From NCBI RefSeq assembly GCF_000160135.1, contig NZ_GG729933.1:316816-380815 (forward strand): a stretch of DNA of 64,000 bases. The letters are read 5' to 3'. Within the stretch, counting starts at the first letter, position 1. Each line of letters opens with the position of its first letter. Both the position numbers and the translations under genes were made by a program. Positions 1 through 64,000 of the stretch are shown piece by piece. Source of the stretch: Oribacterium sp. oral taxon 078 str. F0262 (lineage in GTDB: Bacteria; Bacillota; Clostridia; Lachnospirales; Lachnospiraceae). The notes beneath the pieces were generated by a model. It saw only the letters and a list, made by a program, of their open reading frames with translations, searched no databases and had not been told where the DNA came from.

Positions 1-726
1 CTTGTGAGCGGTGCGAGCTCCGGGATCGGGAGAGCGATCGCGGTCCGCGAGGCGAGGGCGGGGAGAAATCTGCTGATAAACTATGCGGGAAATGAGGAGG
101 GGGCGAAGGAGACGGAGCGCCTGATCCATGAGGCCGCGCCGGAGGCAGAGGTCCTGCTCTTTCGGGCGGATGTCTCGGAGGAAGAGGCGGTCAGGGAGAT
201 GGTCGATGCGGCGGTCGAACGCTTCGGGGCGATCGATGTCCTCGTAAACAATGCCGGAATCACAAGAGATAATCTCCTTCTTCGGATGAGCGCAGAGGAC
301 TTCGACAGCGTCCTTCGCATCAATCTCCGGGGCGTCTTCCTCCTCTCTAAATATGCCGGGAAATACATGCTGAAGAAAAGAAGCGGCCGGATCATAAATA
401 TCTCCAGTGTCGTCGGCCTCCATGGAAATATCGGACAGGTCAACTATGCCGCGTCCAAGGCGGGGATCATCGGCATCACGAAGACCCTGGCGAGGGAATA
501 CGCCGGGAGAAATATCACAGTCAACGCCGTGGCCCCCGGCTTTATTGAAACCCGCATGACCGAGACACTGCCGGAAAAGATCAAAGAAAGCATGCTCTCG
601 GAAATCCCCCTCGGACGCTTCGGAAAACCGGAAGACATCGCAAACGCCGTCAGCTTCCTCGCCTCCGACGAAAGCTCCTACATCACCGGCCAGGTACTCC
701 TGATCGACGGTGGAATGAGAGCGTAG
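1..726 (+). CDS. fabG: 3-oxoacyl-ACP reductase FabG, 5' end outside window
   Basis: NADPH-dependent reductase of type II fatty acid synthesis, converting 3-oxoacyl-ACP to 3-hydroxyacyl-ACP in the cytosol. The frame is open from base 1 (L-V-S-G-A-S-S-G-I-G), which is the Rossmann TGxxxGxG loop that normally lies about 10 residues into the protein. The true start is therefore just upstream of the window, and the GTG at 4 is not a credible start. Visible family features are the NNAG motif, the catalytic Ser (NISSV), the Y-A-A-S-K catalytic Tyr/Lys pair and the C-terminal S-Y-I-T-G-Q segment. It is followed by fabF and fabZ on the same strand, separated from fabF by a repeat array. Function is confident; only the N-terminus is missing. 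Confidence 0.95.
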   Translation, partial: LVSGASSGIGRAIAVREARAGRNLLINYAGNEEGAKETERLIHEAAPEAEVLLFRADVSEEEAVREMVDAAVERFGAIDVLVNNAGITRDNLLLRMSAEDFDSVLRINLRGVFLLSKYAGKYMLKKRSGRIINISSVVGLHGNIGQVNYAASKAGIIGITKTLAREYAGRNITVNAVAPGFIETRMTETLPEKIKESMLSEIPLGRFGKPEDIANAVSFLASDESSYITGQVLLIDGGMRA

Positions 727-741
727 GCGTTTTTCTTTCAG

Positions 742-1515
742 AAAAACGCCGGAGCGAATTGGCACAGTGCTAAGGACAGAAAAAGAGCCAAGAGAAAGAG
801 CAGGTCCGACAAAGCTGAATGTCCATAGAGAAATGCACTGTGTCCCGCGAAGCGGGATCCTGTGAGGTCTACAGGACCGAACAGGACCCGGGGAGAAGGA
901 GCGTTCCGCCTCGAAGGAAAAACGCCGGAGCGAATTGGCACAGTGCTAAGGACAGAAAAAGAGCCAAGAGAAAGAGCAGGTCCGACAAAGCTGAATGTCC
1001 ATAGAGAAATGCACTGTGTCCCGCGAAGCGGGATCCTGTGAGGTCTACAGGACCGAACAGGACCCGGGGAGAAGGAGCGTTCCGCCTCGAAGGAAAAACG
1101 CCGGAGCGAATTGGCACAGTGCTAAGGACAGAAAAAGAGCCAAGAGAAAGAGCAGGTCCGACAAAGCTGAATGTCCATAGAGAAATGCACTGTGTCCCGC
1201 GAAGCGGGATCCTGTGAGGTCTACAGGACCGAACAGGACCCGGGGAGAAGGAGCGTTCCGCCTCGAAGGAAAAACGCCGGAGCGAATTGGCACAGTGCTA
1301 AGGACAGAAAAAGAGCCAAGAGAAAGAGCGGGTCCGACAGAATCGGAAAGCCATAGGGCGATGCACTGTGTCCCGCGAAGCGGGATCCTGTGAGGCCTAC
1401 AGGACCGAACAGGACCCGGAGGGAAGGACAGTGATGCTCCGAAGGAAAAACGCCGGAGCGAGTTGGCACAGTGCTAAGGACAGAAAAAGAGCCAAGAGAA
1501 AGAGCAGGTCCGTTT
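742..1515 (+). repeat. 176-bp tandem repeat array between fabG and fabF, probably structured RNA
   Basis: The block beginning AAAAACGCCGGAGCG recurs at 742, 918, 1094, 1270 and 1446, an exact 176-bp period. Units 1-3 look identical by eye, unit 4 is diverged, and unit 5 is cut off near 1515. 176 is not a multiple of three and stops fall in every frame, so the array does not encode a repeat protein. Each unit contains inverted repeats: CACAGTGC with GCACTGTG, CCGC-gaa-GCGG, TCCTGT with ACAGGA, and a CGGGG/CCTCG stem that becomes CGGAG/CTCCG in unit 4, a compensatory change. The array starts at a hairpin on the fabG stop codon (arms 726-735 and 741-750). Being inside the fab operon, it would be transcribed. 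Confidence 0.9.
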
Positions 1516-1570
1516 TTAAAGGCTCCCGCCGCGGGCAGGAACTACAGGAAGAAGCAGGAAGGAGAAAAAG

Positions 1571-2803
1571 ATGGAAAAAAGAAGGGTGGTCATCACCGGG
1601 CTTGGCACAGTGAATCCGACGGGAAATACGGTGAAGGAGAGCTGGGATGCGATCCGGGATGGAAAATGCGGGATCGCCCCCATCAGCTGCTTTGATACGG
1701 AAGGCTTTTCGGTAAAGCTTGCGGCGGAGGTCAAGGATTTCCATCCGGAGGAGATCCTGGACAAGCGCGAATTAAAGCATATGGCGCGCTTTACCCAGTT
1801 CGCGCTGATCGCCGCTGAGCAGGCGATGCAGGAGAGCGGACTGCGCGCTGCCATCGATCCGACCCGCATCGGGGCGATCGTCTCCTCCGGTATCGGAGGA
1901 CTCAAAACCATCGAGGAGGAGCACAGCAAGGGAGAAAAGCGGGGCTTTGAAAGGGTAAATCCCTTCTTCATCCCGATGGCCATCTCCAATATGGCGGCGG
2001 CGCAGATCGCGATCCGCTATGAGCTCCGAGGTATGTGCAGCTGCCCGGTGACGGCCTGCGCCGGCGGCTCCAATGCGATCGGCGATGCCTTCCATCGGAT
2101 CCGGGACGGCTATGAGGATGCGATGCTGACCGGAGGCACAGAGGCCTCGATCTCGGAGCTCGGCATCGGCGGCTTCTCCAGCATGAAGGCGCTCTCCACG
2201 GCATCGGACCCCGCGCGGGCCAGCATTCCCTTCGATAAGGAGCGGGGCGGCTTCGTCATGGGGGAGGGCGCCGGCATCCTTGTGCTCGAGGAGAGAGAGC
2301 ACGCCATAAAAAGGGGAGCGAGGATTCATGCGGAGATCGTCGGGTATGGGGCGAACTGCGATGCCTATCATATCACTTCCCCGGCCCCGAACGGGGAGGG
2401 CGGCGCGGAGTGCATGAGACTCGCGCTGAGAGATGCGGGGATTCGGCCCGAAGAGATCAGCTATATCAATGCGCACGGCACCTCCACACACCTGAATGAT
2501 CTCGGGGAGACAGCGGCGATTAAGACTGTCTTCGGAGAGCTTGCCCATCGAATTCCGGTCTCCAGCACAAAGTCCATGACCGGGCATCTGCTCGGCGGCG
2601 CGGGGGCTGTGGAAGCGATCTTCTCCGTAAAGGCTCTGGAGGATGCCTATATCCCCCAGACGAAGAACCTCCTTGTGCCGGATCCGGACTGCGATCTGGA
2701 CTATGTTCCGAATAAGGGACGAAGCGGGGAGCTTCAGTATGTGCTCTCGAATTCGCTCGGCTTTGGCGGACATAACGCCTGCCTGATCTTCAAAAAAGCA
2801 TAG
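1571..2803 (+). CDS. fabF: 3-oxoacyl-ACP synthase II FabF
   Basis: Condensing enzyme that elongates acyl-ACP with malonyl-ACP. The 410-residue length is normal for KAS II. The Cys-His-His triad is visible: nucleophile Cys163 in TACAGGS, His302 in NAHGTSTH and His339 in MTGHLLGG. The C-terminal NSLGFGGHN motif is intact. The ATG is preceded by GGAAGGAG at a good distance. fabZ begins 17 bp downstream, so the two are probably cotranscribed. Whether read-through from fabG passes the 176-bp repeat array cannot be told from sequence. Confidence 0.97.
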   Translation: MEKRRVVITGLGTVNPTGNTVKESWDAIRDGKCGIAPISCFDTEGFSVKLAAEVKDFHPEEILDKRELKHMARFTQFALIAAEQAMQESGLRAAIDPTRIGAIVSSGIGGLKTIEEEHSKGEKRGFERVNPFFIPMAISNMAAAQIAIRYELRGMCSCPVTACAGGSNAIGDAFHRIRDGYEDAMLTGGTEASISELGIGGFSSMKALSTASDPARASIPFDKERGGFVMGEGAGILVLEEREHAIKRGARIHAEIVGYGANCDAYHITSPAPNGEGGAECMRLALRDAGIRPEEISYINAHGTSTHLNDLGETAAIKTVFGELAHRIPVSSTKSMTGHLLGGAGAVEAIFSVKALEDAYIPQTKNLLVPDPDCDLDYVPNKGRSGELQYVLSNSLGFGGHNACLIFKKA

Positions 2804-2820
2804 GGAGAGAGGAGAGGAAG

Positions 2821-3300
2821 ATGAGAGATCCGGAAAAGATGGAATCAGAGAGCATGGAGGCAGAGAGGAAGCCTCGGGAGCTCGATATCGACGGTATACA
2901 GAAAATCCTGCCGCACCGCTATCCCTTTCTCCTGATCGACAGAGTACTCGACTATGAGCCGGGGGGCTTTGCGTTGGCGCGGAAATGTGTCAGCGGAAAT
3001 GAGAGCTTTTTCCAGGGACATTTTCCGGCTTATCCGGTGATGCCGGGGGTCCTTGCCATCGAAGCGCTCGCGCAGACCGGTGCAGTGGCGCTTCTCAGCA
3101 TGCCGGAGAACAAAGGGAAGCTCGCCTTTTTCGGCGGGATCAGGAATGCGAGATTTCGCCAAAAGATCCGCCCCGGCGATGTGCTCGAGCTTCGCTGTGA
3201 GCTTTGCCGCATGCACGGTCCGGTCGGGATCGGAAAGGCAGAGGCGAGGATCGACGGGAAAACCGCGGTCTCCGCGGAGCTCACTTTTATGATAGGCTGA
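2821..3300 (+). CDS. fabZ: 3-hydroxyacyl-ACP dehydratase FabZ
   Basis: Hot-dog-fold dehydratase making trans-2-enoyl-ACP. The 159-residue protein has the family signature: catalytic His in L-P-H-R-Y-P-F, the GHFP..PVMPGVL segment with the usual helix after it, and the catalytic Glu in A-I-E-A-L-A-Q. The N-terminus carries about 20 extra charged residues (MESESMEAERK) before the conserved D-I-D-G-I-Q-K-I-L start. An internal ATG at 2836 is possible, but the ATG at 2821 has the better GGAGAGAGGAGAGG leader. It is the last biosynthetic gene visible in the fab operon before the MarR regulator. Confidence 0.96.
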   Translation: MRDPEKMESESMEAERKPRELDIDGIQKILPHRYPFLLIDRVLDYEPGGFALARKCVSGNESFFQGHFPAYPVMPGVLAIEALAQTGAVALLSMPENKGKLAFFGGIRNARFRQKIRPGDVLELRCELCRMHGPVGIGKAEARIDGKTAVSAELTFMIG

Positions 3301-3377
3301 TGCTTCGGGATGCGAAGGGGGCGGCGGGGTCAGAGGGGAATGATAAGGTAAATTGCGGCGGAGAGCAGATAGAAGTC

Positions 3378-3842
3378 ATGAAATTCAGCGATGTCATCGT
3401 GGAGCTTTACAACAAGTTTCGAATCTATTTTTATATGCAGGTTTTCTCCCGCTTCGAGAAGCGGGAGGCGACGCTTACGACCGTGGAATCCTACAGCATG
3501 GAGTGCATCCGTGCTCTGGGGGAGCCCACCGTACAGGAGTTTGCCGGGATGATGGGGATCTCCGCTCCGAATGCGGCCTATAAGGTGAACGCCCTTATAC
3601 AGAAGGGCTATATCGAGAAGGTCCGCTCCGAGAGCGACCGGAGGGAGTATCATCTCCGCCCCACGAGGAGATTTTGGGAGTATTATGAGCTGAGCAGCAG
3701 CTATGCGAAGATCGTAGAGCGGCGCTGCCGGGAGAGGTTCGCCCCGGAGGAGCTGGAAAAGCTGGAGGAGATGCTCACCATCATCACGGAGGAGCTCATG
3801 CCGGAGCTGGAGATCAAACGTTTTCTCCGATCCCCGGACTGA
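3378..3842 (+). CDS. MarR-family regulator, possible FabT-type fatty acid regulator
   Basis: 154-residue winged-helix protein of MarR type. The helix-turn-helix spans roughly residues 45-75 (TVQEFAGMMGISAPNAAYKV) and the wing about 80-92 with S-D-R-R-E-Y. Flanking N- and C-terminal helices would form the dimer interface. The start at 3378 is chosen because the frame upstream lacks a plausible start, although its Shine-Dalgarno is weak. It lies 77 bp downstream of fabZ on the same strand. In many Firmicutes a MarR protein, FabT, represses fab genes, so this position makes a fatty-acid-related role reasonable. That is inference from context, since no operator for it could be identified here. 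Confidence 0.88.
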   Translation: MKFSDVIVELYNKFRIYFYMQVFSRFEKREATLTTVESYSMECIRALGEPTVQEFAGMMGISAPNAAYKVNALIQKGYIEKVRSESDRREYHLRPTRRFWEYYELSSSYAKIVERRCRERFAPEELEKLEEMLTIITEELMPELEIKRFLRSPD

Positions 3843-3881
3843 GCCTCTGCTTGTCTTCCATCTCCTCTTTCCGGAAGCCTA

Positions 3882-3910
3882 TTGACTTTGCCCTCTTCGG
3901 AGGGTATTAT
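3882..3910 (+). promoter_or_regulatory. Near-consensus sigma-A promoter of uxaBA
   Basis: TTGACT at 3882-3887, a 17-bp spacer and TATTAT at 3905-3910. This gives a start site near 3917, so the operator at 3923 lies in the first transcribed bases. The leader to uxaB is about 275 nt. Confidence 0.75.
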
Positions 3911-3922
3911 TATTGCATAAAA

Positions 3923-3936
3923 TGTAAGCGCTTACA
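3923..3936 (+). promoter_or_regulatory. Perfect palindromic cre / LacI-GalR-type operator
   Basis: TGTAAGCGCTTACA is a perfect 14-bp palindrome that fits the CcpA cre consensus TGWAANCGNTNWCA and also generic LacI-family operators. It sits about 12 bp downstream of the -10 box, where binding would block initiation or clearance. Likely outcomes are carbon catabolite repression or pathway-specific repression of galacturonate catabolism. The sequence does not distinguish CcpA from a dedicated regulator. Confidence 0.8.
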
Positions 3937-4003
3937 CGAGCAGAAGAACAGCGGGCAGAGGCGATAATAGCTGGAATACCAGAAACAGGAGAAACAGCAG
4001 AAA

Positions 4004-4066
4004 TACCAAAAATACCAAAAATACCAAAAATACCAAAAATACCAGAAATACCAAAAATACCAGAAA
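4004..4066 (+). repeat. Seven-copy 9-bp microsatellite in the uxaB leader
   Basis: TACCAAAAA or TACCAGAAA recurs every 9 bp at 4004, 4013, 4022, 4031, 4040, 4049 and 4058, with looser related sequence just upstream. It is in the transcribed leader between the operator and uxaB. The low-complexity reverse-strand frame is not a gene. The rest of 3843-4191 holds the promoter, the operator and purine-rich sequence before uxaB. Confidence 0.9.
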
Positions 4067-4191
4067 ACAGCGCTGAGAGCAGAGGCTTTGCATGCTGCCG
4101 GCCGCTTTTCCGCGAGACAGCGGGATGTCCGCTTAGCGCGGATCAAGCAGCGGACGGCGGCGAGGAGAGAGGGAAAGGGAGCGGGATTTCC

Positions 4192-5697
4192 ATGGAGAAA
4201 TTAAATTATGAGGTTTTGAGGAAAAGCGGATATCAGGGGTATATCCTTCGGGATGCTCCGGTAAAGGTCCTGCAGTTCGGGGAGGGGAATTTTCTCCGCG
4301 CCTTTTCGGATTACTGGTTCGATATGGCGAATGAGAGGGCGGGATGGCAGGGAAAGATCACGATGCTGCAGCCGATCGCCCAGGGACTTACGGAGCTCGT
4401 GAATCAGCAGGAGGGGCTCTATACTCTCTATCTCCGGGGCATGGAGAGGGGGGAGAGGGTGGATAAAAGGCGCGTGATCTCCGCGGTAAAAAACTGCCTG
4501 AACCCCTATACGGAAGAGGGCTTTCGGGAGTTTCTGGAGCTTGCAAAATCTCCGGAGCTTCAGTATGTCGTGAGCAATACGACGGAGGCCGGCATCGTAT
4601 ACGATCCCGATACCCGCTTTGAGGACAGGCCGCCGCACTCCTTCCCGGGGAAGCTCACGAGATTTCTCTATGAGAGATTCCGGGCGGGGCGGGAGGGACT
4701 TGTCATCCTCTCCTGCGAGCTGATCGATGATAACGGAAGGGAGCTGAAGAAGCTCGTGGAGCGTCATGGCGAAGAGTGGAAGCTCGGGGCGGATTTCGGA
4801 AGCTGGCTGGAGAAGGAGAACCTCTTCTGCTCTACCCTTGTCGACAGGATTGTGCCGGGGAGGATCCGGAGCGAGGAGGAGCGGCAGAGACTGGACCGGG
4901 AGAACGGCTACAGCGATCCGCTCGCGGATGTCGGGGAGGTCTTCGGCGTCTGGTATATCGAAGGACCGGAGAGCCTCGCGGAGAAGCTGCCCTTCCATAG
5001 GGCCGGTCTCAATGTACATGTGGTCCCGGAGGTTGCCCCCTATAAGAAACGGAAGGTCCGAATCCTGAACGGGGCGCACACGGGCTTTGTGCTCGGCGCG
5101 TATCTTGCGGGCTTTCATATCGTGAGAGACTGCGTGCAGGATCCCGTGATCCTCGGCTTTCTGAATAAGATGCTCAAGGAGGAGATCATCCCGATCCTGC
5201 CCCTGGAGAGGGAGGACTGTGAGCGCTTCGCCTCGGCCGTGGAGGACCGCTTCCGAAATCCCTTTGTGGACCATCAGCTGCTCTCGATCTCCCTGAATTC
5301 CACATCGAAGTGGAGGGCGAGGAATCTGCCCTCTCTGCTCGAGTACCATGAGAAATTCGGGAAGCTTCCGAAATGTCTCGCGATGAGCCTCGCGTTTTAC
5401 TTCGCCTTTTACTCCGATGGGCTTAAGCAGAGGGAGGAAGACGCCGTCCTTGCGGAAAGGCCGGACGGAGAGGAGTACCGCATAAAGGATGACAAAGCGG
5501 TGCTCGACTTCTTCTGGGAGAAGAGGAATGCCTCCCCGGAGAGCCTTCTCTTTGACGGAATGGGGAGAGAGGACTTCTGGGGCAGGGATCTGAAGGAGAT
5601 CCCGGGGCTTTATCCGCTGACACTGGAAAATCTCAGGCGGATCCGGAGGGACGGCGCGAAGGCGGCCTTTGCCCTTGCCGCAGGGGATGAGGCCTGA
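4192..5697 (+). CDS. uxaB: Tagaturonate reductase (altronate oxidoreductase)
   Basis: NADH-dependent interconversion of D-tagaturonate and D-altronate in galacturonate catabolism. The protein belongs to the long-chain mannitol dehydrogenase family. The 501 residues begin with a Rossmann segment (VKVLQFGEGNFLRAF), continue with the substrate domain, and contain K-R-K-V-R-I-L-N-G-A-H-T, the conserved Lys/Asn/His region of polyol dehydrogenases. The G-L-T-E-L-V-N-Q-Q-E-G-L-Y-T segment is typical of UxaB rather than of fructuronate reductase. ATG at 4192 follows GGGAGCGGG. It is paired with uxaA, which catalyses the next step. Expression is probably controlled by the operator at 3923. Confidence 0.93.
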   Translation: MEKLNYEVLRKSGYQGYILRDAPVKVLQFGEGNFLRAFSDYWFDMANERAGWQGKITMLQPIAQGLTELVNQQEGLYTLYLRGMERGERVDKRRVISAVKNCLNPYTEEGFREFLELAKSPELQYVVSNTTEAGIVYDPDTRFEDRPPHSFPGKLTRFLYERFRAGREGLVILSCELIDDNGRELKKLVERHGEEWKLGADFGSWLEKENLFCSTLVDRIVPGRIRSEEERQRLDRENGYSDPLADVGEVFGVWYIEGPESLAEKLPFHRAGLNVHVVPEVAPYKKRKVRILNGAHTGFVLGAYLAGFHIVRDCVQDPVILGFLNKMLKEEIIPILPLEREDCERFASAVEDRFRNPFVDHQLLSISLNSTSKWRARNLPSLLEYHEKFGKLPKCLAMSLAFYFAFYSDGLKQREEDAVLAERPDGEEYRIKDDKAVLDFFWEKRNASPESLLFDGMGREDFWGRDLKEIPGLYPLTLENLRRIRRDGAKAAFALAAGDEA

Positions 5698-5898
5698 GGG
5701 AGGAAGGACCGCGAGATTGATAAGCTGATCGTCCCGGGGCTTTCCGCGGGGGAATTTTTTTCCCGGGCGGAGGAATTCGTCTATGACAGACGGAACGCGG
5801 CATCTCTTTTCCGCTCCCGAGAGGCGGATACGATAGATCGATCATGGCTCCGCTGCCGGGGGAGAGAGCTTTTGGAATTTTGGAAGAGGAGGAGAAAT
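5698..5898 (+). other. Open, protein-like spacer between uxaB and uxaA
   Basis: The uxaB reading frame has no further stop between its TGA at 5695 and the uxaA start at 5899. The translated spacer looks compositionally like protein (for example K-L-I-V-P-G-L-S-A-G-E-F-F), but it has no ATG or convincing ribosome binding site and I recognise no family in it. It may be a decayed gene fragment or chance in GC-rich DNA. Confidence 0.4.
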
Positions 5899-7383
5899 AT
5901 GGCAGAGTTTGTGCATATCAATCCGGAGGACAATGTCGCAGTTTCGATCCGGCCGATCCCCGCGGGAAGCGAGCTCAAGGTGGATGGGATCTCCGTCAGG
6001 CTGAGAGAGGATATCCCGCAGGGGCACAAATTCGCTCTTTATTCCCTGAAGAAGGGATCGGATATTATAAAATACGGCTGCCGCATCGGCCATGCGACGC
6101 GGGAGATCGCGGCCGGAGAATGGGTTCACAGCCACAATATGGCCACAAATCTCTCCGCTGAGCTGGAATACCGCTACAGTCCTTCCCATCCCGCGCTTAA
6201 AAGGAGGGAGACGGAGAGCTTTCTCGGATATCTCCGATCGGACGGGAGAGCTGCCACGAGAAATGAGCTCTGGATCATCCCGACAGTAGGCTGCGTAAAT
6301 GATATCGCGAAGGCGCTCGTCCGGGAGAATCAGGATCTCGTGCAGGGGAGCATCGAAGGGCTCTACTCCTTCCCCCATCCCTTCGGCTGTTCCCAGACCG
6401 GAGAGGATCACGGGATGACGCGGAAGCTCCTCGCGTCTCTCGTCCGGCATCCCAACGCGGGGGGCGTACTGGTACTCTCTCTGGGCTGTGAGAATCTGAC
6501 CCACGAGCAGTTTCTCGCCGAGCTCGGGCCTTATGACAGGGAGAGAGTCCGCTTCCTGATCTGCCAGGATACGGAGGATGAGTTGGAGGACGGGAGGAAG
6601 CTTCTCATGGAGCTTTCGGACTATGCTGGTCGCTTTCAGAGACAGCCCCTCGGAGTCGACAAGCTGCTCATCGGAATGAAGTGCGGGGGCTCCGACGGCC
6701 TCTCCGGCATCACGGCAAATCCTGTGGTGGGGCGTCTCTCGGATCGTCTGATCTCGGAGGGAGGAAGCACGGTGCTCACCGAGGTTCCGGAGATGTTCGG
6801 TGCGGAGGAGATGCTTCTCCCCCGCTGTGAAAACGAGGAGGTCTTCCGGAAGGCGTCCGATATGCTGAACGGATTTAAGGAATATTTTCTGAGTCATCAT
6901 GAGCAGGTCTATGAGAATCCGAGCCCCGGAAACAAGGAAGGGGGGATTACAACTCTCGAGGATAAATCCTGCGGCTGCGTACAAAAGGGCGGGAGAGCGC
7001 CGATCGTCGATGTGCTCGGCTACGCGGAGAGCGCGAAAAAACAGGGCCTCAGTCTTCTCTGGGGGCCCGGAAACGATCTGGTATCCGCGACGAATCTGAC
7101 TGCTGCCGGCTGCCAGCTGATTCTCTTTACGACGGGACGGGGGACCCCCTTCGGCGCCCCGGCGCCGACGATGAAGCTGTCCAGCAACGACAGCCTCGCG
7201 AAGCGGAAGAAAAATTGGATTGACTTCAACGCGGGAACTGTCGCATCCTCCGGGGAATCCATCGACAGCGCCGCGGAGCGCCTCTGGAACTTCGTAAAGG
7301 AGGCGGCCTCCGGGAAAAGGACCAGGAGCGAGGAGCATGACTGCCGGGAAATCTCGATCTTTAAGGACGGCGTAATATTGTAG
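5899..7383 (+). CDS. uxaA: Altronate dehydratase UxaA
   Basis: Dehydrates D-altronate to 2-keto-3-deoxygluconate using an iron-dependent active site. From the ATG at 5899 the protein is 494 residues, the usual family length. The N-terminal 100 residues form a SAF domain (residues V-A-V-S-I-R-P-I and the G-H-K-F-A motif), followed by the large catalytic domain with conserved Cys/Gly segments (F-G-C-S-Q-T-G, L-G-C-E-N, M-K-C-G-G-S-D-G, K-S-C-G-C-V-Q-K-G). The 5899 start is preferred because GAGGAGGAG lies just upstream and the protein then aligns to the family N-terminus. A TTG-started extension is open in the same frame but is not needed. It forms an operon with uxaB. Confidence 0.95.
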   Translation: MAEFVHINPEDNVAVSIRPIPAGSELKVDGISVRLREDIPQGHKFALYSLKKGSDIIKYGCRIGHATREIAAGEWVHSHNMATNLSAELEYRYSPSHPALKRRETESFLGYLRSDGRAATRNELWIIPTVGCVNDIAKALVRENQDLVQGSIEGLYSFPHPFGCSQTGEDHGMTRKLLASLVRHPNAGGVLVLSLGCENLTHEQFLAELGPYDRERVRFLICQDTEDELEDGRKLLMELSDYAGRFQRQPLGVDKLLIGMKCGGSDGLSGITANPVVGRLSDRLISEGGSTVLTEVPEMFGAEEMLLPRCENEEVFRKASDMLNGFKEYFLSHHEQVYENPSPGNKEGGITTLEDKSCGCVQKGGRAPIVDVLGYAESAKKQGLSLLWGPGNDLVSATNLTAAGCQLILFTTGRGTPFGAPAPTMKLSSNDSLAKRKKNWIDFNAGTVASSGESIDSAAERLWNFVKEAASGKRTRSEEHDCREISIFKDGVIL

Positions 7384-7418
7384 GGGAATGGCAGGGGAGA
7401 ATCCGGCCTCAGCGATGG

Positions 7419-7443
7419 AAAAAGGCAGCATAGCTGCCTTTTT
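7419..7443 (+). terminator. Rho-independent terminator after uxaA
   Basis: Perfect 11-bp stem AAAAAGGCAGC / GCTGCCTTTTT with a 3-nt loop (7430-7432), 35 bp after the uxaA stop. The A/T ends make it potentially bidirectional. Confidence 0.88.
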
Positions 7444-7582
7444 CTGCATCTTAGCGGAGAATGCGGGACAGGAATGCGTCCCCTGCGCTATAGTAGGGAC
7501 AAGCGGAAGCAAAGGGAGAAGGAGAGGCAGGAAAGGATGCCGCGGGAGGAGAAGGGAAGATAGAAAGAGGGAGAGGAAAATC

Positions 7583-8017
7583 ATGAAGGTGCGTGTGGAA
7601 ATTACAGAGGGCTGCGGGGATGCCTGTGCCGTGATCTATGCTTCCGCTGTGACGGAGGAGGTGCAAAAGGCGCTGGAGCTCCTTGGCGCCGCAGGGACAG
7701 TGATCGCAGCCTGGGAGGGAGATACGCTTCGAATCGTGCAGCCGGAGGAGCTGTATATGGTCCGGATTGAGGGCGGAGAGACCCTTCTCTATGGGAGGAA
7801 TCAGCGCTACCGATCCAGAAAGAGGCTATACGAGATCGCGCAGCAGCTTGGGAATCGCTTCCTCCAGATATCGAAGACGACGCTCGTCAATCTGAGCTAT
7901 CTGGACAGTGTGGAGGCGGGCTTTAGCGGTACACTTTCCCTGAAGCTGAAGAATGGCTGCCGGGATTATGTCACCCGGAAATATCTGAAAGCGTTCCGGA
8001 ATTACCTTGGGATATGA
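7583..8017 (+). CDS. LytTR-domain DNA-binding regulator
   Basis: 144-residue protein. The N-terminal ~45 residues form a small alpha/beta segment, and the C-terminal ~95 residues form a LytTR domain (LYMVRIEGGETLLY, then FLQISKTTLVNLSYLDSV and the terminal YLKAFRNYLG). It has no receiver domain. The start at 7583 follows GGAGAGGAAAA, and longer frames upstream run through the terminator. It ends 13 bp before a DUF3021 membrane protein. This LytTR-plus-DUF3021 pair is a recurrent Firmicutes arrangement in which the membrane protein is thought to restrain the regulator. Target genes are unknown, and autoregulation is plausible. Confidence 0.9.
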   Translation: MKVRVEITEGCGDACAVIYASAVTEEVQKALELLGAAGTVIAAWEGDTLRIVQPEELYMVRIEGGETLLYGRNQRYRSRKRLYEIAQQLGNRFLQISKTTLVNLSYLDSVEAGFSGTLSLKLKNGCRDYVTRKYLKAFRNYLGI

Positions 8018-8030
8018 GAGGAGGAGAAAG

Positions 8031-8474
8031 ATGAAAAAAAGTATATGGAAAAGCGGAATTATGAATGCAGCGATGGGAATCGGAATTGCAAGCTTTATCT
8101 TCGGGGCGGTGGGCTTTTTGATTGACCGCTCCTCCCAGGGGAACTTTGTGCTGACACACTACGCCTACAGCAGGATGTTTATCGCCACGATCCTGATAGG
8201 GATCGGCTTCGGAGCGCCGTCCGCAATCTACGAGGGGAGCGACATGCCGCTTCCGCTCAAGGCCCTCGTTCATATGGGGATAGGCTGCAGCGTGTATACG
8301 GCGGCAGCCCTCTGGGCGGGATGGATTCCGACGGGACAAGGGCTCGGGGCGATGCTGCTCTACCTCGCAGGGGAGCTGCTGCTCGCATTTTTGATCTGGC
8401 TCGGCTATGCCTGGTATTACAGGAAGCTCGCCGGGAAGATGAACCAGAGGATCCGCGAAATGAAAGAAGACTGA
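8031..8474 (+). CDS. DUF3021 membrane protein, partner of the LytTR regulator
   Basis: 147-residue integral membrane protein with four predicted transmembrane segments, at about 13-35, 50-70, 82-100 and 107-128, and a charged cytoplasmic C-terminus. ATG at 8031 follows GAGGAGGAG. An in-frame ATG at 8007 overlaps the LytTR stop region and has no such site. Size and topology match the DUF3021 family, which is typically cotranscribed with a LytTR protein. Its biochemical function is not established; the likely role is control of the adjacent regulator. Confidence 0.85.
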   Translation: MKKSIWKSGIMNAAMGIGIASFIFGAVGFLIDRSSQGNFVLTHYAYSRMFIATILIGIGFGAPSAIYEGSDMPLPLKALVHMGIGCSVYTAAALWAGWIPTGQGLGAMLLYLAGELLLAFLIWLGYAWYYRKLAGKMNQRIREMKED

Positions 8475-8482
8475 GCGTAGAA

Positions 8483-8560
8483 GTCTGCCATCAGGCAGAC
8501 TCGGAGCGTTCTTGACCACTTCTCGAAGAGAAGTGCCTCCCGAAGGGGGGGCGGCTGAAG
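8483..8560. repeat. Cluster of short hairpins between convergent genes
   Basis: GTCTGCC/GGCAGAC (8483-8500) and CACTTCT/AGAAGTG (8517-8535), followed by GC-rich sequence rich in -CGAAG- loops, fill the gap between the DUF3021 gene and the reverse-strand acetyltransferase. There is no T-tract. A two-way termination region is the simplest reading. Confidence 0.55.
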
Positions 8561-8591
8561 CCACCCGGGCGAAGCCGAGTCTTTCGCTTCC

Positions 8592-9104
8592 CTAATCTCC
8601 GAGCCTTCGGAGCATATCGTGCCAGCGCACGCCTCCCCAGCTGGAGCTTCCGATTCCGAGATCCTCAAAGCCGAGGTTCTCATAGAAGCCGACGAGCTGG
8701 CTGTGGCAGGTCAGAAGCAGAAGAGAGCGGCCCCTTCCCCGCTCTCTTTTGATGTAGCGCTGCATGAGCTCGCTGCCAAGGCCGTGATGCCGATACTCGG
8801 GGCGGACATCCAGACCGAGGAGGAGGACGGTCTTTCCCCTTGGATCGTGGAGAGAGGCATCCGTGAAATACTCATCCCGGAAGCTCTCCTCCTCTGTGGC
8901 GAGTCCCGTGAGAAAGCCTGCGATTTTCCCATTGATCCGATCATAGGCGATGAGAAAGGTTTCCGGGGCGGTCTTCACGCGTTCCGCCATATGTTCTCTC
9001 TTGCAGGCTTCGTTTTCCGGAAAACAGAGGAGCTCGATTTCTGCGGTCTCATCGATCTCGGACGGTCTCACATTGCGGAATTCAAAACGATCAAAATTAA
9101 ACAT
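8592..9104 (-). CDS. GNAT-family N-acetyltransferase
   Basis: 170-residue GNAT protein. The acetyl-CoA binding core is visible as L-G-L-D-V-R-P-E-Y-R-H-H-G-L-G-S-E-L-M (the V-x-x-x-x-R/Q-x-x-G-x-G/A motif A), followed by L-L-T-C-H and the motif B Y-E-N-L-G-F. The start at 9104 (M-F-N-F-D-R-F) is preferred because AAAGGGGG precedes it. An upstream extension to 9260 would start with unrelated hydrophobic sequence. The gene stands alone, convergent with DUF3021 and divergent from the HPr-like gene. The substrate cannot be predicted. Confidence 0.88.
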   Translation of the reverse strand: MFNFDRFEFRNVRPSEIDETAEIELLCFPENEACKREHMAERVKTAPETFLIAYDRINGKIAGFLTGLATEEESFRDEYFTDASLHDPRGKTVLLLGLDVRPEYRHHGLGSELMQRYIKRERGRGRSLLLLTCHSQLVGFYENLGFEDLGIGSSSWGGVRWHDMLRRLGD

Positions 9105-9161
9105 AGAAATCCCCCTTTCCTCGCGGCCGTTTCCGGCTTTAATCTCGGGTCTTACGATTAC

Positions 9162-9170
9162 AGTATAGCA
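9162..9170 (-). promoter_or_regulatory. Extended -10 promoter of the GNAT gene
   Basis: Read on the minus strand, TGCTATACT forms an extended -10 element about 58 bp upstream of the 9104 start. No good -35 is seen, which is typical for extended -10 promoters. Confidence 0.5.
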
Positions 9171-9199
9171 GAAAAAGCCTTTAAATAGGAAGAGAGATC

Positions 9200-9228
9200 T
9201 TGAAGATTGTGAGCTTTGCCCATTGTAA
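9200..9228 (+). promoter_or_regulatory. Possible promoter of the HPr-like gene
   Basis: TTGAAG (9200-9205), a 17-bp spacer and TTGTAA (9223-9228). The -10 is weak. This and the GNAT promoter are the only signals I see in the 9105-9365 gap. Confidence 0.35.
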
Positions 9229-9365
9229 ACGGTGAAAAGAGATGGTAATATATCTGCCACCCCATAGAGAGGCCTGATAAATGAAGATGGGGGATAGAGT
9301 AGAGGATAGAAATAGGGAGAATAACGAGGGCTATGTTTTCGGAGAAAGCTTCAGGAGGAACGAAA

Positions 9366-9593
9366 ATGAGCACATTAAATGTAATGATCCCCAGCGCCGC
9401 GGGGGCGGATGATTTCGTGAAGAAGGCGTCAGGACTTCCTTTCGATATCAATCTGAGCGCGGGAAGCCGGGTAGTGGATGCGAAGTCCATTCTCGGAATC
9501 CTGTACCTTGGCGTCGGGAAGATCCTACAGCTGACAGCAGCTTCTGAGGAGCTGCCGTACATGAAAAATACGTTTTCGGATTATTTGGTTTAA
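9366..9593 (+). CDS. HPr-like domain protein lacking the phosphorylatable histidine
   Basis: 75-residue protein with the HPr fold pattern: an N-terminal strand, then F-V-K-K-A-S, F-D-I-N-L, V-V-D-A-K-S-I-L-G-I-L and L-G-V-G-K-I-L. The segment V-D-A-K-S-I-L-G matches the regulatory Ser-46 site of HPr and Crh. Where HPr has G-L-H-A-R-P with the phosphocarrier His15, this protein has I-P-S-A-A-G and no histidine at all. It therefore cannot act as a PTS phosphocarrier. A Crh-like regulatory role is possible but unproven. Start at 9366 follows CAGGAGGAACG. It is monocistronic, with a terminator downstream. Confidence 0.8.
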   Translation: MSTLNVMIPSAAGADDFVKKASGLPFDINLSAGSRVVDAKSILGILYLGVGKILQLTAASEELPYMKNTFSDYLV

Positions 9594-9653
9594 GGAATCC
9601 GCCCCGTCATCCGGCGGGGAGAGATCCATTCATTGATCGGCAATTTGCAGAGA

Positions 9654-9684
9654 CCCTGGGGTAAATATTACCCCGGGGTTTTTT
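9654..9684 (+). terminator. Rho-independent terminator after the HPr-like gene
   Basis: 11-bp stem CCCTGGGGTAA / TTACCCCGGGG with one G-U pair and a 3-nt loop, followed by TTTTTT at 9679-9684. Confidence 0.9.
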
Positions 9685-9806
9685 GCCAGAGGGGATTTTT
9701 TGCGGGGCCGGATTCCCTCCGGGAACGGCCGATGCGCATCCTGGGAGAGCTCGGGGAGAAGGATACCCGATATGCCTTTCCGGGAGATAGAGAGAAGGGG
9801 GAAGGG

Positions 9807-10484
9807 ATGAAGCGGAAAAGCGGAAAAAAAGAAGGGGAGGCAGGCCCGGGCAGGGAAAAAAGAGCGCTTCCCTGCATGTTCGCAAACCGGGCTCTGTCCG
9901 CGAAGCTTTTGGAGATTCCGGGGACGGAGCTTCACGCGAAGCTGAAGCGAAGTGATCGGAGGAGCCTCTCCGTGGAGGTCGACCGGAACGGTGAAATCCT
10001 CGTCAGGGCCCCGCTTCGGCTTTCAGAGCGGCAGATTCACCGTTTTCTTTGGAGCAGGGCGGACTGGATCATCAGTCATCAGGAGAAGCGGGCGATGGAG
10101 GCGGAGCAGCGCCGGAGCCTCCCTCCGATCGGGACAGAGGAGCTCCGAAGGCTGGCGGATCAGGCGGAGGAGAGCATACCGGAGAGAGTTCGATACTATG
10201 CCGAAAGAATCGGCGTGGACTATGGCAGGATCAGAATACGGAATCAACAGACCCGCTGGGGCTCCTGTACGGCGGCGGGGAATCTGAGCTTTAACTGCCT
10301 TCTCATGCTCTGCCCCCTGGAGGTCTTAGATTACGTCGTGGTCCATGAGCTCTGTCATCGCCGGGAGATGAACCATTCCCCGCATTTCTGGGCTCTCGTG
10401 GAGGAGGAGCTTCCGGATTACCGGGAGCGCCGGGACTGGCTCCGCGTAAACGGCGCGAAGCTGATCGGCCGGATGAAGGGCTGA
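9807..10484 (+). CDS. YgjP-type (DUF45) zinc metallopeptidase-like protein
   Basis: 225-residue protein of the YgjP/DUF45 family, related to SprT and M48 metallopeptidases. The zinc motif H-E-L-C-H has its histidines at residues 180 and 184, and a downstream H-S-P-H-F-W supplies the expected third ligand. Family hallmarks R-W-G-S-C and L-S-F-N are present just upstream. The start at 9807 follows AGAAGGGGGAAGGG. A longer frame from 9633 would read through the terminator at 9654 and is rejected. It converges on the carboxypeptidase gene with only 6 bp between stops and no visible terminator. The physiological substrate is unknown. Confidence 0.9.
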   Translation: MKRKSGKKEGEAGPGREKRALPCMFANRALSAKLLEIPGTELHAKLKRSDRRSLSVEVDRNGEILVRAPLRLSERQIHRFLWSRADWIISHQEKRAMEAEQRRSLPPIGTEELRRLADQAEESIPERVRYYAERIGVDYGRIRIRNQQTRWGSCTAAGNLSFNCLLMLCPLEVLDYVVVHELCHRREMNHSPHFWALVEEELPDYRERRDWLRVNGAKLIGRMKG

Positions 10485-10490
10485 TGGCTC

Positions 10491-12077
10491 TCAGAATCTT
10501 CTTTTATTTCTTCCGCTTCGCTTCCCGAGCATCAGATCCCTGCGGGCCTTCTGCTCCCGCGTGAGATCCCGGGTATGCTTCAGCATCCGGCTTCTCCGGC
10601 GCTTCCTCGTGAACTCCTCCTGTCTTTGATAGAGATAGAGGATCAGAAAGGCAAGGAGAAGGATGAGCACGATCGCGAGAAGGATGGCGAGAACCCGCAG
10701 GATCGGCTTCTGGACGATGATGCGCCCGCCCTTTTTGTCGAAGATGAGGGGAGCCTGGCTCCTTCTGTTCCCCCTGGAGAGCTGCCCCGCCACCGTGGAC
10801 TCCTCTTCCCCGGAGCGCTCAGAGCGGATTGTGCCCGGCATGCTTTCCGTGAAGGCCTCCGCGGCATTCACCGCGTCCTCCGCCGCATCTCCTCCCGCAT
10901 TCATAGAGCGGTCCAGAAGCTTTACATAGGCGATGCCCACTGTGTGATCCTGAAAGCGGTAATCCACTCTCGCGATGGAGCCGTCGGACTTTTCCCGTTC
11001 GGAGAGCTCATAGCTGAGCGAGGAGTTGAGCTCCTGGAACTCCACATCCTTTGGGAGCGTTATGTGGTCGGACTCGCCGATGGAGAGCTCCAGAGCATTC
11101 ACAAGAGGAATCCCGTCCACCTTGAGATTGTTCTGCAAAGAGGCGTAGGGGGAGTCGCTCTTTGAGATGGGGATGGAGCTGAAATTGTCGTAGGCAAAGT
11201 CGAAGAGCTTCCTGGTGTCGGAATACTGGCTGTGGTGGCCGTTCAGGATGACGCAGATCAGGGTCATATTATTTCTTTTGCATGCCGTCACAAGCGTATT
11301 TCCCGCCGTCATGGTATATCCCGTTTTACCGGCGAAGACTCCGTTATAGAAGTCCCGGTAGGCCCGCCGCATCATGTGGTGGTGGGCGTAGATGGTATTT
11401 TCCTTTGCGCCGATATCCGGATACTTGCTGATCGGCGCATGCGTATAGACCTGTGTGCTGTCGATCTGCCGGAAGGTCGGATTCTTGATGGCATACTGCA
11501 AAATCTTTGCCATGTCCGCGCAGCTGGTATAGTGCTCCGGGTTGTCCAGGCCGGAGGGGTTCATGAAGTGGGAGTCCGTGCAGCCGAGTTCCGCGGCCTT
11601 TTGATTCATCAGCTCGGCGAAGGCCTCATTGGAGCCCGCCACATGCTCCGCGAGCGCATTGGCACAGTCATTTGCGGAGTGCAGGAGCAGGCTGTAGAGA
11701 CAGTCCCGCACGCTCAGCTTATCCCCCGGCACCGCTCCGATGACGGTGGAATTTGCCTCCAGATTTCCGCTTGTCGCGGAGCTGGAAAAGGTCAGCTTCT
11801 CATCGAGATTTTTCACATGCTCCAGGACCACGACGGCGGTGAGCACCTTTGTGATGGAGGCGGGGAAGTAATGCTCGTGCTCATTTTTGGCGTAGAGCAC
11901 CGCGTTGGAATCGGAGTCGATCAGGATCGCTCCGTTGGACTGGATATCCGCCGGGGGCGAAGGCCAGCTTCCCCCCGCGGCGAAAGCGATTCCCTCGCTC
12001 CCGAGCCGGAGAAAAAGCCCCGCAAAGAGCAGCAGGATAAGGAGGGCGGCGTGGAAGTGTTCTCTTTTCTTTTTCAT
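10491..12077 (-). CDS. Serine-type D-Ala-D-Ala carboxypeptidase (PBP5/DacA type)
   Basis: Low-molecular-weight penicillin-binding protein that trims the terminal D-Ala from peptidoglycan stem peptides. The 528-residue protein has a signal/TM segment (about 10-32), the S-x-x-K motif (PASITK), the S-A-N motif (HSAND) and K-T-G (AGKTGYT) in order. After the catalytic domain comes a beta-rich region (about 330-400), then a basic linker, a TM helix (LRVLAILLAIVLILLLAFLIL) and a strongly basic tail. It is thus anchored at the C-terminus, as usual for DacA, but by a true TM helix rather than an amphipathic one. It lies downstream of the histidine kinase on the same strand and may be cotranscribed with it. 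Confidence 0.93.
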   Translation of the reverse strand: MKKKREHFHAALLILLLFAGLFLRLGSEGIAFAAGGSWPSPPADIQSNGAILIDSDSNAVLYAKNEHEHYFPASITKVLTAVVVLEHVKNLDEKLTFSSSATSGNLEANSTVIGAVPGDKLSVRDCLYSLLLHSANDCANALAEHVAGSNEAFAELMNQKAAELGCTDSHFMNPSGLDNPEHYTSCADMAKILQYAIKNPTFRQIDSTQVYTHAPISKYPDIGAKENTIYAHHHMMRRAYRDFYNGVFAGKTGYTMTAGNTLVTACKRNNMTLICVILNGHHSQYSDTRKLFDFAYDNFSSIPISKSDSPYASLQNNLKVDGIPLVNALELSIGESDHITLPKDVEFQELNSSLSYELSEREKSDGSIARVDYRFQDHTVGIAYVKLLDRSMNAGGDAAEDAVNAAEAFTESMPGTIRSERSGEEESTVAGQLSRGNRRSQAPLIFDKKGGRIIVQKPILRVLAILLAIVLILLLAFLILYLYQRQEEFTRKRRRSRMLKHTRDLTREQKARRDLMLGKRSGRNKRRF

Positions 12078-12124
12078 AAGACCTCCTCTCTCGATCTCTC
12101 CTCCCGGCTTCTCGGTTCTCTGTC

Positions 12125-14479
12125 TCAGTCTTTGTCTTTTTCTTCGGCCTGTTCTTCTTCGCCCTGCTCTTCTCGGCCCTGTCCTTCTTCTCCGTTCTCT
12201 CTGGAGGAGAGCTTTGCGAGTCTGGAATCGATCTCCGGGAGCTCCGCCGTGAGCTCTCTCACCTGCTCCGCTACGGCTTCATTGGTTTTCTCCATGGCGC
12301 TCTCTGCATCCGGGACAGTGCCCGGCCTTCCCGCCTCCTCATTTCGGTGCGGCTTTGGCAGGATGACCGCGGCCTTGTAGAGATCTCCGTCGATGGAGAT
12401 CTCGAGCCGTCCCTTCATGAGGGAGCTCAAGCTCTTCGCGATGGAGAGACCCAGACCGGAGCCCTCGGTCGTCCGGCTGACATCGCCCCGGACGAAACGC
12501 TCGGTCAGCTCCTCCGCAGAGATGTTTAAGGGGGCCTCCGAGATATTTTTGATCGTGCAGGAGGCAGAGTCCTCCTCCTCCCGGACATCCACATAGACGC
12601 GGCTTCCGCGGAGCGCATACTTGCAGCAGTTATTCATGAGATTTTCCAGCACTCTCCACAGCCTTCTTCCGTCCGCCAGGATGAGCACGGGACGCCCCGG
12701 CACATTCAGGATCACATCCAGCTTCGCCGCTTTCATCTTCTCCTCGAACTCGCCGAGCGCCTGCTGCACCATCGCGGCATAGTCGAGCTCTGTGAGCTCG
12801 ATCGACACATTGCCGGAGCTTGCCTTGCTGGCCTCCACGAGGTCCTCCGTCAGAGTTTTCAGACGGTTTGCCTTCTGATCCAGCACCTCCAGATACTCCG
12901 CCGCCCTGGGATTTTCGATCTTTTCCCTCTTCAGGAGATCCACATAGTTGATGATGGAGGTGAGGGGAGTCTTCAGATCATGGGAGACATTGGTGATGAG
13001 ATCGGCCTTCATCCGCTCGGATTTCACCTGCTCGTTCACCGCCTTGCTGAGGCCGGTGGCGATCCTCCAGGCATAGAAGTCGATGGCGAGGAGAATCAGG
13101 AGGAGGGCCGATGCGACCAGGAAGCAGAAGAGGCTTGCCCGGGTGAAGAAGCGGTAGAGGAGGAGTCCGATCAGCAAAAGCCCCGAGAGATTGGGGAGCA
13201 GGAAGAGGAGGATGCTGTAGAAGCGCGGAGCCGTGAGCGCCGCGGAGCGGATGTAGTGCTTTATGACGAGGAGCATCCTTCGGAGGAAGGAGTATTCCCA
13301 GAGAGTCTCTGCCTTATAGTTTCTCGCGAGAGAGAGGCAGAGAGGCAGGAAGAAGAGGTAGCGGAAAAAGAGGCGGAGGGCGCCGTGCCAGTAATCCCAG
13401 TGCTCCATGCTCCCGGTGAAATTCTCGAGGGAGGCGAGGAGAGCGCGGCTGAGCGCACCGGAGGCCGGAATCCAGAGCAGGAAAAGGAGGATCGGGAGCT
13501 CTGAGGGCAGACGATCCGTGGGGTAGAGATGGATCTTCCCGGATTCCGCGCTTCTCCCTGTGAGCATGAGGAGCGCACAGAAGCTCACCGCACAGGCGAA
13601 AAGTCCGAAGAACAGCAGCACAAGCCCCACCACGGTGTTGACGTGGTGGGAGTGATAGCGGGCCGCCGCAAGTGCATAGGCATCCTGGCTCGGAAAATCC
13701 GTGTCGATGCTGACCGCAAAAAGGTAGGAGCCGTTCTGATAGGGATTTCTCGCCTGCAGGAGGGGGACCAGGTTCGGCGGGGTCTTCATGTTTGAGCTTA
13801 ACTCCAGCGTTTCGGAATCGGTATAGAGATATTTTCCGGACTGGGAGAGGGTATCCATGCTGAGCTCCGGCGCGTTGGTATAGCTCGTCGACTTCCCGTC
13901 TCCGGAGTAGGAGGCATAGAAGCGGAGATTCGTCGGCTGATCGAAGAACTCGGAGCGGACCGCGTAGTATTTTGCGAGATAGCTCAGCGTCTCCTGGGCG
14001 AGCTTTCCGAGGCTCATAAGGCCGTCGGAGGGACTGCTGGGCTGGTAGTTTGGCATATAAGCCCGGTAGGTCACGCGGATCTGATGTTGTTTTTCGTCCT
14101 GAAGCTTTGTGACGGTCGCGGGACCGTCGTCCCGGATCTCATTTTTTTCGTTAAGGTAATAGCCCATGGAACGGGCGTATTTGATCAGATAGTCCAGGCT
14201 GTAGGAGCGGGACGCGCCTGCCGTCTCGCTCTGCGCGATGGTCCGGTTCAGATCCAGGGCGCTGCCGTTTTCGAAGATATCCTTGAGATCGATGTAGTCA
14301 AAGATGTCGTTGACAGATTCGGAAACCTGTGTCTCAAAGACGGGAGAATCCAAGTAAGCCGGGTTGGCGAGAGAGGCCAAAATCCCGCCCTGCTCGGAGT
14401 TTAAGGCCAGCGTAATGATGCCCGCGAGGACCAAAAGGATGGAGAAGGCGTTGACGGAGCCTGCCAGGATTCGCTTCAT
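12125..14479 (-). CDS. Large membrane sensor histidine kinase
   Basis: 784-residue kinase. After TM1 (about 10-27) there is an extracellular domain of ~255 residues, then a run of about five further TM helices (roughly 285-470). The C-terminal half contains the HisKA box (NVSHDLKTPLTSI, phospho-acceptor His) and a HATPase_c domain with an N-box (NLMNNCCKYA) and G-box (GSGLGLSIAKSL). The last ~60 residues are a highly acidic, Glu/Gly/Gln-rich tail. It overlaps the response regulator by 4 bp (ATGA), so the two form a unit. The ligand is unknown; the neighbouring carboxypeptidase suggests an envelope role, but that is only context. Confidence 0.92.
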   Translation of the reverse strand: MKRILAGSVNAFSILLVLAGIITLALNSEQGGILASLANPAYLDSPVFETQVSESVNDIFDYIDLKDIFENGSALDLNRTIAQSETAGASRSYSLDYLIKYARSMGYYLNEKNEIRDDGPATVTKLQDEKQHQIRVTYRAYMPNYQPSSPSDGLMSLGKLAQETLSYLAKYYAVRSEFFDQPTNLRFYASYSGDGKSTSYTNAPELSMDTLSQSGKYLYTDSETLELSSNMKTPPNLVPLLQARNPYQNGSYLFAVSIDTDFPSQDAYALAAARYHSHHVNTVVGLVLLFFGLFACAVSFCALLMLTGRSAESGKIHLYPTDRLPSELPILLFLLWIPASGALSRALLASLENFTGSMEHWDYWHGALRLFFRYLFFLPLCLSLARNYKAETLWEYSFLRRMLLVIKHYIRSAALTAPRFYSILLFLLPNLSGLLLIGLLLYRFFTRASLFCFLVASALLLILLAIDFYAWRIATGLSKAVNEQVKSERMKADLITNVSHDLKTPLTSIINYVDLLKREKIENPRAAEYLEVLDQKANRLKTLTEDLVEASKASSGNVSIELTELDYAAMVQQALGEFEEKMKAAKLDVILNVPGRPVLILADGRRLWRVLENLMNNCCKYALRGSRVYVDVREEEDSASCTIKNISEAPLNISAEELTERFVRGDVSRTTEGSGLGLSIAKSLSSLMKGRLEISIDGDLYKAAVILPKPHRNEEAGRPGTVPDAESAMEKTNEAVAEQVRELTAELPEIDSRLAKLSSRENGEEGQGREEQGEEEQAEEKDKD

Positions 14480-15198
14480 TTTCTGGGATCCTCTAGGCTC
14501 GTCTGCTTCTCGACCTTATATCCGACTCCCCAGACCACCTTCAGGTAGCGGGGCTCCTTCGGATTGATCTCGATCTTCTCCCGGATGTGCCGGATATGCA
14601 CCGCGACCGTATTGTCCGCTCCGATCGCCTGCTCGTTCCAGATCGAGGTATAGATCTCGTCGATGGAGAAGACCTTGCCCGCATTTTTCACGAGGAGGAG
14701 AAGAATGTTGTACTCGATCGGGGTGAGCTTTACCGGCTCTCCCTCCACTGTCACCTCCTTGGTGTCGTCGTTGATGACGAGACCGCCGCTCGAATAAATG
14801 CTGTCCAGATTCCCGGCCTCGCCGATATTCCCAAGCTGGGTGTAGCGCCGGAGCTGGGACTTTACGCGGGCCACCATCTCGAGGGGGTTGAAGGGCTTTG
14901 TGATATAGTCATCCGCACCGATGTTCAGCCCCAGGATCTTGTCGTTGTCCTCGCCCTTTGCGGAGAGGATAATGATGGGGATGGAGCTTTTCTCGCGGAT
15001 CTTGAGCGTGGTGCGGATCCCATCCAGACCCGGCATCATGACATCGATAATCAGGAGATCCACCTTCTCCTGATCCATAATCTTTAAGGCATCATAGCCG
15101 TCGTAGGCCTTCAGAAGCCGAAAACCCTCTCCGGCCAGGTAAATGGAGATCGCCTCCACGATTTGCTTATCATCATCACAAACTAGAATGGTCTGCAT
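14476..15198 (-). CDS. OmpR/PhoB-family response regulator
   Basis: 240-residue response regulator. The receiver domain (1-120) shows the acidic pocket (C-D-D-D), the phospho-acceptor Asp in L-L-I-I-D-V-M-M-P-G, the Ser of L-S-A-K-G and the Lys of Y-I-T-K-P-F. The C-terminal winged helix (about 140-235) carries the LTPIEYNILLLLVKN and VHIRHIREKIE motifs. An AGGAGG lies upstream of the ATG. It is the first gene of the operon with the kinase. A likely promoter region with TATACAAT on the minus strand lies around 15258-15265, but the -35 is poor. Confidence 0.95.
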   Translation of the reverse strand: MQTILVCDDDKQIVEAISIYLAGEGFRLLKAYDGYDALKIMDQEKVDLLIIDVMMPGLDGIRTTLKIREKSSIPIIILSAKGEDNDKILGLNIGADDYITKPFNPLEMVARVKSQLRRYTQLGNIGEAGNLDSIYSSGGLVINDDTKEVTVEGEPVKLTPIEYNILLLLVKNAGKVFSIDEIYTSIWNEQAIGADNTVAVHIRHIREKIEINPKEPRYLKVVWGVGYKVEKQTSLEDPRK

Positions 15199-15276
15199 GC
15201 CGTCCTCCTGTTCCTGAAATCCGTCTTCCTGTTCAAAAAGCAGGCCTGTGTTCTATTGTATACTATTTCTTCCTGC

Positions 15277-15312
15277 AAGAAAAGGTGCGGAGGAGCCTTC
15301 GCTCCTCCGCAC
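15277..15312 (-). terminator. Terminator of tRNA-Lys
   Basis: Perfect 12-bp stem (15285-15296 with 15301-15312) closed by a 4-nt loop. On the minus strand it follows the tRNA by 3 bp and is followed by the T-rich tail CTTTTCTT. Confidence 0.8.
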
Positions 15313-15315
15313 TGC

Positions 15316-15388
15316 TGCGCCCTCAGGGACTCGAACCCTGGACAAATAGATTAAGAGTCTACTGCTCTACCAACTGAGCTAAGGGCGC
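15316..15388 (-). tRNA. tRNA-Lys (CTT)
   Basis: 73-nt cloverleaf on the minus strand: acceptor GCGCCCT pairs with AGGGCGC, D arm TAGCTCAGTTGGTAGAGC, anticodon stem-loop GTAGA-CTCTTAA-TCTAT with CTT at positions 34-36, and T arm CAGGGTTCGAGTCCCTG. The CCA end is not encoded. Confidence 0.95.
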
Positions 15389-15614
15389 TTTTATACTGTG
15401 CCGCCCTCCGGCGACGCTCATAAATATACAAAAGCCGCGGGGAAAAGTCAAGAGATTTTCAAAAAAATTTAAGGCCGCCGCGGGGAGTCCCCGGGAATGA
15501 GAAAAAGGAGTTCCCGGAGGCTTTTCCGCGCTTCCATAATAAGGATCGGGAGGCTTCTGCGTCCTCGCGTTTTGGAACAGAAGGGGGGGCGGAAGAGGAG
15601 GGACGGGGAAGCAC

Positions 15615-16271
15615 TTACGGCCTTGCATAGAGCGCGAAGATGGGATTCCCTCTTTCGGAGAACTTCTTCTCGTATTCCGTCATGACATTCCCCCGGGAGA
15701 GGACGGGATCTCGATGGAGGTCCTCTGTCTTTTCGAGGAGGGACCAGCCGGAGGAGGAGATACTCTCCAAAGAGTAGCGAAAGAGTGCTTCATTGTCTGT
15801 CTTAAAGCGAAGCTCTCCCTCTGCTTTCAGAAAGCTCCGATAGATTCGGAGGAAGACCGGGCTTGTGAGGCGCCGGTTTTTCTGCCGTGTCTTCGGCCAG
15901 GGGTCGGAGAAGTTCAGGTAGATCCGGCTGATTTCATTTTCCGAAAAGACTTCCGGGAGGAGCCTTGCGTCGATGCTCAGAAAGGAGAGATTCGAAAAGT
16001 CCGCCCCCTCTTTTTCGGCCCGCTTCCTCCTTTGGATCGCCTTCATAAGAACGCTGTCGTAGCGTTCGATTCCGAGAAAATTGATTTCCGGATGGAGGAG
16101 GGAGAGCTCCGTCAGAAAGCGTCCCTTTCCCATCCCGATCTCGATATGGATCGGCGCATGATTTCGGAAGAAATCCTCCTTCCACCTCCCCCGAAAGCGC
16201 GCGGGCTCCCGCACTGCGGCGTCCGACTGAAGGACAAAGTCCTCTGATCCTGCAATATGGCGTAAACGCAT
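15615..16271 (-). CDS. trmB: tRNA (guanine-46-N7)-methyltransferase
   Basis: SAM-dependent enzyme that makes m7G46 in the variable loop of tRNAs. From the start at 16271 it is 218 residues. The SAM-binding segment H-I-E-I-G-M-G-K-G-R-F and the family hallmark N-F-S-D-P-W-P-K-T-R are clear, along with the C-terminal F-K-T-D-N and T-E-Y-E-K-K-F motifs. The start M-R-L-R-H-I is chosen by family length and GCGGAGGG upstream. A longer frame to 16343 would run through the promoter at 16328. Monocistronic. Confidence 0.95.
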   Translation of the reverse strand: MRLRHIAGSEDFVLQSDAAVREPARFRGRWKEDFFRNHAPIHIEIGMGKGRFLTELSLLHPEINFLGIERYDSVLMKAIQRRKRAEKEGADFSNLSFLSIDARLLPEVFSENEISRIYLNFSDPWPKTRQKNRRLTSPVFLRIYRSFLKAEGELRFKTDNEALFRYSLESISSSGWSLLEKTEDLHRDPVLSRGNVMTEYEKKFSERGNPIFALYARP

Positions 16272-16327
16272 GCTCCGGCCCTCCGCTTTGCCGCATATCC
16301 CACGCTCTTTAAATAAAACCACGCACA

Positions 16328-16355
16328 AGTATAATGTCCGCATCTAAAAAGTCAA
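16328..16355 (-). promoter_or_regulatory. Promoter of trmB
   Basis: On the minus strand: TTGACT, a 16-bp spacer, TATACT. The start site would be about 50 bp upstream of the 16271 ATG. Confidence 0.75.
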
Positions 16356-16505
16356 GGCAGCGCCCTGTAGTGAAAGTGTCCTGCAATCAGGCGGCCGCTC
16401 CGCGGGAAAACAGGAGCTTGACGGAACAGGATGCTGCTTAACGCCTCTGATTTTCCCGCTTCCCGGGGCAGATCAAATTTTATGGGGACAAGGGGCCGGG
16501 GCCTA

Positions 16506-16514
16506 TGTTATAAT
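16506..16514 (+). promoter_or_regulatory. Extended -10 promoter of the NlpC/P60 gene
   Basis: TGTTATAAT, a consensus extended -10, about 200 bp upstream of the 16712 start. The remaining part of the 16272-16711 gap shows no gene. Confidence 0.55.
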
Positions 16515-16711
16515 TACAAATCTTCGGAGAATTAGAAAGCCGGGAGAAAGCCGGGCCGGGGAAACGCAGACTCCATCGGGAGGATCGCGTTTCCGGCAGT
16601 GATTTGGGAAAGTGGGAATCAAGGTTTTTCTGTTATCGTATAGAGAGGGAAGAAGCTTTCGCCGGGAAGCGGGGAGCGCTTTTTGGACGGCGGAAGGAGG
16701 AAGAAGAGAAG

Positions 16712-18316
16712 ATGAGAAGAGAGATTTTATGGAGAAAGGGACTGTCCCTTTTTGCGGCGGCGCTGCTTTTTGCCGCTTCCGGCTGCGAAAGGCGGGTGGG
16801 AGAAAAAAGTGACAGCTCCGCTTCGGAGACCGATATTGTCGTGACGACGGCGGAGGAGACAGAAGCGGTCCGGGCCGTGGCCGCACTCGGGGTCAACGGC
16901 AATGTTCTTCCCTCTGTGGACGGGGTGACGATCGATCAGAACGCGGAGGAGCTCGCGCCGGTCAATCTGACCGTCGGCGTCATCAATTCCGTTGTCCGGG
17001 ATCTGCAGCAGCGCCTCATGGACCTCGGTTATATGGATGTGGATGAGCCCACCACCTACTATGGGGATGCCACCTCAAAGGCCGTGCAGTATTTCCAAAG
17101 ACAGGTCGGGATGCCCATGGACGGCATCACGGGTGTGAGCACCTGGGACGCTCTGATGGCGGATTCCGCCCCGCATTATGCGGCGAAGCTCGGCTTTCAG
17201 GGAAATGACATCACCAATGTCCAGTACCGCCTCTATAATCTCGGCTATCTGACGGAGGCAAGCCAGATCAACGGAAGCTTCGATGCGGTGACGGAGACCG
17301 CAGTGAAGAAGATGCAGGAGGTCAACGGCTTAAAGGTCGACGGCACGGTGGGACAGTCCACGGATGAGCTGCTCTATTCCGACAACGTAAAGGCGAATAT
17401 CATTGCCCTCGGAGAGCAGAGCGACATCGTAAAGAAGTATCAGGCGCGTCTCATTGCGCTCGGCTATATGTCCGGCAGCGCGGACGGAAATTTCGGCCAG
17501 AGCACGCAGAATGCCATCCGGGCCTTTCAGTCGAGAAATGATCAGATCGTCGACGGCTACCTGGGACCGGATACCAGAGCCTCGCTCGACTCGGACAGCG
17601 CAAAGCCCTACGGCATGCGGCTGGGAGAGCAGTCGGACGAGGTCGCGAATCTTCAGAAGCTCCTCGCGAAATACGGCTACCTCCCGCAGGAGAAGGCCTC
17701 CGGCTATTTCGGGGAGCTGACGAAGCAGGCGGTCGCCGACTTCCAGTCCAGGAACGGGCTGAATGCCGACGGCATGGCAGGCGCGCAGACACTCGCGAAG
17801 CTCGGCTCCGGCAATGTGAAGTCCAAGCCGAAGGAGCAGCCGAAGAAGACGCCGGCAAGAAGCGGAAGGAGCGGGAGCGGAGGCTCACAGGGAAGAAGCG
17901 GTGCGGATTCGGTTCCCGTCCAGCAGAGCACGGGAGGGGGAGGAGCGACGGTATCCGGCTCCGCGGGGAGACTGATCTCCGTCGCCTCCTCAAAGATCGG
18001 CTGCCCCTATGTCTGGGGCTCGAAGGGGCCGAACTCCTTTGACTGCTCCGGCTTCGTCTACTGGTGCTTAAACCAGTCCGGTGTGGGGATCTCCTATATG
18101 TCCTCCGCCGGCTGGAGGAGCCCGGGCCGTTTCAAGAGGGTCTCCTACGGGGAGCTGCAGGCCGGAGATATTATCGTCGTATCAGGGCATGTCGGGATCG
18201 CGACGGGCGGAGGTGGAGTCATCGATGCCTCCTCCTCCAACGGCCGCGTCGTAAACAGAAGTCTGAACGGCTGGTGGGCGAGCCACTTTATCGCCGGCTG
18301 GAGGATTTTCTCCTGA
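16712..18316 (+). CDS. Peptidoglycan-binding NlpC/P60 endopeptidase lipoprotein
   Basis: 534-residue secreted lipoprotein predicted to cut peptide bonds in peptidoglycan. The N-terminal signal ends in a lipobox (L-L-F-A-A-S-G-C), followed by a Ser/Thr/Glu-rich spacer. Four successive peptidoglycan-binding repeats lie between about 80 and 365, each with the pattern L-x-x-L-G-Y and G-x-x-T-x-x-A-V-x-x-F-Q. A Gly/Ser/Lys-rich linker leads to the NlpC/P60 domain (about 410-534) with catalytic Cys445 (F-D-C-S-G-F) and His493 (G-H-V-G-I). ATG at 16712 follows GGAGGAAGAAGAGAA. Upstream in-frame starts lack the signal peptide. Confidence 0.93.
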   Translation: MRREILWRKGLSLFAAALLFAASGCERRVGEKSDSSASETDIVVTTAEETEAVRAVAALGVNGNVLPSVDGVTIDQNAEELAPVNLTVGVINSVVRDLQQRLMDLGYMDVDEPTTYYGDATSKAVQYFQRQVGMPMDGITGVSTWDALMADSAPHYAAKLGFQGNDITNVQYRLYNLGYLTEASQINGSFDAVTETAVKKMQEVNGLKVDGTVGQSTDELLYSDNVKANIIALGEQSDIVKKYQARLIALGYMSGSADGNFGQSTQNAIRAFQSRNDQIVDGYLGPDTRASLDSDSAKPYGMRLGEQSDEVANLQKLLAKYGYLPQEKASGYFGELTKQAVADFQSRNGLNADGMAGAQTLAKLGSGNVKSKPKEQPKKTPARSGRSGSGGSQGRSGADSVPVQQSTGGGGATVSGSAGRLISVASSKIGCPYVWGSKGPNSFDCSGFVYWCLNQSGVGISYMSSAGWRSPGRFKRVSYGELQAGDIIVVSGHVGIATGGGGVIDASSSNGRVVNRSLNGWWASHFIAGWRIFS

Positions 18317-18371
18317 GCTTTGTACGGCGGAGACTGCTGTACACAGAGAACCGCTCTTATCGAACATCTCC

Positions 18372-18400
18372 TTGCAATGCCAAAATATAAATATTATGAT
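18372..18400 (+). promoter_or_regulatory. Promoter of the SH3-domain protein gene
   Basis: TTGCAA (18372-18377), a 17-bp spacer and TATGAT (18395-18400), 35 bp before the start codon. Confidence 0.7.
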
Positions 18401-18435
18401 AGGAGGGACCAGCATAGGCAGAAGGAGGTAAACCG

Positions 18436-19710
18436 ATGCCAACATCGAGAGAGAACAGTATCTGGGGAAATATCCGGGTGCAGCTGAATGATGCGCAGAA
18501 CCTGATCTCCAGGGGAAGATATCAGGACGCGGCTGTTCTGAACAGGGAGATTCTGAAGAGTCTGGTGAGGATTCAGATCGACAAGGCTGTCCTTGTCTCC
18601 GGCGAGTTGGAGGGGGATATCGACCAGCTCTATGACAACCGTCTGATCGGTGCGAAGACCCGGGACAATTATCACAGGATCCGCTCGATCGGAGATTCCG
18701 GAGAGGGGGTGTCCCCGGAGGACGCCAATGAGTCCTTCCATTTGATTCGTGAGGAGCTTTCGGCCTATGTGGATCGGGACCAGCCCAGACGGAGCAAGGC
18801 GGACGGTGCGGCGGTTTCCGGGGGAGAAGAGCAGCCCGGAGAGGGGGCGGAGGAGCAGCCGTCGGAATCCCCATCCCTGGAGCAGCCGTTTGAGCGCCGG
18901 AGAGCCTCCGCCGTGACCGGCCGGGTGGAGATTCCGATCAGTGCGCTCCATTTCAAGGAGGCGAATCCGAGTCCGGGCTCCTCCGGCAGGAGCGGATCGG
19001 AGAGAGCGAGGGAGATGAGCCGATCCGTGTCCACGGGGCGGAACACGAGGAACACGGGGACGGGCAGACGCCTCGGGGAACGCCCGGCAAGGCCGCTTCG
19101 CAATACCCCAAGGAGGAATGCCGCGCAGAAGACGACAGGCCTCAGGACGAGCGGGCGGAATGCAGGCGGCACGGGAAAGCGGAGAGGTACGGAACGGCAG
19201 GATGTCTATGAGATTGACATCTACAACATCCTGAAGATCGCGGTTCCGATTCTCTGCCTGATCCTTCTCTTCTTCCTGATCCGCGCCTTTGTGAGCGGCG
19301 GTTCCAAGAAGAATACGCGGACTACGGCGCCGGCGGCGCAGCAAAGCTCCTCCGAGGCGGACAGCAGTGCGGCCGAGACGCAGGCCCCTGAGACGACGGC
19401 TCCGGTCACGACGGAGAGTCCGAAGCGGTATTTCGCGGCAGAGGGACTCAGGGTCCGGACGAAGCCGAGCACGGAGGGCTCCGAGATTTTGACGAGGCTC
19501 GAGGGGGGGACGGAGGTCCACTACAAGGGCGATTACGATAATGACTGGGCGATCATCGACTACAATGGACAGGACGCCTATGTCGCAAAGCGCTATCTCC
19601 GCGTGGAGGAGGCCGCCGCGATCACCAATGCGGCAGCTCTGAGCAGTGCGGAGGCGGGGACACAGGCAACGCTCCCCAACGCGCTTTCCTCTAGTACGGC
19701 CGCGGCCTGA
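18436..19710 (+). CDS. Single-pass membrane protein with C-terminal SH3 domain
   Basis: 424-residue protein. An N-terminal helical domain (1-110, starting N-I-R-V-Q-L-N-D-A-Q-N-L-I and resembling HEPN/DUF4145-like helices) is followed by a long disordered, Arg/Ser/Gly-rich stretch (115-255). One TM helix (about 262-285, ILKIAVPILCLILLFFLIRAF) leads to a Thr/Glu-rich extracellular linker and a bacterial SH3 domain (about 335-395, GLRVRTKPSTEGSEIL..., W-A-I-I-D-Y). This gives a cytoplasmic helical module tied to an external wall-binding SH3 domain. It has its own promoter and terminator. Function is unknown; envelope sensing or anchoring fits the layout. Confidence 0.85.
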   Translation: MPTSRENSIWGNIRVQLNDAQNLISRGRYQDAAVLNREILKSLVRIQIDKAVLVSGELEGDIDQLYDNRLIGAKTRDNYHRIRSIGDSGEGVSPEDANESFHLIREELSAYVDRDQPRRSKADGAAVSGGEEQPGEGAEEQPSESPSLEQPFERRRASAVTGRVEIPISALHFKEANPSPGSSGRSGSERAREMSRSVSTGRNTRNTGTGRRLGERPARPLRNTPRRNAAQKTTGLRTSGRNAGGTGKRRGTERQDVYEIDIYNILKIAVPILCLILLFFLIRAFVSGGSKKNTRTTAPAAQQSSSEADSSAAETQAPETTAPVTTESPKRYFAAEGLRVRTKPSTEGSEILTRLEGGTEVHYKGDYDNDWAIIDYNGQDAYVAKRYLRVEEAAAITNAAALSSAEAGTQATLPNALSSSTAAA

Positions 19711-19727
19711 CGGGAGAAAAGAAGGAG

Positions 19728-19761
19728 GAGGGGACGGCCATGCTGCGGGGGCCGTTCCCTC
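19728..19761 (+). terminator. Terminator-like hairpin after the SH3 gene
   Basis: 12-bp stem GAGGGGACGGCC / GGCCGTTCCCTC with one G-U pair, followed by a moderately T-rich CCTTTGTCT. Confidence 0.65.
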
Positions 19762-19788
19762 CCTTTGTCTCGACTTTGAGAAAGTCCC

Positions 19789-19816
19789 TTGAATAAATAT
19801 TTACAGGGTATATAAT
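19789..19816 (+). promoter_or_regulatory. Promoter of the atp operon
   Basis: TTGAAT (19789-19794), a 16-bp spacer and TATAAT (19811-19816), 37 bp before atpB. Confidence 0.75.
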
Positions 19817-19853
19817 GGAATGTCTTCCGGGACAAAAAGGGGGAGGGAAAGGG

Positions 19854-20543
19854 ATGCAAAAGCTTGCGGAGGAGCTTCTGAATGAGCTGAAGGTGAAGAC
19901 CGTCTTTACGATACCCATCTTCGGAGGGATCGGAATCTCTGAGTCGGTCGTAATCAGCTGGGCCGTCATGGTGCTGCTGATCGCCGCCGCGTTTTATCTC
20001 GGTTCCAATCTGAAGGTGCGGAATCCGGGGAGGAGGCAGCTTCTCTCGGAGCTGATTGTGAGCCGGCTGGACAGCTTTACGGGGGAAATGCTGGGGGAGA
20101 AGGGAAGGGAGTACCGAAGCTATATGGCGGTCGTACTCCTCTACATCGGCCTTGCGAATCTGATCGGCATATTCGGTGTGAAGCCGCCGACCAAGGATCT
20201 GAATGTTCCGATCGCCCTCTCCCTTATGAGCATCTTCCTGGTGGAATTTGCCGGGATTCGTGCGCTCGGCGCGAAAGGCTGGCTTAAGAGCTTCACAAAG
20301 CCTGTGGCCATCGTGACGCCGATCAATATCCTGGAGCTTTTCATTCGTCCCCTCTCCCTTTGCATGCGGCTTTTCGGAAACGTGCTCGGGGCCTTTGTCA
20401 TTATGGAACTGGTAAAGCTCGTGGTCCCGGTGGGACTCCCGGCGGTTCTGAGCCTTTACTTTGACATCTTTGACGGACTGATTCAGGCTTATGTCTTTGT
20501 CTTTCTGACCTCTCTCTACATCAAGGAAGAGGTCGGGGAATAA
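19854..20543 (+). CDS. atpB: ATP synthase F0 subunit a
   Basis: 229-residue membrane subunit forming the proton half-channels next to the c-ring. The essential Arg lies in L-C-M-R-L-F-G-N, and the C-terminal helix F-D-I-F-D-G-L-I-Q-A-Y-V-F is typical. The ATG at 19854 follows AGGGAAAGGG. An upstream in-frame ATG at 19815 overlaps the -10 box and is excluded. It is the first gene of the operon; no atpI/atpQ precedes it. Order is a, c, b, delta-alpha, gamma, beta, epsilon. Confidence 0.96.
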   Translation: MQKLAEELLNELKVKTVFTIPIFGGIGISESVVISWAVMVLLIAAAFYLGSNLKVRNPGRRQLLSELIVSRLDSFTGEMLGEKGREYRSYMAVVLLYIGLANLIGIFGVKPPTKDLNVPIALSLMSIFLVEFAGIRALGAKGWLKSFTKPVAIVTPINILELFIRPLSLCMRLFGNVLGAFVIMELVKLVVPVGLPAVLSLYFDIFDGLIQAYVFVFLTSLYIKEEVGE

Positions 20544-20576
20544 GGGGCGGATAATCTACGAAACGGAGGTAGGGTT

Positions 20577-20792
20577 ATGGTAGCATTGGGAGCTGCAATC
20601 GCAGCATTGGCATGTATCGGAGCGGGAATCTCCATCGGACTTGCGACCGGAAAGGCGGTGGAGGCGGTGGCGAGACAGCCGGAGGCCAGCCAGAAGATCA
20701 CGACGACTCTGGTGATGGGCTGTGCTCTTGCGGAGGCGACCGCCATCTATGGTCTCGTCATAGGCATCCTGATTATCTTCTTTTTAAAGTAG
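20577..20792 (+). CDS. atpE: ATP synthase F0 subunit c
   Basis: 71-residue hairpin proteolipid. Helix 1 (about 5-28) has a G-A-G-I-S-I-G pattern, the loop is A-R-Q-P-E-A, and helix 2 carries the ion-binding Glu53 ([10 protein letters not shown]). The positions that hold Gln32 and Ser66 in sodium-binding c-rings are Ile and Ala here, which suggests proton coupling (inference from Ilyobacter-type rings). ATG at 20577 follows ACGGAGGTAGGG. Confidence 0.96.
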
Positions 20793-20843
20793 GAACGGCT
20801 TGCTTAAGTGATTGGCGGGAGCCGGGAGAGGGAAGGAGAAGGG

Positions 20844-21332
20844 ATGCTCAGCGTAGAACTTACCAATATTATCTTCACAGTGATCAATCTCCTGATCCTG
20901 TATTATTTTTTGCACCGCTTTCTCTTTAAGCCGGTGCGGGAGGTGCTGGAAAAGCGCCGGGGCGAGATTGACAGCTCCTATAAGGATGCGGAGGAGGCGA
21001 AGCGGCAGGCGGAGGACCTCCGAAAACAGTACGAGACAAGCATGAACGGCGTGGAGGCAGAGCGCAGGGAGCAGCTTGAGAAGACGAAGCTCGAGGCCTC
21101 TCAGGAGTACGATGAGATCATCGGCAATGCGAGGCAGAAGGCGGAGAGAATCCTGAGCGATGCCAAGCTGGAGGCAGAGAAGGAGGCGAAGGCCAAGCAG
21201 CATGAGATGCAGGAGCAGATGGCGCTCCTCGTCGCGCAGGCGGCCTACAAGATTGCGGCCTCGAAGGATTCCAGCGAGAATGACAGTAAGCTCTATGACA
21301 CCTTCCTGAAGGATACGGGCAAGGGGGATTAA
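20844..21332 (+). CDS. atpF: ATP synthase F0 subunit b
   Basis: 162-residue peripheral-stalk subunit: an N-terminal TM helix (about 5-25, TNIIFTVINLLILYYFLH) and a long charged coiled coil (30-140) with K-P-V-R-E-V-L-E-K-R at its start. ATG at 20844 follows GGAAGGAGAAGGG. It is followed 9 bp later by the delta-alpha fusion. In other synthases the C-terminus of b binds delta, which makes the fusion partner relevant here. Confidence 0.95.
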   Translation: MLSVELTNIIFTVINLLILYYFLHRFLFKPVREVLEKRRGEIDSSYKDAEEAKRQAEDLRKQYETSMNGVEAERREQLEKTKLEASQEYDEIIGNARQKAERILSDAKLEAEKEAKAKQHEMQEQMALLVAQAAYKIAASKDSSENDSKLYDTFLKDTGKGD

Positions 21333-21341
21333 GGGAGGAAT

Positions 21342-23376
21342 ATGCTTCAGAAAACGATAGAGTATGCGAAGCAGCTGAACAGGATGAAGGTTTCGCAGAG
21401 CGTCATCGAGGAGAGCAGCAGAATCTTTGAGGTACTGCCGGAGACCTCCTCCCAGCTCGCGGACCCGATGATTCCGCTGGAAAAACGCCACGAGATCATA
21501 GACAGCGTATTTCCCGCCGAGGTCAGGGATATCCTGAAGCTGCTTGTCGACGATAATTCCGTATCCTCCTGGCAGGAGATCGCGGATGAGTACCAGAAGC
21601 TCTCCAACGCGGAGGCGACGACTCTCCGGGTGAAGCTTCGCTATGTGACGAAGCCGACGGAAGAGCAGCTTCTGAAGATCAAGAAGTTCGTCACAGACCG
21701 CTATCAGATGAATCATACCCGCTTTGAGCTGGAAAAGGATGAATCCCTCGGAGGAGGCTTTATCCTGGAGGTTGGGAATGACCAGTACGACTGGAGCACC
21801 CGGGGGAGGAGAGAGCAGTTTCTCCAGGAGATCCAGAATACCCGATCCTCTCTGACAAGCGACGCGGATATCATGACGATTTTGAGGAGCTCCGTCGACA
21901 GCTTCGATCTGAAGGCCGAGAAGAAGGAGATCGGCTTTGTGGAGAGCGTCGGGGACGGAATCGTCATCCTGGACGGGCTGGATCACGCCATGTACGGAGA
22001 GGTCATCCTCTTTGACAGCGGCGTGAAGGGCATGGTACAGAATATCGAAAGAGATCGGATCGGTGTCATCCTCTTCGGGGACGAGGCGGATATCGCGGAG
22101 GGCTCCCGCGGGATAAGGACAGGGAAGCGGGCCGGGATTCCCGTGGGAGATCAGTATCTCGGAAGGGTGATCGACGCGCTCGGCGCTCCGGTAGACGGAC
22201 TGGGACAGATCCCGGCGGACGGCTACCGCGCGATCGAGCAGCCAGCCCCCGGCATTATAGACCGAAAATCGGTCAGTGAGCCGCTTCAGACGGGCATCCT
22301 CGCGATTGACTCCATGTTCCCGATCGGACGGGGGCAGAGAGAGCTGATCATCGGGGACCGCCAGACCGGGAAAACCTCCATCGCGGTCGACACCATCCTG
22401 AATCAGAAGGGGAAGGACTGCATCTGCGTCTATGTCGCGATCGGGCAGAAGGAGAGCACGATCGCTTCTCTCGTTGACAATCTGAAAAAGCATGATGCGA
22501 TGGACTACTGCTGCATCATGGCGGCGACGGCGGCGGATCCCGCATCGATTCAGTATATCGCGCCCTACTCGGCGACCTCTCTTTCGGAGTATTTCATGGA
22601 GAAGGGGAAGGATGTCCTGATCGTCTATGATGATCTCTCAAAGCACGCCGTGGCCTACCGCGCGCTTTCTTTGCTCCTCGGGAGGGCGCCGGGGCGGGAG
22701 GCCTATCCCGGGGATGTCTTCTACCTGCACTCCAGACTGCTGGAGAGATCCTGCCGCCTGAGCGAGGAGCACGGCGGCGGCTCCATCACGGCCCTCCCCA
22801 TTATCGAGACGCTGGACGGGGATGTCTCCGCCTATATCCCGACGAATGTCATCTCCATCACGGATGGACAGATTTTCCTGGAGAGCAGTCTCTTCTTCTC
22901 CGGCCAGCGCCCCGCAGTCAATGTGGGCCTCTCCGTCTCCCGCGTCGGAGGCGCGGCGCAGGCAAAGGCCATGAAGAAGGCCTCCGGCTCTCTCCGGATC
23001 GACCTTGCGCAGTACCGGGAGATGGCGGTCTTTACCCAGTTCTCCTCGGATCTCGATGAGGGAACGAAGGAGCAGCTCGCCCAGGGGAAGATTTTGATGG
23101 AGCTTTTAAAGCAGCCGCTGGGGCATCCGATGTCCCTCTCCGAGCAGGTGATCACCCTGGTCGTCGCCTTAAATAAGCGACTGCTCTTTTTGGAGAGCGG
23201 AGAGGTAAAGGACTACCAGGCGAAGCTCCTCCGGCATTTCTCGGAGAAGTATCCGGAGATCGGAAGGAATATCGAGATCTCGGGCCTTCTTTCGGAGGAC
23301 AGTGAGAAAAAGATTCTGGAGATCGAGGAGGAGTACCGAAAGCTCTATACAAAGGATGCGGGGAAGGAGGCACAGC

Positions 23377-23399
<23 letters not shown>
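21342..23399 (+). CDS. Fused ATP synthase delta-alpha polypeptide
   Basis: 685 residues in one uninterrupted frame. Residues 1-~173 are a complete delta (OSCP-like) subunit: helical N-domain, then L-G-G-G-F-I-L-E-V-G-N-D-Q-Y-D, the typical delta C-terminus. After a ~25-residue linker, residues ~197-685 are a complete alpha subunit: beta-barrel (V-E-S-V-G-D-G-I-V), Walker A G-D-R-Q-T-G-K-T (from residue 338), V-I-Y/D-D-L-S-K-H-A motifs and the alpha-type S-V-S-R-V-G-G. The usual separate atpH stop and atpA start are absent. F1 needs three alpha but one delta, so either three deltas are carried or alpha is also made alone. GTG at 21939 with AAGGAG 9 bp upstream could start such a protein. No separate atpH or atpA is in the window. 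Confidence 0.93.
21924..21941 (+). promoter_or_regulatory. Candidate internal ribosome binding site and GTG start for free alpha
   Basis: Inside the delta-alpha gene, AAGGAG (21924-21929) is followed after 9 nt by an in-frame GTG (21939-21941, codon 200), exactly at the first strand of the alpha beta-barrel. Use of this start would give an alpha subunit without the N-terminal helix. Purely sequence-based inference. Confidence 0.35.
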
Positions 23400-26136
<2,737 letters not shown>

Positions 26137-26178
26137 TTGCGGGCAGAATCCCGGAACGGATGTTTTTCAGGAGGGAAA

Positions 26179-26286
26179 ATGAATATCAATCAGAAGAAGA
26201 CAATCACAACGATCATTGTGGCGATACTGGTAGCGGTCATGATCATCGGGATGGTTCTCCCCGGAGTGCTCACAATATTTCGCTGA
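26179..26286 (+). CDS. 35-residue single-pass membrane protein downstream of atpC
   Basis: Small open frame M-N-I-N-Q-K-K-T..., with a ribosome binding site CAGGAGGG 5-6 bp before the ATG. Residues 8-34 are almost entirely hydrophobic (a single TM helix ending V-L-P-G-V-L-T-I-F-R) after a basic N-terminus, giving N-in topology. It lies 42 bp after atpC with no terminator between, so it is probably cotranscribed with the ATP synthase. Similar small membrane proteins are common in Clostridia, but I cannot name a family with confidence. A role in ATP synthase assembly is conceivable but unsupported beyond position. Confidence 0.7.
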   Translation: MNINQKKTITTIIVAILVAVMIIGMVLPGVLTIFR

Positions 26287-26304
26287 GCGGCGAAGGCGCA
26301 TATC

Positions 26305-26994
26305 GTGACGGAGATGCGGGCGGGGCAGGAGCTTCTGCTGATCGGTATTCCGGGGCTCCTCGGAACGAGGACGCTCCTTGAGAGCCGGGAAGAGGAGCTT
26401 TGCCGCCGCTTTTCACGGCGCTATCTCCGGGAGGAGCGAAGGAAGCTGGAGAGACTTCCGCTCCTTTCCTTTCGGGAGGACAGGATCATGGCATGCGGGC
26501 TTCTTCTCCACAGGGAGGACAGAAGAGCGGTCACCCTCTATGAGAAGGATCTCATCGCGAAGGAGAACGCGGGGGAGATCTTTCCCGGGGAGCTTGGGGA
26601 CCTGATCCCCGGCTATGCGAAGGATTATGGCCTCTCCGCCCTCATTTCGGTAGAGGACGGCGGTGTGCTTGACGCAATATGGAGACTATGTGAGGGCAAA
26701 AAGGGCGGGCGAAGCTTCGGCTGCCGTTTTTCCTATGGGAAAATCCCCTTTCTCTCCCTGAGCATTGAGCTTTGTGAGCTCTTTTCGCAAAATCCCTTCC
26801 GCCTCCCCTCCGGAAACTGCTGCCTCATGGCCTTGGAAAGAGGCTATGCCCTCTCCGAAAAGCTGGGGCAGTGCGGCGTCCGCTCCTCCGTGATCGGATC
26901 CCTCAGCGAGGACCGGAAGCGTCTCAGGACAGACGGCACCGCACCCTCCTTCCTCACAAAAGGGGAAGTGCCAAATCCCCTTTCGGGACGATAA
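26305..26994 (+). CDS. AIR-synthase-related / HypE-like C-terminal domain protein
   Basis: 229-residue protein of uncertain function. The C-terminal third (F-R-L-P-S-G-N-C-C-L-M-A-L-E-R-G-Y-A-L-S-E-K-L, then R-S-S-V-I-G-S-L-S-E-D-R-K-R) matches the C-terminal domain of AIR synthase-like proteins such as HypE. That domain uses the pattern N-P-x-x-L-x-S-x-G and V-I-G-x-V-x-x-G. The N-terminal ATP-binding domain of HypE/PurM is shortened and lacks a recognisable phosphate loop, so catalysis is doubtful. The GTG start at 26305 is tentative because its ribosome site is weak; ATG at 26314 is an alternative. It follows the small membrane protein by 18 bp and may extend the atp transcript. Confidence 0.65.
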   Translation: MTEMRAGQELLLIGIPGLLGTRTLLESREEELCRRFSRRYLREERRKLERLPLLSFREDRIMACGLLLHREDRRAVTLYEKDLIAKENAGEIFPGELGDLIPGYAKDYGLSALISVEDGGVLDAIWRLCEGKKGGRSFGCRFSYGKIPFLSLSIELCELFSQNPFRLPSGNCCLMALERGYALSEKLGQCGVRSSVIGSLSEDRKRLRTDGTAPSFLTKGEVPNPLSGR

Positions 26995-27076
26995 AAAGAC
27001 AAAAACGGAGATAAAAAGCATAAGAGGACAGAAGGCGGAAAATAGTACAAGTGCATCATAAGCGGCACAAATCGAC

Positions 27077-27105
27077 TTGCTTAGAAGGACGAATTTCAGT
27101 ACAAT
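27077..27105 (+). promoter_or_regulatory. Promoter of the Lrp-aminotransferase operon
   Basis: TTGCTT (27077-27082), a 17-bp spacer and TACAAT (27100-27105). It gives a leader of about 240 nt that contains the large hairpin and its second half-copy. Confidence 0.65.
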
Positions 27106-27115
27106 GATATCACAA

Positions 27116-27178
27116 GCGTCGAAGCCCGCTCCCGGTCCTTCACGCTTGCGGGAAGGACCGGGAGCGGGCTTCAGACGC
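27116..27178 (+). repeat. Very long near-perfect hairpin in the Lrp leader
   Basis: Arms 27121-27140 and 27153-27172 are a perfect 20-bp inverted repeat around a 12-nt loop. GCGTC (27116-27120) and GACGC (27174-27178) extend it to 25 bp with one bulged A. No T-tract follows, so it is not a standard terminator. Confidence 0.9.
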
Positions 27179-27318
27179 GCAAAAGGCATGAGGACGGAGG
27201 AACCGAAAGGGGCCGAGAGTCCGAATGACTTTCGGATGTGGGAGCGCGGAGCAGCCGTGTGATATCCCAAAACAGGGCTTGCGGGAAGGACCGGGAGCGG
27301 GCTTCAGACGCGCAAAAG
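27144..27318 (+). repeat. 42-bp direct repeat, second copy of the hairpin's 3' arm
   Basis: The 42-bp segment 27144-27185 (loop end, 3' arm and GCGCAAAAG tail) recurs at 27277-27318, 133 bp downstream. The single 5' arm at 27116-27140 could pair with either copy, so two exclusive folds are possible. Nothing else in the 26995-27353 gap looks coding. Confidence 0.85.
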
Positions 27319-27353
27319 ACGCCAATCTTAAGAATGGAATTCCGGAGGAAAGC

Positions 27354-27836
27354 ATGAGGGAGAAAATCCTTTTACTGATAGAGAACAACGCGAAGCTGAC
27401 GGCAGAGGACATCGCGGACATCCTTATGGAGGAGCCGGAAAGAGTGGCGTCGGAGCTCGAGGCCATGGAGAAGGAGCACATCATCTGCGGCTACCATACC
27501 TTGATCAACTGGGATAAGACAGAGGATGAGAGGGTGGACGCTCTCATCGAGGTGAAGGTGACGCCGCAGCGCGGCATGGGCTTTGACTCCATCGCGGAAA
27601 GGATCTATCAATACGAGGAGGTGGACGCACTCTACCTGATGAGCGGCGGCTTCGACTTCACGGTGATGATCAAGGGAAAGACCATGAAGGAGGTCGCGAA
27701 TTTCGTCGCCATGAAGCTCGGGCCGATGGAATCCGTCCTCTCTACCGCGACGCATTTTGTACTGAAAAAATATAAGGATCACAGCACGATCTTGGAACGG
27801 ATCCGGAAGGATGAGAGAATGAAGGTGTCTCCATGA
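27354..27836 (+). CDS. Lrp/AsnC-family transcriptional regulator
   Basis: 160-residue feast/famine regulator. N-terminal winged HTH (about 1-50, I-E-N-N-A-K-L-T-A-E-D-I-A-D-I-L) and C-terminal RAM ligand-binding domain (65-145; E-V-K-V-T-P, Y-L-M-S-G-G-F-D-F-T-V and S-T-A-T-H-F-V-L-K-K-Y-K). ATG at 27354 follows CCGGAGGAAAGC. It overlaps the aminotransferase by 4 bp. The Lrp-aminotransferase pair is common in Clostridia and suggests amino-acid-responsive control of the enzyme. Confidence 0.94.
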   Translation: MREKILLLIENNAKLTAEDIADILMEEPERVASELEAMEKEHIICGYHTLINWDKTEDERVDALIEVKVTPQRGMGFDSIAERIYQYEEVDALYLMSGGFDFTVMIKGKTMKEVANFVAMKLGPMESVLSTATHFVLKKYKDHSTILERIRKDERMKVSP

Positions 27837-28990
27837 GTGCTCCGCTGAACCATGTGCTCACAGAGATCGAGCCGAGCGGAATCCGGAAGTTTTTTGATAT
27901 TGTCGCGGAGATGAAGGACGCGATCTCTCTGGGAGTCGGAGAGCCGGATTTTGACACGCCCTGGCATATCCGGGAGGAGGGGATCCACTCCCTCGAAAAG
28001 GGAAGAACCTTCTACACCTCAAACTCGGGCCTTCTGGAGCTGAAGACGGAGATTGCGGCTTATCTTAGGCGGAGCTTCTCCGTGAATTATGACCCGTCCT
28101 CTGAAGTGATGGTGACGGTCGGCGGCTCCGAGGCGATCGACCTTGCGATGCGCGCCATACTAAACCCCGGGGACGAGGTGCTGATCCCCCAGCCAAGCTA
28201 TGTCTCCTATGTCCCCTGCGCGCTCATGGCAGGGGGGAGGGCGGTGCCGATCGAGCTGGAGGAGAAGGATTCCTTTCGCCTGAGCGCGGAGAAGCTCAGG
28301 GAGAAGATCACGGAGCGGACGAAGCTTCTGGTCCTCCCCTTCCCCAACAATCCGACCGGGGCCATCATGGAGGAGGAGGACTTGAGAGCGCTGCTTCCTC
28401 TCATCGAGGAGCATGATCTTTTTGTATTGACTGACGAGATATACTCGGAATTAAGCTACCGGGGGAGAAGCCGCTCCATCATCGAATTCCCGGGGATGCG
28501 GGAGCGGACGGTCTACATCAACGGCTTTTCGAAGGCCTATGCGATGACCGGCTGGAGGCTCGGCTACGCCTGCGCGCCGGAGAGGATCCTAAGTCAGATG
28601 CTGAAGCTCCATCAGTTTGCGCTCATGTGTGCCCCGACCTGCTCTCAGTATGCGGCGGTAGAGGCGCTCCGAAACGGGGATGAGGATGTCGCGAGGATGC
28701 GGCAGGCCTATGATGCGCGCCGCCGTTTTCTGGTCGCTAATCTCCGCAGGATCGGAATGGACTGCTTTGAGCCCTATGGGGCTTTCTATGTTTTTCCCTC
28801 GATTCGCCGTTTTCATATGACGAGTGAGGACTTTGCAAACCGCCTTCTCCGGGAGGAAAAGGTCGCGATCATTCCCGGCAACGCGTTCGGGGCCTGCGGG
28901 GAGGGCTATATGAGGATCTCCTACGCCTACTCCATTCAGGATCTCAAGAAGGCCCTGGAGCGGATCGAAGGCTTTGTCAGCCGCCTGTAG
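27833..28990 (+). CDS. Class I/II PLP-dependent aminotransferase
   Basis: 385-residue fold-type I aminotransferase. Key residues visible: F-P-N-N-P-T-G-A (cofactor/substrate Asn), D-E-I-Y-S-E-L (Asp binding the PLP nitrogen, Tyr) and the Schiff-base Lys in N-G-F-S-K-A-Y-A-M-T-G-W-R-L-G-Y. The C-terminal R-I-S-Y-A-Y carries the substrate carboxylate Arg. The family acts on aspartate, aromatic or branched-chain amino acids; sequence alone does not decide which. It is translationally coupled to the upstream Lrp regulator. Confidence 0.93.
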   Translation: MSAPLNHVLTEIEPSGIRKFFDIVAEMKDAISLGVGEPDFDTPWHIREEGIHSLEKGRTFYTSNSGLLELKTEIAAYLRRSFSVNYDPSSEVMVTVGGSEAIDLAMRAILNPGDEVLIPQPSYVSYVPCALMAGGRAVPIELEEKDSFRLSAEKLREKITERTKLLVLPFPNNPTGAIMEEEDLRALLPLIEEHDLFVLTDEIYSELSYRGRSRSIIEFPGMRERTVYINGFSKAYAMTGWRLGYACAPERILSQMLKLHQFALMCAPTCSQYAAVEALRNGDEDVARMRQAYDARRRFLVANLRRIGMDCFEPYGAFYVFPSIRRFHMTSEDFANRLLREEKVAIIPGNAFGACGEGYMRISYAYSIQDLKKALERIEGFVSRL

Positions 28991-29013
28991 TTTTCTCTAA
29001 TGGAGGGCCGCCT

Positions 29014-30345
29014 ATGGCATGGTATGATTCCGCAATATTCTATCACATCTATCCGCTGGGCATGGTGGGGGCGGAGAAGCGAAATGACTCCGGAGCGATC
29101 CGCCGCCGCTTTTCCGAGCTCACGGCCTGTATCCCGTATCTCAAGGTCCTGGGATGCAACGCCGTTTACATCGGACCGATTTTCGAATCCTCCTCCCACG
29201 GATATGACAGCCGGGATTATAAAAGAATCGACCGGCGCCTCGGATCCAACGAGGACTTCTGCGGCTTTGTGGAGATGGCGCATAAGTGCGGGATCCGCGT
29301 AGTCGTGGATACCGTCTTTAACCACACGGGGAGAGAATTTTTCGCCTTTCAGGATCTCCTCTCAAAAGGGGAGGAATCCCCCTACCGGGACTGGTACAAG
29401 GGAGTGAACTTCGGGCAGCGTTCTCCGCTCGGGGACCCCTTCTCCTACTCCGCCTGGCACGGAGTCAACGAGCTTCCGGAGCTGAATTTTAACTGTGAGG
29501 AGCTCCGGAAATATCTCGTGGAGATCGTGCGCTTCTGGGTGAAGGAATTTGATATCGACGGCCTCCGCCTCGACTGCGCGGACGTCCTGGACCTTCATTT
29601 CCAGAAATCCCTTCGCTACTTCACGAATGAGATGAAGCCGGAGTTTTGGCTCATGGGAGAGGTGATCCACGGGGAGTATCAGCGCTGGGTCAATCCGGAG
29701 ACCCTGCACTCCGTCACGAATTATGAGCTCCATAAGTCCCTCTACTCCGGCTTCAACACGCGGAACTTCTTTGAGCCGGCGCACAATCTGAATCGGAACA
29801 TTCAGATTGCGGGGGAGCTCTATACCTTCCTCGAAAACCACGATGTGGACCGGATCGCATCGAAGCTGGACCGGCGGGAGGACCTCTACCCCTGCTATGC
29901 GGCGCTCTTTACACTGCCGGGGAAACCCTCGATCTACTACGGCGGGGAGTTCGCACTGGAGGGAAGGAAGGGGAAGGACGGTGATGATGCTCCGCTTCGC
30001 CCGAGGATCACGGAGGAGATGAAGCCGAACGAATTTACGAGCTACCTCGCAAAGCTCTCTGAGATCCACGGCAGGAACTCCGAGCTTCAGAGCGGAGCCT
30101 ACCGGGAGATCCTGCTTCAAAATCGCCACTGGGCCTATGCCAGGATGGAGGGAAACGGAGCGGTGCTCATCGCGCTGAGCTGTGACGACAGCCCGGCGGA
30201 GCTGAGCCTCAAGCTTCCGCTGAAGGCGGAGCTTGCGATCGACCTCCTTTTGGAGGAGGAGCTTCCGCTTTCCGGGGACAGGCTGCAGCTTTTGGTCCCC
30301 GCGCACGGGGAGCGGATCATAAAATTAAAGGGCGCGAACGGATAG
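29014..30345 (+). CDS. GH13 alpha-amylase-family glycoside hydrolase
   Basis: 443-residue cytosolic (beta/alpha)8 barrel enzyme, with no signal peptide. The four GH13 regions are visible: V-V-D-T-V-F-N-H-T, D-G-L-R-L-D-C-A (nucleophile Asp), L-M-G-E-V-I-H-G (acid/base Glu) and F-L-E-N-H-D-V-D-R (third Asp). The short length and the early S-A-I-F-Y-H-I-Y-P-L-G opening fit the intracellular maltodextrin- or oligosaccharide-hydrolysing subfamilies. It lies immediately before glgB, which suggests alpha-glucan turnover. ATG at 29014 has a GGAGGGC site upstream. Confidence 0.92.
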   Translation: MAWYDSAIFYHIYPLGMVGAEKRNDSGAIRRRFSELTACIPYLKVLGCNAVYIGPIFESSSHGYDSRDYKRIDRRLGSNEDFCGFVEMAHKCGIRVVVDTVFNHTGREFFAFQDLLSKGEESPYRDWYKGVNFGQRSPLGDPFSYSAWHGVNELPELNFNCEELRKYLVEIVRFWVKEFDIDGLRLDCADVLDLHFQKSLRYFTNEMKPEFWLMGEVIHGEYQRWVNPETLHSVTNYELHKSLYSGFNTRNFFEPAHNLNRNIQIAGELYTFLENHDVDRIASKLDRREDLYPCYAALFTLPGKPSIYYGGEFALEGRKGKDGDDAPLRPRITEEMKPNEFTSYLAKLSEIHGRNSELQSGAYREILLQNRHWAYARMEGNGAVLIALSCDDSPAELSLKLPLKAELAIDLLLEEELPLSGDRLQLLVPAHGERIIKLKGANG

Positions 30346-30411
30346 TGCCGGGGGGAAGAGGCAGTTTTAGAGCCCTTTTTCGCGGAGCCGGGAAGAGCAT
30401 AGGAGGATGTG

Positions 30412-32334
30412 ATGGAGAAGAAGAATCCTGCGAAGACAGAGGCTTTGGATCCGGTATTTCTGACGGAGCTGGACCGCTATCTCTTCGGAAATGGCAGAAA
30501 TTACAGTGTCTATCGGAAGATGGGCGCGCATCCCGCGGTTCTGGACGGGAGGAAGGGGATGCATTTTGCCGTCTGGGCCCCCCATGCGAAGGCGGTCTCC
30601 CTGGTCTGTGACAGAAACGGGTGGAATGCGGAGGCAAATTATATGCTCCCGCTTGAGCAAAGCGGAATCTATGAGGGCTTTCTCCCGGATATGGGCTTTG
30701 GAGAGCTCTATAAGTACGCGATCCACACCGAGTGGGGAGAAATCCTCTATAAGGCGGACCCCTATGGCTTCTCCGCGGAGCTTCGCCCGGGCACGGCCTC
30801 CAGGACCGCGGATCTCTCGAATTTTTCGTGGGGAGACGAGAAGTGGATGCGAAAGAGAGCCGCACAGAATCTCTATGAGAGTCCCATGGCGATCTATGAG
30901 CTCCATCTAGGCTCCTGGAAGAAGGATCCGGGGAGCGAGACCGGCTTTATGAATTACCGGAAGAGCGCGGTGGAGGTCGCGGAGTACTGCCTGGACATGG
31001 GCTATACGCATGTTGAGCTCATGGGCATCGCGGAGCATCCCCTGGATGCCTCCTGGGGCTACCAGGTCACAGGTTATTTCGCGCCGACCTCCCGCTACGG
31101 AAGTCCGAAGGACTTCATGTATCTTGTGGACTACCTCCATCAGAAAAATATCGGTGTCATTCTCGACTGGGTGCCCGCCCATTTCCCAAAGGACGCGCAC
31201 GGACTTTCGGACTTCGACGGCACGCCCTGCTATGAATATCCGGATCCCAGGATGGGGGAGCATCCGGACTGGGGGACAAAGATCTTCAACTATTCCAAGA
31301 ACGAGGTGAAGAACTTTCTGATCGGAAATGCGCTCTACTGGTATGAAGAGTACCATATCGACGGCCTCCGTGTGGACGCGGTCGCCTCCATGCTCTATCT
31401 GGATTACGGCAGAAGAGACGGACAGTGGGTCCCGAATCGCTTCGGCGGAAACGGAAATCTCGATGCGATAGAATTTTTCAAGCACCTGAACTCCGTGATC
31501 CGCGGCCGCGGAGACGGGAGCATCATCATCGCGGAGGAATCCACAGCCTGGCCGAAGGTGACGGCCCGGCCGGAGGACGACGGCCTCGGCTTTCACTTTA
31601 AGTGGAACATGGGCTGGATGCACGATTTCCTGGACTATATGAAGCTGGACCCCTATTTCCGGAAGTTCAACCACAATAAAATGACCTTCGGCATGAGCTA
31701 TGCCTCGAGCGAGAAGTTCATCCTCGTCCTCTCCCACGATGAGGTCGTACATCTGAAGTGCTCCATGATCAACAAGATGCCGGGAAGCACAGAGGACAAG
31801 TTCCGAAATCTCAAGGCGGCCTATCTCTTTATGTTCGGACATGCCGGGAAGAAGCTCCTCTTTATGGGACAGGATTTCGCGCAGTTCCATGAGTGGAATG
31901 AAAACGCGGCGCTGGACTGGTACCTCTGCGAGGAGCCGCTGAACCGGGATCTGAAGTCCTTTATGAAGGACCTCCTCCATCTCTACCGGGATCATCCCGC
32001 AATGTATGAGATCGACGACTCCTGGGATGGCTTCCAGTGGATCAATGCGGACGATGCGGACCGCTCGATCTTCAGCTTCTACAGAAAGGATAAGTCCGGA
32101 AAGCAGGGCCTTCTCTTCGTCATCAATATGACGCCGGTGGAGAGGCCGGACTACATGGTGGGTGTCCCGAGGGGCGGGAGATACACACTGATCTTTGACG
32201 AAAACGGAAAGGTGAAAGGCCTCACCGGAAAGAATATCTACCGGGCAAAAAAGGGAGAGTGCGACCACCAGCCCTGGCATATCCCCCATCCGCTTTCCGG
32301 ATACGGGCTCGCGGTCTTCCGCTTTCACCCCTGA
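30412..32334 (+). CDS. glgB: 1,4-alpha-glucan branching enzyme
   Basis: Forms alpha-1,6 branches in glycogen. The 640-residue protein has an N-terminal CBM48-type domain (about 20-145; H-F-A-V-W-A-P-H-A-K), then the GH13_8/9 catalytic barrel with G-L-R-V-D-A-V-A-S-M-L, I-A-E-E-S-T-A-W-P and L-S-H-D-E-V, and the C-terminal beta domain. AGGAGG (30401-30406) selects the ATG at 30412; the overlapping GTG at 30409 is too close. The last codons and stop overlap the first copy of a tandem repeat. No other glycogen synthesis genes are in the window. Confidence 0.95.
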   Translation: MEKKNPAKTEALDPVFLTELDRYLFGNGRNYSVYRKMGAHPAVLDGRKGMHFAVWAPHAKAVSLVCDRNGWNAEANYMLPLEQSGIYEGFLPDMGFGELYKYAIHTEWGEILYKADPYGFSAELRPGTASRTADLSNFSWGDEKWMRKRAAQNLYESPMAIYELHLGSWKKDPGSETGFMNYRKSAVEVAEYCLDMGYTHVELMGIAEHPLDASWGYQVTGYFAPTSRYGSPKDFMYLVDYLHQKNIGVILDWVPAHFPKDAHGLSDFDGTPCYEYPDPRMGEHPDWGTKIFNYSKNEVKNFLIGNALYWYEEYHIDGLRVDAVASMLYLDYGRRDGQWVPNRFGGNGNLDAIEFFKHLNSVIRGRGDGSIIIAEESTAWPKVTARPEDDGLGFHFKWNMGWMHDFLDYMKLDPYFRKFNHNKMTFGMSYASSEKFILVLSHDEVVHLKCSMINKMPGSTEDKFRNLKAAYLFMFGHAGKKLLFMGQDFAQFHEWNENAALDWYLCEEPLNRDLKSFMKDLLHLYRDHPAMYEIDDSWDGFQWINADDADRSIFSFYRKDKSGKQGLLFVINMTPVERPDYMVGVPRGGRYTLIFDENGKVKGLTGKNIYRAKKGECDHQPWHIPHPLSGYGLAVFRFHP

Positions 32335-32500
32335 ACTGCCCAAGGACCTCGCGTTTTTCGCTTTCACCACTGACTTATCCCGAAGGGCCCGCGTCTTTTG
32401 CTTTCACCACTGACTTATCCCGAAGGGCCCGCGTCTTTTGCTTTCACCACGGATTTACCTCGAGGGGCCCCGCGCTTTTTGCTTTCACCATGGATTTATC
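32322..32500 (+). repeat. ~40-bp tandem repeats growing out of the glgB 3' end
   Basis: CTTTCACC recurs at 32322, 32361, 32401, 32441 and 32482 (spacing 39-41 bp) within a unit of the form CTTTCACCACTGACTTATCC plus GAAGGGCCCGCG. The first copy contains the final F-H-P codons and stop of glgB. Middle copies are nearly identical and outer ones decay. There are no spacers, so it is not CRISPR. Confidence 0.88.
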
Positions 32501-32511
32501 CTTGACTAAAA

Positions 32512-32539
32512 GGCCCGCGGATTAGAATTTCCGCGGGCC
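32512..32539. repeat. GC-rich inverted repeat after the glgB repeats
   Basis: Perfect 10-bp arms GGCCCGCGGA and TCCGCGGGCC around an 8-nt loop. There is no T-tract. Confidence 0.7.
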
Positions 32540-32611
32540 CGGGATATCAAAGCGGGAGGATAGACCGCGCATTTTTCCGTGTGATCTCACGCTTTCCTTC
32601 GATCCTTCCAG

Positions 32612-32648
32612 TCGAAGCTGTCGGAATTTCCGACAGCTTCGATTTTTT
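32612..32648 (+). terminator. Strong Rho-independent terminator downstream of glgB
   Basis: Perfect 14-bp stem (32612-32625 with 32629-32642), 3-nt loop and TTTTTT (32643-32648). Confidence 0.95.
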
Positions 32649-32709
32649 ATCCGCTTCTTTCTATCTGAGCTGCCGGACGCTCTGCCTGAAATCTATTTTA
32701 AAAACACTC

Positions 32710-32738
32710 TTGAACATACCTAAAAGGTATGATACTAT
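32710..32738 (+). promoter_or_regulatory. Promoter of padR-CPBP with palindromic operator in the spacer
   Basis: TTGAAC (32710-32715), 17-bp spacer, TACTAT (32733-32738). The spacer holds the palindrome ATACC-TAAAA-GGTAT (32716-32730), with another AGGTAT 10 bp further on. PadR proteins commonly repress their own promoter through such dyads, so this is a probable autoregulatory site. Confidence 0.75.
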
Positions 32739-32762
32739 AAGGTATAAAATGAAGGAGGAGTT

Positions 32763-33368
32763 ATGGATAAAATAATTTTGGGAATTTTGATGCTGCACAG
32801 AATGACAGCGTATGAAATGAAAAACGTCATCAAAAATAGTTTTAAATCAATGTGCAGTGACAGCCTCGGAAGTATACAAGCGGCACTGAAAAGGCTGTTT
32901 GAAAGGGAGATGGTTACTTTTGAAGAAGTGGTGGAAAACGGAGTCAATAAGAAGAGGTACGCAATTACTGAAGCAGGACAGAAAGAATTGCTCGAATGGC
33001 TGAAGATTCCGATAGATACTTCAAAGACAAGAAATGCAGATCTGGCTAAACTTCTCTTTATGGGTTATGTATCAAAAAAGGAACGGGAAATTTTGATTGA
33101 TAAGATCATTCTTTCTTTGGAAGAAGAGTATAGGTCGCTGCTGCAATTAAGAGAATCCATAGATATCCACGGGGAACAATCGCAGCTTGAAGAAGATCTG
33201 AATCGGGATAAGCAGTATCGGGAAAGAATGAACTCCCTTTACAACAAAAGCAAGCTGTCCAACAAGATAAAAGAAATCAGCAAATTTACATTGGCAACGT
33301 TGGATTACGGTATTGATACTACGGAATTTAATATAGAGTGGTTCAAAAGGCTCAGGAAAAAGTTGTAG
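32763..33368 (+). CDS. PadR-family transcriptional regulator
   Basis: 201-residue regulator: PadR winged helix (1-85; L-G-I-L-M-L-H-R-M-T-A-Y-E-M-K, then S-L-G-S-I-Q-A-A-L-K-R-L and R-Y-A-I-T-E-A-G) and a helical C-terminal dimerisation domain (95-195). AAGGAGGAG is 3-8 bp before the ATG. The gene is visibly more AT-rich, with more AAA/ATA/TTA codons than its neighbours, which suggests acquisition. It is followed 35 bp later by a CPBP protease and probably controls both. Confidence 0.92.
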   Translation: MDKIILGILMLHRMTAYEMKNVIKNSFKSMCSDSLGSIQAALKRLFEREMVTFEEVVENGVNKKRYAITEAGQKELLEWLKIPIDTSKTRNADLAKLLFMGYVSKKEREILIDKIILSLEEEYRSLLQLRESIDIHGEQSQLEEDLNRDKQYRERMNSLYNKSKLSNKIKEISKFTLATLDYGIDTTEFNIEWFKRLRKKL

Positions 33369-33403
33369 TACGGAATATTATCAAGCCGAAAAAGGAGATC
33401 AAG

Positions 33404-34279
33404 ATGAATGATGTAAAACAAATCAGGCGCAATATACTTATCTTTGCGATTTTTTGCGGCATCTGCGGATGGATAGCCTATCTCATAGATTTGGCAACGA
33501 ATCAGGCTCATTATGAAAATATCGGAACGGATATAGGAGGAGACGGATCCTTAGGGCTTGTCCTATGGCTTATATCTCCAATGATTTGTACTATAATTCT
33601 TCGTACTTTCGGAGGAGACGGCTGGAGAAATGCCGGATTTGCCCCTAACTTAAAAAACAATAAAATGATGTACCTCATCAGTTTTTTGATATATCCTACG
33701 GTAACTTTTATCGCTGTCATGCTTGGGAAAATGACAGGCGGTATCCGGCTTTCGGATACGAATATAACTATTAAAGCCTATATAGGAATTTTACTTGTCC
33801 AAATTGCGACTCAATTTATAAAAAATATTTTTGAAGAATCCGTTTGGAGAGCATATCTTACCAATCAGCTGTTAAAGCTGAAACTGCCCGATTTTAAAAT
33901 TTATCTGCTTGTAGGTTTTATATGGTGGTTCTGGCACCTGCCTTATATCATGGTATTTTTGTCGGAAAGTGAAATTTATGATGTTTTACCTGTTGGACGG
34001 CTGACATTTTTTCTGATAGGTTTTATCGTGACTGCATGTTGGAGTGTAATGTATACCGAAATTTTCAGAATGACCAAAAGCTTATGGCCTTTAGTCATTG
34101 CACACACTATGGAAGATGCGGTGATAAATCCGCTGCTTTTGATGAAAATCGTGTCTGTAGAAAAAAGTCAGGCAATTTTCTTTTCCCTGTCTGTAGGGAT
34201 AGTTCCCACGATCCTTTACCTGATAGTGGGATTGACTATTCGAAGATGGAGAAAAAGCAGGAACAAGGTCGGAGAGTGA
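33404..34279 (+). CDS. CPBP-family intramembrane metalloprotease
   Basis: 291-residue polytopic protein of the CAAX/bacteriocin-processing (ABI) family. The active-site motifs appear in order: F-E-E-S-V-W-R (EExxxR), W-F-W-H-L-P (FxxxH type) and I-A-H-T-M-E-D-A (HxxxD-like). About seven or eight TM helices are evident. ATG at 33404 follows AAAGGAG. AT-rich like the upstream padR gene, with which it forms an operon. In Firmicutes, family members confer self-immunity to peptides or process membrane proteins; which applies here is unknown. Confidence 0.9.
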   Translation: MNDVKQIRRNILIFAIFCGICGWIAYLIDLATNQAHYENIGTDIGGDGSLGLVLWLISPMICTIILRTFGGDGWRNAGFAPNLKNNKMMYLISFLIYPTVTFIAVMLGKMTGGIRLSDTNITIKAYIGILLVQIATQFIKNIFEESVWRAYLTNQLLKLKLPDFKIYLLVGFIWWFWHLPYIMVFLSESEIYDVLPVGRLTFFLIGFIVTACWSVMYTEIFRMTKSLWPLVIAHTMEDAVINPLLLMKIVSVEKSQAIFFSLSVGIVPTILYLIVGLTIRRWRKSRNKVGE

Positions 34280-34340
34280 TGATTCTTGTGCGGCGGAGCC
34301 GCCGGTCCGGAAGCTTGAGAGCCACTTCGCTGTTTTGTGC

Positions 34341-34380
34341 GGCGGTACCGCTTGGGCATCTCTGTCCAAGCGGTACCGCC
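34341..34380. repeat. Perfect 15-bp inverted repeat after the CPBP gene
   Basis: Arms GGCGGTACCGCTTGG (34341-34355) and its complement (34366-34380) around a 10-nt loop. The motif TGTGCGGCGG also occurs near 34290. There is no T-tract on either side. The rest of 34280-34550 shows no gene. Confidence 0.85.
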
Positions 34381-34550
34381 AATTCATAGCTGTAATTACC
34401 GAGCCTTAGATGGATCCGGCCTGTGTTTGGAGCTACTGCGCTTGTTCTTTCTTTATGTGGGATATCTTTAAAGCCGGATTATGCCGGAGCCAGACAGATC
34501 GAATACTCGACATCCCGGACAGATATCTTTTGATCCTCCGGGACTTTTGA

Positions 34551-35588
34551 CTATGCCGTATCCTGGCGCAGGAGCTGCCGGACGCTCTGCCTTCTGAGGA
34601 TCTGGTAGGGAAGCTGAAAGGCGCCTCCCTTGAAATCGGGATTTGCGATATGCTCCAGCAAAAGCCTCGCCGCCTTGACGCCGGTGTCCGAGTCGGCGTG
34701 GCGGATGGTGCTCAGCGAGGGGCGGATCGCACTTGCGAGATTGGTATCATCGACACCCGTGACGGAGACCTGCCCGGGAACCGAGATATCATTGTCGTAG
34801 AGGAATCCGATCGCGCCGATCGCCATATTATCGCAGGCGGATATCACGGCGCTCGGGATCAGGGCGGACTGTTCGTAGATCTGATGCATGCCCCTGTAGC
34901 CGGAGCGGATGCTGAAGTCCTCCTGAAAGCAGATCATGTCCTGATGGATCGAGAGATTACAGTCCCGCATCCCCTTCATAAAGCCGTCATAGCGCTTCTT
35001 CCCGGCCGAGAGATCGTGGAGCGGCCCTCCGATAAAGGCGATTCTCCGATGCCCCATCTCATAGAGGAAGCGCACCATATCGCACATAGCCTGCTTGTTG
35101 TCGATATTTACAGAGCTCGACGGGGTCCTCAGGGCAAAGTCTGGGATATCCTGACAGACGTAGATGACAGGCTTTTGGTTTTTGTGGATCCACATCAGCT
35201 GCTCCTCCGGGATATGGACGTTGGCCATGATGACGCCGTCCACCTGCTTGTCCTTCAGGACATTCAGAAAATGGATCTCTTTTTCCATCTCGCCGTTGGT
35301 CTCGCAGATGATAATGTTGTAGCCCAGGGGAGAGACAATGCTGTTGATCCCCTGAAGGATTCTCCCGAAGACATTGTTCGAGATGTCGGGGAAGAGCGCG
35401 CCGATCAGTTTTACGGATTTTCGGGCGGCCTTCTTCGCGGATGCGTTCGGGAGATATCCGAGCTCCCGGATCTCTTTCAGAACTTTCCTTCTGGTCTCCT
35501 CCGAGACCGCATCGCTTTGATTCATCACTCTGGACACGGTCGATATCGACACGTTCGCGGCCTTCGCCACTTCATGGATCGTTATCAT
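34551..35588 (-). CDS. LacI-family transcriptional regulator of the fructan operon
   Basis: 345-residue repressor. The N-terminal HTH (T-I-H-E-V-A-K-A-A-N-V-S-I-S-T-V-S-R-V-M) and hinge are classic LacI/GalR, followed by a periplasmic-binding-protein-like effector domain (60-340). Start at 35588 follows AAAGGGAAG; an upstream extension of the frame would add a hydrophobic stretch foreign to the family. It is divergent from the GH32-ABC operon, so it most likely controls that operon and itself, with a fructo-oligosaccharide or derivative as effector (inferred from context). Confidence 0.93.
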   Translation of the reverse strand: MITIHEVAKAANVSISTVSRVMNQSDAVSEETRRKVLKEIRELGYLPNASAKKAARKSVKLIGALFPDISNNVFGRILQGINSIVSPLGYNIIICETNGEMEKEIHFLNVLKDKQVDGVIMANVHIPEEQLMWIHKNQKPVIYVCQDIPDFALRTPSSSVNIDNKQAMCDMVRFLYEMGHRRIAFIGGPLHDLSAGKKRYDGFMKGMRDCNLSIHQDMICFQEDFSIRSGYRGMHQIYEQSALIPSAVISACDNMAIGAIGFLYDNDISVPGQVSVTGVDDTNLASAIRPSLSTIRHADSDTGVKAARLLLEHIANPDFKGGAFQLPYQILRRQSVRQLLRQDTA

Positions 35589-35649
35589 AGCTTCCCTTTC
35601 TGATTTTTGATTATGAAAACAAATCGACACAAAGAAGATAACTATGAAA

Positions 35650-35678
35650 ATGATAAGATATTTCCGGTGAAAATGCAA
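35650..35678 (-). promoter_or_regulatory. Promoter of the LacI-family gene
   Basis: On the minus strand: TTGCAT (35678-35673), a 17-bp spacer and TATCAT (35655-35650). Confidence 0.7.
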
Positions 35679-35695
35679 GAAAACAATCACTTGCA
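35674..35695. promoter_or_regulatory. Candidate operator between LacI gene and fructan operon
   Basis: TGCAAG-N10-CTTGCA inverted repeat overlapping the -35 of the regulator's promoter. A weaker related dyad (AAAACAAT ... ATTGTT) surrounds it. Its position suits bidirectional repression. The forward operon promoter itself is not clear; TGCTAGGAT at 35751-35759 is a possible extended -10. Confidence 0.45.
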
Positions 35696-35789
35696 CAATC
35701 AAGGATTGAAAACATTGTTGTTTCTGCGGATATCAGGGCAGAGGGAAAGATGCTAGGATGGCGGTATAAGGAAAGAAGGAGTACCGCTC

Positions 35790-37247
35790 ATGAAGGAAAT
35801 CTTTTACAGACCGGAAAACGGCTGGGTCGGAGATACGATCCCGTTTTCGCACGACGGAAAATTCTATATTTTCTATCTCCACGATGAGAGAAAGGGAAAT
35901 ACGGAGGATGAGTATGGCTACCGCACGAGCTGGAATCTTCTGATTACGGAGGATGGGGTCGAGATCGAGGACTGCGGAGCCGTGCTTCCGGTCGGGGAAT
36001 ATGAGGATGCCGACTACGCCTGCTACACCGGCTCTGTCCTTTCCGACAGGGAAGGAAGATTCCATATTTTTTATACGGCGCAGAATAATTACAATCCCAA
36101 ATATTTCAGGGACGGGCGTCCGATGCAGTATATCATGCATGCCGTGAGCAGGGATCTGATTCACTGGGAGAAGGACAGGGACTTCCTGCTCAGTGCGGAT
36201 GAGTCAATCTATGAGCCCTATGACTGGCGGGATCCCTATGTCTTTTATGAGGAGAAGGAGAAGTGCTACTACATGCTTCTTGCGGCCAGGCTTCGGGGGG
36301 CGAGCGAACAGAGCGGAGGCTGCGTCGGGCTCTGCCGCTCCTTTGATCTCCTCCACTGGGAGGCGCAGCAGCCCTTCTATCAACCGGATTCCTATATGAC
36401 GCACGAATGCCCCGATCTCTTTCGCATGGGCGGGAAGTATTATCTTCTGTATTCTACCTTCTCGGAAAAGTTCGTGACACATTACCGGGTCTCGGACTCC
36501 CTTCACGGACCGTGGAGGGCGCCGATCGAGGACAGCCTGGACGGGAGGGCCTTTTACGCGGCGAAGACGGCGGAGCGAAACGGAGAGAGATGGGCCTTTG
36601 CCTGGATCCCGACAAGACGGGGGGAGACGGACTTCGGACAATATGAGTGGGGAGGCTCCCTGCATATGCATCGGCTCTCGCAAAAGGAGGGTAAGAGGCT
36701 CACTGTGCAGCCCCCGGAGGCTCTCACTGCCCTTTTCCAAAAGGATATCACTCCGGAGGATGCGCTTAGGGAAAGGATAGAGGCAGAGAACTGGGAGGGA
36801 AAAAGCCGCATCAGCTTCGACGGCATGCCGGAGAGCTGCATGATAGAGGCGGATCTCTCATTTTCTGAGGGAAGCAGAGTTTTCGGACTTTCGCTTCGTC
36901 AGGATACCGCTCTCTCCGAGGGATATTATTTCCGCTTTGAGCCATTCTACAACCGGGTGGTCATGGACCGCTGGCCGCGGAGGGAGAAGGGGGTCAATCA
37001 GTGGTATATCGACGGAGACAAGCCCTTTCTGATTGAGCTGGAGCGGCCGCTGGACTATCGAAAGCTCCCGGATCGGCGGCTTCATATCCGGCTGATCTCC
37101 GATAAAAGCATACTCTGCCTTTATGTCAATGACGAGCTGGCGCTCAGCGCGAGGGCCTATTCCGGGAAGGGGACGCACTGGGGATTTTTTGTACAGGACG
37201 GAGCCGTCAGTATGGAGCATATCCGCATCTATGCGAGAAGCGAATAA
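35790..37247 (+). CDS. GH32-clan glycoside hydrolase with atypical nucleophile motif
   Basis: 485-residue intracellular protein with a five-bladed propeller plus C-terminal beta-sandwich, as in GH32/GH68. The R-D-P motif (W-R-D-P-Y-V-F, transition-state Asp) and the E-C-P-D-L-F motif (acid/base Glu) are present. The usual W-M-N-D-P-N-G nucleophile motif is replaced by N-G-W-V-G-D-T-I-P-F, in which the Asp of V-G-D is the probable nucleophile. It therefore probably acts on a fructoside, but not necessarily sucrose or plain fructan. It is the first gene of the operon; ATG 35790 follows AGAAGGAGTACCGC. Confidence 0.82.
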   Translation: MKEIFYRPENGWVGDTIPFSHDGKFYIFYLHDERKGNTEDEYGYRTSWNLLITEDGVEIEDCGAVLPVGEYEDADYACYTGSVLSDREGRFHIFYTAQNNYNPKYFRDGRPMQYIMHAVSRDLIHWEKDRDFLLSADESIYEPYDWRDPYVFYEEKEKCYYMLLAARLRGASEQSGGCVGLCRSFDLLHWEAQQPFYQPDSYMTHECPDLFRMGGKYYLLYSTFSEKFVTHYRVSDSLHGPWRAPIEDSLDGRAFYAAKTAERNGERWAFAWIPTRRGETDFGQYEWGGSLHMHRLSQKEGKRLTVQPPEALTALFQKDITPEDALRERIEAENWEGKSRISFDGMPESCMIEADLSFSEGSRVFGLSLRQDTALSEGYYFRFEPFYNRVVMDRWPRREKGVNQWYIDGDKPFLIELERPLDYRKLPDRRLHIRLISDKSILCLYVNDELALSARAYSGKGTHWGFFVQDGAVSMEHIRIYARSE

Positions 37248-37283
37248 TCATTTATGAATTATTTATTTATGATAGGAGGTTTT

Positions 37284-38600
37284 ATGTTTTCCAGGCGAAT
37301 GAGATGCATCGGAGGCCTTGTCCTCACATCGGCAGTACTTCTCACAGGCTGCAGCGGAGGGGGAAAAGCGGCATCGACGGAGGAGGCGGGAAGCTCCTCT
37401 GAGAAGGCCGAGAGGGAGATCCATTACTTTTCCTCCAGGTCCTCCTCGGACGATACCCTGCTCTCCCTTCAGGAGGTCACGGACAGCTACAACAAAGAAG
37501 GAGGAAAGATCAAGCTCATCATCGACAGCAATGCGGACCGGTCCTCCTACGACCAGAAGCTCCGCACGATGATCGCGGGGCAGCAGATGCCGGATATGTT
37601 TGATCTGGACGCCTCCCCCTATGCCGTAGAGCTTGGGAATCAGGGGATGCTGACGGATATGGATCAGTTTCTGGATGAGATCGGGGAGAAGGACAGCTAT
37701 ATCCCGCTCGCCCTGAATTACGGCAGGACCTCCGACGGAAAGCTCTATACCCTGCCCCTGGAGTTCTCCACGGAGATGATCTGGTACAATACGGAGATCT
37801 TTTCGGATGCGGGGATTTCGGAGGCTCCAAAGACATTGGACGAGCTCCTCGCGGACTGCAAAATCCTGAAGGAGAAGGGCTATACCCCCTTCGGAATCGG
37901 GGGAGGGGACGGATGGCCGCTTTTAAGGCTTCTCGCCACCTATCCCTTCCGCCTAAGCGGCAATGACTTTTTGAACCGGCTCGCATCCGGAGAGGCGAAG
38001 ATGGAGGAGGAGCCGGGAGTGAAGGCCAGTGAGTTCATGGCGGAGATCGGTCAGTACTTTCAGCCGGGCTTTTCGACGACGGATGTCGCCACCGGATTAA
38101 ATCTTTTCCTGAGCGGAAAGGTCGCGATGTATCCGACCGGCACCTGGGAGCTCAATTATTTCACGGACGAGAAGCGCCCGGAAAAGCTGAAGCTCGGGTA
38201 TTTCTATATGCCCTCCTGCGAGGGAGCCGTGACAAAGCCGAATGAGTACTGGGCCTTCGGCGGGATCGGCCTCGCGGTCAATCCGAAGTCCTTCGACAAG
38301 GAGTACAAGGACTATCTGAGCTATATCGTGAAAAACTACAGTAAGGTCTACTTTTCTCACCAGCACATGACGCCGCAGAAGGTCGAGACAGGGGACAGCA
38401 GCAAGTTTGACCCGCTCTTTGTAAAGGTCATGGAGGATGCGTCGAAGATCGGCGAGACAGCGGCCCGTCCCTGGGATGTCGTACTGAAGGAGGACGTGGT
38501 CTCCGTCATAAACGATAACCTTCCCGGGCTTTGCATGGGAGAGGAGACGCCGGAGGATTTCCGGAAGGCGGTCGACGAGGCGCTGGAGAATAATCGCTGA
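37284..38600 (+). CDS. Extracellular sugar-binding lipoprotein of ABC transporter
   Basis: 438-residue family-1 solute-binding protein. Lipobox L-L-T-G-C near residue 22, followed by a Gly/Ser/Glu linker and two alpha/beta lobes. It delivers an oligosaccharide, probably a fructo-oligosaccharide, to the permeases encoded downstream. ATG at 37284 follows AGGAGG; an upstream frame from 37254 lacks a ribosome site. A strong hairpin separates it from the permease genes. Confidence 0.93.
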   Translation: MFSRRMRCIGGLVLTSAVLLTGCSGGGKAASTEEAGSSSEKAEREIHYFSSRSSSDDTLLSLQEVTDSYNKEGGKIKLIIDSNADRSSYDQKLRTMIAGQQMPDMFDLDASPYAVELGNQGMLTDMDQFLDEIGEKDSYIPLALNYGRTSDGKLYTLPLEFSTEMIWYNTEIFSDAGISEAPKTLDELLADCKILKEKGYTPFGIGGGDGWPLLRLLATYPFRLSGNDFLNRLASGEAKMEEEPGVKASEFMAEIGQYFQPGFSTTDVATGLNLFLSGKVAMYPTGTWELNYFTDEKRPEKLKLGYFYMPSCEGAVTKPNEYWAFGGIGLAVNPKSFDKEYKDYLSYIVKNYSKVYFSHQHMTPQKVETGDSSKFDPLFVKVMEDASKIGETAARPWDVVLKEDVVSVINDNLPGLCMGEETPEDFRKAVDEALENNR

Positions 38601-38673
38601 TTCTCCGGGGAGAGGCTCTTCCCCTTCGAGGTTTTTATCGAGGCTTTTATCGGAGCTTTTACCGCAGCCTTTC

Positions 38674-38701
38674 GCGGCCTGCATCGGGGAATGCAGGCCG
38701 C
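38674..38701 (+). promoter_or_regulatory. Intercistronic stem-loop between binding protein and permease genes
   Basis: Perfect 11-bp stem GCGGCCTGCAT / ATGCAGGCCGC with a 6-nt loop, ending 17 bp before the permease start and lacking a T-tract. Such loops commonly protect the binding-protein mRNA and lower permease expression. Confidence 0.7.
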
Positions 38702-38718
38702 ACGGTATAGGAGTGTTT

Positions 38719-39588
38719 ATGAAAGTTTTGCGTGATAAAAAGGCGATTGCGCTTTTCCTGTCTCCGGCGCTGCTCGTCTATTCCGTCCTTGTCATGATTC
38801 CGATCGCACTCACGTTCTACTACAGCGTGCTGGACTGGGATGGGCTTGGGGAAAAAAGATGGATAGGCCTCGGGAACTTCGCGAAGCTGATGCGCGATGC
38901 GGTCTTTGTGAGGGCCCTTAGCAATAACCTGGTCTATATCCTGATCGTGATGCTCATGCAGCTTGGCATCGGCTTTCTGATCGCCCTGCTTCTCACCTAT
39001 CTGAAGAAGGGAAGGGGCTTTATCCAGACAGTCTACTATATTCCGTCTGTCATCACCGTGATCGCCGTCGCGCAGCTCTTTACCAGCTTTTATTCCTATG
39101 AGCCGATCGGGCTTTTCAACATCTTCCGGAAGCTCTTCGGTCTCGCTCCGATCGCGTTTCTGAGTGAATACAGGACGGTGCTTCCGGCGGTGGCCTCCGT
39201 GGAGGGCTGGCAGTACATCGGGATCTATATGCTGATTTTCTACTCGGCGCTCGTTTCCGTCTCTCCGGATATCATCGAGGCGGCCCGCATCGATGGGGCG
39301 AGTGAGACACAGCTTCTCTTTAAGGTGAGGATCCCCTCCATCACAAATGTCATTCTGCTCTCCGGGATCCTGAGTCTCGTCGGAGCGCTCCGCGGCTTCG
39401 CGGCGCCCATGAATATGACAAAGGGGGGACCCAATCACAGGTCGGAGATTCTTGCGACCTATATGTACAAGAAGGCCTTTACGAGCCGGGACTACGGATA
39501 CGGGAGTGCGCTCGCGGTCGTGATCGTCATACTGAGTATCGTAGCGGTCCTTTTGATCAGCCGCTATATGGAACGAGAAGAGATATAG
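38719..39588 (+). CDS. Sugar ABC transporter permease (MalF/LacF type)
   Basis: 289-residue permease with six TM helices and the EAA loop I-E-A-A-R-I-D-G-A-S-E-T-Q-L-L-F-K-V-R-I-P, which contacts the ATPase. AGGAG selects the ATG at 38719 over the overlapping GTG at 38713. Works with the adjacent permease and the upstream binding protein. Confidence 0.94.
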   Translation: MKVLRDKKAIALFLSPALLVYSVLVMIPIALTFYYSVLDWDGLGEKRWIGLGNFAKLMRDAVFVRALSNNLVYILIVMLMQLGIGFLIALLLTYLKKGRGFIQTVYYIPSVITVIAVAQLFTSFYSYEPIGLFNIFRKLFGLAPIAFLSEYRTVLPAVASVEGWQYIGIYMLIFYSALVSVSPDIIEAARIDGASETQLLFKVRIPSITNVILLSGILSLVGALRGFAAPMNMTKGGPNHRSEILATYMYKKAFTSRDYGYGSALAVVIVILSIVAVLLISRYMEREEI

Positions 39589-39597
39589 GGGGAGAGG

Positions 39598-40437
39598 ATG
39601 CGGTATTATCTCATTAAGAGGACGAAAAGAGTGCTCTACTGGTCGCTGATGGCTGCCTTCTTGCTGATTCAGGCCTACCCGATCCTGTGGCTGCTGCTCG
39701 CAGCATTCCGGCCGAATATCGAGCTCCTGAGCGCTCCCTTTGCGCTCCCAAGGAGCCTGACCCTGGAAAACTTTGTGACGATATTTACGAAAAGCCATAT
39801 TCTTACGTATATCAAAAACAGCGCCATCATCTCTTTCTTCTCTCTGAGCTTCATCGTGCTCTTCAGCTCGATGGCGGCCTTTGCCATAGCGAAGATGAAG
39901 TTTCAGGGAAACAGGGCTCTGTACCGCTACTTTCTGATCGGTCTGACCATTCCCTATTCGGTGACGCTGATCCCCCTCTTTACCATGTTCGCAAAAATCG
40001 GACTGATCGATACCAGAATCAGTGTGATTCTCCCGCTCCTCGCCTTCCAGCTCCCGGTCTCCATCATGCTCTTTGTGAACTTTTACCGCTTCATACCGGA
40101 TGAGATCATAGAGGCGGCGGTGATCGACGGCTGCGGTATCTTCGGAATTTACGGAAGGATCATGATTCCGCTTTCCCTGAATACCATTCTGACGGTTCTC
40201 GCCATGAATTTCATCACCGTCTGGAATGACTATACCTTCAGCCTCGTTTTCATCAACAGCGCCGAGCTGAAGACGATCTCCATCGGCCTCCAGGATTTTA
40301 TCGGACCGCGGGGATTAAAGGACTGGGGCGCCACCTACGCGGCGATCGCCCTTTCCATCCTGCCGACGCTTCTCATCTATTTCTCCTTAAACAGCAGGAT
40401 GACGGCGGGCATGACGCTGGGGGCGGTGAAATCATGA
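39598..40437 (+). CDS. Sugar ABC transporter permease (MalG/LacG type)
   Basis: 279-residue second permease of the importer. Six TM helices and the EAA loop I-E-A-A-V-I-D-G-C-G-I-F-G-I-Y-G-R-I-M-I-P. GGGGGAGAGG precedes the ATG. It overlaps the downstream GH32 gene by 4 bp. No ATPase is encoded in this operon; carbohydrate importers of this type usually share a MsmK-like ATPase encoded elsewhere. Confidence 0.94.
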   Translation: MRYYLIKRTKRVLYWSLMAAFLLIQAYPILWLLLAAFRPNIELLSAPFALPRSLTLENFVTIFTKSHILTYIKNSAIISFFSLSFIVLFSSMAAFAIAKMKFQGNRALYRYFLIGLTIPYSVTLIPLFTMFAKIGLIDTRISVILPLLAFQLPVSIMLFVNFYRFIPDEIIEAAVIDGCGIFGIYGRIMIPLSLNTILTVLAMNFITVWNDYTFSLVFINSAELKTISIGLQDFIGPRGLKDWGATYAAIALSILPTLLIYFSLNSRMTAGMTLGAVKS

Positions 40438-41855
40438 CGGGAAGGGCAGATATTATCCGGCCGAAGTGGCATTTCGCCCTGAAAAAGGGATGGCTCAATG
40501 ACCCCAATGGGCTCGTTTGGTTCAAGGGAGAGTATCATCTCTACTTCCAATGCAATCCCTACGGAAATGAATGGGCGATGATGCACTGGGGGCATGCGAG
40601 GAGCAAGGATCTGATCCACTGGGAGGAGTGCGGAGCAGCGTTGCTCCCGGAAAAGGAGTATGAGCTCTGGCAAAGAGGCGGCTGCTTTTCCGGATCGCTC
40701 ATCGTATATAAGGATCGCCTCTATGCCTTCTATACGGCGGTGAGTTCGAGGGACGGAGAGAGCTTCCAAACGCAGTGCATGGCGTACTCGGATGACGGCT
40801 GTCACTTTGAGAGGGCGGCGGAGAATCCCCTGATCGGACGCTGTCCCTGCCCGGACAGTCATGATTTCCGAGATCCCAAGGTGATTTACCACAACGGGCG
40901 CTGGCAGATGCTCTGCGGAGGATCGAGCGGCGACGCGGAGGATCGGAGAAGCCATGGCAGGATCTACCTCTTTCATTCCGAGGATCTCCTTCACTGGGAC
41001 TATGACGGCATCCTCTACGAAGCGAAGGACGGGGAGGGGAGCATGTTTGAGTGCCCCGATATTTTTCCGCTCGGAGATCACTGGGTCATCACGGCATCGC
41101 CGATGAATCGGACGGACTTTCAGAGTACGATCTATATGATGGGGATGATCAATTTCAAAAACTGCATCTTCTATGTGGAGAGCTCCGGGACCCTGGATTT
41201 CGGCCCTCATTACTATGCTTCGCAGGTCTATAGGGACAGGTACGGCCGTCTCATCTCCATGGCCTGGCTCGGAGGCTGGGAGTGGATGCCGTGGATCCGA
41301 GACCACGGCCCGTCCGAGGAAGACGGCTACCGGGGCGTGCTCTCCTACCCCCGCCTTCTGTCGGAAGCGCGGGATGGGGCGCTGAAAATGAGGCCGTATT
41401 CCGATATAGACGATGCCGCCCGGGAGGAAGGGGAGCTGATCCGGAAGATAGCGAGAGGGACATCGGCGGAGCTCTTTCGGGGGAAGGAGCCTGTCCGGAT
41501 TCGGGGAAGCATAGAGAGAAGCATGGGCACGAATCTCATTCAATTCCGCTTCATGGACGAGGACTCCCACTGCATCCGCGTCTGCCTGGATTTTCTCTTT
41601 GGCAGCATCAGCACCGACTTCACGGAGGCGGATCCCTGGATCAGAAACGGCAGAAAGCTCTATAAGGCAGAGATCGGAGGGGAGAATGAGATCCCCTTTG
41701 AGCTGATCAGGGACGGGAATGTCTTGGAGCTCTTCCTCTTTGATGGAAGATATGCCGTCTCCTCCATGATCTATCCGAGCGGGGGGAAATTCAGGCTGCT
41801 GATCGGAAATAAGGGAGCCGGGATCAAGCTGAGATACAGCATTTCCGGAAGCTGA
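40434..41855 (+). CDS. GH32 beta-fructosidase (sucrase/fructan hydrolase)
   Basis: 473-residue GH32 enzyme without signal peptide. All three signature motifs are canonical: W-L-N-D-P-N-G (nucleophile Asp), F-R-D-P-K (transition-state Asp) and E-C-P-D-I-F (acid/base Glu), followed by a C-terminal beta-sandwich. It hydrolyses terminal beta-fructosyl bonds of imported sucrose or fructo-oligosaccharides in the cytosol. It is the last gene of the operon, translationally coupled to the permease. The gene ends 62 bp before an insertion sequence. Confidence 0.93.
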   Translation: MTGRADIIRPKWHFALKKGWLNDPNGLVWFKGEYHLYFQCNPYGNEWAMMHWGHARSKDLIHWEECGAALLPEKEYELWQRGGCFSGSLIVYKDRLYAFYTAVSSRDGESFQTQCMAYSDDGCHFERAAENPLIGRCPCPDSHDFRDPKVIYHNGRWQMLCGGSSGDAEDRRSHGRIYLFHSEDLLHWDYDGILYEAKDGEGSMFECPDIFPLGDHWVITASPMNRTDFQSTIYMMGMINFKNCIFYVESSGTLDFGPHYYASQVYRDRYGRLISMAWLGGWEWMPWIRDHGPSEEDGYRGVLSYPRLLSEARDGALKMRPYSDIDDAAREEGELIRKIARGTSAELFRGKEPVRIRGSIERSMGTNLIQFRFMDEDSHCIRVCLDFLFGSISTDFTEADPWIRNGRKLYKAEIGGENEIPFELIRDGNVLELFLFDGRYAVSSMIYPSGGKFRLLIGNKGAGIKLRYSISGS

Positions 41856-41917
41856 TGCGGAAATCAGCGTTTCACTCCAGCATCAGTAATTGATCTCCAA
41901 ACAATGTTGACATTAAA

Positions 41918-43789
41918 TACAACTTTCCCAATCAATGAGACTATACATCCCCAAGGGGGCATGTAGTCGACTATGATTGCCCTGTAGGCTTGGGCCTGTT
42001 TTTACTTCCCTTGGGCCTGCCGGGTCTCCGCTTTACGACAGGCTGCTCCGATTTCTCTTTCGGAGACTTGGTCTGATTCTTACTTCCTTTCGGGCGGCCA
42101 CGCTTCTTCTTGGGCGGTTCTTCCGGCTTGGGAAGTAGTCCCAGTGTCTGAAGGATCACCGTATGGGAAGGGTTGATCCGGATCAACTGCCAGTCCCCCC
42201 GATCCAGGCGGGCTTTCTTGGCCCGGACCAGGATAGAAAGCAGTTTCTTATAAGTGTAGCGTTCCAGCAGTCCCGCCTGGCCGAAGGTCTTCAGCAGGCG
42301 GAAGGTCAGGACGGCAGCAAGGAAATCGCAGAACTCGCTGCCAATGACGGAGTAGTCATCATGGACCCTGGTCTCATCGAAATCGCAGGCGGATTTATAG
42401 AACCGCATGACGATCTCGATCTCCCACCGCTTGCTGTAAGCCTTATAAGCGACTTCCGGCGGGATATCCAGATCACACTCCAGCACGATGGTCCCGAAGG
42501 TCCTCTGCTTCTTCTTCAGAACGTCCAGGTCATAGGTCCCGTTCTCCTTTGCCCTGCGGAGCCAGTCCTGTTCTTCTGCGGCAGCTTTGCTGCTGTCCCG
42601 GAAGGAGTAGAGCCATTTATCAAGGCCCTCGCACTTCTCTTTCCGGTAGGTGATGCTTCCATCGCCGGGCAGGATTCCGGTAAAGTCAAGCATGTGATGC
42701 CGTTCAATGAACTTGGAGTTCCGTTTGATCGGATTGAGGTAATGCAGATCCGGGTGCTCCACGAACTGTTCGTGAGCGGCTGATTCGGGGAAACCCTTGT
42801 CAGCAACAATGATGCCCTTTGTGATCCGGTTCTCAGTAATGAAGGATTCATAAGAAGTGGAATCCAGCATGTTTTCTGGGAAGCACTTGGAGCAGACCAG
42901 TTCCATCTCTTCCAGGTCGAAGGCAAACAGAACGGAAATATCTCTGCGTCCTTTGATTTTCGCCTTCCAGGAGAAGTCGGAGAGGGAATTGACACTCGAT
43001 TCATCCGATTTCAGAGTCCCATCGACCAGGAGGTGATGATCCATTGAAACAGCAGCTGTACGATTCCGCATGAACTGCACGATCTTTGAAACAGCCTTGC
43101 CGAGATTTTGGAGGAAAGCAGACACTGTGTTCTTTGAAAGTGCTACATCGGGATACAGCTCCGATAGAAAACAGTCGTCATATGCAGCCTTCAGCTCGTT
43201 GTCCTTGATCCCGGGGTCACAGACCCGGAGGATGGCAATACAGTAGAGCTTCTGGGCGTCAGCCTGGCAGTAAACTTTCTGGAGTTCAGGCAACATTCTG
43301 CGGAAAACATTGTCAAAGAGAATGATGTCCGCCCAGTCTTTCATGTCGATTCTGGCCTGGCTGACGGGAGCGGTGGTCTCCTTTATGATCGGAACATACC
43401 GGCCGTCAATGATGTGGCCGATGGTCGGGCCATTGACAGGAAGATGTCTTCCATCGATGTTCCTGCAGCCGACCCGCTGACGGACTGCAAACCGGTCCTT
43501 GTTCTTGCCATATGCGATAACGACTGTGTTCTTAGGGCGTTCTACGGCGAGGATTTCTTTCGGAATTGGCACTTTCAGGCCTCCTTTTGTATAGCCTTAT
43601 TATACATCTAATTAGGCTATATATCAAGGAAACGGGGCGGAAAATGTCGACAGATTTTCAAGATACGGATGCTCAGAAAGGCTAGTTTTCAGGGCTTTAC
43701 GAGCGGACAGGTAAACCAAGTAATAACGGCGGCAACTACAGAAGCGAAAGTATAGGCTTTCCTATAGTCCAACCGTTGGGAAAGTTGTA
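41918..43789. mobile_element. IS4-type insertion sequence, copy 1
   Basis: About 1.87 kb with one transposase gene on the minus strand. Ends carry the inverted sequence TACAACTTTCCCAA (41918-41931 and complement 43776-43789), and the similarity continues to GACTATA just inside each end. Subterminal palindromes occur near both ends (GACTATACAT...ATGTAGTC on the left, TATAGG...CCTATA on the right). I could not identify a clear target duplication, so the outer limits are approximate. It lies between the GH32 gene and a lipoprotein gene starting 37 bp beyond its right end. Confidence 0.85.
41971..43572 (-). CDS. IS4-superfamily DDE transposase with C-terminal AT-hooks
   Basis: 533-residue transposase. 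Catalytic Asp residues are likely in L-L-V-D-G-T-L-K and I-I-V-A-D-K-G-F-P, and the Y-S-K-R-W-E-I-E-I-V-M-R-F-Y-K segment matches the IS4 Y-(2)-R-(3)-E-(6)-K signature exactly. The C-terminal ~50 residues are basic and contain two AT-hook-like motifs (K-K-R-G-R-P-K-G-S-K-N and R-R-P-G-R-P-K-G-S-K-N). The frame is intact, so the element may be active. It is closely related to, but clearly diverged from, the transposase at 45958-47490. Confidence 0.93.
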   Translation of the reverse strand: MPIPKEILAVERPKNTVVIAYGKNKDRFAVRQRVGCRNIDGRHLPVNGPTIGHIIDGRYVPIIKETTAPVSQARIDMKDWADIILFDNVFRRMLPELQKVYCQADAQKLYCIAILRVCDPGIKDNELKAAYDDCFLSELYPDVALSKNTVSAFLQNLGKAVSKIVQFMRNRTAAVSMDHHLLVDGTLKSDESSVNSLSDFSWKAKIKGRRDISVLFAFDLEEMELVCSKCFPENMLDSTSYESFITENRITKGIIVADKGFPESAAHEQFVEHPDLHYLNPIKRNSKFIERHHMLDFTGILPGDGSITYRKEKCEGLDKWLYSFRDSSKAAAEEQDWLRRAKENGTYDLDVLKKKQRTFGTIVLECDLDIPPEVAYKAYSKRWEIEIVMRFYKSACDFDETRVHDDYSVIGSEFCDFLAAVLTFRLLKTFGQAGLLERYTYKKLLSILVRAKKARLDRGDWQLIRINPSHTVILQTLGLLPKPEEPPKKKRGRPKGSKNQTKSPKEKSEQPVVKRRPGRPKGSKNRPKPTGQS

Positions 43790-43826
43790 GTTGATTTAGC
43801 TTCTGGAATCATCATACAAGGAGTAT

Positions 43827-44732
43827 ATGAAAAGATTTGTGACATGGACCCTTGCGCTGACCCTTGCGCTTCCACTCGTTGCCTGCGGCGGCAAAAAAGC
43901 GGAGACGAAGAGCGAGACCGTAGCGACAAGCGAGACTGTAGCGGCGAGCGAGACGAGCGGCGAGGCAGAAAAGCCCTTTACCATTCAGTCCTTCCAGGCC
44001 GTCGACAAGCAGGATTACGGCATCCGCGTCGATGGGTATATGATGGACCCGAACGACAATGGATTTATTTCCTTCAGGTTGCAGAACAAAAGCGAGACGG
44101 TATCGTATCGCTTCCTCTTGGATTCCTTCACCGGAGACGGCATCCGCCTCTACGGCCCTATCAATCAGGTCGTGGAGCCGGGGCAGGAGGTTCCGGTACA
44201 GCTCCAGGTCCGGGCGAACCCGAACTATAAGCTTCAGGATTTCGGCGACCTCGAGTTCCGCTTCCTGGTTCAGGATTCGAAGCTCTCGGTCTATACGCCG
44301 GAAAAGGATGATGTGTTCCACATCTACCCGAACGGAGAAAACAGCAAGGTTCACTATACTTGGAAGGAAAAGGAAGGCGATAAGCTCCTCGATGAGAACG
44401 CGTACTTCAAGGCGACAAACACCGGTGTCACGAAGGACAAGTACGGCAATTACATCTTGAACCTCTATCTCGAGAACCGTTCCGATAAGCTGATTACCCT
44501 GTATATCCAGGGCGGCGCAGTCAACGGCATCCCGATTGAAATGAATAACTTCCATGTTGTGGGGGCGGGACAGTCCGCGTTTGTCCCGATTTTCTGGGAT
44601 CATTCCTACGTTGAGGACACGAAGGTCGAGGCGATTCAGAATCTGAGCTTCAACCTCTTTGTGGATGAGGGGAATACCTTCGTGATGTCGGAGCATCCGG
44701 CGCTCGAAAAGGCCTATACCGTGGAACAGTAA
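43827..44732 (+). CDS. Secreted lipoprotein with duplicated beta-sandwich domains (paralogue 1)
   Basis: 301-residue lipoprotein of unknown function. Signal peptide with lipobox L-V-A-C-G-G-K-K, an acidic Ser/Thr/Glu linker (25-48), then two domains that resemble each other: an L-Q-N-K-S...V-E-P-G-Q-E-V-P-V pattern near 75-120 and an L-E-N-R-S...V-G-A-G-Q-S-A-F-V pattern near 220-265. These look like Ig-type beta-sandwiches of the DUF4352 kind, but I am not certain. AAGGAG precedes the ATG. It is paralogous to the next gene, and both sit between two related insertion sequences. Confidence 0.85.
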   Translation: MKRFVTWTLALTLALPLVACGGKKAETKSETVATSETVAASETSGEAEKPFTIQSFQAVDKQDYGIRVDGYMMDPNDNGFISFRLQNKSETVSYRFLLDSFTGDGIRLYGPINQVVEPGQEVPVQLQVRANPNYKLQDFGDLEFRFLVQDSKLSVYTPEKDDVFHIYPNGENSKVHYTWKEKEGDKLLDENAYFKATNTGVTKDKYGNYILNLYLENRSDKLITLYIQGGAVNGIPIEMNNFHVVGAGQSAFVPIFWDHSYVEDTKVEAIQNLSFNLFVDEGNTFVMSEHPALEKAYTVEQ

Positions 44733-44738
44733 ACCGTA

Positions 44739-44765
44739 AGGCAGTCCCGAGGGGCTGCCTTTTTT
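44739..44765 (+). terminator. Terminator after lipoprotein paralogue 1
   Basis: GGCAGTCCC / GGGCTGCC stem with one bulged T, then TTTTTT (44760-44765), 7 bp after the stop. Confidence 0.9.
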
Positions 44766-44825
44766 GTCGCAGTGAGCATATTTTGAATAAAACGACGGAT
44801 ATCATGCGAAACAATCGCGATAATA

Positions 44826-44854
44826 TTGTAAAGCTTGACGGGGCGTGCTATGCT
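44826..44854 (+). promoter_or_regulatory. Promoter of lipoprotein paralogue 2
   Basis: TTGTAA (44826-44831), a 17-bp spacer and TATGCT (44849-44854) with a TG one base upstream (extended -10). Confidence 0.6.
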
Positions 44855-44895
44855 TTCCCGGTGAGCGCGTAAACCTTACAGAACGGAGGAGACAG

Positions 44896-45819
44896 ATGAA
44901 AAAGCGCACAGTATTTGCACTGGCATGTATGTTGGCACTTTTTGTGTCGGGCTGCGGCGGCAAGAAGGCGGACGCAAAGAGCGCAGAGACCACTGCGCTT
45001 ACAGAGAGCGCAGAAACCACGCTGACCGCGGGGAGTGGGGCTGAGATTGAGAAGCAGGAAAAAGGGGAGAAACCCGCGTTTCAGATCACCCCGTTTCAGG
45101 CAGTGGACAAGGAAGACTACGGCGTCAAAATCGTCAATTACGGAAATGTCGGCGAGGACCAGGAATACCTGCAGCTCACGCTGCAGAATAAGAGTGCGGA
45201 CAAGAGCTATGTCTTTGTGCTAAAGAACCTGGAGGGCGACGGCATTGTGCTCAGAACGAGCGGAATCAGCGAGACCGTTGAGCCCGGACAGGAAAAGCAG
45301 GTCAATCTGATCTTCCAAAAGAATAGCACCTACAGCTTACAGAGTTTCGGTGATTTGACCTTCCGCTTTGCGATTGTGGATAGCAATGCGAAGAATCAGA
45401 AGGGGGAGACCGATGTGTTCCACATTTATCCCTACGGCGAGAACAAGGAAGTGAACTATGTTTTCGCGCCGAATGACAGCTACAAGCAGCTTGATGACAA
45501 TGAGATTTTTGAAGCAGTCGTGACAGAGTGCAAGCAGGACCAATTCGGGAATGAGAATGTGTTTTTCTATCTCCGGAATAAGACAAACAAGCGGCTCTAT
45601 ATCAACAGCGATAAGGGCAGCGTGAACGGAGAGACGCGTAGCACAACGCGCTACTTTGAGGTGGGTCCGGGACAGTCCCTGTTCGGGTTTATCACGTATC
45701 AGGATCTCACGATCCCGGAGGCGGAGATCAAGGAACTGCAGTTCAACCTGCGGGTGCAGGATGTCGACAATCTGGTGAACGGGCCGCTCCTTGATAAGAG
45801 CTATACCATCACACCGTAA
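44896..45819 (+). CDS. Secreted lipoprotein with duplicated beta-sandwich domains (paralogue 2)
   Basis: 307-residue lipoprotein homologous to the upstream gene along its whole length. It shares the lipobox (V-S-G-C-G-G-K-K), F-Q-A-V-D-K-x-D-Y-G, V-E-P-G-Q-E, the D-V-F-H-I-Y-P-x-G-E-N stretch and the second L-R-N-K-T...V-G-P-G-Q-S domain. Separate promoter and terminator show that the two are expressed independently. The ATG follows CGGAGGAGAC. Function is unknown. The linker is richer in Thr/Glu than in paralogue 1. The pair arose by tandem duplication, because order and orientation are the same. Confidence 0.85.
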   Translation: MKKRTVFALACMLALFVSGCGGKKADAKSAETTALTESAETTLTAGSGAEIEKQEKGEKPAFQITPFQAVDKEDYGVKIVNYGNVGEDQEYLQLTLQNKSADKSYVFVLKNLEGDGIVLRTSGISETVEPGQEKQVNLIFQKNSTYSLQSFGDLTFRFAIVDSNAKNQKGETDVFHIYPYGENKEVNYVFAPNDSYKQLDDNEIFEAVVTECKQDQFGNENVFFYLRNKTNKRLYINSDKGSVNGETRSTTRYFEVGPGQSLFGFITYQDLTIPEAEIKELQFNLRVQDVDNLVNGPLLDKSYTITP

Positions 45820-45837
45820 ACAAGAAAGCAGCAAAAG

Positions 45838-45863
45838 AGCAGCCGGAGGACGGTTGCTTTTTT
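45838..45863 (+). terminator. Terminator after lipoprotein paralogue 2
   Basis: AGCAGCCG / CGGTTGCT stem (one G-U), 5-nt loop and TTTTTT (45858-45863). Confidence 0.88.
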
Positions 45864-45882
45864 GTTGGGAGAAATATCAAAT

Positions 45883-47728
45883 AGTAGTTTCCCAACCAGT
45901 GAGACTATATCGACAATGACATAGTCTTAGGTGGATGTTCTCTTCAGTGACCTATTGTCACATTGATGGCTCAGGCGGAGCTGACTTCGGCTTGTTTTTG
46001 CTGCCCGGCGGTCTGCCGCGTTTACGCTTTACCGGCTGCTCCGCCTGATCGGATGGTGCTTCAGTCTTCGGACGATCCAGGTGAGAAGGATTCCTCCGTA
46101 CAAGCTGCCAGTTTTCGCTTCCGACACGCGCTTTCTTCGCCCGGATTAGCACGGAGAAGATCTTTCTGTAGGTGTAATCCTCAAGAAGACCTGCCTTGTC
46201 AAAGGCATCGATCAGGCGAAAGGTCAGGAGCGTTGAAAGGAAATTACAAAACTCACTGCCGATCACAGAGTAGTCGTCCTGCACGCGGGTCTCATCGAAT
46301 TCACAGGCAGATTTGTAATACCGCATGACGAGCTCGATCTCCCAGCGCTTGTCATAAGCTTTGCAGGCAATCTCCGGAGGAAGATCCAGATCACACTCTA
46401 GTACGATCGTGCCGAAAGTCTTCTGTTTCTCCCTGAGATTCTCAAGGCTGTAGGTCTTTTCCTTCTTTGCCCGGCGCAGCCAGTCACTTTCTTCTTTGGC
46501 GGCCTTGGCACTGCTCCGGTAGGAATAGAGCCATTTGTCGATGCCAACGCACTTTTCCTTGCGGTAAGTGATGCCTTCATAGCCGGGCAGGATCGCCGTG
46601 AAGTCCAGCATGGAGTGCCGCGCAATCAGCTTGGAGTTACGCTTTATCGGGTTAAGATAATGCAGATCCGGATGGCTTTCAAACTCCTCGTGAGCTGCGG
46701 ATTCCGGGAAGCCTTTATCACCGACAATGATTCCTTTGGTGATCTGGTTCTCTTTGATGAAGGCTTCATAGGAAGTGGCATCCAGCATATTTCCGGGAAA
46801 GCACTTGGAGCAGATCGGCTCCATCGCTTCCAGATCGAACGCGAAGAGAACAGAGATATCTCTTGTCCCCTTGGTCCGGGCTTTCCTGGAAAAATCGGAG
46901 AGAGAGTTTACTTTGGATTCATCCGACTTGAGCGTTCCATCGACCAGCAGATGGTGATCCGGGGAGACAGAGGCTGTCCGGTTCCTCATAAAGGTAACGA
47001 TGCGGGACATCGTCTTTCCAAGATCGTTCAGGAAGGTCGATACCGTGTTTTTCGATAAGGATACGTCGGGATACCGTTCTGACAGAAAGCTGGTCTCATA
47101 TGCCTCCTTAAGCTCAAAGTCACGGATGCCTTTGTCACAAACCCTCAGCAGTGAGATGCAGTAAATCTTCATTGCGTCACTCTGACTGTATACGGCAAAC
47201 AGTTCATCCTGGATGCTTTTAAACAATCGGTCGCAGAGGACGACACTGGCCCAATCCTTCAGATCAATCGGCGAAAGAGAAACGTCCTGCGGAGCACTCT
47301 TTTCGATTGGAACATAGGCACCATCAACGATGTGGCCGATCGTAGGACCGTTCACCGGAAGATGTCGGCCGCCTGCGTTTCTGCAGCCGACACGCCGGCG
47401 GACAGCGTATCGCTTTTTGCCGCTCCCATAAGCAATGACAACTGTGTTCTTAGGGCGCGGGACATCTAGAATTTCACGTGGAATCGGCATAACAGGTCTC
47501 TCCTTTCGTATAGTCTGATAATAGCATATATTAGACTATATTCCAAGAGAAACATGCCTGAAATGTCGACAGAATTGTCGACAGAATTCAAGGAGCTGAG
47601 TGTCAAAAAGGAGGGCTTTTGGTGCCATATCTGACTGAAACGGGCCAGCCGGAAACGGAAATATAGGGATCAGCCCAAAAAGCAGGTTTCGTATAGGCTG
47701 TTATATAGTCTCATCGGTTGGGAAAGTA
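45883..47728. mobile_element. IS4-type insertion sequence, copy 2 (diverged relative)
   Basis: About 1.85 kb, in the same orientation as copy 1. Ends share TTTCCCAACC plus TGAGACTATAT as imperfect inverted repeats (45888-45910, and the complement in 47704-47726). The left end also has GACTAT...ATAGTC. Ends resemble those of copy 1 (CTTTCCCAA...GACTATA). No clear target duplication is seen, so limits are good to a few bases. Confidence 0.83.
45958..47490 (-). CDS. IS4-superfamily DDE transposase, second relative
   Basis: 510-residue transposase, homologous along its length to the one at 41971-43572; roughly three residues in four match in the stretches I compared by eye. It retains L-L-V-D-G-T-L-K, I-I-V-G-D-K-G-F-P and the exact Y-D-K-R-W-E-I-E-L-V-M-R-Y-Y-K signature. 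It has one C-terminal AT-hook-like motif (K-R-G-R-P-P-G-S-K-N) rather than two, accounting for the shorter tail. The frame is intact. The divergence from copy 1 shows the two elements arrived separately rather than by a recent duplication. Confidence 0.93.
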   Translation of the reverse strand: MPIPREILDVPRPKNTVVIAYGSGKKRYAVRRRVGCRNAGGRHLPVNGPTIGHIVDGAYVPIEKSAPQDVSLSPIDLKDWASVVLCDRLFKSIQDELFAVYSQSDAMKIYCISLLRVCDKGIRDFELKEAYETSFLSERYPDVSLSKNTVSTFLNDLGKTMSRIVTFMRNRTASVSPDHHLLVDGTLKSDESKVNSLSDFSRKARTKGTRDISVLFAFDLEAMEPICSKCFPGNMLDATSYEAFIKENQITKGIIVGDKGFPESAAHEEFESHPDLHYLNPIKRNSKLIARHSMLDFTAILPGYEGITYRKEKCVGIDKWLYSYRSSAKAAKEESDWLRRAKKEKTYSLENLREKQKTFGTIVLECDLDLPPEIACKAYDKRWEIELVMRYYKSACEFDETRVQDDYSVIGSEFCNFLSTLLTFRLIDAFDKAGLLEDYTYRKIFSVLIRAKKARVGSENWQLVRRNPSHLDRPKTEAPSDQAEQPVKRKRGRPPGSKNKPKSAPPEPSM

Positions 47729-47918
47729 TTATTCAATACAACCCTGTAGTCCTCTGTATTTTACATCAGCGACAGCAAAGGTGCTCCGAGGAATCGGACT
47801 TATTTCCCGGGATCATCCCGGCGCTTTAAGAAGCAGTAGAATCCCTGACGGGAAACGGGAAGCACACCGCAATAAAGCGCGGTCTTTCCCAAAAACAGGT
47901 GTGCTTCAAGTTTCACTG

Positions 47919-47975
47919 TATCTGCATAAGACCAAGAATTATCTGCATATAAGAGAGTATAATTATGTGCAGATA
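47919..47975 (+). promoter_or_regulatory. Operator cluster and -10 of the Fic gene
   Basis: TATCTGCA occurs at 47919-47926 and 47940-47947, with its complement TGCAGATA at 47968-47975, around TATAAT (47958-47963). Three copies of one half-site flanking a -10 box suggest autoregulation of the Fic gene. No good -35 is seen. Between the IS end (47728) and here I find no gene. Confidence 0.55.
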
Positions 47976-47985
47976 GGGGCCTCTA

Positions 47986-48396
47986 ATGAGAAGATTTGAT
48001 TATTCTTTTCTTAATAACGGACTATTGCCTGCAAAGCTCATGAATATTACGGCAAGCATTGCTTCCCTGAAAACCATGGCAAGTGTTCGAAAAGAGGAAC
48101 ATATCTGTGTATTCACGGAATTGGAGGCTATTGCAAAAGTGCAGTCCGTTAAGAGTTCCAATGCTATTGAAGGGATTGTGACCAGTGATGAGCGTATCGC
48201 AGAAATTGTGAATCAGAACAGTGCACCACTAAACCACAACGAGGCAGAGATTGCCGGATATCGTGATGCCCTAAATGAAATACACTTGGGATATGAACAT
48301 ATCAATCGGTCAGGTAAAGGCAGCAAGGAAGCGGGAATCCCAGAGAATACCTTCAGCCGCAAATTCGCTCGGCAAATTCCTGAGATTTCGCCTTGA
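47986..48396 (+). pseudogene. Truncated Fic-family gene (N-terminal part only)
   Basis: The 136-codon frame starts like a Fic protein: N-G-L-L-P-A-K-L-M-N, an E-L-E-A-I-A-K-V-Q-S-V-K-S-S-N-A-I-E-G-I segment containing the inhibitory-helix motif (S/T-x-x-x-E-G), and N-H-N-E-A-E-I-A-G-Y-R-D-A-L. After about residue 110 the sequence leaves the family. The catalytic H-P-F-x-x-G-N-G-R loop, which full-length proteins carry some 80-100 residues later, is missing. The tail runs to a stop 60 bp before tRNA-Gly. It is a remnant without AMP-transferase activity, yet its upstream operator region appears intact. Confidence 0.8.
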
Positions 48397-48455
48397 CAAA
48401 AGCCTGGACATCTTATAGAATATCGTTCGTGCCCTTGAGACTGAGGGCGCGAAAT

Positions 48456-48526
48456 GCGGGTGTAGTTCAACGGTAGAATGTCAGCCTTCCAAGCTGAATA
48501 CGTGGGTTCGATTCCCATCACCCGCT
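48456..48526 (+). tRNA. tRNA-Gly (TCC)
   Basis: 71-nt cloverleaf; acceptor GCGGGTG pairs with CACCCGC, anticodon stem-loop CAGC-CTTCCAA-GCTG, T arm GTGGGTTCGATTCCCAT. CCA is not encoded. First of three clustered tRNA genes. Confidence 0.95.
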
Positions 48527-48529
48527 CTT

Positions 48530-48602
<73 letters not shown>

Positions 48603-48631
48603 TTCTCAGAAAAGCTTTTGCTTTCGAGTAT

Positions 48632-48703
48632 GCGCGAGTAGTAGAGTGGTACTACGTCTCCTTGCCAAGGAGAAGGTCGCGGGTTCGATTCCCGTCTCGC
48701 GCT
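48632..48703 (+). tRNA. tRNA-Gly (GCC)
   Basis: 72-nt cloverleaf; acceptor GCGCGAG pairs with CTCGCGC, anticodon stem-loop TCTCC-TTGCCAA-GGAGA. Followed directly by a run of seven T, which may end the tRNA transcript. Confidence 0.93.
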
Positions 48704-48817
48704 TTTTTTAATGCGTAGGTTTCATTGCTCATGCGGGCAGCATGGCAAGGCATGCTTTTGGGAAAGCAGCCTGGAGCTTCCTTCCTTTGGAAAGCAGTCC
48801 GGAGCTTTGGAATAAGC

Positions 48818-48851
48818 GGCGTCTCCGAATCTACCGGGGACGCCGTCTTTT
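48818..48851 (+). terminator. Terminator downstream of the tRNA cluster
   Basis: GGCGTCTCC (48818-48826) pairs with GGGGACGCC (48836-48844) with one G-U, followed by GTCTTTTT. The rest of 48704-49019 is AT-rich without a gene; TATAAT at 48934-48939 has no matching -35. Confidence 0.75.
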
Positions 48852-49019
48852 TATTTCTGTGCCGGAGAAAATATCGCAAAAATTTCACCGGAAATAATAA
48901 GTTTTCCGGACTATGCCTCCCCGCTTATCGGATTATAATTGAAATAGAGATCATAAATTCGTGGATATACGATAGTATTTTGGGGATTATTTCGGTTTTT
49001 CCATGGGGAGAGCAGAGCG

Positions 49020-50516
49020 ATGGAGAAGCTTGTTTCAATGAAGGGGATCACGAAGACCTTTCCCGGAGTTCTCGCCCTGGATCAGGTGGACTTCGAGCTG
49101 GAAGCGGGAGAGGTCATGGCCCTTCTGGGGGAGAATGGGGCGGGTAAATCGACGCTCATGAAGGTTCTCAGCGGGATCCACGGGAGAGACGCCGGGGAGC
49201 TTTGTATCCTCGGGAAAAATTACGGTGATCTCTCCCCGAAATCCGCGCGGGAAGCGGGAGTGGCGATCATCCATCAGGAGATGAATCTCTGCAATCAGCT
49301 GACAGTGGCGGAAAATATCTTCCTTGGCAGGGAGCGAAGACACGGGATCTTCCTGGACAATGCGGCGATGAACCGCGAGGCGGAGAAATATCTGGAGGAG
49401 CTCGGGATCTCTGTCCCGGCAGACAGGATTGCGGGTGAGCTGCAGGTTTCCCGGCAGCAGATGGTGGAAATCGCGAAGGCTCTTTCTGTCCGGGCCAGGA
49501 TTTTGATCATGGATGAGCCCACCTCGGCGCTGAGCAGCCGGGAGATCGAGGAATTATTTCGGATCATTCGAAAGCTGAAGGAGCAGGGACATGGGATCGT
49601 CTATATCTCCCACAGACTGGACGAGCTCTCTCACATCGCAGATCGAGTCAGCATCATGAGGGATGGGAGGATGGTCTCCTCCGGCAGCTTTTCGGAATAC
49701 AGCATGGATCATATCATCTCGCTCATGGTGGGAAGAGAGATCAGGGAGCAGTATCCGAGAATAGACCGCGCTAAGGGCAGGAAGATTTTCGAAGTGAAGG
49801 ATCTCAATGCCGGGAGAAAGGTAAGAAATATCGGCTTTTCTCTCTATGAGGGGGAAATTGTCGGGATTGCGGGACTCATGGGGGCCGGGAGGACGGAGCT
49901 TACGCGGGCAATTTTCGGTGCGGATCTCCGGGAGAGCGGATCGTTTTATCTGGACGAGAGGGAAATTAAGATCGAAAAGCCCGGGGATGCCATCCGGGCG
50001 GGAATCGTACTAGCCCCGGAGGATCGGAGAAAGGACGGACTTTGCACGAGGCTCTCCATCCGGCAGAATCTGGCGCTTCCGAATCTGGACAGGATCTGCC
50101 GGGGATTCGGAGTGATTGATTCCAGAAAGGAACGCGCGCTTTGCCGGGAAGCGATCGAGAATCTGAAGGTCAAAGCACCGGGGATGGAGACAGAGGCCGG
50201 ACTTTTGTCCGGGGGAAACCAGCAAAAGATCGTGGTCGGGAAATGGCTGCTCAGAAATTCAAGGCTTGTGATCTTTGATGAACCCACGCGCGGGATCGAC
50301 GTGGGCGCAAAGGTGGAAATCTATCAGCTGATGAATCGCCTGAAAAAGCAGGGGATCGGGGTTCTCTTTGTATCCTCGGAGATGCCGGAGCTTTTGGGAC
50401 TTGCGGATCGGATTCTCGTGATCTGCGACGGGCGGATCACCGGAGAGCTCAGCGCGGCGGAGGCGAGTCAGAGCGAGATTTTGAAGCTTGCGACAGCCTT
50501 TGAGAAGAAAATATGA
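49020..50516 (+). CDS. Sugar ABC importer ATPase with two ABC domains (RbsA/MglA type)
   Basis: 498-residue tandem ATPase. The first half has Walker A G-E-N-G-A-G-K-S-T, a signature region V-S-R-Q-Q-M-V-E-I-A-K-A-L and Walker B I-L-I-M-D-E-P-T-S-A-L. The second half has the usual degenerate Walker A (G-L-M-G-A-G-R-T-E), L-S-G-G-N-Q-Q-K and V-I-F-D-E-P-T-R-G-I-D. It powers import of a monosaccharide with the permease and binding protein downstream (CUT2 family). It is the intact counterpart of the degenerate protein at 55872. It runs into a frame whose first ATG overlaps its stop by 4 bp. Confidence 0.95.
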   Translation: MEKLVSMKGITKTFPGVLALDQVDFELEAGEVMALLGENGAGKSTLMKVLSGIHGRDAGELCILGKNYGDLSPKSAREAGVAIIHQEMNLCNQLTVAENIFLGRERRHGIFLDNAAMNREAEKYLEELGISVPADRIAGELQVSRQQMVEIAKALSVRARILIMDEPTSALSSREIEELFRIIRKLKEQGHGIVYISHRLDELSHIADRVSIMRDGRMVSSGSFSEYSMDHIISLMVGREIREQYPRIDRAKGRKIFEVKDLNAGRKVRNIGFSLYEGEIVGIAGLMGAGRTELTRAIFGADLRESGSFYLDEREIKIEKPGDAIRAGIVLAPEDRRKDGLCTRLSIRQNLALPNLDRICRGFGVIDSRKERALCREAIENLKVKAPGMETEAGLLSGGNQQKIVVGKWLLRNSRLVIFDEPTRGIDVGAKVEIYQLMNRLKKQGIGVLFVSSEMPELLGLADRILVICDGRITGELSAAEASQSEILKLATAFEKKI

Positions 50517-50551
50517 GAGGCACAGAGCCTTGCGGGAAATGGAGAGAGGAT

Positions 50552-51562
50552 ATGAAAGAGAAGAAGAACGCGCCCAAAAGGCTTCTGGAGATCCGGGGAA
50601 TGGGGGGGGCTCTGACGGCATTTGCGGGCCTCATCATCATATATATCGTGTTTGGCCTGATCAATCCGAAGGTTCTGTCCCTTCAGAACATCCTGAATCT
50701 GCTCCGCTCCATGTCGAAATACCTTCTGATCGGACTGGGACAGAGTGTCGTCATGATCACGGGAAATATCGACCTCTCCATCGGATCGGTGGTGGGGATG
50801 AGCGCGATGATGAGCGCGACGCTTATGACGAGGGGTATTCCGCTGATTCCGGCACTCTTTCTGACTCTCTGCCTCGGGCTTTTGATCGGACTTTTGAACG
50901 GGATTTTGGTGGGGAAGTTCAAGCTGCCTCCGTTTATCGCCACGCTCGGCACCATGTTTGTTGCGCGCGGGATCGGCTATCTGGTAAACGGAAACCGCAA
51001 TACGGATAATATCGCGGCCGTTCTCGGAAAGGGGGAGGGGGACCGCTTTCAGGGCTTTTTCTACTACGGAAAAACGCTCGGAATCTATAATACCTTCTGG
51101 ATCGCGCTCCTCCTTTTCCTTATCTTCTATTTTCTTCTGGGGAAAACCCGGGTCGGAAGGCATATCTATGCGATCGGCTCCAATGCGGACGCGGCGAGGC
51201 TCTCGGGAGTGGATATCGTGGCGACTACGATTAAGGCCTATCTGATCAGCGCATTCTGTGCGGTTATCGTGGGCTATATCCTCTGCGCACAGGCCGGTAT
51301 GGGCAATATGGAGGCCGGAAACATGTACGAAATGTACGGCGTCGCGGCGGGAGTCATCGGAGGCGTATCACCGCTTGGGGGCTCAGGGCTTCTTCTTGGA
51401 ACCTTTGCGGGAGCCGCTCTCTGGCAGACTCTGGAAAACGGACTCAATATGGTGGGAGCGCAGGTTGGGATTCAGCGGATCGTCATCGGAGTGATTGTCG
51501 TACTGGCTGTTCTCACGGATGTGCTTGTGCGCTATGGCAGGCGCCGTCCCGCAGGTCACTGA
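50552..51562 (+). CDS. Sugar ABC importer permease (RbsC type)
   Basis: 336-residue CUT2 permease with about nine to ten TM helices. Family motifs G-Q-S-V-V-M-I-T-G-N-I-D-L-S-I-G-S-V-V-G and G-S-N-A-D-A-A-R-L-S-G-V-D are present. I choose ATG 50552 (M-K-E-K-K-N-A) because GGAG lies 7 bp before it. The ATG at 50513, overlapping the ATPase stop, would add 13 non-family residues. Acts with the adjacent ATPase and binding protein. Confidence 0.93.
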   Translation: MKEKKNAPKRLLEIRGMGGALTAFAGLIIIYIVFGLINPKVLSLQNILNLLRSMSKYLLIGLGQSVVMITGNIDLSIGSVVGMSAMMSATLMTRGIPLIPALFLTLCLGLLIGLLNGILVGKFKLPPFIATLGTMFVARGIGYLVNGNRNTDNIAAVLGKGEGDRFQGFFYYGKTLGIYNTFWIALLLFLIFYFLLGKTRVGRHIYAIGSNADAARLSGVDIVATTIKAYLISAFCAVIVGYILCAQAGMGNMEAGNMYEMYGVAAGVIGGVSPLGGSGLLLGTFAGAALWQTLENGLNMVGAQVGIQRIVIGVIVVLAVLTDVLVRYGRRRPAGH

Positions 51563-51703
51563 GGACTGTGAAGCAGCATGACGGAAAGCTTCTCTTCCCT
51601 TTGGCATACGCGGGGGAAGAGGAATCATTATATATTTCAGAAGAGGAAGCAGCGGCCTTTAGGCCGGGGTAGGATAGAAGTTTATGCTTAGGGAGGAAAA
51701 ATC

Positions 51704-52741
51704 ATGAAAAAAGCTTTGGCGGTATTTCTGAGCAGCGCAGTGATCGCGGCAGCGCTCCTGTCCGGATGTTCGTCTGCGGGAACGAAGGGGACAGAGCAGC
51801 TAGAGAGCAGCCCTAAAACCGAGGAGAGCTCTGCTCCTGCGGATACGGGGAAGGAGGAGGGATCGTCTGCGGCCGGGGCAGATGCGGAGGCGGTCAAGGC
51901 GGACAAGCCCTATAAGATCGCCCTGATCACCATGGATTCCATCGACCAGCATTGGGTCAACCTCAATAAGGGAGCGCAGGAGGCGGCGAAGAAGGACGGC
52001 GTGACGGTGGATTTCATGTCCCCGGACACCAAGGATGATTCGAAGCAGATTGAATGCGTGAACAATGCGGTGGCCGGCGGCTATGATGCGATCATGATCG
52101 CCGCAAACGGGCCGGACGCGATCTCCGGTTCTCTGAAGGAGGCGATCGACAAGGGAATTAAGCTGGTCTATGTCGATTCTCCGGCCAATGTGGATGCGGA
52201 GGCGAGCTTTTCGACCAATAACAAGGAAGGGGGAAAAAGCGCGGGAGAGGAGATGCTGAAGGCCTTGAAGGCGAAGGGGATCGAGAGCGGTGATATCGGA
52301 ATCATCAGCACGAATGCCTCTACTCAGTCGACGGTGGACCGCGATGCGGGCTTCCGGGAGGCCTTCGAGGGGACGAAGTTCAAGCTTCTGGAGACGCAGT
52401 ATTGTGACGGTGATGCCGCAAAGGCACAGAGCATCGCGGAAAATTATATTACGCAGGGAGTCGTCGGAATCTTCGGCGCCAATGAGGGCTCTACGGCCGG
52501 TGCCGGGAATGCGATCAAGGCGTCCGGAAATTCGGATATCGTCGGTGTGGGCTTTGATAAGTCAGATACGATCAAGGGACTCGTACAGGACGGCTATCTG
52601 CTCTGCACCATGGCGCAGAATCCCGATAAGATGGGAAGCCTCGGCGTGGATGCCTGCGTAGAGGTTCTGAATGGAAAGACACTGGGAGGGAAGGTCACGG
52701 ATACCGGAGTCTCTGTGCTGGATAAGAGCAATATCCAATAG
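51704..52741 (+). CDS. Ribose/allose-type sugar-binding lipoprotein
   Basis: 345-residue periplasmic-binding-type protein (RbsB family). Lipobox L-L-S-G-C near residue 22, a ~45-residue Ser/Glu/Ala linker, then the two-lobe PBP type 1 fold (P-Y-K-I-A-L-I-T-M-D to D-T-G-V-S-V-L-D). Ligand-side segments such as D-S-I-D-Q-H-W and F-G-A-N-E-G-S fit a monosaccharide. AGGGAGGA precedes the ATG. A terminator follows it, so the ROK kinase downstream may be reached only by read-through or its own promoter. Confidence 0.94.
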   Translation: MKKALAVFLSSAVIAAALLSGCSSAGTKGTEQLESSPKTEESSAPADTGKEEGSSAAGADAEAVKADKPYKIALITMDSIDQHWVNLNKGAQEAAKKDGVTVDFMSPDTKDDSKQIECVNNAVAGGYDAIMIAANGPDAISGSLKEAIDKGIKLVYVDSPANVDAEASFSTNNKEGGKSAGEEMLKALKAKGIESGDIGIISTNASTQSTVDRDAGFREAFEGTKFKLLETQYCDGDAAKAQSIAENYITQGVVGIFGANEGSTAGAGNAIKASGNSDIVGVGFDKSDTIKGLVQDGYLLCTMAQNPDKMGSLGVDACVEVLNGKTLGGKVTDTGVSVLDKSNIQ

Positions 52742-52813
52742 AGTGAATTTCGGCAGTGACGAAACAGCATCGGCCGCGGAGTTTTGCCGCTGTGCCGTGA
52801 AATCATCGAAGAG

Positions 52814-52847
52814 ACGGGGCCGCTTCCGGGAAGCTGCCCTGTTTTTT
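52814..52847 (+). terminator. Terminator between binding protein and ROK kinase genes
   Basis: 13-bp stem (52814-52826 with 52830-52842, one mismatch and one G-U), 3-nt loop and TTTTTT. In the 52742-53043 gap I see nothing else convincing. Confidence 0.78.
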
Positions 52848-53043
52848 CAAAGCTGCTTTTGCTTTCGAAGAAGGAAACACTGCTTATCTTCTGATTTTAA
52901 TGTCGATCAGTTTCGGGATGAGGCATAGGGATTCGCGGATTTACGCTTCGCTTTTTCCGCGTTCCTTACGCACAGCGGCGGCGTTTCGTGCCTTTGGGAG
53001 CGCGCTCATTATCCTGATTTCATCAGCGGATATGGAGGGAGAG

Positions 53044-54033
53044 ATGGAAAGACTTTATATGGGGCTTGACATCGGCGGCAGCAAGTCCGCTGTGGTCTTT
53101 GGAAGAGAGCGGGGAGCGGAAATCGAGCTTTTAAAGCGCGAGGCGATAGAAACGGAAGCGGGGAGGAGGACGGCAGGAGAGTGCATAGAGGCACTGATCG
53201 GGCTTTCGGAGGAGATGCTTTCGTCCTTTGGGGGACAGAGACCGTGCGCTGTCGGAATCAGCTGCGGAGGACCTCTTGACAGCGGAGCCGGGATCATTCT
53301 GTCCCCGCCGAATCTCCCGGGCTGGGATCAGATCGCGATATGCGAAATCATGACGAAGCATTTCCGACTTCCCGCCTTCTTACAGAATGACGCCAATGCC
53401 TGTGCCCTTGCGGAATGGAGATTCGGGGCGGGGAGAGGGGCGGATAATATGATCTTTCTTACCTTTGGCACCGGCATGGGCGCGGGCTTCATCCTGAACG
53501 GACGTCTCTATGAGGGGAGCAGCGGAATGGCCGGAGAGATCGGACATATCCGGATGTCGGAGTATGGGCCTGTGGGCTATGGAAAGGAGGGATCCTTCGA
53601 GGGCTTTTGCTCCGGAGGCGGGATTTCGGAAATGGCCAGGACGCTTCTTTTGGAGAGGAGGCAGAGGGGAGAAAAGCTTCTGTGGGAGGGAAGAGAGCTG
53701 CGTGCGGAAGAGCTGAGCGCAAAGCTCCTTGCGAAGGCCGCGCGCCGGGGAGATCCCTTTGCGCGCTCTGTGTTTCGAAGATCCGCTCTGATGCTGGGGA
53801 GAGGATTATCCATATTGATTGATCTTCTGAATCCGGATATCATAGTGATCGGAAGCATCTATGAGCGCTGTGAGGACTTGTTTTCGGAGGAGATGCGAAG
53901 AGTGATATCGGAGGAGGCACTGAGTGGTCCCGCCGGAATCTGCGGGATCAGAGCGGCGGAACTGGGAGATCGGATCGGCGACTATGCGGCTTTGTCTGTG
54001 GCGGTGGATGGGATGATGCGGGAGATGAGATGA
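53044..54033 (+). CDS. ROK-family sugar kinase, zinc cysteines absent
   Basis: 329-residue kinase/repressor-fold protein without a DNA-binding domain, so an enzyme. Phosphate motif L-D-I-G-G-S-K and catalytic Asp in Q-N-D-A-N-A-C-A-L-A-E are present, as are F-G-T-G-M-G-A-G and the E-I-G-H motif. The C-x-C-G-x-x-G-C-x-E zinc cluster normally found after G-H is replaced by V-G-Y-G-K-E-G-S-F-E, so the zinc site is lost. It probably phosphorylates the sugar imported by the upstream transporter; allose and ribose-like sugars are candidates. The start at 53044 is set by family alignment; GGAGGG lies 5 bp upstream. Overlaps the YesN gene by 4 bp. Confidence 0.88.
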   Translation: MERLYMGLDIGGSKSAVVFGRERGAEIELLKREAIETEAGRRTAGECIEALIGLSEEMLSSFGGQRPCAVGISCGGPLDSGAGIILSPPNLPGWDQIAICEIMTKHFRLPAFLQNDANACALAEWRFGAGRGADNMIFLTFGTGMGAGFILNGRLYEGSSGMAGEIGHIRMSEYGPVGYGKEGSFEGFCSGGGISEMARTLLLERRQRGEKLLWEGRELRAEELSAKLLAKAARRGDPFARSVFRRSALMLGRGLSILIDLLNPDIIVIGSIYERCEDLFSEEMRRVISEEALSGPAGICGIRAAELGDRIGDYAALSVAVDGMMREMR

Positions 54034-54803
54034 TAAAGGTGCTGATCGCCGATGACGAGAAAAGAATCTGTGAACTGATTCAGATTCTGGGAGACTGGGA
54101 AGGGCATGGCATGGAGCTTAGCGGCACGGCGGAAAACGGGCCGGCCGCATTGGAAAAAATTGCGATGAGTCCCCCGGATATTCTGATTACGGATATCCGC
54201 ATGCCCGGTCTCACGGGGCTTGAGCTGATCCGGGAGGCCAAAAAGCTTTCGCCCGCCCTAAAGACGGTCATTATCAGCGGCTACGCGGATTTCGATTATG
54301 CGAAGACCGCGATCGAGGAGGGAGTTTTCGCCTATCTGCTGAAGCCGATCCAAAGGCAGGAGCTGAACGAGGTCTTGGAAAAGCTGAAGCTTTTGATCGG
54401 GGGCGGAGGGGGAGAGGAGAGGAAGGAGGAATCCGAGAGGGAAGGGGAGTCAGAGAAGGAAAAAGCGCATCATGCCGTACGCCTTGCAAGAAGATACATC
54501 CGGATCCATTTTCAGGAGCAGATTACTCTGGAGAGCGTCAGTGAGAGCGTGGGCCTGACATCTTCCTATTTCAGTAATCTCTTTAAAAAAGAGATGGGAA
54601 TCGGATTTGCCAGATATCTTATCAATGTGCGGATGGATGAGGCGAAGGAGCTTTTGAGAGAGACAAACCTCTCCGTGGCGGAAATCTGCCGGAGAGTGGG
54701 ATATAATGACGCAAAGCACTTTTCCCATATCTTTGAGGAGACATCCGGGATGAGACCGAGCGTCTATCGAGCCTCTGCGGTCGGAAGCCGGGAGCTCTTA
54801 TGA
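54030..54803 (+). CDS. YesN-type response regulator (receiver plus AraC HTH)
   Basis: 257 residues: receiver domain (1-120; A-D-D-E, phospho-acceptor Asp in I-L-I-T-D-I-R-M-P-G, Lys in L-L-K-P-I), a short Glu/Gly-rich linker (125-147) and a C-terminal AraC-type double HTH (155-250; I-T-L-E-S-V-S-E-S-V-G-L-T-S-S-Y-F-S and S-V-A-E-I-C-R-R-V-G-Y-N-D). The middle domain common in YesN proteins is missing, making this a short version. It is coupled to the kinase by a 4-bp overlap. Probable target: the sugar transporter and kinase genes upstream. Confidence 0.94.
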   Translation: MIKVLIADDEKRICELIQILGDWEGHGMELSGTAENGPAALEKIAMSPPDILITDIRMPGLTGLELIREAKKLSPALKTVIISGYADFDYAKTAIEEGVFAYLLKPIQRQELNEVLEKLKLLIGGGGGEERKEESEREGESEKEKAHHAVRLARRYIRIHFQEQITLESVSESVGLTSSYFSNLFKKEMGIGFARYLINVRMDEAKELLRETNLSVAEICRRVGYNDAKHFSHIFEETSGMRPSVYRASAVGSRELL

Positions 54804-55882
54804 AGAGGCGGGGGAAGAGAGCGATCTCTCTCAAGATCATTTTTTTCTTGTTCATCGTTCTTGCTCTATTCCTTCTTGTGATCGCGACGGATCTCTTCTG
54901 CTCCGGAGAGGCATCCTTTTTTCGCTTTCGCGCTGTCTTTCTGCTCTTTCTTCTATTGCTCCTCTCTCTTTTCTTTTTCCTTTGCATTTATCGCCCTTAC
55001 CGCTTCTATGAGGAGAGGCTTGAGCGGGTTCTCCGAGGCTATGCCGCTTTAACGGAGCTTTGCGCGGAGCTGCCCGCTCTGACACCGATGAATAAAAGGG
55101 AGCTGGAGCTGGTATCGGAGATCCTGAATTCCGCGGAGCTTTCGGAGCAGAGCAAACGGCAGGCGCAGTACCAGGCTCTGCAAAATCAGATCAACCCTCA
55201 TTTTCTTTATAATACTCTGGACGGCATCCGCAGCGAGGCGCTGATCGCCGGGCTGGATAAGGTGGCGGAGATGACAGAGGCATTGGCCGCTTTCTTTCGA
55301 TACACGATCAGCAATACGGAGGATCTGGTGACGCTGGAGGAGGAGCTTGAGAACTGCAATACCTATTTCAAAATCCAGAAATACCGCTTCGGGGATCGCC
55401 TTCTCATGAGGATTCTCATGGATGAGGAGGATAAGGCTTTTCTTCTGAAATGCATGATTCCAAAGCTGAGCCTGCAGCCGATTTTGGAGAACAGCATTAT
55501 CCATGGGACGGAGCTGAAGCTGGAGCAGGGCTGCACAGAGATTCGGATCGAGAGAACGGACAGAGGGCTCCTGCTCACGGTTTCCGATAACGGGGTCGGA
55601 ATGGATCAGGAGCACCTCAGGAAGCTCAGGAAAAGACTGGGAGATGCCAGGGAGGAGCTCTCGGCCGGAATTACCGGGACGGGCAGAGGGGGGATTGCCC
55701 TTTCGAATGTCAATCAGCGTATTCATATTCTCTTCGGGGAAGAGTATGGACTGCATATTTTCTCTGTGGAGGATATCGGTACGGATGTGGAGATCACTCT
55801 GCCCCTGATCCGGAGAGAAGCAGAGGAAAATTCCGAGAAAAGACGGCTGTATTCAGGGAGGAGCGGAAATCTTGAGATGTGA
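54800..55882 (+). CDS. YesM-type sensor kinase lacking an extracellular sensor domain
   Basis: 360-residue histidine kinase of the His_kinase (LytS/YesM) family. Two TM helices (about 10-31 and 44-64) are joined by only ~12 residues, so there is no dCache or other extracellular domain and no obvious HAMP domain. The His_kinase box holds His134 (I-N-P-H-F-L-Y-N-T-L-D-G), and the HATPase domain has P-I-L-E-N-S-I-I-H-G and D-N-G-V-G-M-D plus a G-R-G-G-I-A-L-S-N-V motif. The layout resembles intramembrane-sensing kinases, which receive their signal from a partner protein. It overlaps the next gene by 11 bp. Confidence 0.92.
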   Translation: MKRRGKRAISLKIIFFLFIVLALFLLVIATDLFCSGEASFFRFRAVFLLFLLLLLSLFFFLCIYRPYRFYEERLERVLRGYAALTELCAELPALTPMNKRELELVSEILNSAELSEQSKRQAQYQALQNQINPHFLYNTLDGIRSEALIAGLDKVAEMTEALAAFFRYTISNTEDLVTLEEELENCNTYFKIQKYRFGDRLLMRILMDEEDKAFLLKCMIPKLSLQPILENSIIHGTELKLEQGCTEIRIERTDRGLLLTVSDNGVGMDQEHLRKLRKRLGDAREELSAGITGTGRGGIALSNVNQRIHILFGEEYGLHIFSVEDIGTDVEITLPLIRREAEENSEKRRLYSGRSGNLEM

Positions 55883-57347
55883 AATTCTTCGCATGGAAAA
55901 GGTGACATATCTGGGGCAGGACAATCCCGTTTTGCAGAATTTTGATCTTTGTATCATGCAAGAGGAAATTATGGGACTGCTCCCGATCAATCATTTTGGC
56001 ATAGCGACTCTTCTCAAGCTCTTACTCGAAAATGATCCGATCTACTATGGATACATCTATTTCCGGGGAAAGCTCATTAACTCATGGAAGGAGAGCGGAG
56101 CGAAAAAAAGGACGCCGCAGCTTAGTCTGATCTCAGAGGAGAGCTCCCTGATCGAGGGACAGTCGGTGCTGAGCAATATCTTTGTCTATCAAAGGGGCTT
56201 CCGGGATTGGATCATTCGAAACCGCGTTCTGGAAAAGAGACTGGGAGGGATCTTTGAAGATCTTTCTTTAGAGATCGACCCCCGTTCGTCCGTGGAAAGC
56301 CTGGGGAGCTTTGAGAGGATTATCGTAGAAATCATCCGCGGCATCACAGCGGGACACTCTCTTATGATTTTCAATGAGCTGGGAGCTGTGCTCAGCGAGG
56401 AGGAGCTCAAAAAATTATATCAGATCATAAGATATTACAGGGAGAGGGGAATCAGCTTTCTTTTGATCAGCCCGCATTATGAGGAGCTCAAGATGATCTG
56501 CGATCGGACGGCCTTCCTGAAGGACGGGCAGATCATGAAGATCGCAAAAGACCAAAGAGAAGGAGAAGGGATCGCCTCCGCCATATCGAAAAATTATCGG
56601 AAGCAGATCAACTTTTATTTAAAAGACAGGAAGCTTTGGGATAAAATGACGGCTTTTTGCGTGCACTATCTCGGAAAGACGGAGAGACAGGGCTTCGAAT
56701 TTACGATCCGAGAGGGAGAATGCCTGGTCTTACAATTCCTGGATTCAGCGGATTACAGAGATTTTTCGGACTGCCTGACGGGGGATGGAAGAAAGAGAGA
56801 GGCGGCTTTCCTGCTCGACGGACGCAGGATCCGCCCGGGGAGAGACAGGGAGTGCGCGGTCATCTGGGAGCAGGCGGATAAGAGCATGCTCTTCCCTGAA
56901 CTTAGCTTTATGGAGAATCTTTGCTTTACCATGGAATTCGCCTTGGGAAATCCCATAAAGCGGAAAAGGATGCGGGATAGAATACGGAGGGAGCAGGAGG
57001 AGCTTTTCGGGAAGGGAATCGCCCGAAAAGCGGCGGGAGAGCTTACAAAGAGAGAAAAATATGCTCTTGTCTACCATCGGATTCTCCTGCAAAGGCCCAA
57101 GTTCATTTTTTGCATACAGCCCTTTAAGAATGCAGGACTTGCGCAGAGAGAAAGAATCTGGGAATTACAGAGAATGCTTTTACAAAACGGGATTGCACTG
57201 ATTATTCCGACGATCAGTATGGCGGACTCTCTGTCCATTGCCGATCGCATCATCCGGCTTCATACACAGGGAGAGGCAGAGGAATGGAAGCGGATCTCCT
57301 TCCACCTCCTGCCGGACACCGTGCCCTTCCATGACCTTTATTCCTGA
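55872..57347 (+). CDS. Degenerate RbsA-like tandem ABC protein (pseudo-ATPase)
   Basis: 491-residue protein, same length and domain plan as the intact ATPase at 49020. Its first Walker A is L-P-I-N-H-F-G-I-A-T instead of G-x-x-G-x-G-K-S-T, its Walker B is L-M-I-F-N-E-L-G-A-V-L-S, the signature is S-L-G-S-F-E-R-I-I-V-E-I and the H-loop reads L-I-S-P-H-Y. In the second half the phosphate loop is L-Q-F-L-D-S-A-D-Y and the DEPT box I-Q-P-F-K-N-A. It should therefore not hydrolyse ATP. The frame is full length, with a TTG start at 55872 well spaced from GGGAGGAG; ATG 55893 is an alternative. Cotranscribed with YesN/YesM. I know of no assigned function; a role in signalling with the transporter is inference. 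Confidence 0.85.
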   Translation: MRCEILRMEKVTYLGQDNPVLQNFDLCIMQEEIMGLLPINHFGIATLLKLLLENDPIYYGYIYFRGKLINSWKESGAKKRTPQLSLISEESSLIEGQSVLSNIFVYQRGFRDWIIRNRVLEKRLGGIFEDLSLEIDPRSSVESLGSFERIIVEIIRGITAGHSLMIFNELGAVLSEEELKKLYQIIRYYRERGISFLLISPHYEELKMICDRTAFLKDGQIMKIAKDQREGEGIASAISKNYRKQINFYLKDRKLWDKMTAFCVHYLGKTERQGFEFTIREGECLVLQFLDSADYRDFSDCLTGDGRKREAAFLLDGRRIRPGRDRECAVIWEQADKSMLFPELSFMENLCFTMEFALGNPIKRKRMRDRIRREQEELFGKGIARKAAGELTKREKYALVYHRILLQRPKFIFCIQPFKNAGLAQRERIWELQRMLLQNGIALIIPTISMADSLSIADRIIRLHTQGEAEEWKRISFHLLPDTVPFHDLYS

Positions 57348-57622
57348 TTCCATGAATCGATCTTTCATCCCCGTTAAGTTTTAAAAGCAGCTGTTTTACA
57401 GGATAGGGGCCCGGATTGGAATAAGCTTTACCGCTTCGCCGGGCTTTATCAGCTTTGTAAAATCGTTTCGCCGATTTTTTACAAAATCCGCATCCTGCAT
57501 CGAGAGCTGATATGGGACTGCTTCCTGATCTTCGGGGGCGGAAATCGTGATTTTTCCAAATGATAGAAAAATAAAATAGATCAAAGGATTTCTAGTTTCT
57601 TTGTATATATAGCGGCAAAAAG

Positions 57623-57651
57623 TTGCTTGAGATGCCGAACTGATTTATGAT
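57623..57651 (+). promoter_or_regulatory. Promoter of the desulfidase/ECF operon
   Basis: TTGCTT (57623-57628), 17-bp spacer, TATGAT (57646-57651), 85 bp before the 57736 start. Between the pseudo-ATPase stop (57347) and this promoter I see no convincing gene; a short reverse-strand frame at 57396-57584 lacks a start and ribosome site. Confidence 0.65.
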
Positions 57652-57735
57652 CATCGTATTTCACTTACAGAGTCGAGGTTTATGGTTTATTTCGCTGATC
57701 GGCTCTGGAATTTTTCTGCTTTGCCGAGGGGAAAT

Positions 57736-58239
57736 ATGGATTTTCCGGGGAAAAGGCTGATACTCGTGTGTCACTGCATCTTGAATCAAAATGCGGTCCT
57801 GAGAGGCTGGGAGAGGGCGAGAGGCGCTTTCCCCTTTGCGGCGGATCTTATGAAAAGCGGGTATGGAGTGATACAGCTTCCCTGCCCGGAGCTTCTTTTT
57901 CTGGGGCCGGACAGGCCTCCCATGAGCTATGAGGACTATGCCCGTCTTTCCGGTTACAGGGAGCACTGTATCCGCCTTCTGGAGCCGGTGCTGAAGGAGC
58001 TTTCAATTTGCAGCAGAAAGGGATACCGCTTCCGGGGGGTGATCGCGGTCCGGGAAAGCCCGAACTGCGCGCTGAGTGAGAGAAGAGGGGTCTTTATGGA
58101 GCTTCTTTTTGAGCGGCTGCGCGAGCTTCATCTGAGCACGGATTTCATAGAGCTTCCCGTCTGGTATGCGGAGGGAGAGGAGAGGGATTTCAGAAAGAGG
58201 CTGGACGATTTTCTTAGGGGGAAAAGAGATGAGAGCTGA
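57736..58239 (+). CDS. TudS-related putative desulfidase (CD3072-like)
   Basis: 167-residue protein resembling TudS/DUF523-type desulfurases, which use a [4Fe-4S] cluster bound by three Cys. The opening L-I-L-V-C-H-C-I-L-N-Q-N-A-V, the C-P-E-L-L-F-L-G segment and V-R-E-S-P-N-C match the spacing expected for the cluster ligands. Members remove sulfur from thiolated small molecules. The start at 57736 follows GAGGGG; the frame open upstream to 57682 is not needed. It overlaps the ECF S-component gene, an association also seen in Clostridioides (CD3072/CD3073). The substrate is unknown. Confidence 0.82.
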   Translation: MDFPGKRLILVCHCILNQNAVLRGWERARGAFPFAADLMKSGYGVIQLPCPELLFLGPDRPPMSYEDYARLSGYREHCIRLLEPVLKELSICSRKGYRFRGVIAVRESPNCALSERRGVFMELLFERLRELHLSTDFIELPVWYAEGEERDFRKRLDDFLRGKRDES

Positions 58240-58822
58240 GAAAACCAGGATTTTGGTCTTATGCGCCATGGCGGTCGTGATCAATGTTGTATTGGGGGAG
58301 GCCGTTTCGGCGATGAAGATCCCTCTCCTCTTCCTGGATACGCTGGGGACGATTTTCATCTCGGCGGCTTATGGCATGGGCTATGGGATTTTGACCGGTG
58401 TGAGCACCAATCTCCTCATGGGAGTTGTGGGGGGAGCTGTGGCGATACCATTTGCTCTTGTCAGTGCGGCGGTCGCAGTCACCGTGTCGCTTTGTCGGAA
58501 GTTCAGTCATGGGCGCTTTCCCCTTCCTACCGCTGTCGTCGCGGGACTCCTTCTGTCTGTGATCTGTCCTATGATCGGTGCCCCGATTCGCCTTGCGCTT
58601 TTCGGCGGGCTGACGGGTTCCGGAACGGATATCCTGATCATGGCTCTCCGGCAGTCCGGAAAGGATATGATCAGCGCGACCTATTGGGGGGCTGTCGCGG
58701 GAAATTTTACGGATAAGCTTGTCTCCTCTGTCTTGGTCTCGCTCCTTTTGAACGGGCGTCTGGGAAGGCTCCTCCTTCAGGGAGAGAGGGGAGAAAAGCG
58801 GGAGATAAAATCCGGAAGGTGA
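58229..58822 (+). CDS. Putative ECF transporter S component (CD3073-like)
   Basis: 197-residue membrane protein with five to six TM helices, typical of S components that bind a vitamin-like substrate and dock to an energising EcfT/A module. F-L-D-T-L-G-T and the A-Y-G-M-G-Y-G-I-L-T-G segment fit the family. AGGGGG precedes ATG 58229, which overlaps the desulfidase stop, so translation is coupled. No EcfA/EcfT genes are nearby; a shared module elsewhere is expected. A relic of a second copy lies at 60011-60088. Confidence 0.82.
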   Translation: MRAEKTRILVLCAMAVVINVVLGEAVSAMKIPLLFLDTLGTIFISAAYGMGYGILTGVSTNLLMGVVGGAVAIPFALVSAAVAVTVSLCRKFSHGRFPLPTAVVAGLLLSVICPMIGAPIRLALFGGLTGSGTDILIMALRQSGKDMISATYWGAVAGNFTDKLVSSVLVSLLLNGRLGRLLLQGERGEKREIKSGR

Positions 58823-58852
58823 AATTCTATCTTAATTAAAAAGGAGATGAAA

Positions 58853-60004
58853 ATGATGAGGAAAAGACTGGCGGGACTTCTCGTACTGGGACTTGTTTTC
58901 GGACTCGCGGCCTGTGGAGGAAAGACGGGAGAGAGCGGAGCAGGAAGCAGCAGCGCCTCGGAAAGCGCGGGAGCGTCGGAGAGCGGCGGATCGGAGGCGG
59001 AGAAGGCCGAGGCGGAGAAGCCGCAGAAGACGGTTCGCATTAACTGGGCGAGGGATAACAGTGGAAATACCTTTCTGGAGCTTGCCATCGAAAAGGGCTG
59101 GCTCAAGGAAGAGGGGATAGAGATCACAGAGAAGCCCTTTGACGCGTCGAATGATGCGACGACAGCACTTCTTGCCGGGGATATCGACATCTTTTCAAAC
59201 TATGGGACCAACGGTCCTCTGCAGACGATTGCCTCTGGAGAGAATCTGCAGATCATCGGGGGATATATGGCGACCGGCTGCATGCCCATCATTACCCGGA
59301 CGGACAACCCGGAGGAATGGAAGGGCGTGGAGAGCCTGGTTGGGAAAACTGTCGCGGCGGATGCCTCGGACTATACGATCGCTGGGACTTTGCTGGAGAA
59401 GGGCTATGATCCGAAAACGGATGTGAAGTGGGTGCATTACCCGAACTACAGTGATATGACGGCGGCCGTCATCAAGGGAGAGGCGGACTATGCGGTGGTC
59501 GGCACCAGCAGAAACTTCGAGATTTCTCAGCAGCCGAAGCTGAAGATCGTCGCTTATCGAAGCGACTTAATGCCCTGGTACTCCTGCTGCCGGATGGTGG
59601 TCACGGACAAGTATCTCAAGGAAAACCGGGATACCATGAAAAAGGTCATTAAGACTCTTCTCCGTGCGCAGGCCTACTATGAGGCGAGCGACGCGAACAA
59701 GGAGGAGTGCAAGAAGATCCTGGGGAAGCGCATGAACGTAACGGAGGATTACCTGAACTCCTATATGAACAACGAGCACTTCCGCATCAGCGTGGATCCC
59801 CTGAAGCATGAGGTGGAGAGAGGCTGGAATATTCTTGGGAAGACCGGATTCCTGAGCGAGGGCTGGGAGAATATCAAGGTGGACGATCATATCCAGACAG
59901 AGCTCTATAAGGAGGCTCTGGACGAGGCGGAGAAGGATTACGGCTCGGAGAATCCGGAATTCTATAAGAAGATGCAGGATTTCTATACAGAGCACAATGC
60001 CTGA
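58853..60004 (+). CDS. SsuA/ThiY-type substrate-binding lipoprotein
   Basis: 383-residue ABC binding protein of the NMT1/SsuA/ThiY class. Lipobox L-A-A-C near residue 20, acidic Ser/Ala/Glu linker (25-60), then the type 2 fold beginning V-R-I-N-W-A-R-D-N-S-G-N and with N-Y-G-T-N-G-P-L-Q and A-D-Y-A-V-V-G segments. Family members bind sulfonates, taurine, nitrate or pyrimidines. AAGGAG with 6-nt spacing selects ATG 58853. No permease of its own class follows; the next permease is of the amino-acid type. Confidence 0.9.
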   Translation: MMRKRLAGLLVLGLVFGLAACGGKTGESGAGSSSASESAGASESGGSEAEKAEAEKPQKTVRINWARDNSGNTFLELAIEKGWLKEEGIEITEKPFDASNDATTALLAGDIDIFSNYGTNGPLQTIASGENLQIIGGYMATGCMPIITRTDNPEEWKGVESLVGKTVAADASDYTIAGTLLEKGYDPKTDVKWVHYPNYSDMTAAVIKGEADYAVVGTSRNFEISQQPKLKIVAYRSDLMPWYSCCRMVVTDKYLKENRDTMKKVIKTLLRAQAYYEASDANKEECKKILGKRMNVTEDYLNSYMNNEHFRISVDPLKHEVERGWNILGKTGFLSEGWENIKVDDHIQTELYKEALDEAEKDYGSENPEFYKKMQDFYTEHNA

Positions 60005-60010
60005 TTCTTT

Positions 60011-60088
60011 ATTGCGGGCCTTCTTCTGTCTGTGATCGGCGCTATGATCGGCGCCCCGATTTGCCTCGCGCTCTTCTACGGGATGCGG
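60011..60088 (+). pseudogene. Relic of a second ECF S-component gene
   Basis: This ~78-bp piece translates to A-G-L-L-L-S-V-I-G-A-M-I-G-A-P-I-C-L-A-L, against A-G-L-L-L-S-V-I-C-P-M-I-G-A-P-I-R-L-A-L in the intact gene at 58550-58610. About four of five bases agree. No start, ribosome site or rest of the gene is present. Duplication followed by deletion is the simplest explanation. Confidence 0.8.
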
Positions 60089-60169
60089 GAGGAACGGCAA
60101 GTTCTAAGGGGACAGAGATCTGACTCACGGCATCCGTATCCCGGGATAAGCGCGGGAAAAAGGAGAAGC

Positions 60170-60832
60170 ATGTTTGATATTCATTACTTTCTGGAGGTCC
60201 TCCCCAAGGTTTTTGCGAAGACTCCGGTCACACTGGAGATCGCTCTGATCGCCGCGTTTTTCTCGCTTCTTCTCGGTATGATCATCGCGGTGATCGCCTA
60301 CTACCGGCTTCCGCTTCTCTATCCCGCCGCGAGAGCTTTTGTCTCTTTCATGCGGGGGACCCCGATCGTCGCGCAGCTCTACTTCTTTTACTTTGGCGTG
60401 GCGGTTTACTCCGCTCTGGTCAGAGATATGACGCCGGTCACAGCGGTCTCTTTAGTGCTGAGTCTGAATGTAGGGGCCTTCATGTCAGAGAGCATCCGCG
60501 CGGCGCTCCTCTCGGTGGATGACGGGCAGCGCGAGGCGGCGCTGTCGCTCGGCATGTCGAATCTGCAGATCGTGCGGCGCATCATCATACCCCAGGCGCT
60601 CCGCGTGGCGCTACCGCCTCTCTTCAACGACTTTATCAATCTCATCAAAGCGAGCTCCCTGGCGTTCATGCTGGGAGTTCCGGATATCATGGGGGCCGCC
60701 CGCACGGAGGGCTCCCGGACCTACCGATATTTTGAGATCTACGGCGCGGTTATGGTGGTCTACTGGGTCGTCATCACGGCCTTTGATTTTTTGAGGAAGC
60801 TTCTCGAAAAACGCTGTGCGGCGGCGTTTTAA
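60170..60832 (+). CDS. Amino-acid ABC transporter permease (PAAT/HisM type)
   Basis: 220-residue permease with five TM helices. F-M-R-G-T-P-I-V-A-Q-L-Y and the EAA loop R-E-A-A-L-S-L-G-M-S-N-L-Q-I-V-R-R-I-I-I-P-Q-A are characteristic of polar amino acid/cystine transporters. AAAGGAGAAGC precedes ATG 60170; the frame upstream contains the S-component relic and is not part of this gene. Acts with the binding protein and ATPase that follow. Confidence 0.94.
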   Translation: MFDIHYFLEVLPKVFAKTPVTLEIALIAAFFSLLLGMIIAVIAYYRLPLLYPAARAFVSFMRGTPIVAQLYFFYFGVAVYSALVRDMTPVTAVSLVLSLNVGAFMSESIRAALLSVDDGQREAALSLGMSNLQIVRRIIIPQALRVALPPLFNDFINLIKASSLAFMLGVPDIMGAARTEGSRTYRYFEIYGAVMVVYWVVITAFDFLRKLLEKRCAAAF

Positions 60833-60910
60833 AGCCTGCCCCGGGGCGCAGAGAATGCGAAAGAGCAGGGAAATACAGGGAGATCAGGGAAAACACAGGA
60901 GGTAAGATAA

Positions 60911-61840
60911 GTGAAAAGAAAAGGGGCGGTACTTTTGACGGCAGTGATTCTCGGCTTCGCAGTGCTCCTCGGCGGCTGCGGCTCCTCCTCCGGCGGGAGT
61001 TCGGCGGAAAGCGGAAAAGCGTCAGAGGGAAGCGAGACGGCCAAAAGCGGGGAGGAGAGCTCCGCGAAAGAGCAGGAGAAGGCGGATTCCGGCCTCGCGA
61101 AGGATCGGAGCGTGAGAGTGGTGACCAGCGGCTCGGGAGAGCCCTACAGCCTGATCGATGACAGCGGGAAATGGACCGGCATCGACGCGGAGATCTGGGA
61201 GGCGATCGGGGAAAAGACGGGCTGGAAGATCGAGAAGCTGCAGGCGACCGGCTCCGGTGCGACCTTTGGGCAGCTGGATGCCGGCAGAGCGGATGTCGCG
61301 GCGAACTGCTATGCCGTTAACGCGGAGCGGACGAAGAAGTATCTGGTATCCGATCCCTACTACGGCGATGCACAGTGCGTCGTCGTGAAGCCGGACAGCG
61401 AGATTCGGAGCTTTGATGACTTAAGGGGAAAGAGAGTCGGCGTTCTGAATGGACAGGCTGCTCAGCAGAGCATCGAGGATATGGGGAAGGAAAAGGGCTT
61501 CGAGGTCACGCTCTATGAGGGAGATAACGGCTCCGCCGGCTATCAGGACGTGCTGCTCGGCCGTCTGGATGCCTTTGCGAGTACGGATTCCGCGGTCTAT
61601 AAATGGGAGAACGGCACGAAGCAGGATCTCCGCTTTCTGGATGAGCGCCTCTACGCAAATGATGTCGCATATTATTTCCCGAGGACAGAGGAGGGAAAGA
61701 AGCTCCGGGATGAGGTCAATGTCGTTCTCGCAGGACTCATGGAGGATGGGACGATCACAAAGATCATCGAAAAATATATGTACTCCGATATGACACAGAA
61801 CATCATTCCCTACAGTGAGCTCGGCTATACCGTCGAATGA
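60911..61840 (+). CDS. Amino-acid ABC transporter binding lipoprotein
   Basis: 309-residue family-3 solute-binding protein. Lipobox L-G-G-C-G near residue 23, Ser/Glu/Lys linker (25-62), then the two-lobe fold: V-R-V-V-T-S-G-S-G-E-P-Y-S, the D-A-E-I-W-E-A-I-G-E segment, G-K-R-V-G-V-L-N-G at the second lobe and a C-terminal D-G-T-I-T-K-I-I-E-K-Y. It starts with GTG at 60911, set by AGGAGG 8 bp upstream. The relatives I recall bind cystine, glutamine or other polar amino acids; the specific ligand is not evident. Confidence 0.93.
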   Translation: MKRKGAVLLTAVILGFAVLLGGCGSSSGGSSAESGKASEGSETAKSGEESSAKEQEKADSGLAKDRSVRVVTSGSGEPYSLIDDSGKWTGIDAEIWEAIGEKTGWKIEKLQATGSGATFGQLDAGRADVAANCYAVNAERTKKYLVSDPYYGDAQCVVVKPDSEIRSFDDLRGKRVGVLNGQAAQQSIEDMGKEKGFEVTLYEGDNGSAGYQDVLLGRLDAFASTDSAVYKWENGTKQDLRFLDERLYANDVAYYFPRTEEGKKLRDEVNVVLAGLMEDGTITKIIEKYMYSDMTQNIIPYSELGYTVE

Positions 61841-61970
61841 GAGCTTGATCGGGCATACAGGCTGTCTCCCGGAGGAGAGAGGAGGCCGCCTTCCCGGAGG
61901 GGAGCGGAGTGGAATCCTTCCGCGGGAAATGCCTTTTTGCCGGGAGAATCGGAATCGGAGGGGAGGGACG

Positions 61971-62726
61971 ATGGCGGAAGAGACAATCGTCAGGGCGGAG
62001 CATCTCTATAAGGACTTTGACCGGAAGACGGAGGTGCTCCGGGACATCAGCTTTTCGGTAAATAAGGGGGAGGCGGTCGCCATTATCGGCCCCTCCGGAA
62101 CCGGAAAATCGACGCTGCTTCGTTGCTTGAACTACCTGACCATTCCCACAAGGGGAATCGTCACGGTCAATGGAGTCAGAGTCGACGCGGAAAGACATAC
62201 GAAAAAAGAGGTAGAGACGCTTCGGAAGAATTCCTCGATGGTCTTTCAGCAGTTTAACCTTTTTAAGAATAAGACAGCGATCGAAAATGTCATGGAGGCG
62301 ATGATCTTCGTCCAGCATATCCCGAAGAAGGAGGCGAAGGAGAGGGCAGAGGCGCTTCTTCAAAAGGTCGGGATGCTGGACCGGAGGGATTTCTACCCCT
62401 CGAAGCTCTCCGGGGGACAGCAGCAGAGAGTTGGGATCGCGCGGGCTCTCGCAGTCAATCCGAGTGTCGTGCTCTTTGATGAGCCGACCTCGGCCCTGGA
62501 TCCGGAATGGGTGAAGGAGGTCCTCCAGACGATACAGGAGATCGCGGAGGAGGGAGTGACCATGATCCTCGTGACCCACGAAATCCCCTTCGCCAGAGAG
62601 GTCGCAAGCCGAGTGCTCTTTATGGACGGGGGCACGATTATGGAGGACGGGAAGCCGGAGGACATTCTGGATCATCCGGAGAATGAGCGGCTCAGACAGT
62701 TTCTGAGCTTTGTGAGCCGAAGCTGA
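61971..62726 (+). CDS. Amino-acid ABC transporter ATPase (GlnQ/HisP type)
   Basis: 251-residue ATPase. Walker A G-P-S-G-T-G-K-S-T, Q-loop F-Q-Q-F-N-L-F, signature L-S-G-G-Q-Q-Q-R, Walker B V-L-F-D-E-P-T-S-A-L-D-P-E and H-loop V-T-H-E are all intact. GAGGGGAGGG precedes ATG 61971. It completes the importer formed with the permease at 60170 and the binding protein at 60911. Confidence 0.95.
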   Translation: MAEETIVRAEHLYKDFDRKTEVLRDISFSVNKGEAVAIIGPSGTGKSTLLRCLNYLTIPTRGIVTVNGVRVDAERHTKKEVETLRKNSSMVFQQFNLFKNKTAIENVMEAMIFVQHIPKKEAKERAEALLQKVGMLDRRDFYPSKLSGGQQQRVGIARALAVNPSVVLFDEPTSALDPEWVKEVLQTIQEIAEEGVTMILVTHEIPFAREVASRVLFMDGGTIMEDGKPEDILDHPENERLRQFLSFVSRS

Positions 62727-62924
62727 GAAAGCTCCGTTTTTTCCGGGCGTTTCCGATCGCGGGATCTGAGGATCCGAGGCTTCAGGGCAGCGTCCGCGTT
62801 CCGGCCTCGATGGGAACAGGGGCCTGGCGCTTTGCCGGAAATAGACATATTTTTCAGGAGGAGCTTCCGCACAGCCTCTTTAGGAGAGTGCGGGAGAAGA
62901 AGGAACAGAAACAGGAGGAGAGAA

Positions 62925-64000
62925 GTGGAACTGATCAAGGATCTGCCGTCGGTCTTCGACGGCTTTGCGGAGCAGAGAAAGAATTCCTTTCTGACCGTCA
63001 GGGAATATAAGGAAAAGGGGATTCCGATCGTCGGCTCCTACTGCACCTACTTTCCGAAGGAGATCGCGATGGCGGCGGGGGCCGCTCCGGTCAGCCTTTG
63101 CTCGACCTCGGATGAGACGATCCAGGATGCGGAGAAGGATCTCCCGAAGAACCTCTGCCCTCTCATAAAGTCGAGCTACGGCTTTGCCAAGACGCAGAAG
63201 TGCCCTTATTTTTATTTTTCCGATGTAGTGGTGGGGGAAACGACCTGCGACGGAAAGAAGAAGATGTATGAGCTCATGGGGGAGTTCAAGGATGTCTTCA
63301 TTCTGCGTCTTCCGAACCATCAGGATGAGGACGGCGTGCAGGCTTACCGGAAGGAGATCCTCCGCCTTAAGGACTATCTTTCGGAGAAGTTTCAGTGCGA
63401 GATTACGGAGGAGAAGGTCCGGGAGGCGGTCAGGATCAACAACAGGGCGAATGCCGCGCTGATGAATTTTTACGGAGTGATGCGGCACGATCCGGCGCCG
63501 GTCTATGGCTATGATATCTTTAAGGTTCTCTATGGCTCTACCTTCAAGTTCGACCGCAGTGCTCTGGCGGATGAGGTCGATTCGCTCCGGGAGCAGATCG
63601 AAAAGGATTACGCGGCGGGGAAGCACATCGAGAAACGGCCCAGGATCATCATCACAGGCTGCCCGATCGGCGGCGCGACGGAGAAGGTGATTCAGGCCGT
63701 CGAGGAGAACGGGGGCGTCGTTGTGGGATATGAAAACTGCAGCGGACAGAAGTCAGTGGGACTCCAGGTCGATGAGAGTGCGGAGGATATCTATGAGGCG
63801 ATTTCCCGCCGCTACCTGGCTATCGGCTGCTCCATCATGTCCCCGAATCCGAACCGTTTCCAAGCGCTGGGGGAGATGGTGGATGAGTACCGGGCGGACG
63901 GAGTCCTGGAGATGACGCTTCAGGCCTGTCACACCTATAATGTGGAGACGAATAAGATTCGGAGCTTCGTCACGGGGGAGAAGCAGATCCCTTATCTGAA
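62925..64000 (+). CDS. Double-cubane-cluster reductase / 2-hydroxyacyl-CoA dehydratase-like subunit, 3' end outside window
   Basis: Open from GTG 62925 (AGGAGGAG just upstream) to the window end, 358 codons so far of an expected ~380-420. It matches the HgdB/YjiM family of oxygen-sensitive Fe-S proteins: G-S-Y-C-T-Y-F-P-K-E-I, N-L-C-P-L-I-K-S-S-Y-G-F, E-T-T-C-D-G-K-K-K and L-Q-A-C-H-T-Y-N-V-E-T-N-K supply the cluster-binding Cys. Double-cubane proteins transfer electrons at very low potential after activation by a partner ATPase, which usually lies next door and may be just outside the window. The substrate is unknown; the transporter and desulfidase context suggests a small sulfur or amino-acid-like compound. 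Confidence 0.88.
   Translation, partial: MELIKDLPSVFDGFAEQRKNSFLTVREYKEKGIPIVGSYCTYFPKEIAMAAGAAPVSLCSTSDETIQDAEKDLPKNLCPLIKSSYGFAKTQKCPYFYFSDVVVGETTCDGKKKMYELMGEFKDVFILRLPNHQDEDGVQAYRKEILRLKDYLSEKFQCEITEEKVREAVRINNRANAALMNFYGVMRHDPAPVYGYDIFKVLYGSTFKFDRSALADEVDSLREQIEKDYAAGKHIEKRPRIIITGCPIGGATEKVIQAVEENGGVVVGYENCSGQKSVGLQVDESAEDIYEAISRRYLAIGCSIMSPNPNRFQALGEMVDEYRADGVLEMTLQACHTYNVETNKIRSFVTGEKQIPYL

Follow-up and report, generated by a model that had tools for sequence, protein, structure and literature searches.

MalK–MalT and the sulfonylurea receptors are cases in which an ABC protein regulates a partner in signalling; to our knowledge, their nucleotide sites are kept and neither acts on a histidine kinase. 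Most histidine kinases of the YesM type carry a large extracellular (dCache-like) sensor. Intramembrane-sensing kinases are supplied with their signal by an ABC transporter, as outlined in PMC5786555 and PMC7828314, where the loop of BceS is put at about 25 residues and BceS is described as part of a sensory complex with BceAB. Two sugar-responsive two-component systems, XylFII-LytS and CuaD-CuaSR, are signalled by a transporter-type protein; according to PMC6321045 and PMC10384115, this is a binding protein that attaches to a kinase domain outside the cytoplasm (in CuaS, the helices lie at residues 30–49 and 316–339). Here we describe a locus in which a YesM kinase without a large extracellular (dCache-like) sensor adjoins an RbsA-like protein devoid of ATP-site motifs, termed pseudo-RbsA. 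A search of the open-access literature, with most subscription papers outside its scope, found no description of pseudo-RbsA with YesM.

Gene order and the YesM kinase

The kinase and pseudo-RbsA pair occupies positions 54800–57347 of a 64,000-nt stretch of contig NZ_GG729933.1 from Oribacterium sp. oral taxon 078 str. F0262 (the window, to which all coordinates refer), and all genes discussed lie on the forward strand. Upstream, an intact importer ATPase RbsA (49020–50516; best NCBIfam match RbsA with 585 bits, under the cut-off of 745; four of four ATP motifs present) is followed by an RbsC-type permease (50513–51562; Pfam BPD_transp_2, 140 bits), an RbsB-type sugar-binding protein (51704–52741; Pfam Peripla_BP_4, 178 bits) and a ROK-family protein, either a sugar kinase or a regulator (52900–54033; Pfam ROK, 174 bits). 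The ROK gene overlaps by 4 bp with that of a short-form YesN-type response regulator (54030–54803, 257 aa; receiver and AraC-type HTH in Pfam), which in turn shares 4 bp with the YesM gene (54800–55882, 360 aa). The ORFs of YesM and pseudo-RbsA (55872–57347, 491 aa) overlap by 11 bp, the latter opening with a TTG that aligns with the Met of its relatives. A preliminary description of this DNA had given the coordinates and the overlap of this pair exactly as the ORF positions have them, and its upstream assignment of an intact RbsA/C/B importer, ROK and YesN was borne out by Pfam and by the ATP motifs of RbsA.

The kinase matched His_kinase (PF06580, 96.9 bits) and HATPase_c (44.5 bits) in Pfam, with no sensor or HAMP domain above the Pfam cut-off. 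Kyte–Doolittle hydropathy left a loop of 15 residues between its two TM helices, and the AlphaFold2 model (pLDDT 82, pTM 0.60) placed helices at residues 9–33 and 38–78, leaving a loop of 4 residues. The earlier view of two TM helices linked by ~12 residues, with no room for a ligand-binding domain, was thus confirmed (loop 4–15 residues). The genome encodes two other PF06580 kinases, whose frames span 594 and 635 aa. As defined in PMC5786555 (two TM helices, loop of at most about 25 residues), the window YesM is an intramembrane-sensing kinase. Because it has no outside domain, its signal most likely arrives through another protein.

The window kinase resembles BceRS-BceAB and other intramembrane-sensing kinases, as these are portrayed in PMC5786555 and PMC7828314, in having two TM helices joined by a short loop. 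In contrast to that system, the window kinase belongs to the YesM/PF06580 group, the adjoining ATPase-like protein lacks ATP motifs, and the transporter encoded nearby is an RbsA/C/B sugar importer of the CUT2 class and not a BceAB system, whose permease has a large extracellular domain. Unlike XylFII-LytS and CuaDSR, the window has a kinase without an extracytoplasmic SBP-binding domain, whose additional partner is an NBD protein of the cytoplasm.

The pseudo-RbsA family

With the upstream RbsA as reference, both Walker A motifs and the D/E pairs of Walker B were found replaced in the window pseudo-RbsA (0/4 motifs), which confirmed for both halves the earlier claim of an RbsA-like protein without ATP-binding motifs. 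Pfam ABC_tran matched it with 26.6 bits in one stretch, compared with 168.3 bits in two stretches for true RbsA. Both NBD folds were present in the AlphaFold2 model (pLDDT 88, pTM 0.87), and the best matches of a fold search against the PDB were mostly two-NBD proteins, so that pseudo-RbsA shares with RbsA and other CUT2 importer ATPases the tandem NBDs in one chain and a common origin. In sequence searches of the PDB, the best 60 of 483 and the best 60 of 575 matches were generic ABC proteins, with no RbsABC complex among these. The best NCBIfam matches of the family were sugar importer ATPases, all under cut-off; in gut Clostridia, many systems for sugar sensing may therefore pass as plain importers.

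A scan for related loci with the window pseudo-RbsA as single query returned none; a later profile search found them. The family, which forms a clade apart from importer RbsA, was seen in Clostridia and in a single Paenibacillus. Before counting, six duplicates (loci L038, L051, L060, L065, L066 and L078) were dropped; the resulting set of 65 proteins leaves out L090 (352 aa, contig end) and includes L076 despite its broken frame (a piece of 419 aa). Unlike the CUT2 ATPases, none of the 65 retains Walker A in either half, and 60 have lost all four tested ATP-site motifs. RbsA-like relatives beside other short kinases retain all, some or one of the motifs, and six relatives that keep Walker A1 likewise directly follow a short YesM. 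These graded states suggest that the ancestor of pseudo-RbsA may have lost its ATP motifs stepwise.

The dead sites hold conserved residues of their own, namely Y401 (64/65), R403 (62/65), P417 (65/65), H202 (62/65) and C284 (60/65). Expressed as a pseudo-RbsA/RbsA ratio, conservation fell to 0.62–0.84 in nine ATP-site motifs (first H-loop left out), whereas the post-Q-loop segments reached 1.01 and 0.96 and thus matched true RbsA. The segments correspond to residues 97–111 of the first pseudo-NBD (56160–56204) and 344–355 of the second (56901–56936); the family consensus for residues 97–110 is LTVADNIFVLRRGF, and residues 101–120, within and after the first segment, were modelled at lower confidence, like some other stretches. 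Part of the post-Q-loop pattern is common to other ABC NBDs, and for this reason the retained segments name no partner.

Linkage to short YesM kinases

The pairing of kinase and pseudo-RbsA recurs in tens of genomes. The preliminary description had asked how such proteins are distributed around kinases of this kind, and far from being rare or unconserved there, the pseudo-RbsA gene directly follows a short YesM in 61 of 65 cases. Three more (L059, L061, L062) lie in the same cluster as a short YesM, and that of L049 has no YesM within 15 kb. Among 16 family-carrying genomes, all 17 YesM kinases with frames of 300–400 aa adjoin a pseudo-RbsA-type protein, which in one case (G082:C15) retains Walker A1; a 208-aa fragment (G011:C33) belongs to neither length class. 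In the same genomes, none of 124 YesM frames of at least 400 aa lies within 19 kb of any listed pseudo-RbsA, as judged from coordinates against a listing that reaches down to ~257 bits and that very divergent members may escape. A kinase-led search of 391 class genomes gave a similar picture: pseudo-RbsA is adjacent to 16 of the 18 short kinases among the matches listed, six further short kinases being likewise taken from the matches listed and a 418-aa kinase (G496) being excluded from the short class. In G1256 a normal RbsA comes after the short YesM, and in G1086 the short YesM is instead accompanied by an RbsA-like protein with all motifs.

As a control, 20 loci with longer YesM kinases, chosen in 12 family-carrying genomes from high-scoring matches on long contigs, were inspected directly. 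Pseudo-RbsA was nearby in none of them, including eight with RbsA-type or RbsC-type (CUT2) genes within about 6 kb. This result supports the earlier proposal that the pseudo-ATPase replaces the sensor, and together with the 17/17 adjacency it ruled out a chance neighbourhood. Across many gut and soil Firmicutes, a sugar-import cluster pairs a sensorless kinase almost always with a worn-out importer motor protein, which suggests that part of a transporter has been recruited for signalling.

Proposed mechanism

Pseudo-RbsA is most likely an adaptor in place of the missing sensor and probably acts by docking to the permease. It would descend from an importer-type ATPase that lost ATP hydrolysis in steps, presumably in its second half first, and that kept the segments gripping the permease. 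Most likely it would sit on the RbsC-type permease, instead of RbsA or alternating with it, and would pass the RbsB–RbsC state to the cytoplasmic helices of YesM; YesM would then phosphorylate YesN, and the importer operon would be switched on. We infer that contact with YesM is likely and that contact with RbsC is plausible. On balance, we lean towards YesN, YesM and pseudo-RbsA being a three-component sugar-sensing module that receives a signal relayed from the RbsB–RbsC state. More tentatively, RbsB, RbsC and the dead RbsA copy might form a non-transporting antenna for the sensorless kinase, an importer turned receptor, with the observed motif states (all motifs, those of the first half only, none) as steps of the conversion and L196 and L198 as its end point. 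If the adaptor reading is true, a bacterium can swap the sensor domain of a kinase for a catalytically dead transporter ATPase, which would open a route from transporter to receptor. The family is easily recognised, and its relatives, whose ATP motifs range from complete through partial to absent, provide testable material.

Importer context and alternative explanations

RbsA and RbsC are both encoded in the locus DNA of 58 of 71 loci. In L196 and L198, RbsC follows the module and no RbsA is nearby, so that pseudo-RbsA is the sole RbsA-like protein near the permease; both genomes encode further RbsA-type proteins at other places, and these could act on the two permeases in trans. Computed from tree distances (bootstrap; 46 and 44 loci, four runs), partial correlations showed that pseudo-RbsA co-evolves with YesM and YesN, while those with RbsA, RbsC and RbsB were near zero, with intervals including zero in all four runs. 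Direct co-evolution with RbsC and RbsA, which a simple mirror-tree comparison had indicated (48 loci, 0.35–0.40), was removed by the full partial correlations. One of the four runs gave a marginally positive partial correlation for YesN and RbsC (0.22, interval 0.02–0.42). Scored column by column over 75 pairs, the mutual information of pseudo-RbsA with YesM exceeded that of 20 random pairings and yielded no usable contact map; because random pairings break shared ancestry, the excess is not evidence for contacts. The earlier idea that importer occupancy or flux is reported to YesM thus fits the CUT2 neighbours, the permease-facing segments and L196/L198, but is not matched by direct co-evolution with the importer.

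The same correlations would suit pseudo-RbsA as a cytoplasmic ligand sensor, in which the old ATP site between the halves would have been rebuilt as a pocket for a sugar phosphate, or for a nucleotide held without the help of Walker A. YesM would then be regulated directly, with the importer left untouched. The conserved residues in the dead sites agree with such a pocket, as do three modules with no CUT2 RbsA or RbsC in view (L083, which adjoins a D-lyxose isomerase gene, L097 and L203). We nevertheless regard this explanation as rather unlikely, since it accounts neither for RbsA and RbsC in most loci nor for the lone RbsC behind the module in L196 and L198, nor for post-Q-loop segments conserved at the level of RbsA. 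Those docking segments, and the permeases without a nearby RbsA, would also suit a decoy that competes for RbsC and so throttles import, its place behind YesM being mere operon organisation. However, pseudo-RbsA goes with the short kinase rather than with importers in general (0/8 longer-YesM loci with CUT2 genes), and its directly co-evolving partners are YesM and YesN, which makes a decoy improbable. An equally tight linkage would be shown by a dedicated chaperone, that is, if the kinase itself sensed the membrane or RbsB and pseudo-RbsA served only the stability or assembly of YesM; such a scaffold would need neither an importer-ATPase origin nor retained CUT2 neighbours, and we consider it quite improbable. 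The adaptor reading thus remains our preferred one. That pseudo-RbsA is a functionless, decaying RbsA duplicate carried along with YesM could be read from the lost ATP motifs and from single stops within the matches of G805 and G741, but has next to no probability in view of the newly conserved residues, the full-length frames across many genera and the selection on the gene. Of 18 pairs compared, 13 yielded a dN/dS value, all within 0.026–0.131 (dS being saturated in some); the clade is under purifying selection and is no decaying gene.

Gene cluster and sensorless kinase

The sugar cluster of the window comprises genes for RbsA (49020-50516), RbsC (50513-51562), RbsB (51704-52741), a ROK protein (52900-54033), YesN (54030-54803), YesM (54800-55882) and the RbsA-like protein pseudo-RbsA (55872-57347), so that the importer, ROK and YesN genes reported upstream of the kinase in the preliminary description were indeed located at 49020-54803. 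According to the ORF coordinates, ROK and YesN overlap by 4 bp, YesN and YesM by 4 bp, and YesM and the RbsA-like gene by 11 bp. These overlaps resemble a translationally coupled operon, and the four genes may be coupled accordingly. YesN (257 aa) was the shortest among 74 YesN-type ORFs of the compared loci (median 537, duplicates left in), the segment that joins its receiver to the HTH being shrunk to a Glu/Gly-rich linker. A DDE transposase gene (Pfam DDE_Tnp_1; 45958-47490) lies about 1.5 kb 5' of the rbs cluster. Downstream, two ORFs of 185 and 218 aa (57682-58822; no Pfam match at 0.001) are followed by the gene for an NMT1-type binding protein.

Pfam assigned PF06580 and HATPase_c to the window YesM and, at its cut-offs, no sensor domain. 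In keeping with the earlier claim of a very short loop, the two transmembrane helices were separated by 15 residues according to hydropathy and by 4 residues in the AlphaFold2 model (helices 9-33 and 38-78). This genome encodes two more PF06580 kinases, with frames of 594 and 635 aa. In YesM proteins beside pseudo-RbsA or its Walker-A1 relatives, the kinase motif begins at position 125-181 (median 129, rows where the pattern matched) and the predicted loops span 2-15 residues (26 in locus L096); the two-helix hydropathy threshold was not reached in YesM of L073, L075, L076 and L095.

Pseudo-RbsA and graded motif loss

The window pseudo-RbsA (491 aa) shows a tandem NBD architecture in its predicted structure. 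Its fold matches included two-NBD proteins, e.g. DppD and OppD chains, and its best sequence matches were XylG, MglA and RbsA-type ATPases, all far below the cut-offs. With the window protein as query, 200 same-family genomes were searched, and 14 of them, including its own, had matches at E <= 1e-30 (15 places in all). A profile scan of genome records yielded 68 loci, some outside the pseudo-RbsA family; dropping six duplicates left 65 pseudo-RbsA, six relatives with Walker A1 and 64 importer RbsA. Hosts of pseudo-RbsA include Mobilisporobacter, Anaerocolumna, Caproiciproducens, Ruminiclostridium, Robinsoniella, Tepidanaerobacter and one Paenibacillus. For related pairs, dN/dS was 0.026-0.131 for pseudo-RbsA (value from 13 of 18 pairs) and 0.015-0.063 for importer RbsA, several dS values being saturated. 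Pseudo-RbsA is a conserved family.

Four motifs (Walker A1 and A2 and the Walker B D/E pair of each half) were scored in an alignment with importer RbsA, where all four occurred in 63 of 64 proteins and three in one. Among the 65 pseudo-RbsA, counting the window protein, 60 had no motif and five the first D/E alone; the window protein, described from the start as overlapping YesM and devoid of ATP-binding motifs, retains none of the four. Conservation at nine scored ATP-site motifs was down to 0.62-0.84 of the RbsA level, and that of the post-Q-loop segments stood at 1.01 (first, overlapping a lower-confidence stretch of the model at residues 101-120, with further stretches also low) and 0.96 (second). 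In ABC importers, the segments after each Q-loop lie against the permease.

In a tree of 61 rows, with long branches for L096 and L036, pseudo-RbsA formed one clade (SH-aLRT 99). The Walker-A1 relatives branch at its base, and the group comprising both was split from importer RbsA (SH-aLRT 100). YesM-linked proteins cover every grade from all four motifs (L201) through A1 with its D/E (L202, L091) and A1 alone (L093, L095, L096, L097, L103, L165, L169, L172) to none, and in partial cases the retained motifs were always in the first half. L201 and L202 are outside the tree, and their position is 5' of YesN rather than 3' of YesM, so the order of motif loss is one that we infer. These two proteins (L201 4799-6469, L202 7449-8942), encoded near a normal RbsA-RbsC operon, are possibly ATP-active relatives of pseudo-RbsA.

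Linkage to short YesM

The proposed genome search for RbsA-like proteins without Walker A beside sensorless YesM bore out the association: 61 of 65 pseudo-RbsA directly follow YesM (58 of 65 under a stricter rule requiring 250 aa and a smaller overlap). In L059, L061 and L062, pseudo-RbsA is 5' of YesN-YesM, with one large gene intervening in L059 (8853-10889) and L062 (8511-10763), a candidate chemoreceptor gene by its visible ends; in L049, no YesM was found within 15 kb. All six Walker-A1 relatives come after short YesM. At the 15 places in same-family genomes, short YesM was immediately 5' in every case (the L030 copy broken in two frames) and YesN 5' of YesM in 14, the contig ending there in L023. 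Two additional searches, one of 398 phylum genomes and one of 392 order genomes, gave 59 loci. The pseudo profile exceeded the RbsA profile in 20, five of them places already found in same-family genomes, and all 20 had short YesM and lacked Walker A1; the other 39 had no short YesM, save for L154, with a generic kinase match at 52 bits.

Sixteen family-carrying genomes encode 142 PF06580 kinases: 17 of 300-400 aa, 124 of 400 aa or more and one 208-aa fragment. All 17 adjoin an RbsA-like partner, 16 without Walker A1 and one with it (G082:C15), and none of the 124 was within 19 kb of a listed pseudo-RbsA. Among the matches listed for genomes G015, G038 and G179, six further short kinases were each followed by an RbsA-like protein (Walker A1 absent in four, present in two). 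When 391 class genomes were searched with a short-YesM profile, pseudo-RbsA adjoined 16 of 18 frames of 335-381 aa among the matches listed; these 16 include a convergent pair (G1005), a locus cut by a contig end (G962) and the entries for G000, the genome of the window, and G576, which both come from the phylum/order searches. In G1256, short YesM is followed by normal RbsA, and in G1086 YesN is preceded by an RbsA-like protein that retains Walker A1 and A2. Around 20 control loci with longer YesM (12 of the 16 genomes), pseudo-RbsA was found in none, and an RbsA-type or RbsC-type gene lay within ~6 kb in eight (six with both, RbsA full-length). Because these controls have none, sensor absence, and not YesM alone or importer alone, is the predictor of pseudo-RbsA. 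We read L168, where a 418-aa YesM-like kinase (4647-5903) stands by a small ABC ATPase and permease, apparently of amino-acid type, as another kinase-importer pairing, without pseudo-RbsA.

Proposed role and importer link

A search of open-access literature found no description of pseudo-RbsA combined with a sensorless YesM. The preliminary description held that the pseudo-ATPase reports importer occupancy or flux to YesM. Given the linkage to short YesM and the absence of pseudo-RbsA from all 20 controls, the part concerning replaced sensor input is supported: the YesM-YesN system probably has a dedicated third component in pseudo-RbsA, which stands in for the absent sensor as the source of input. 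What it reports is a matter of proposal, the best-supported single one being the state of the RbsC permease. RbsA and RbsC were present in the available sequence of 58 of 71 loci, RbsA alone in five, RbsC alone in one and neither in seven (L084 and L091 on ~5-kb contigs, L023 and L085 truncated on one flank, and L049, L083 and L097 with several kb on both sides). The orders YesN-YesM-pseudo-RbsA-RbsB-RbsC (L198 in G082, same place as L036) and YesN-YesM-pseudo-RbsA-RbsC (L196 in G015, 4-bp overlap) had no RbsA in the surrounding DNA examined; both genomes have RbsA-type proteins elsewhere.

The main rival is that pseudo-RbsA is a cytoplasmic ligand sensor. Partial correlations on tree distances (46 loci) linked pseudo-RbsA to YesM (0.60) and YesN (0.58), with intervals above zero; those with RbsA (0.07), RbsC (-0.03) and RbsB (0.11) had intervals including zero, which counts against an importer link. 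In L029 and L034, far-diverged importers stand beside an ordinary trio, a pattern resembling importer exchange. As proposed, the module would work like intramembrane-sensing kinases (PMC5786555, PMC7828314) and SBP-coupled three-component systems (PMC6321045, PMC10384115), but it belongs fully to neither group.

Four pseudo-RbsA loci (L024 3907-5781, L032 640-2523, L071 12194-14041, L077 1578-3431) encode sugar-binding proteins of 615-627 aa with two tandem RbsB-type domains (Pfam run for L024). In L083, with no importer in view, a D-lyxose isomerase gene (8508-9215; Pfam Lyx_isomer, 342 bits) lies directly 3' of YesN-YesM-pseudo-RbsA, hinting at a substrate.
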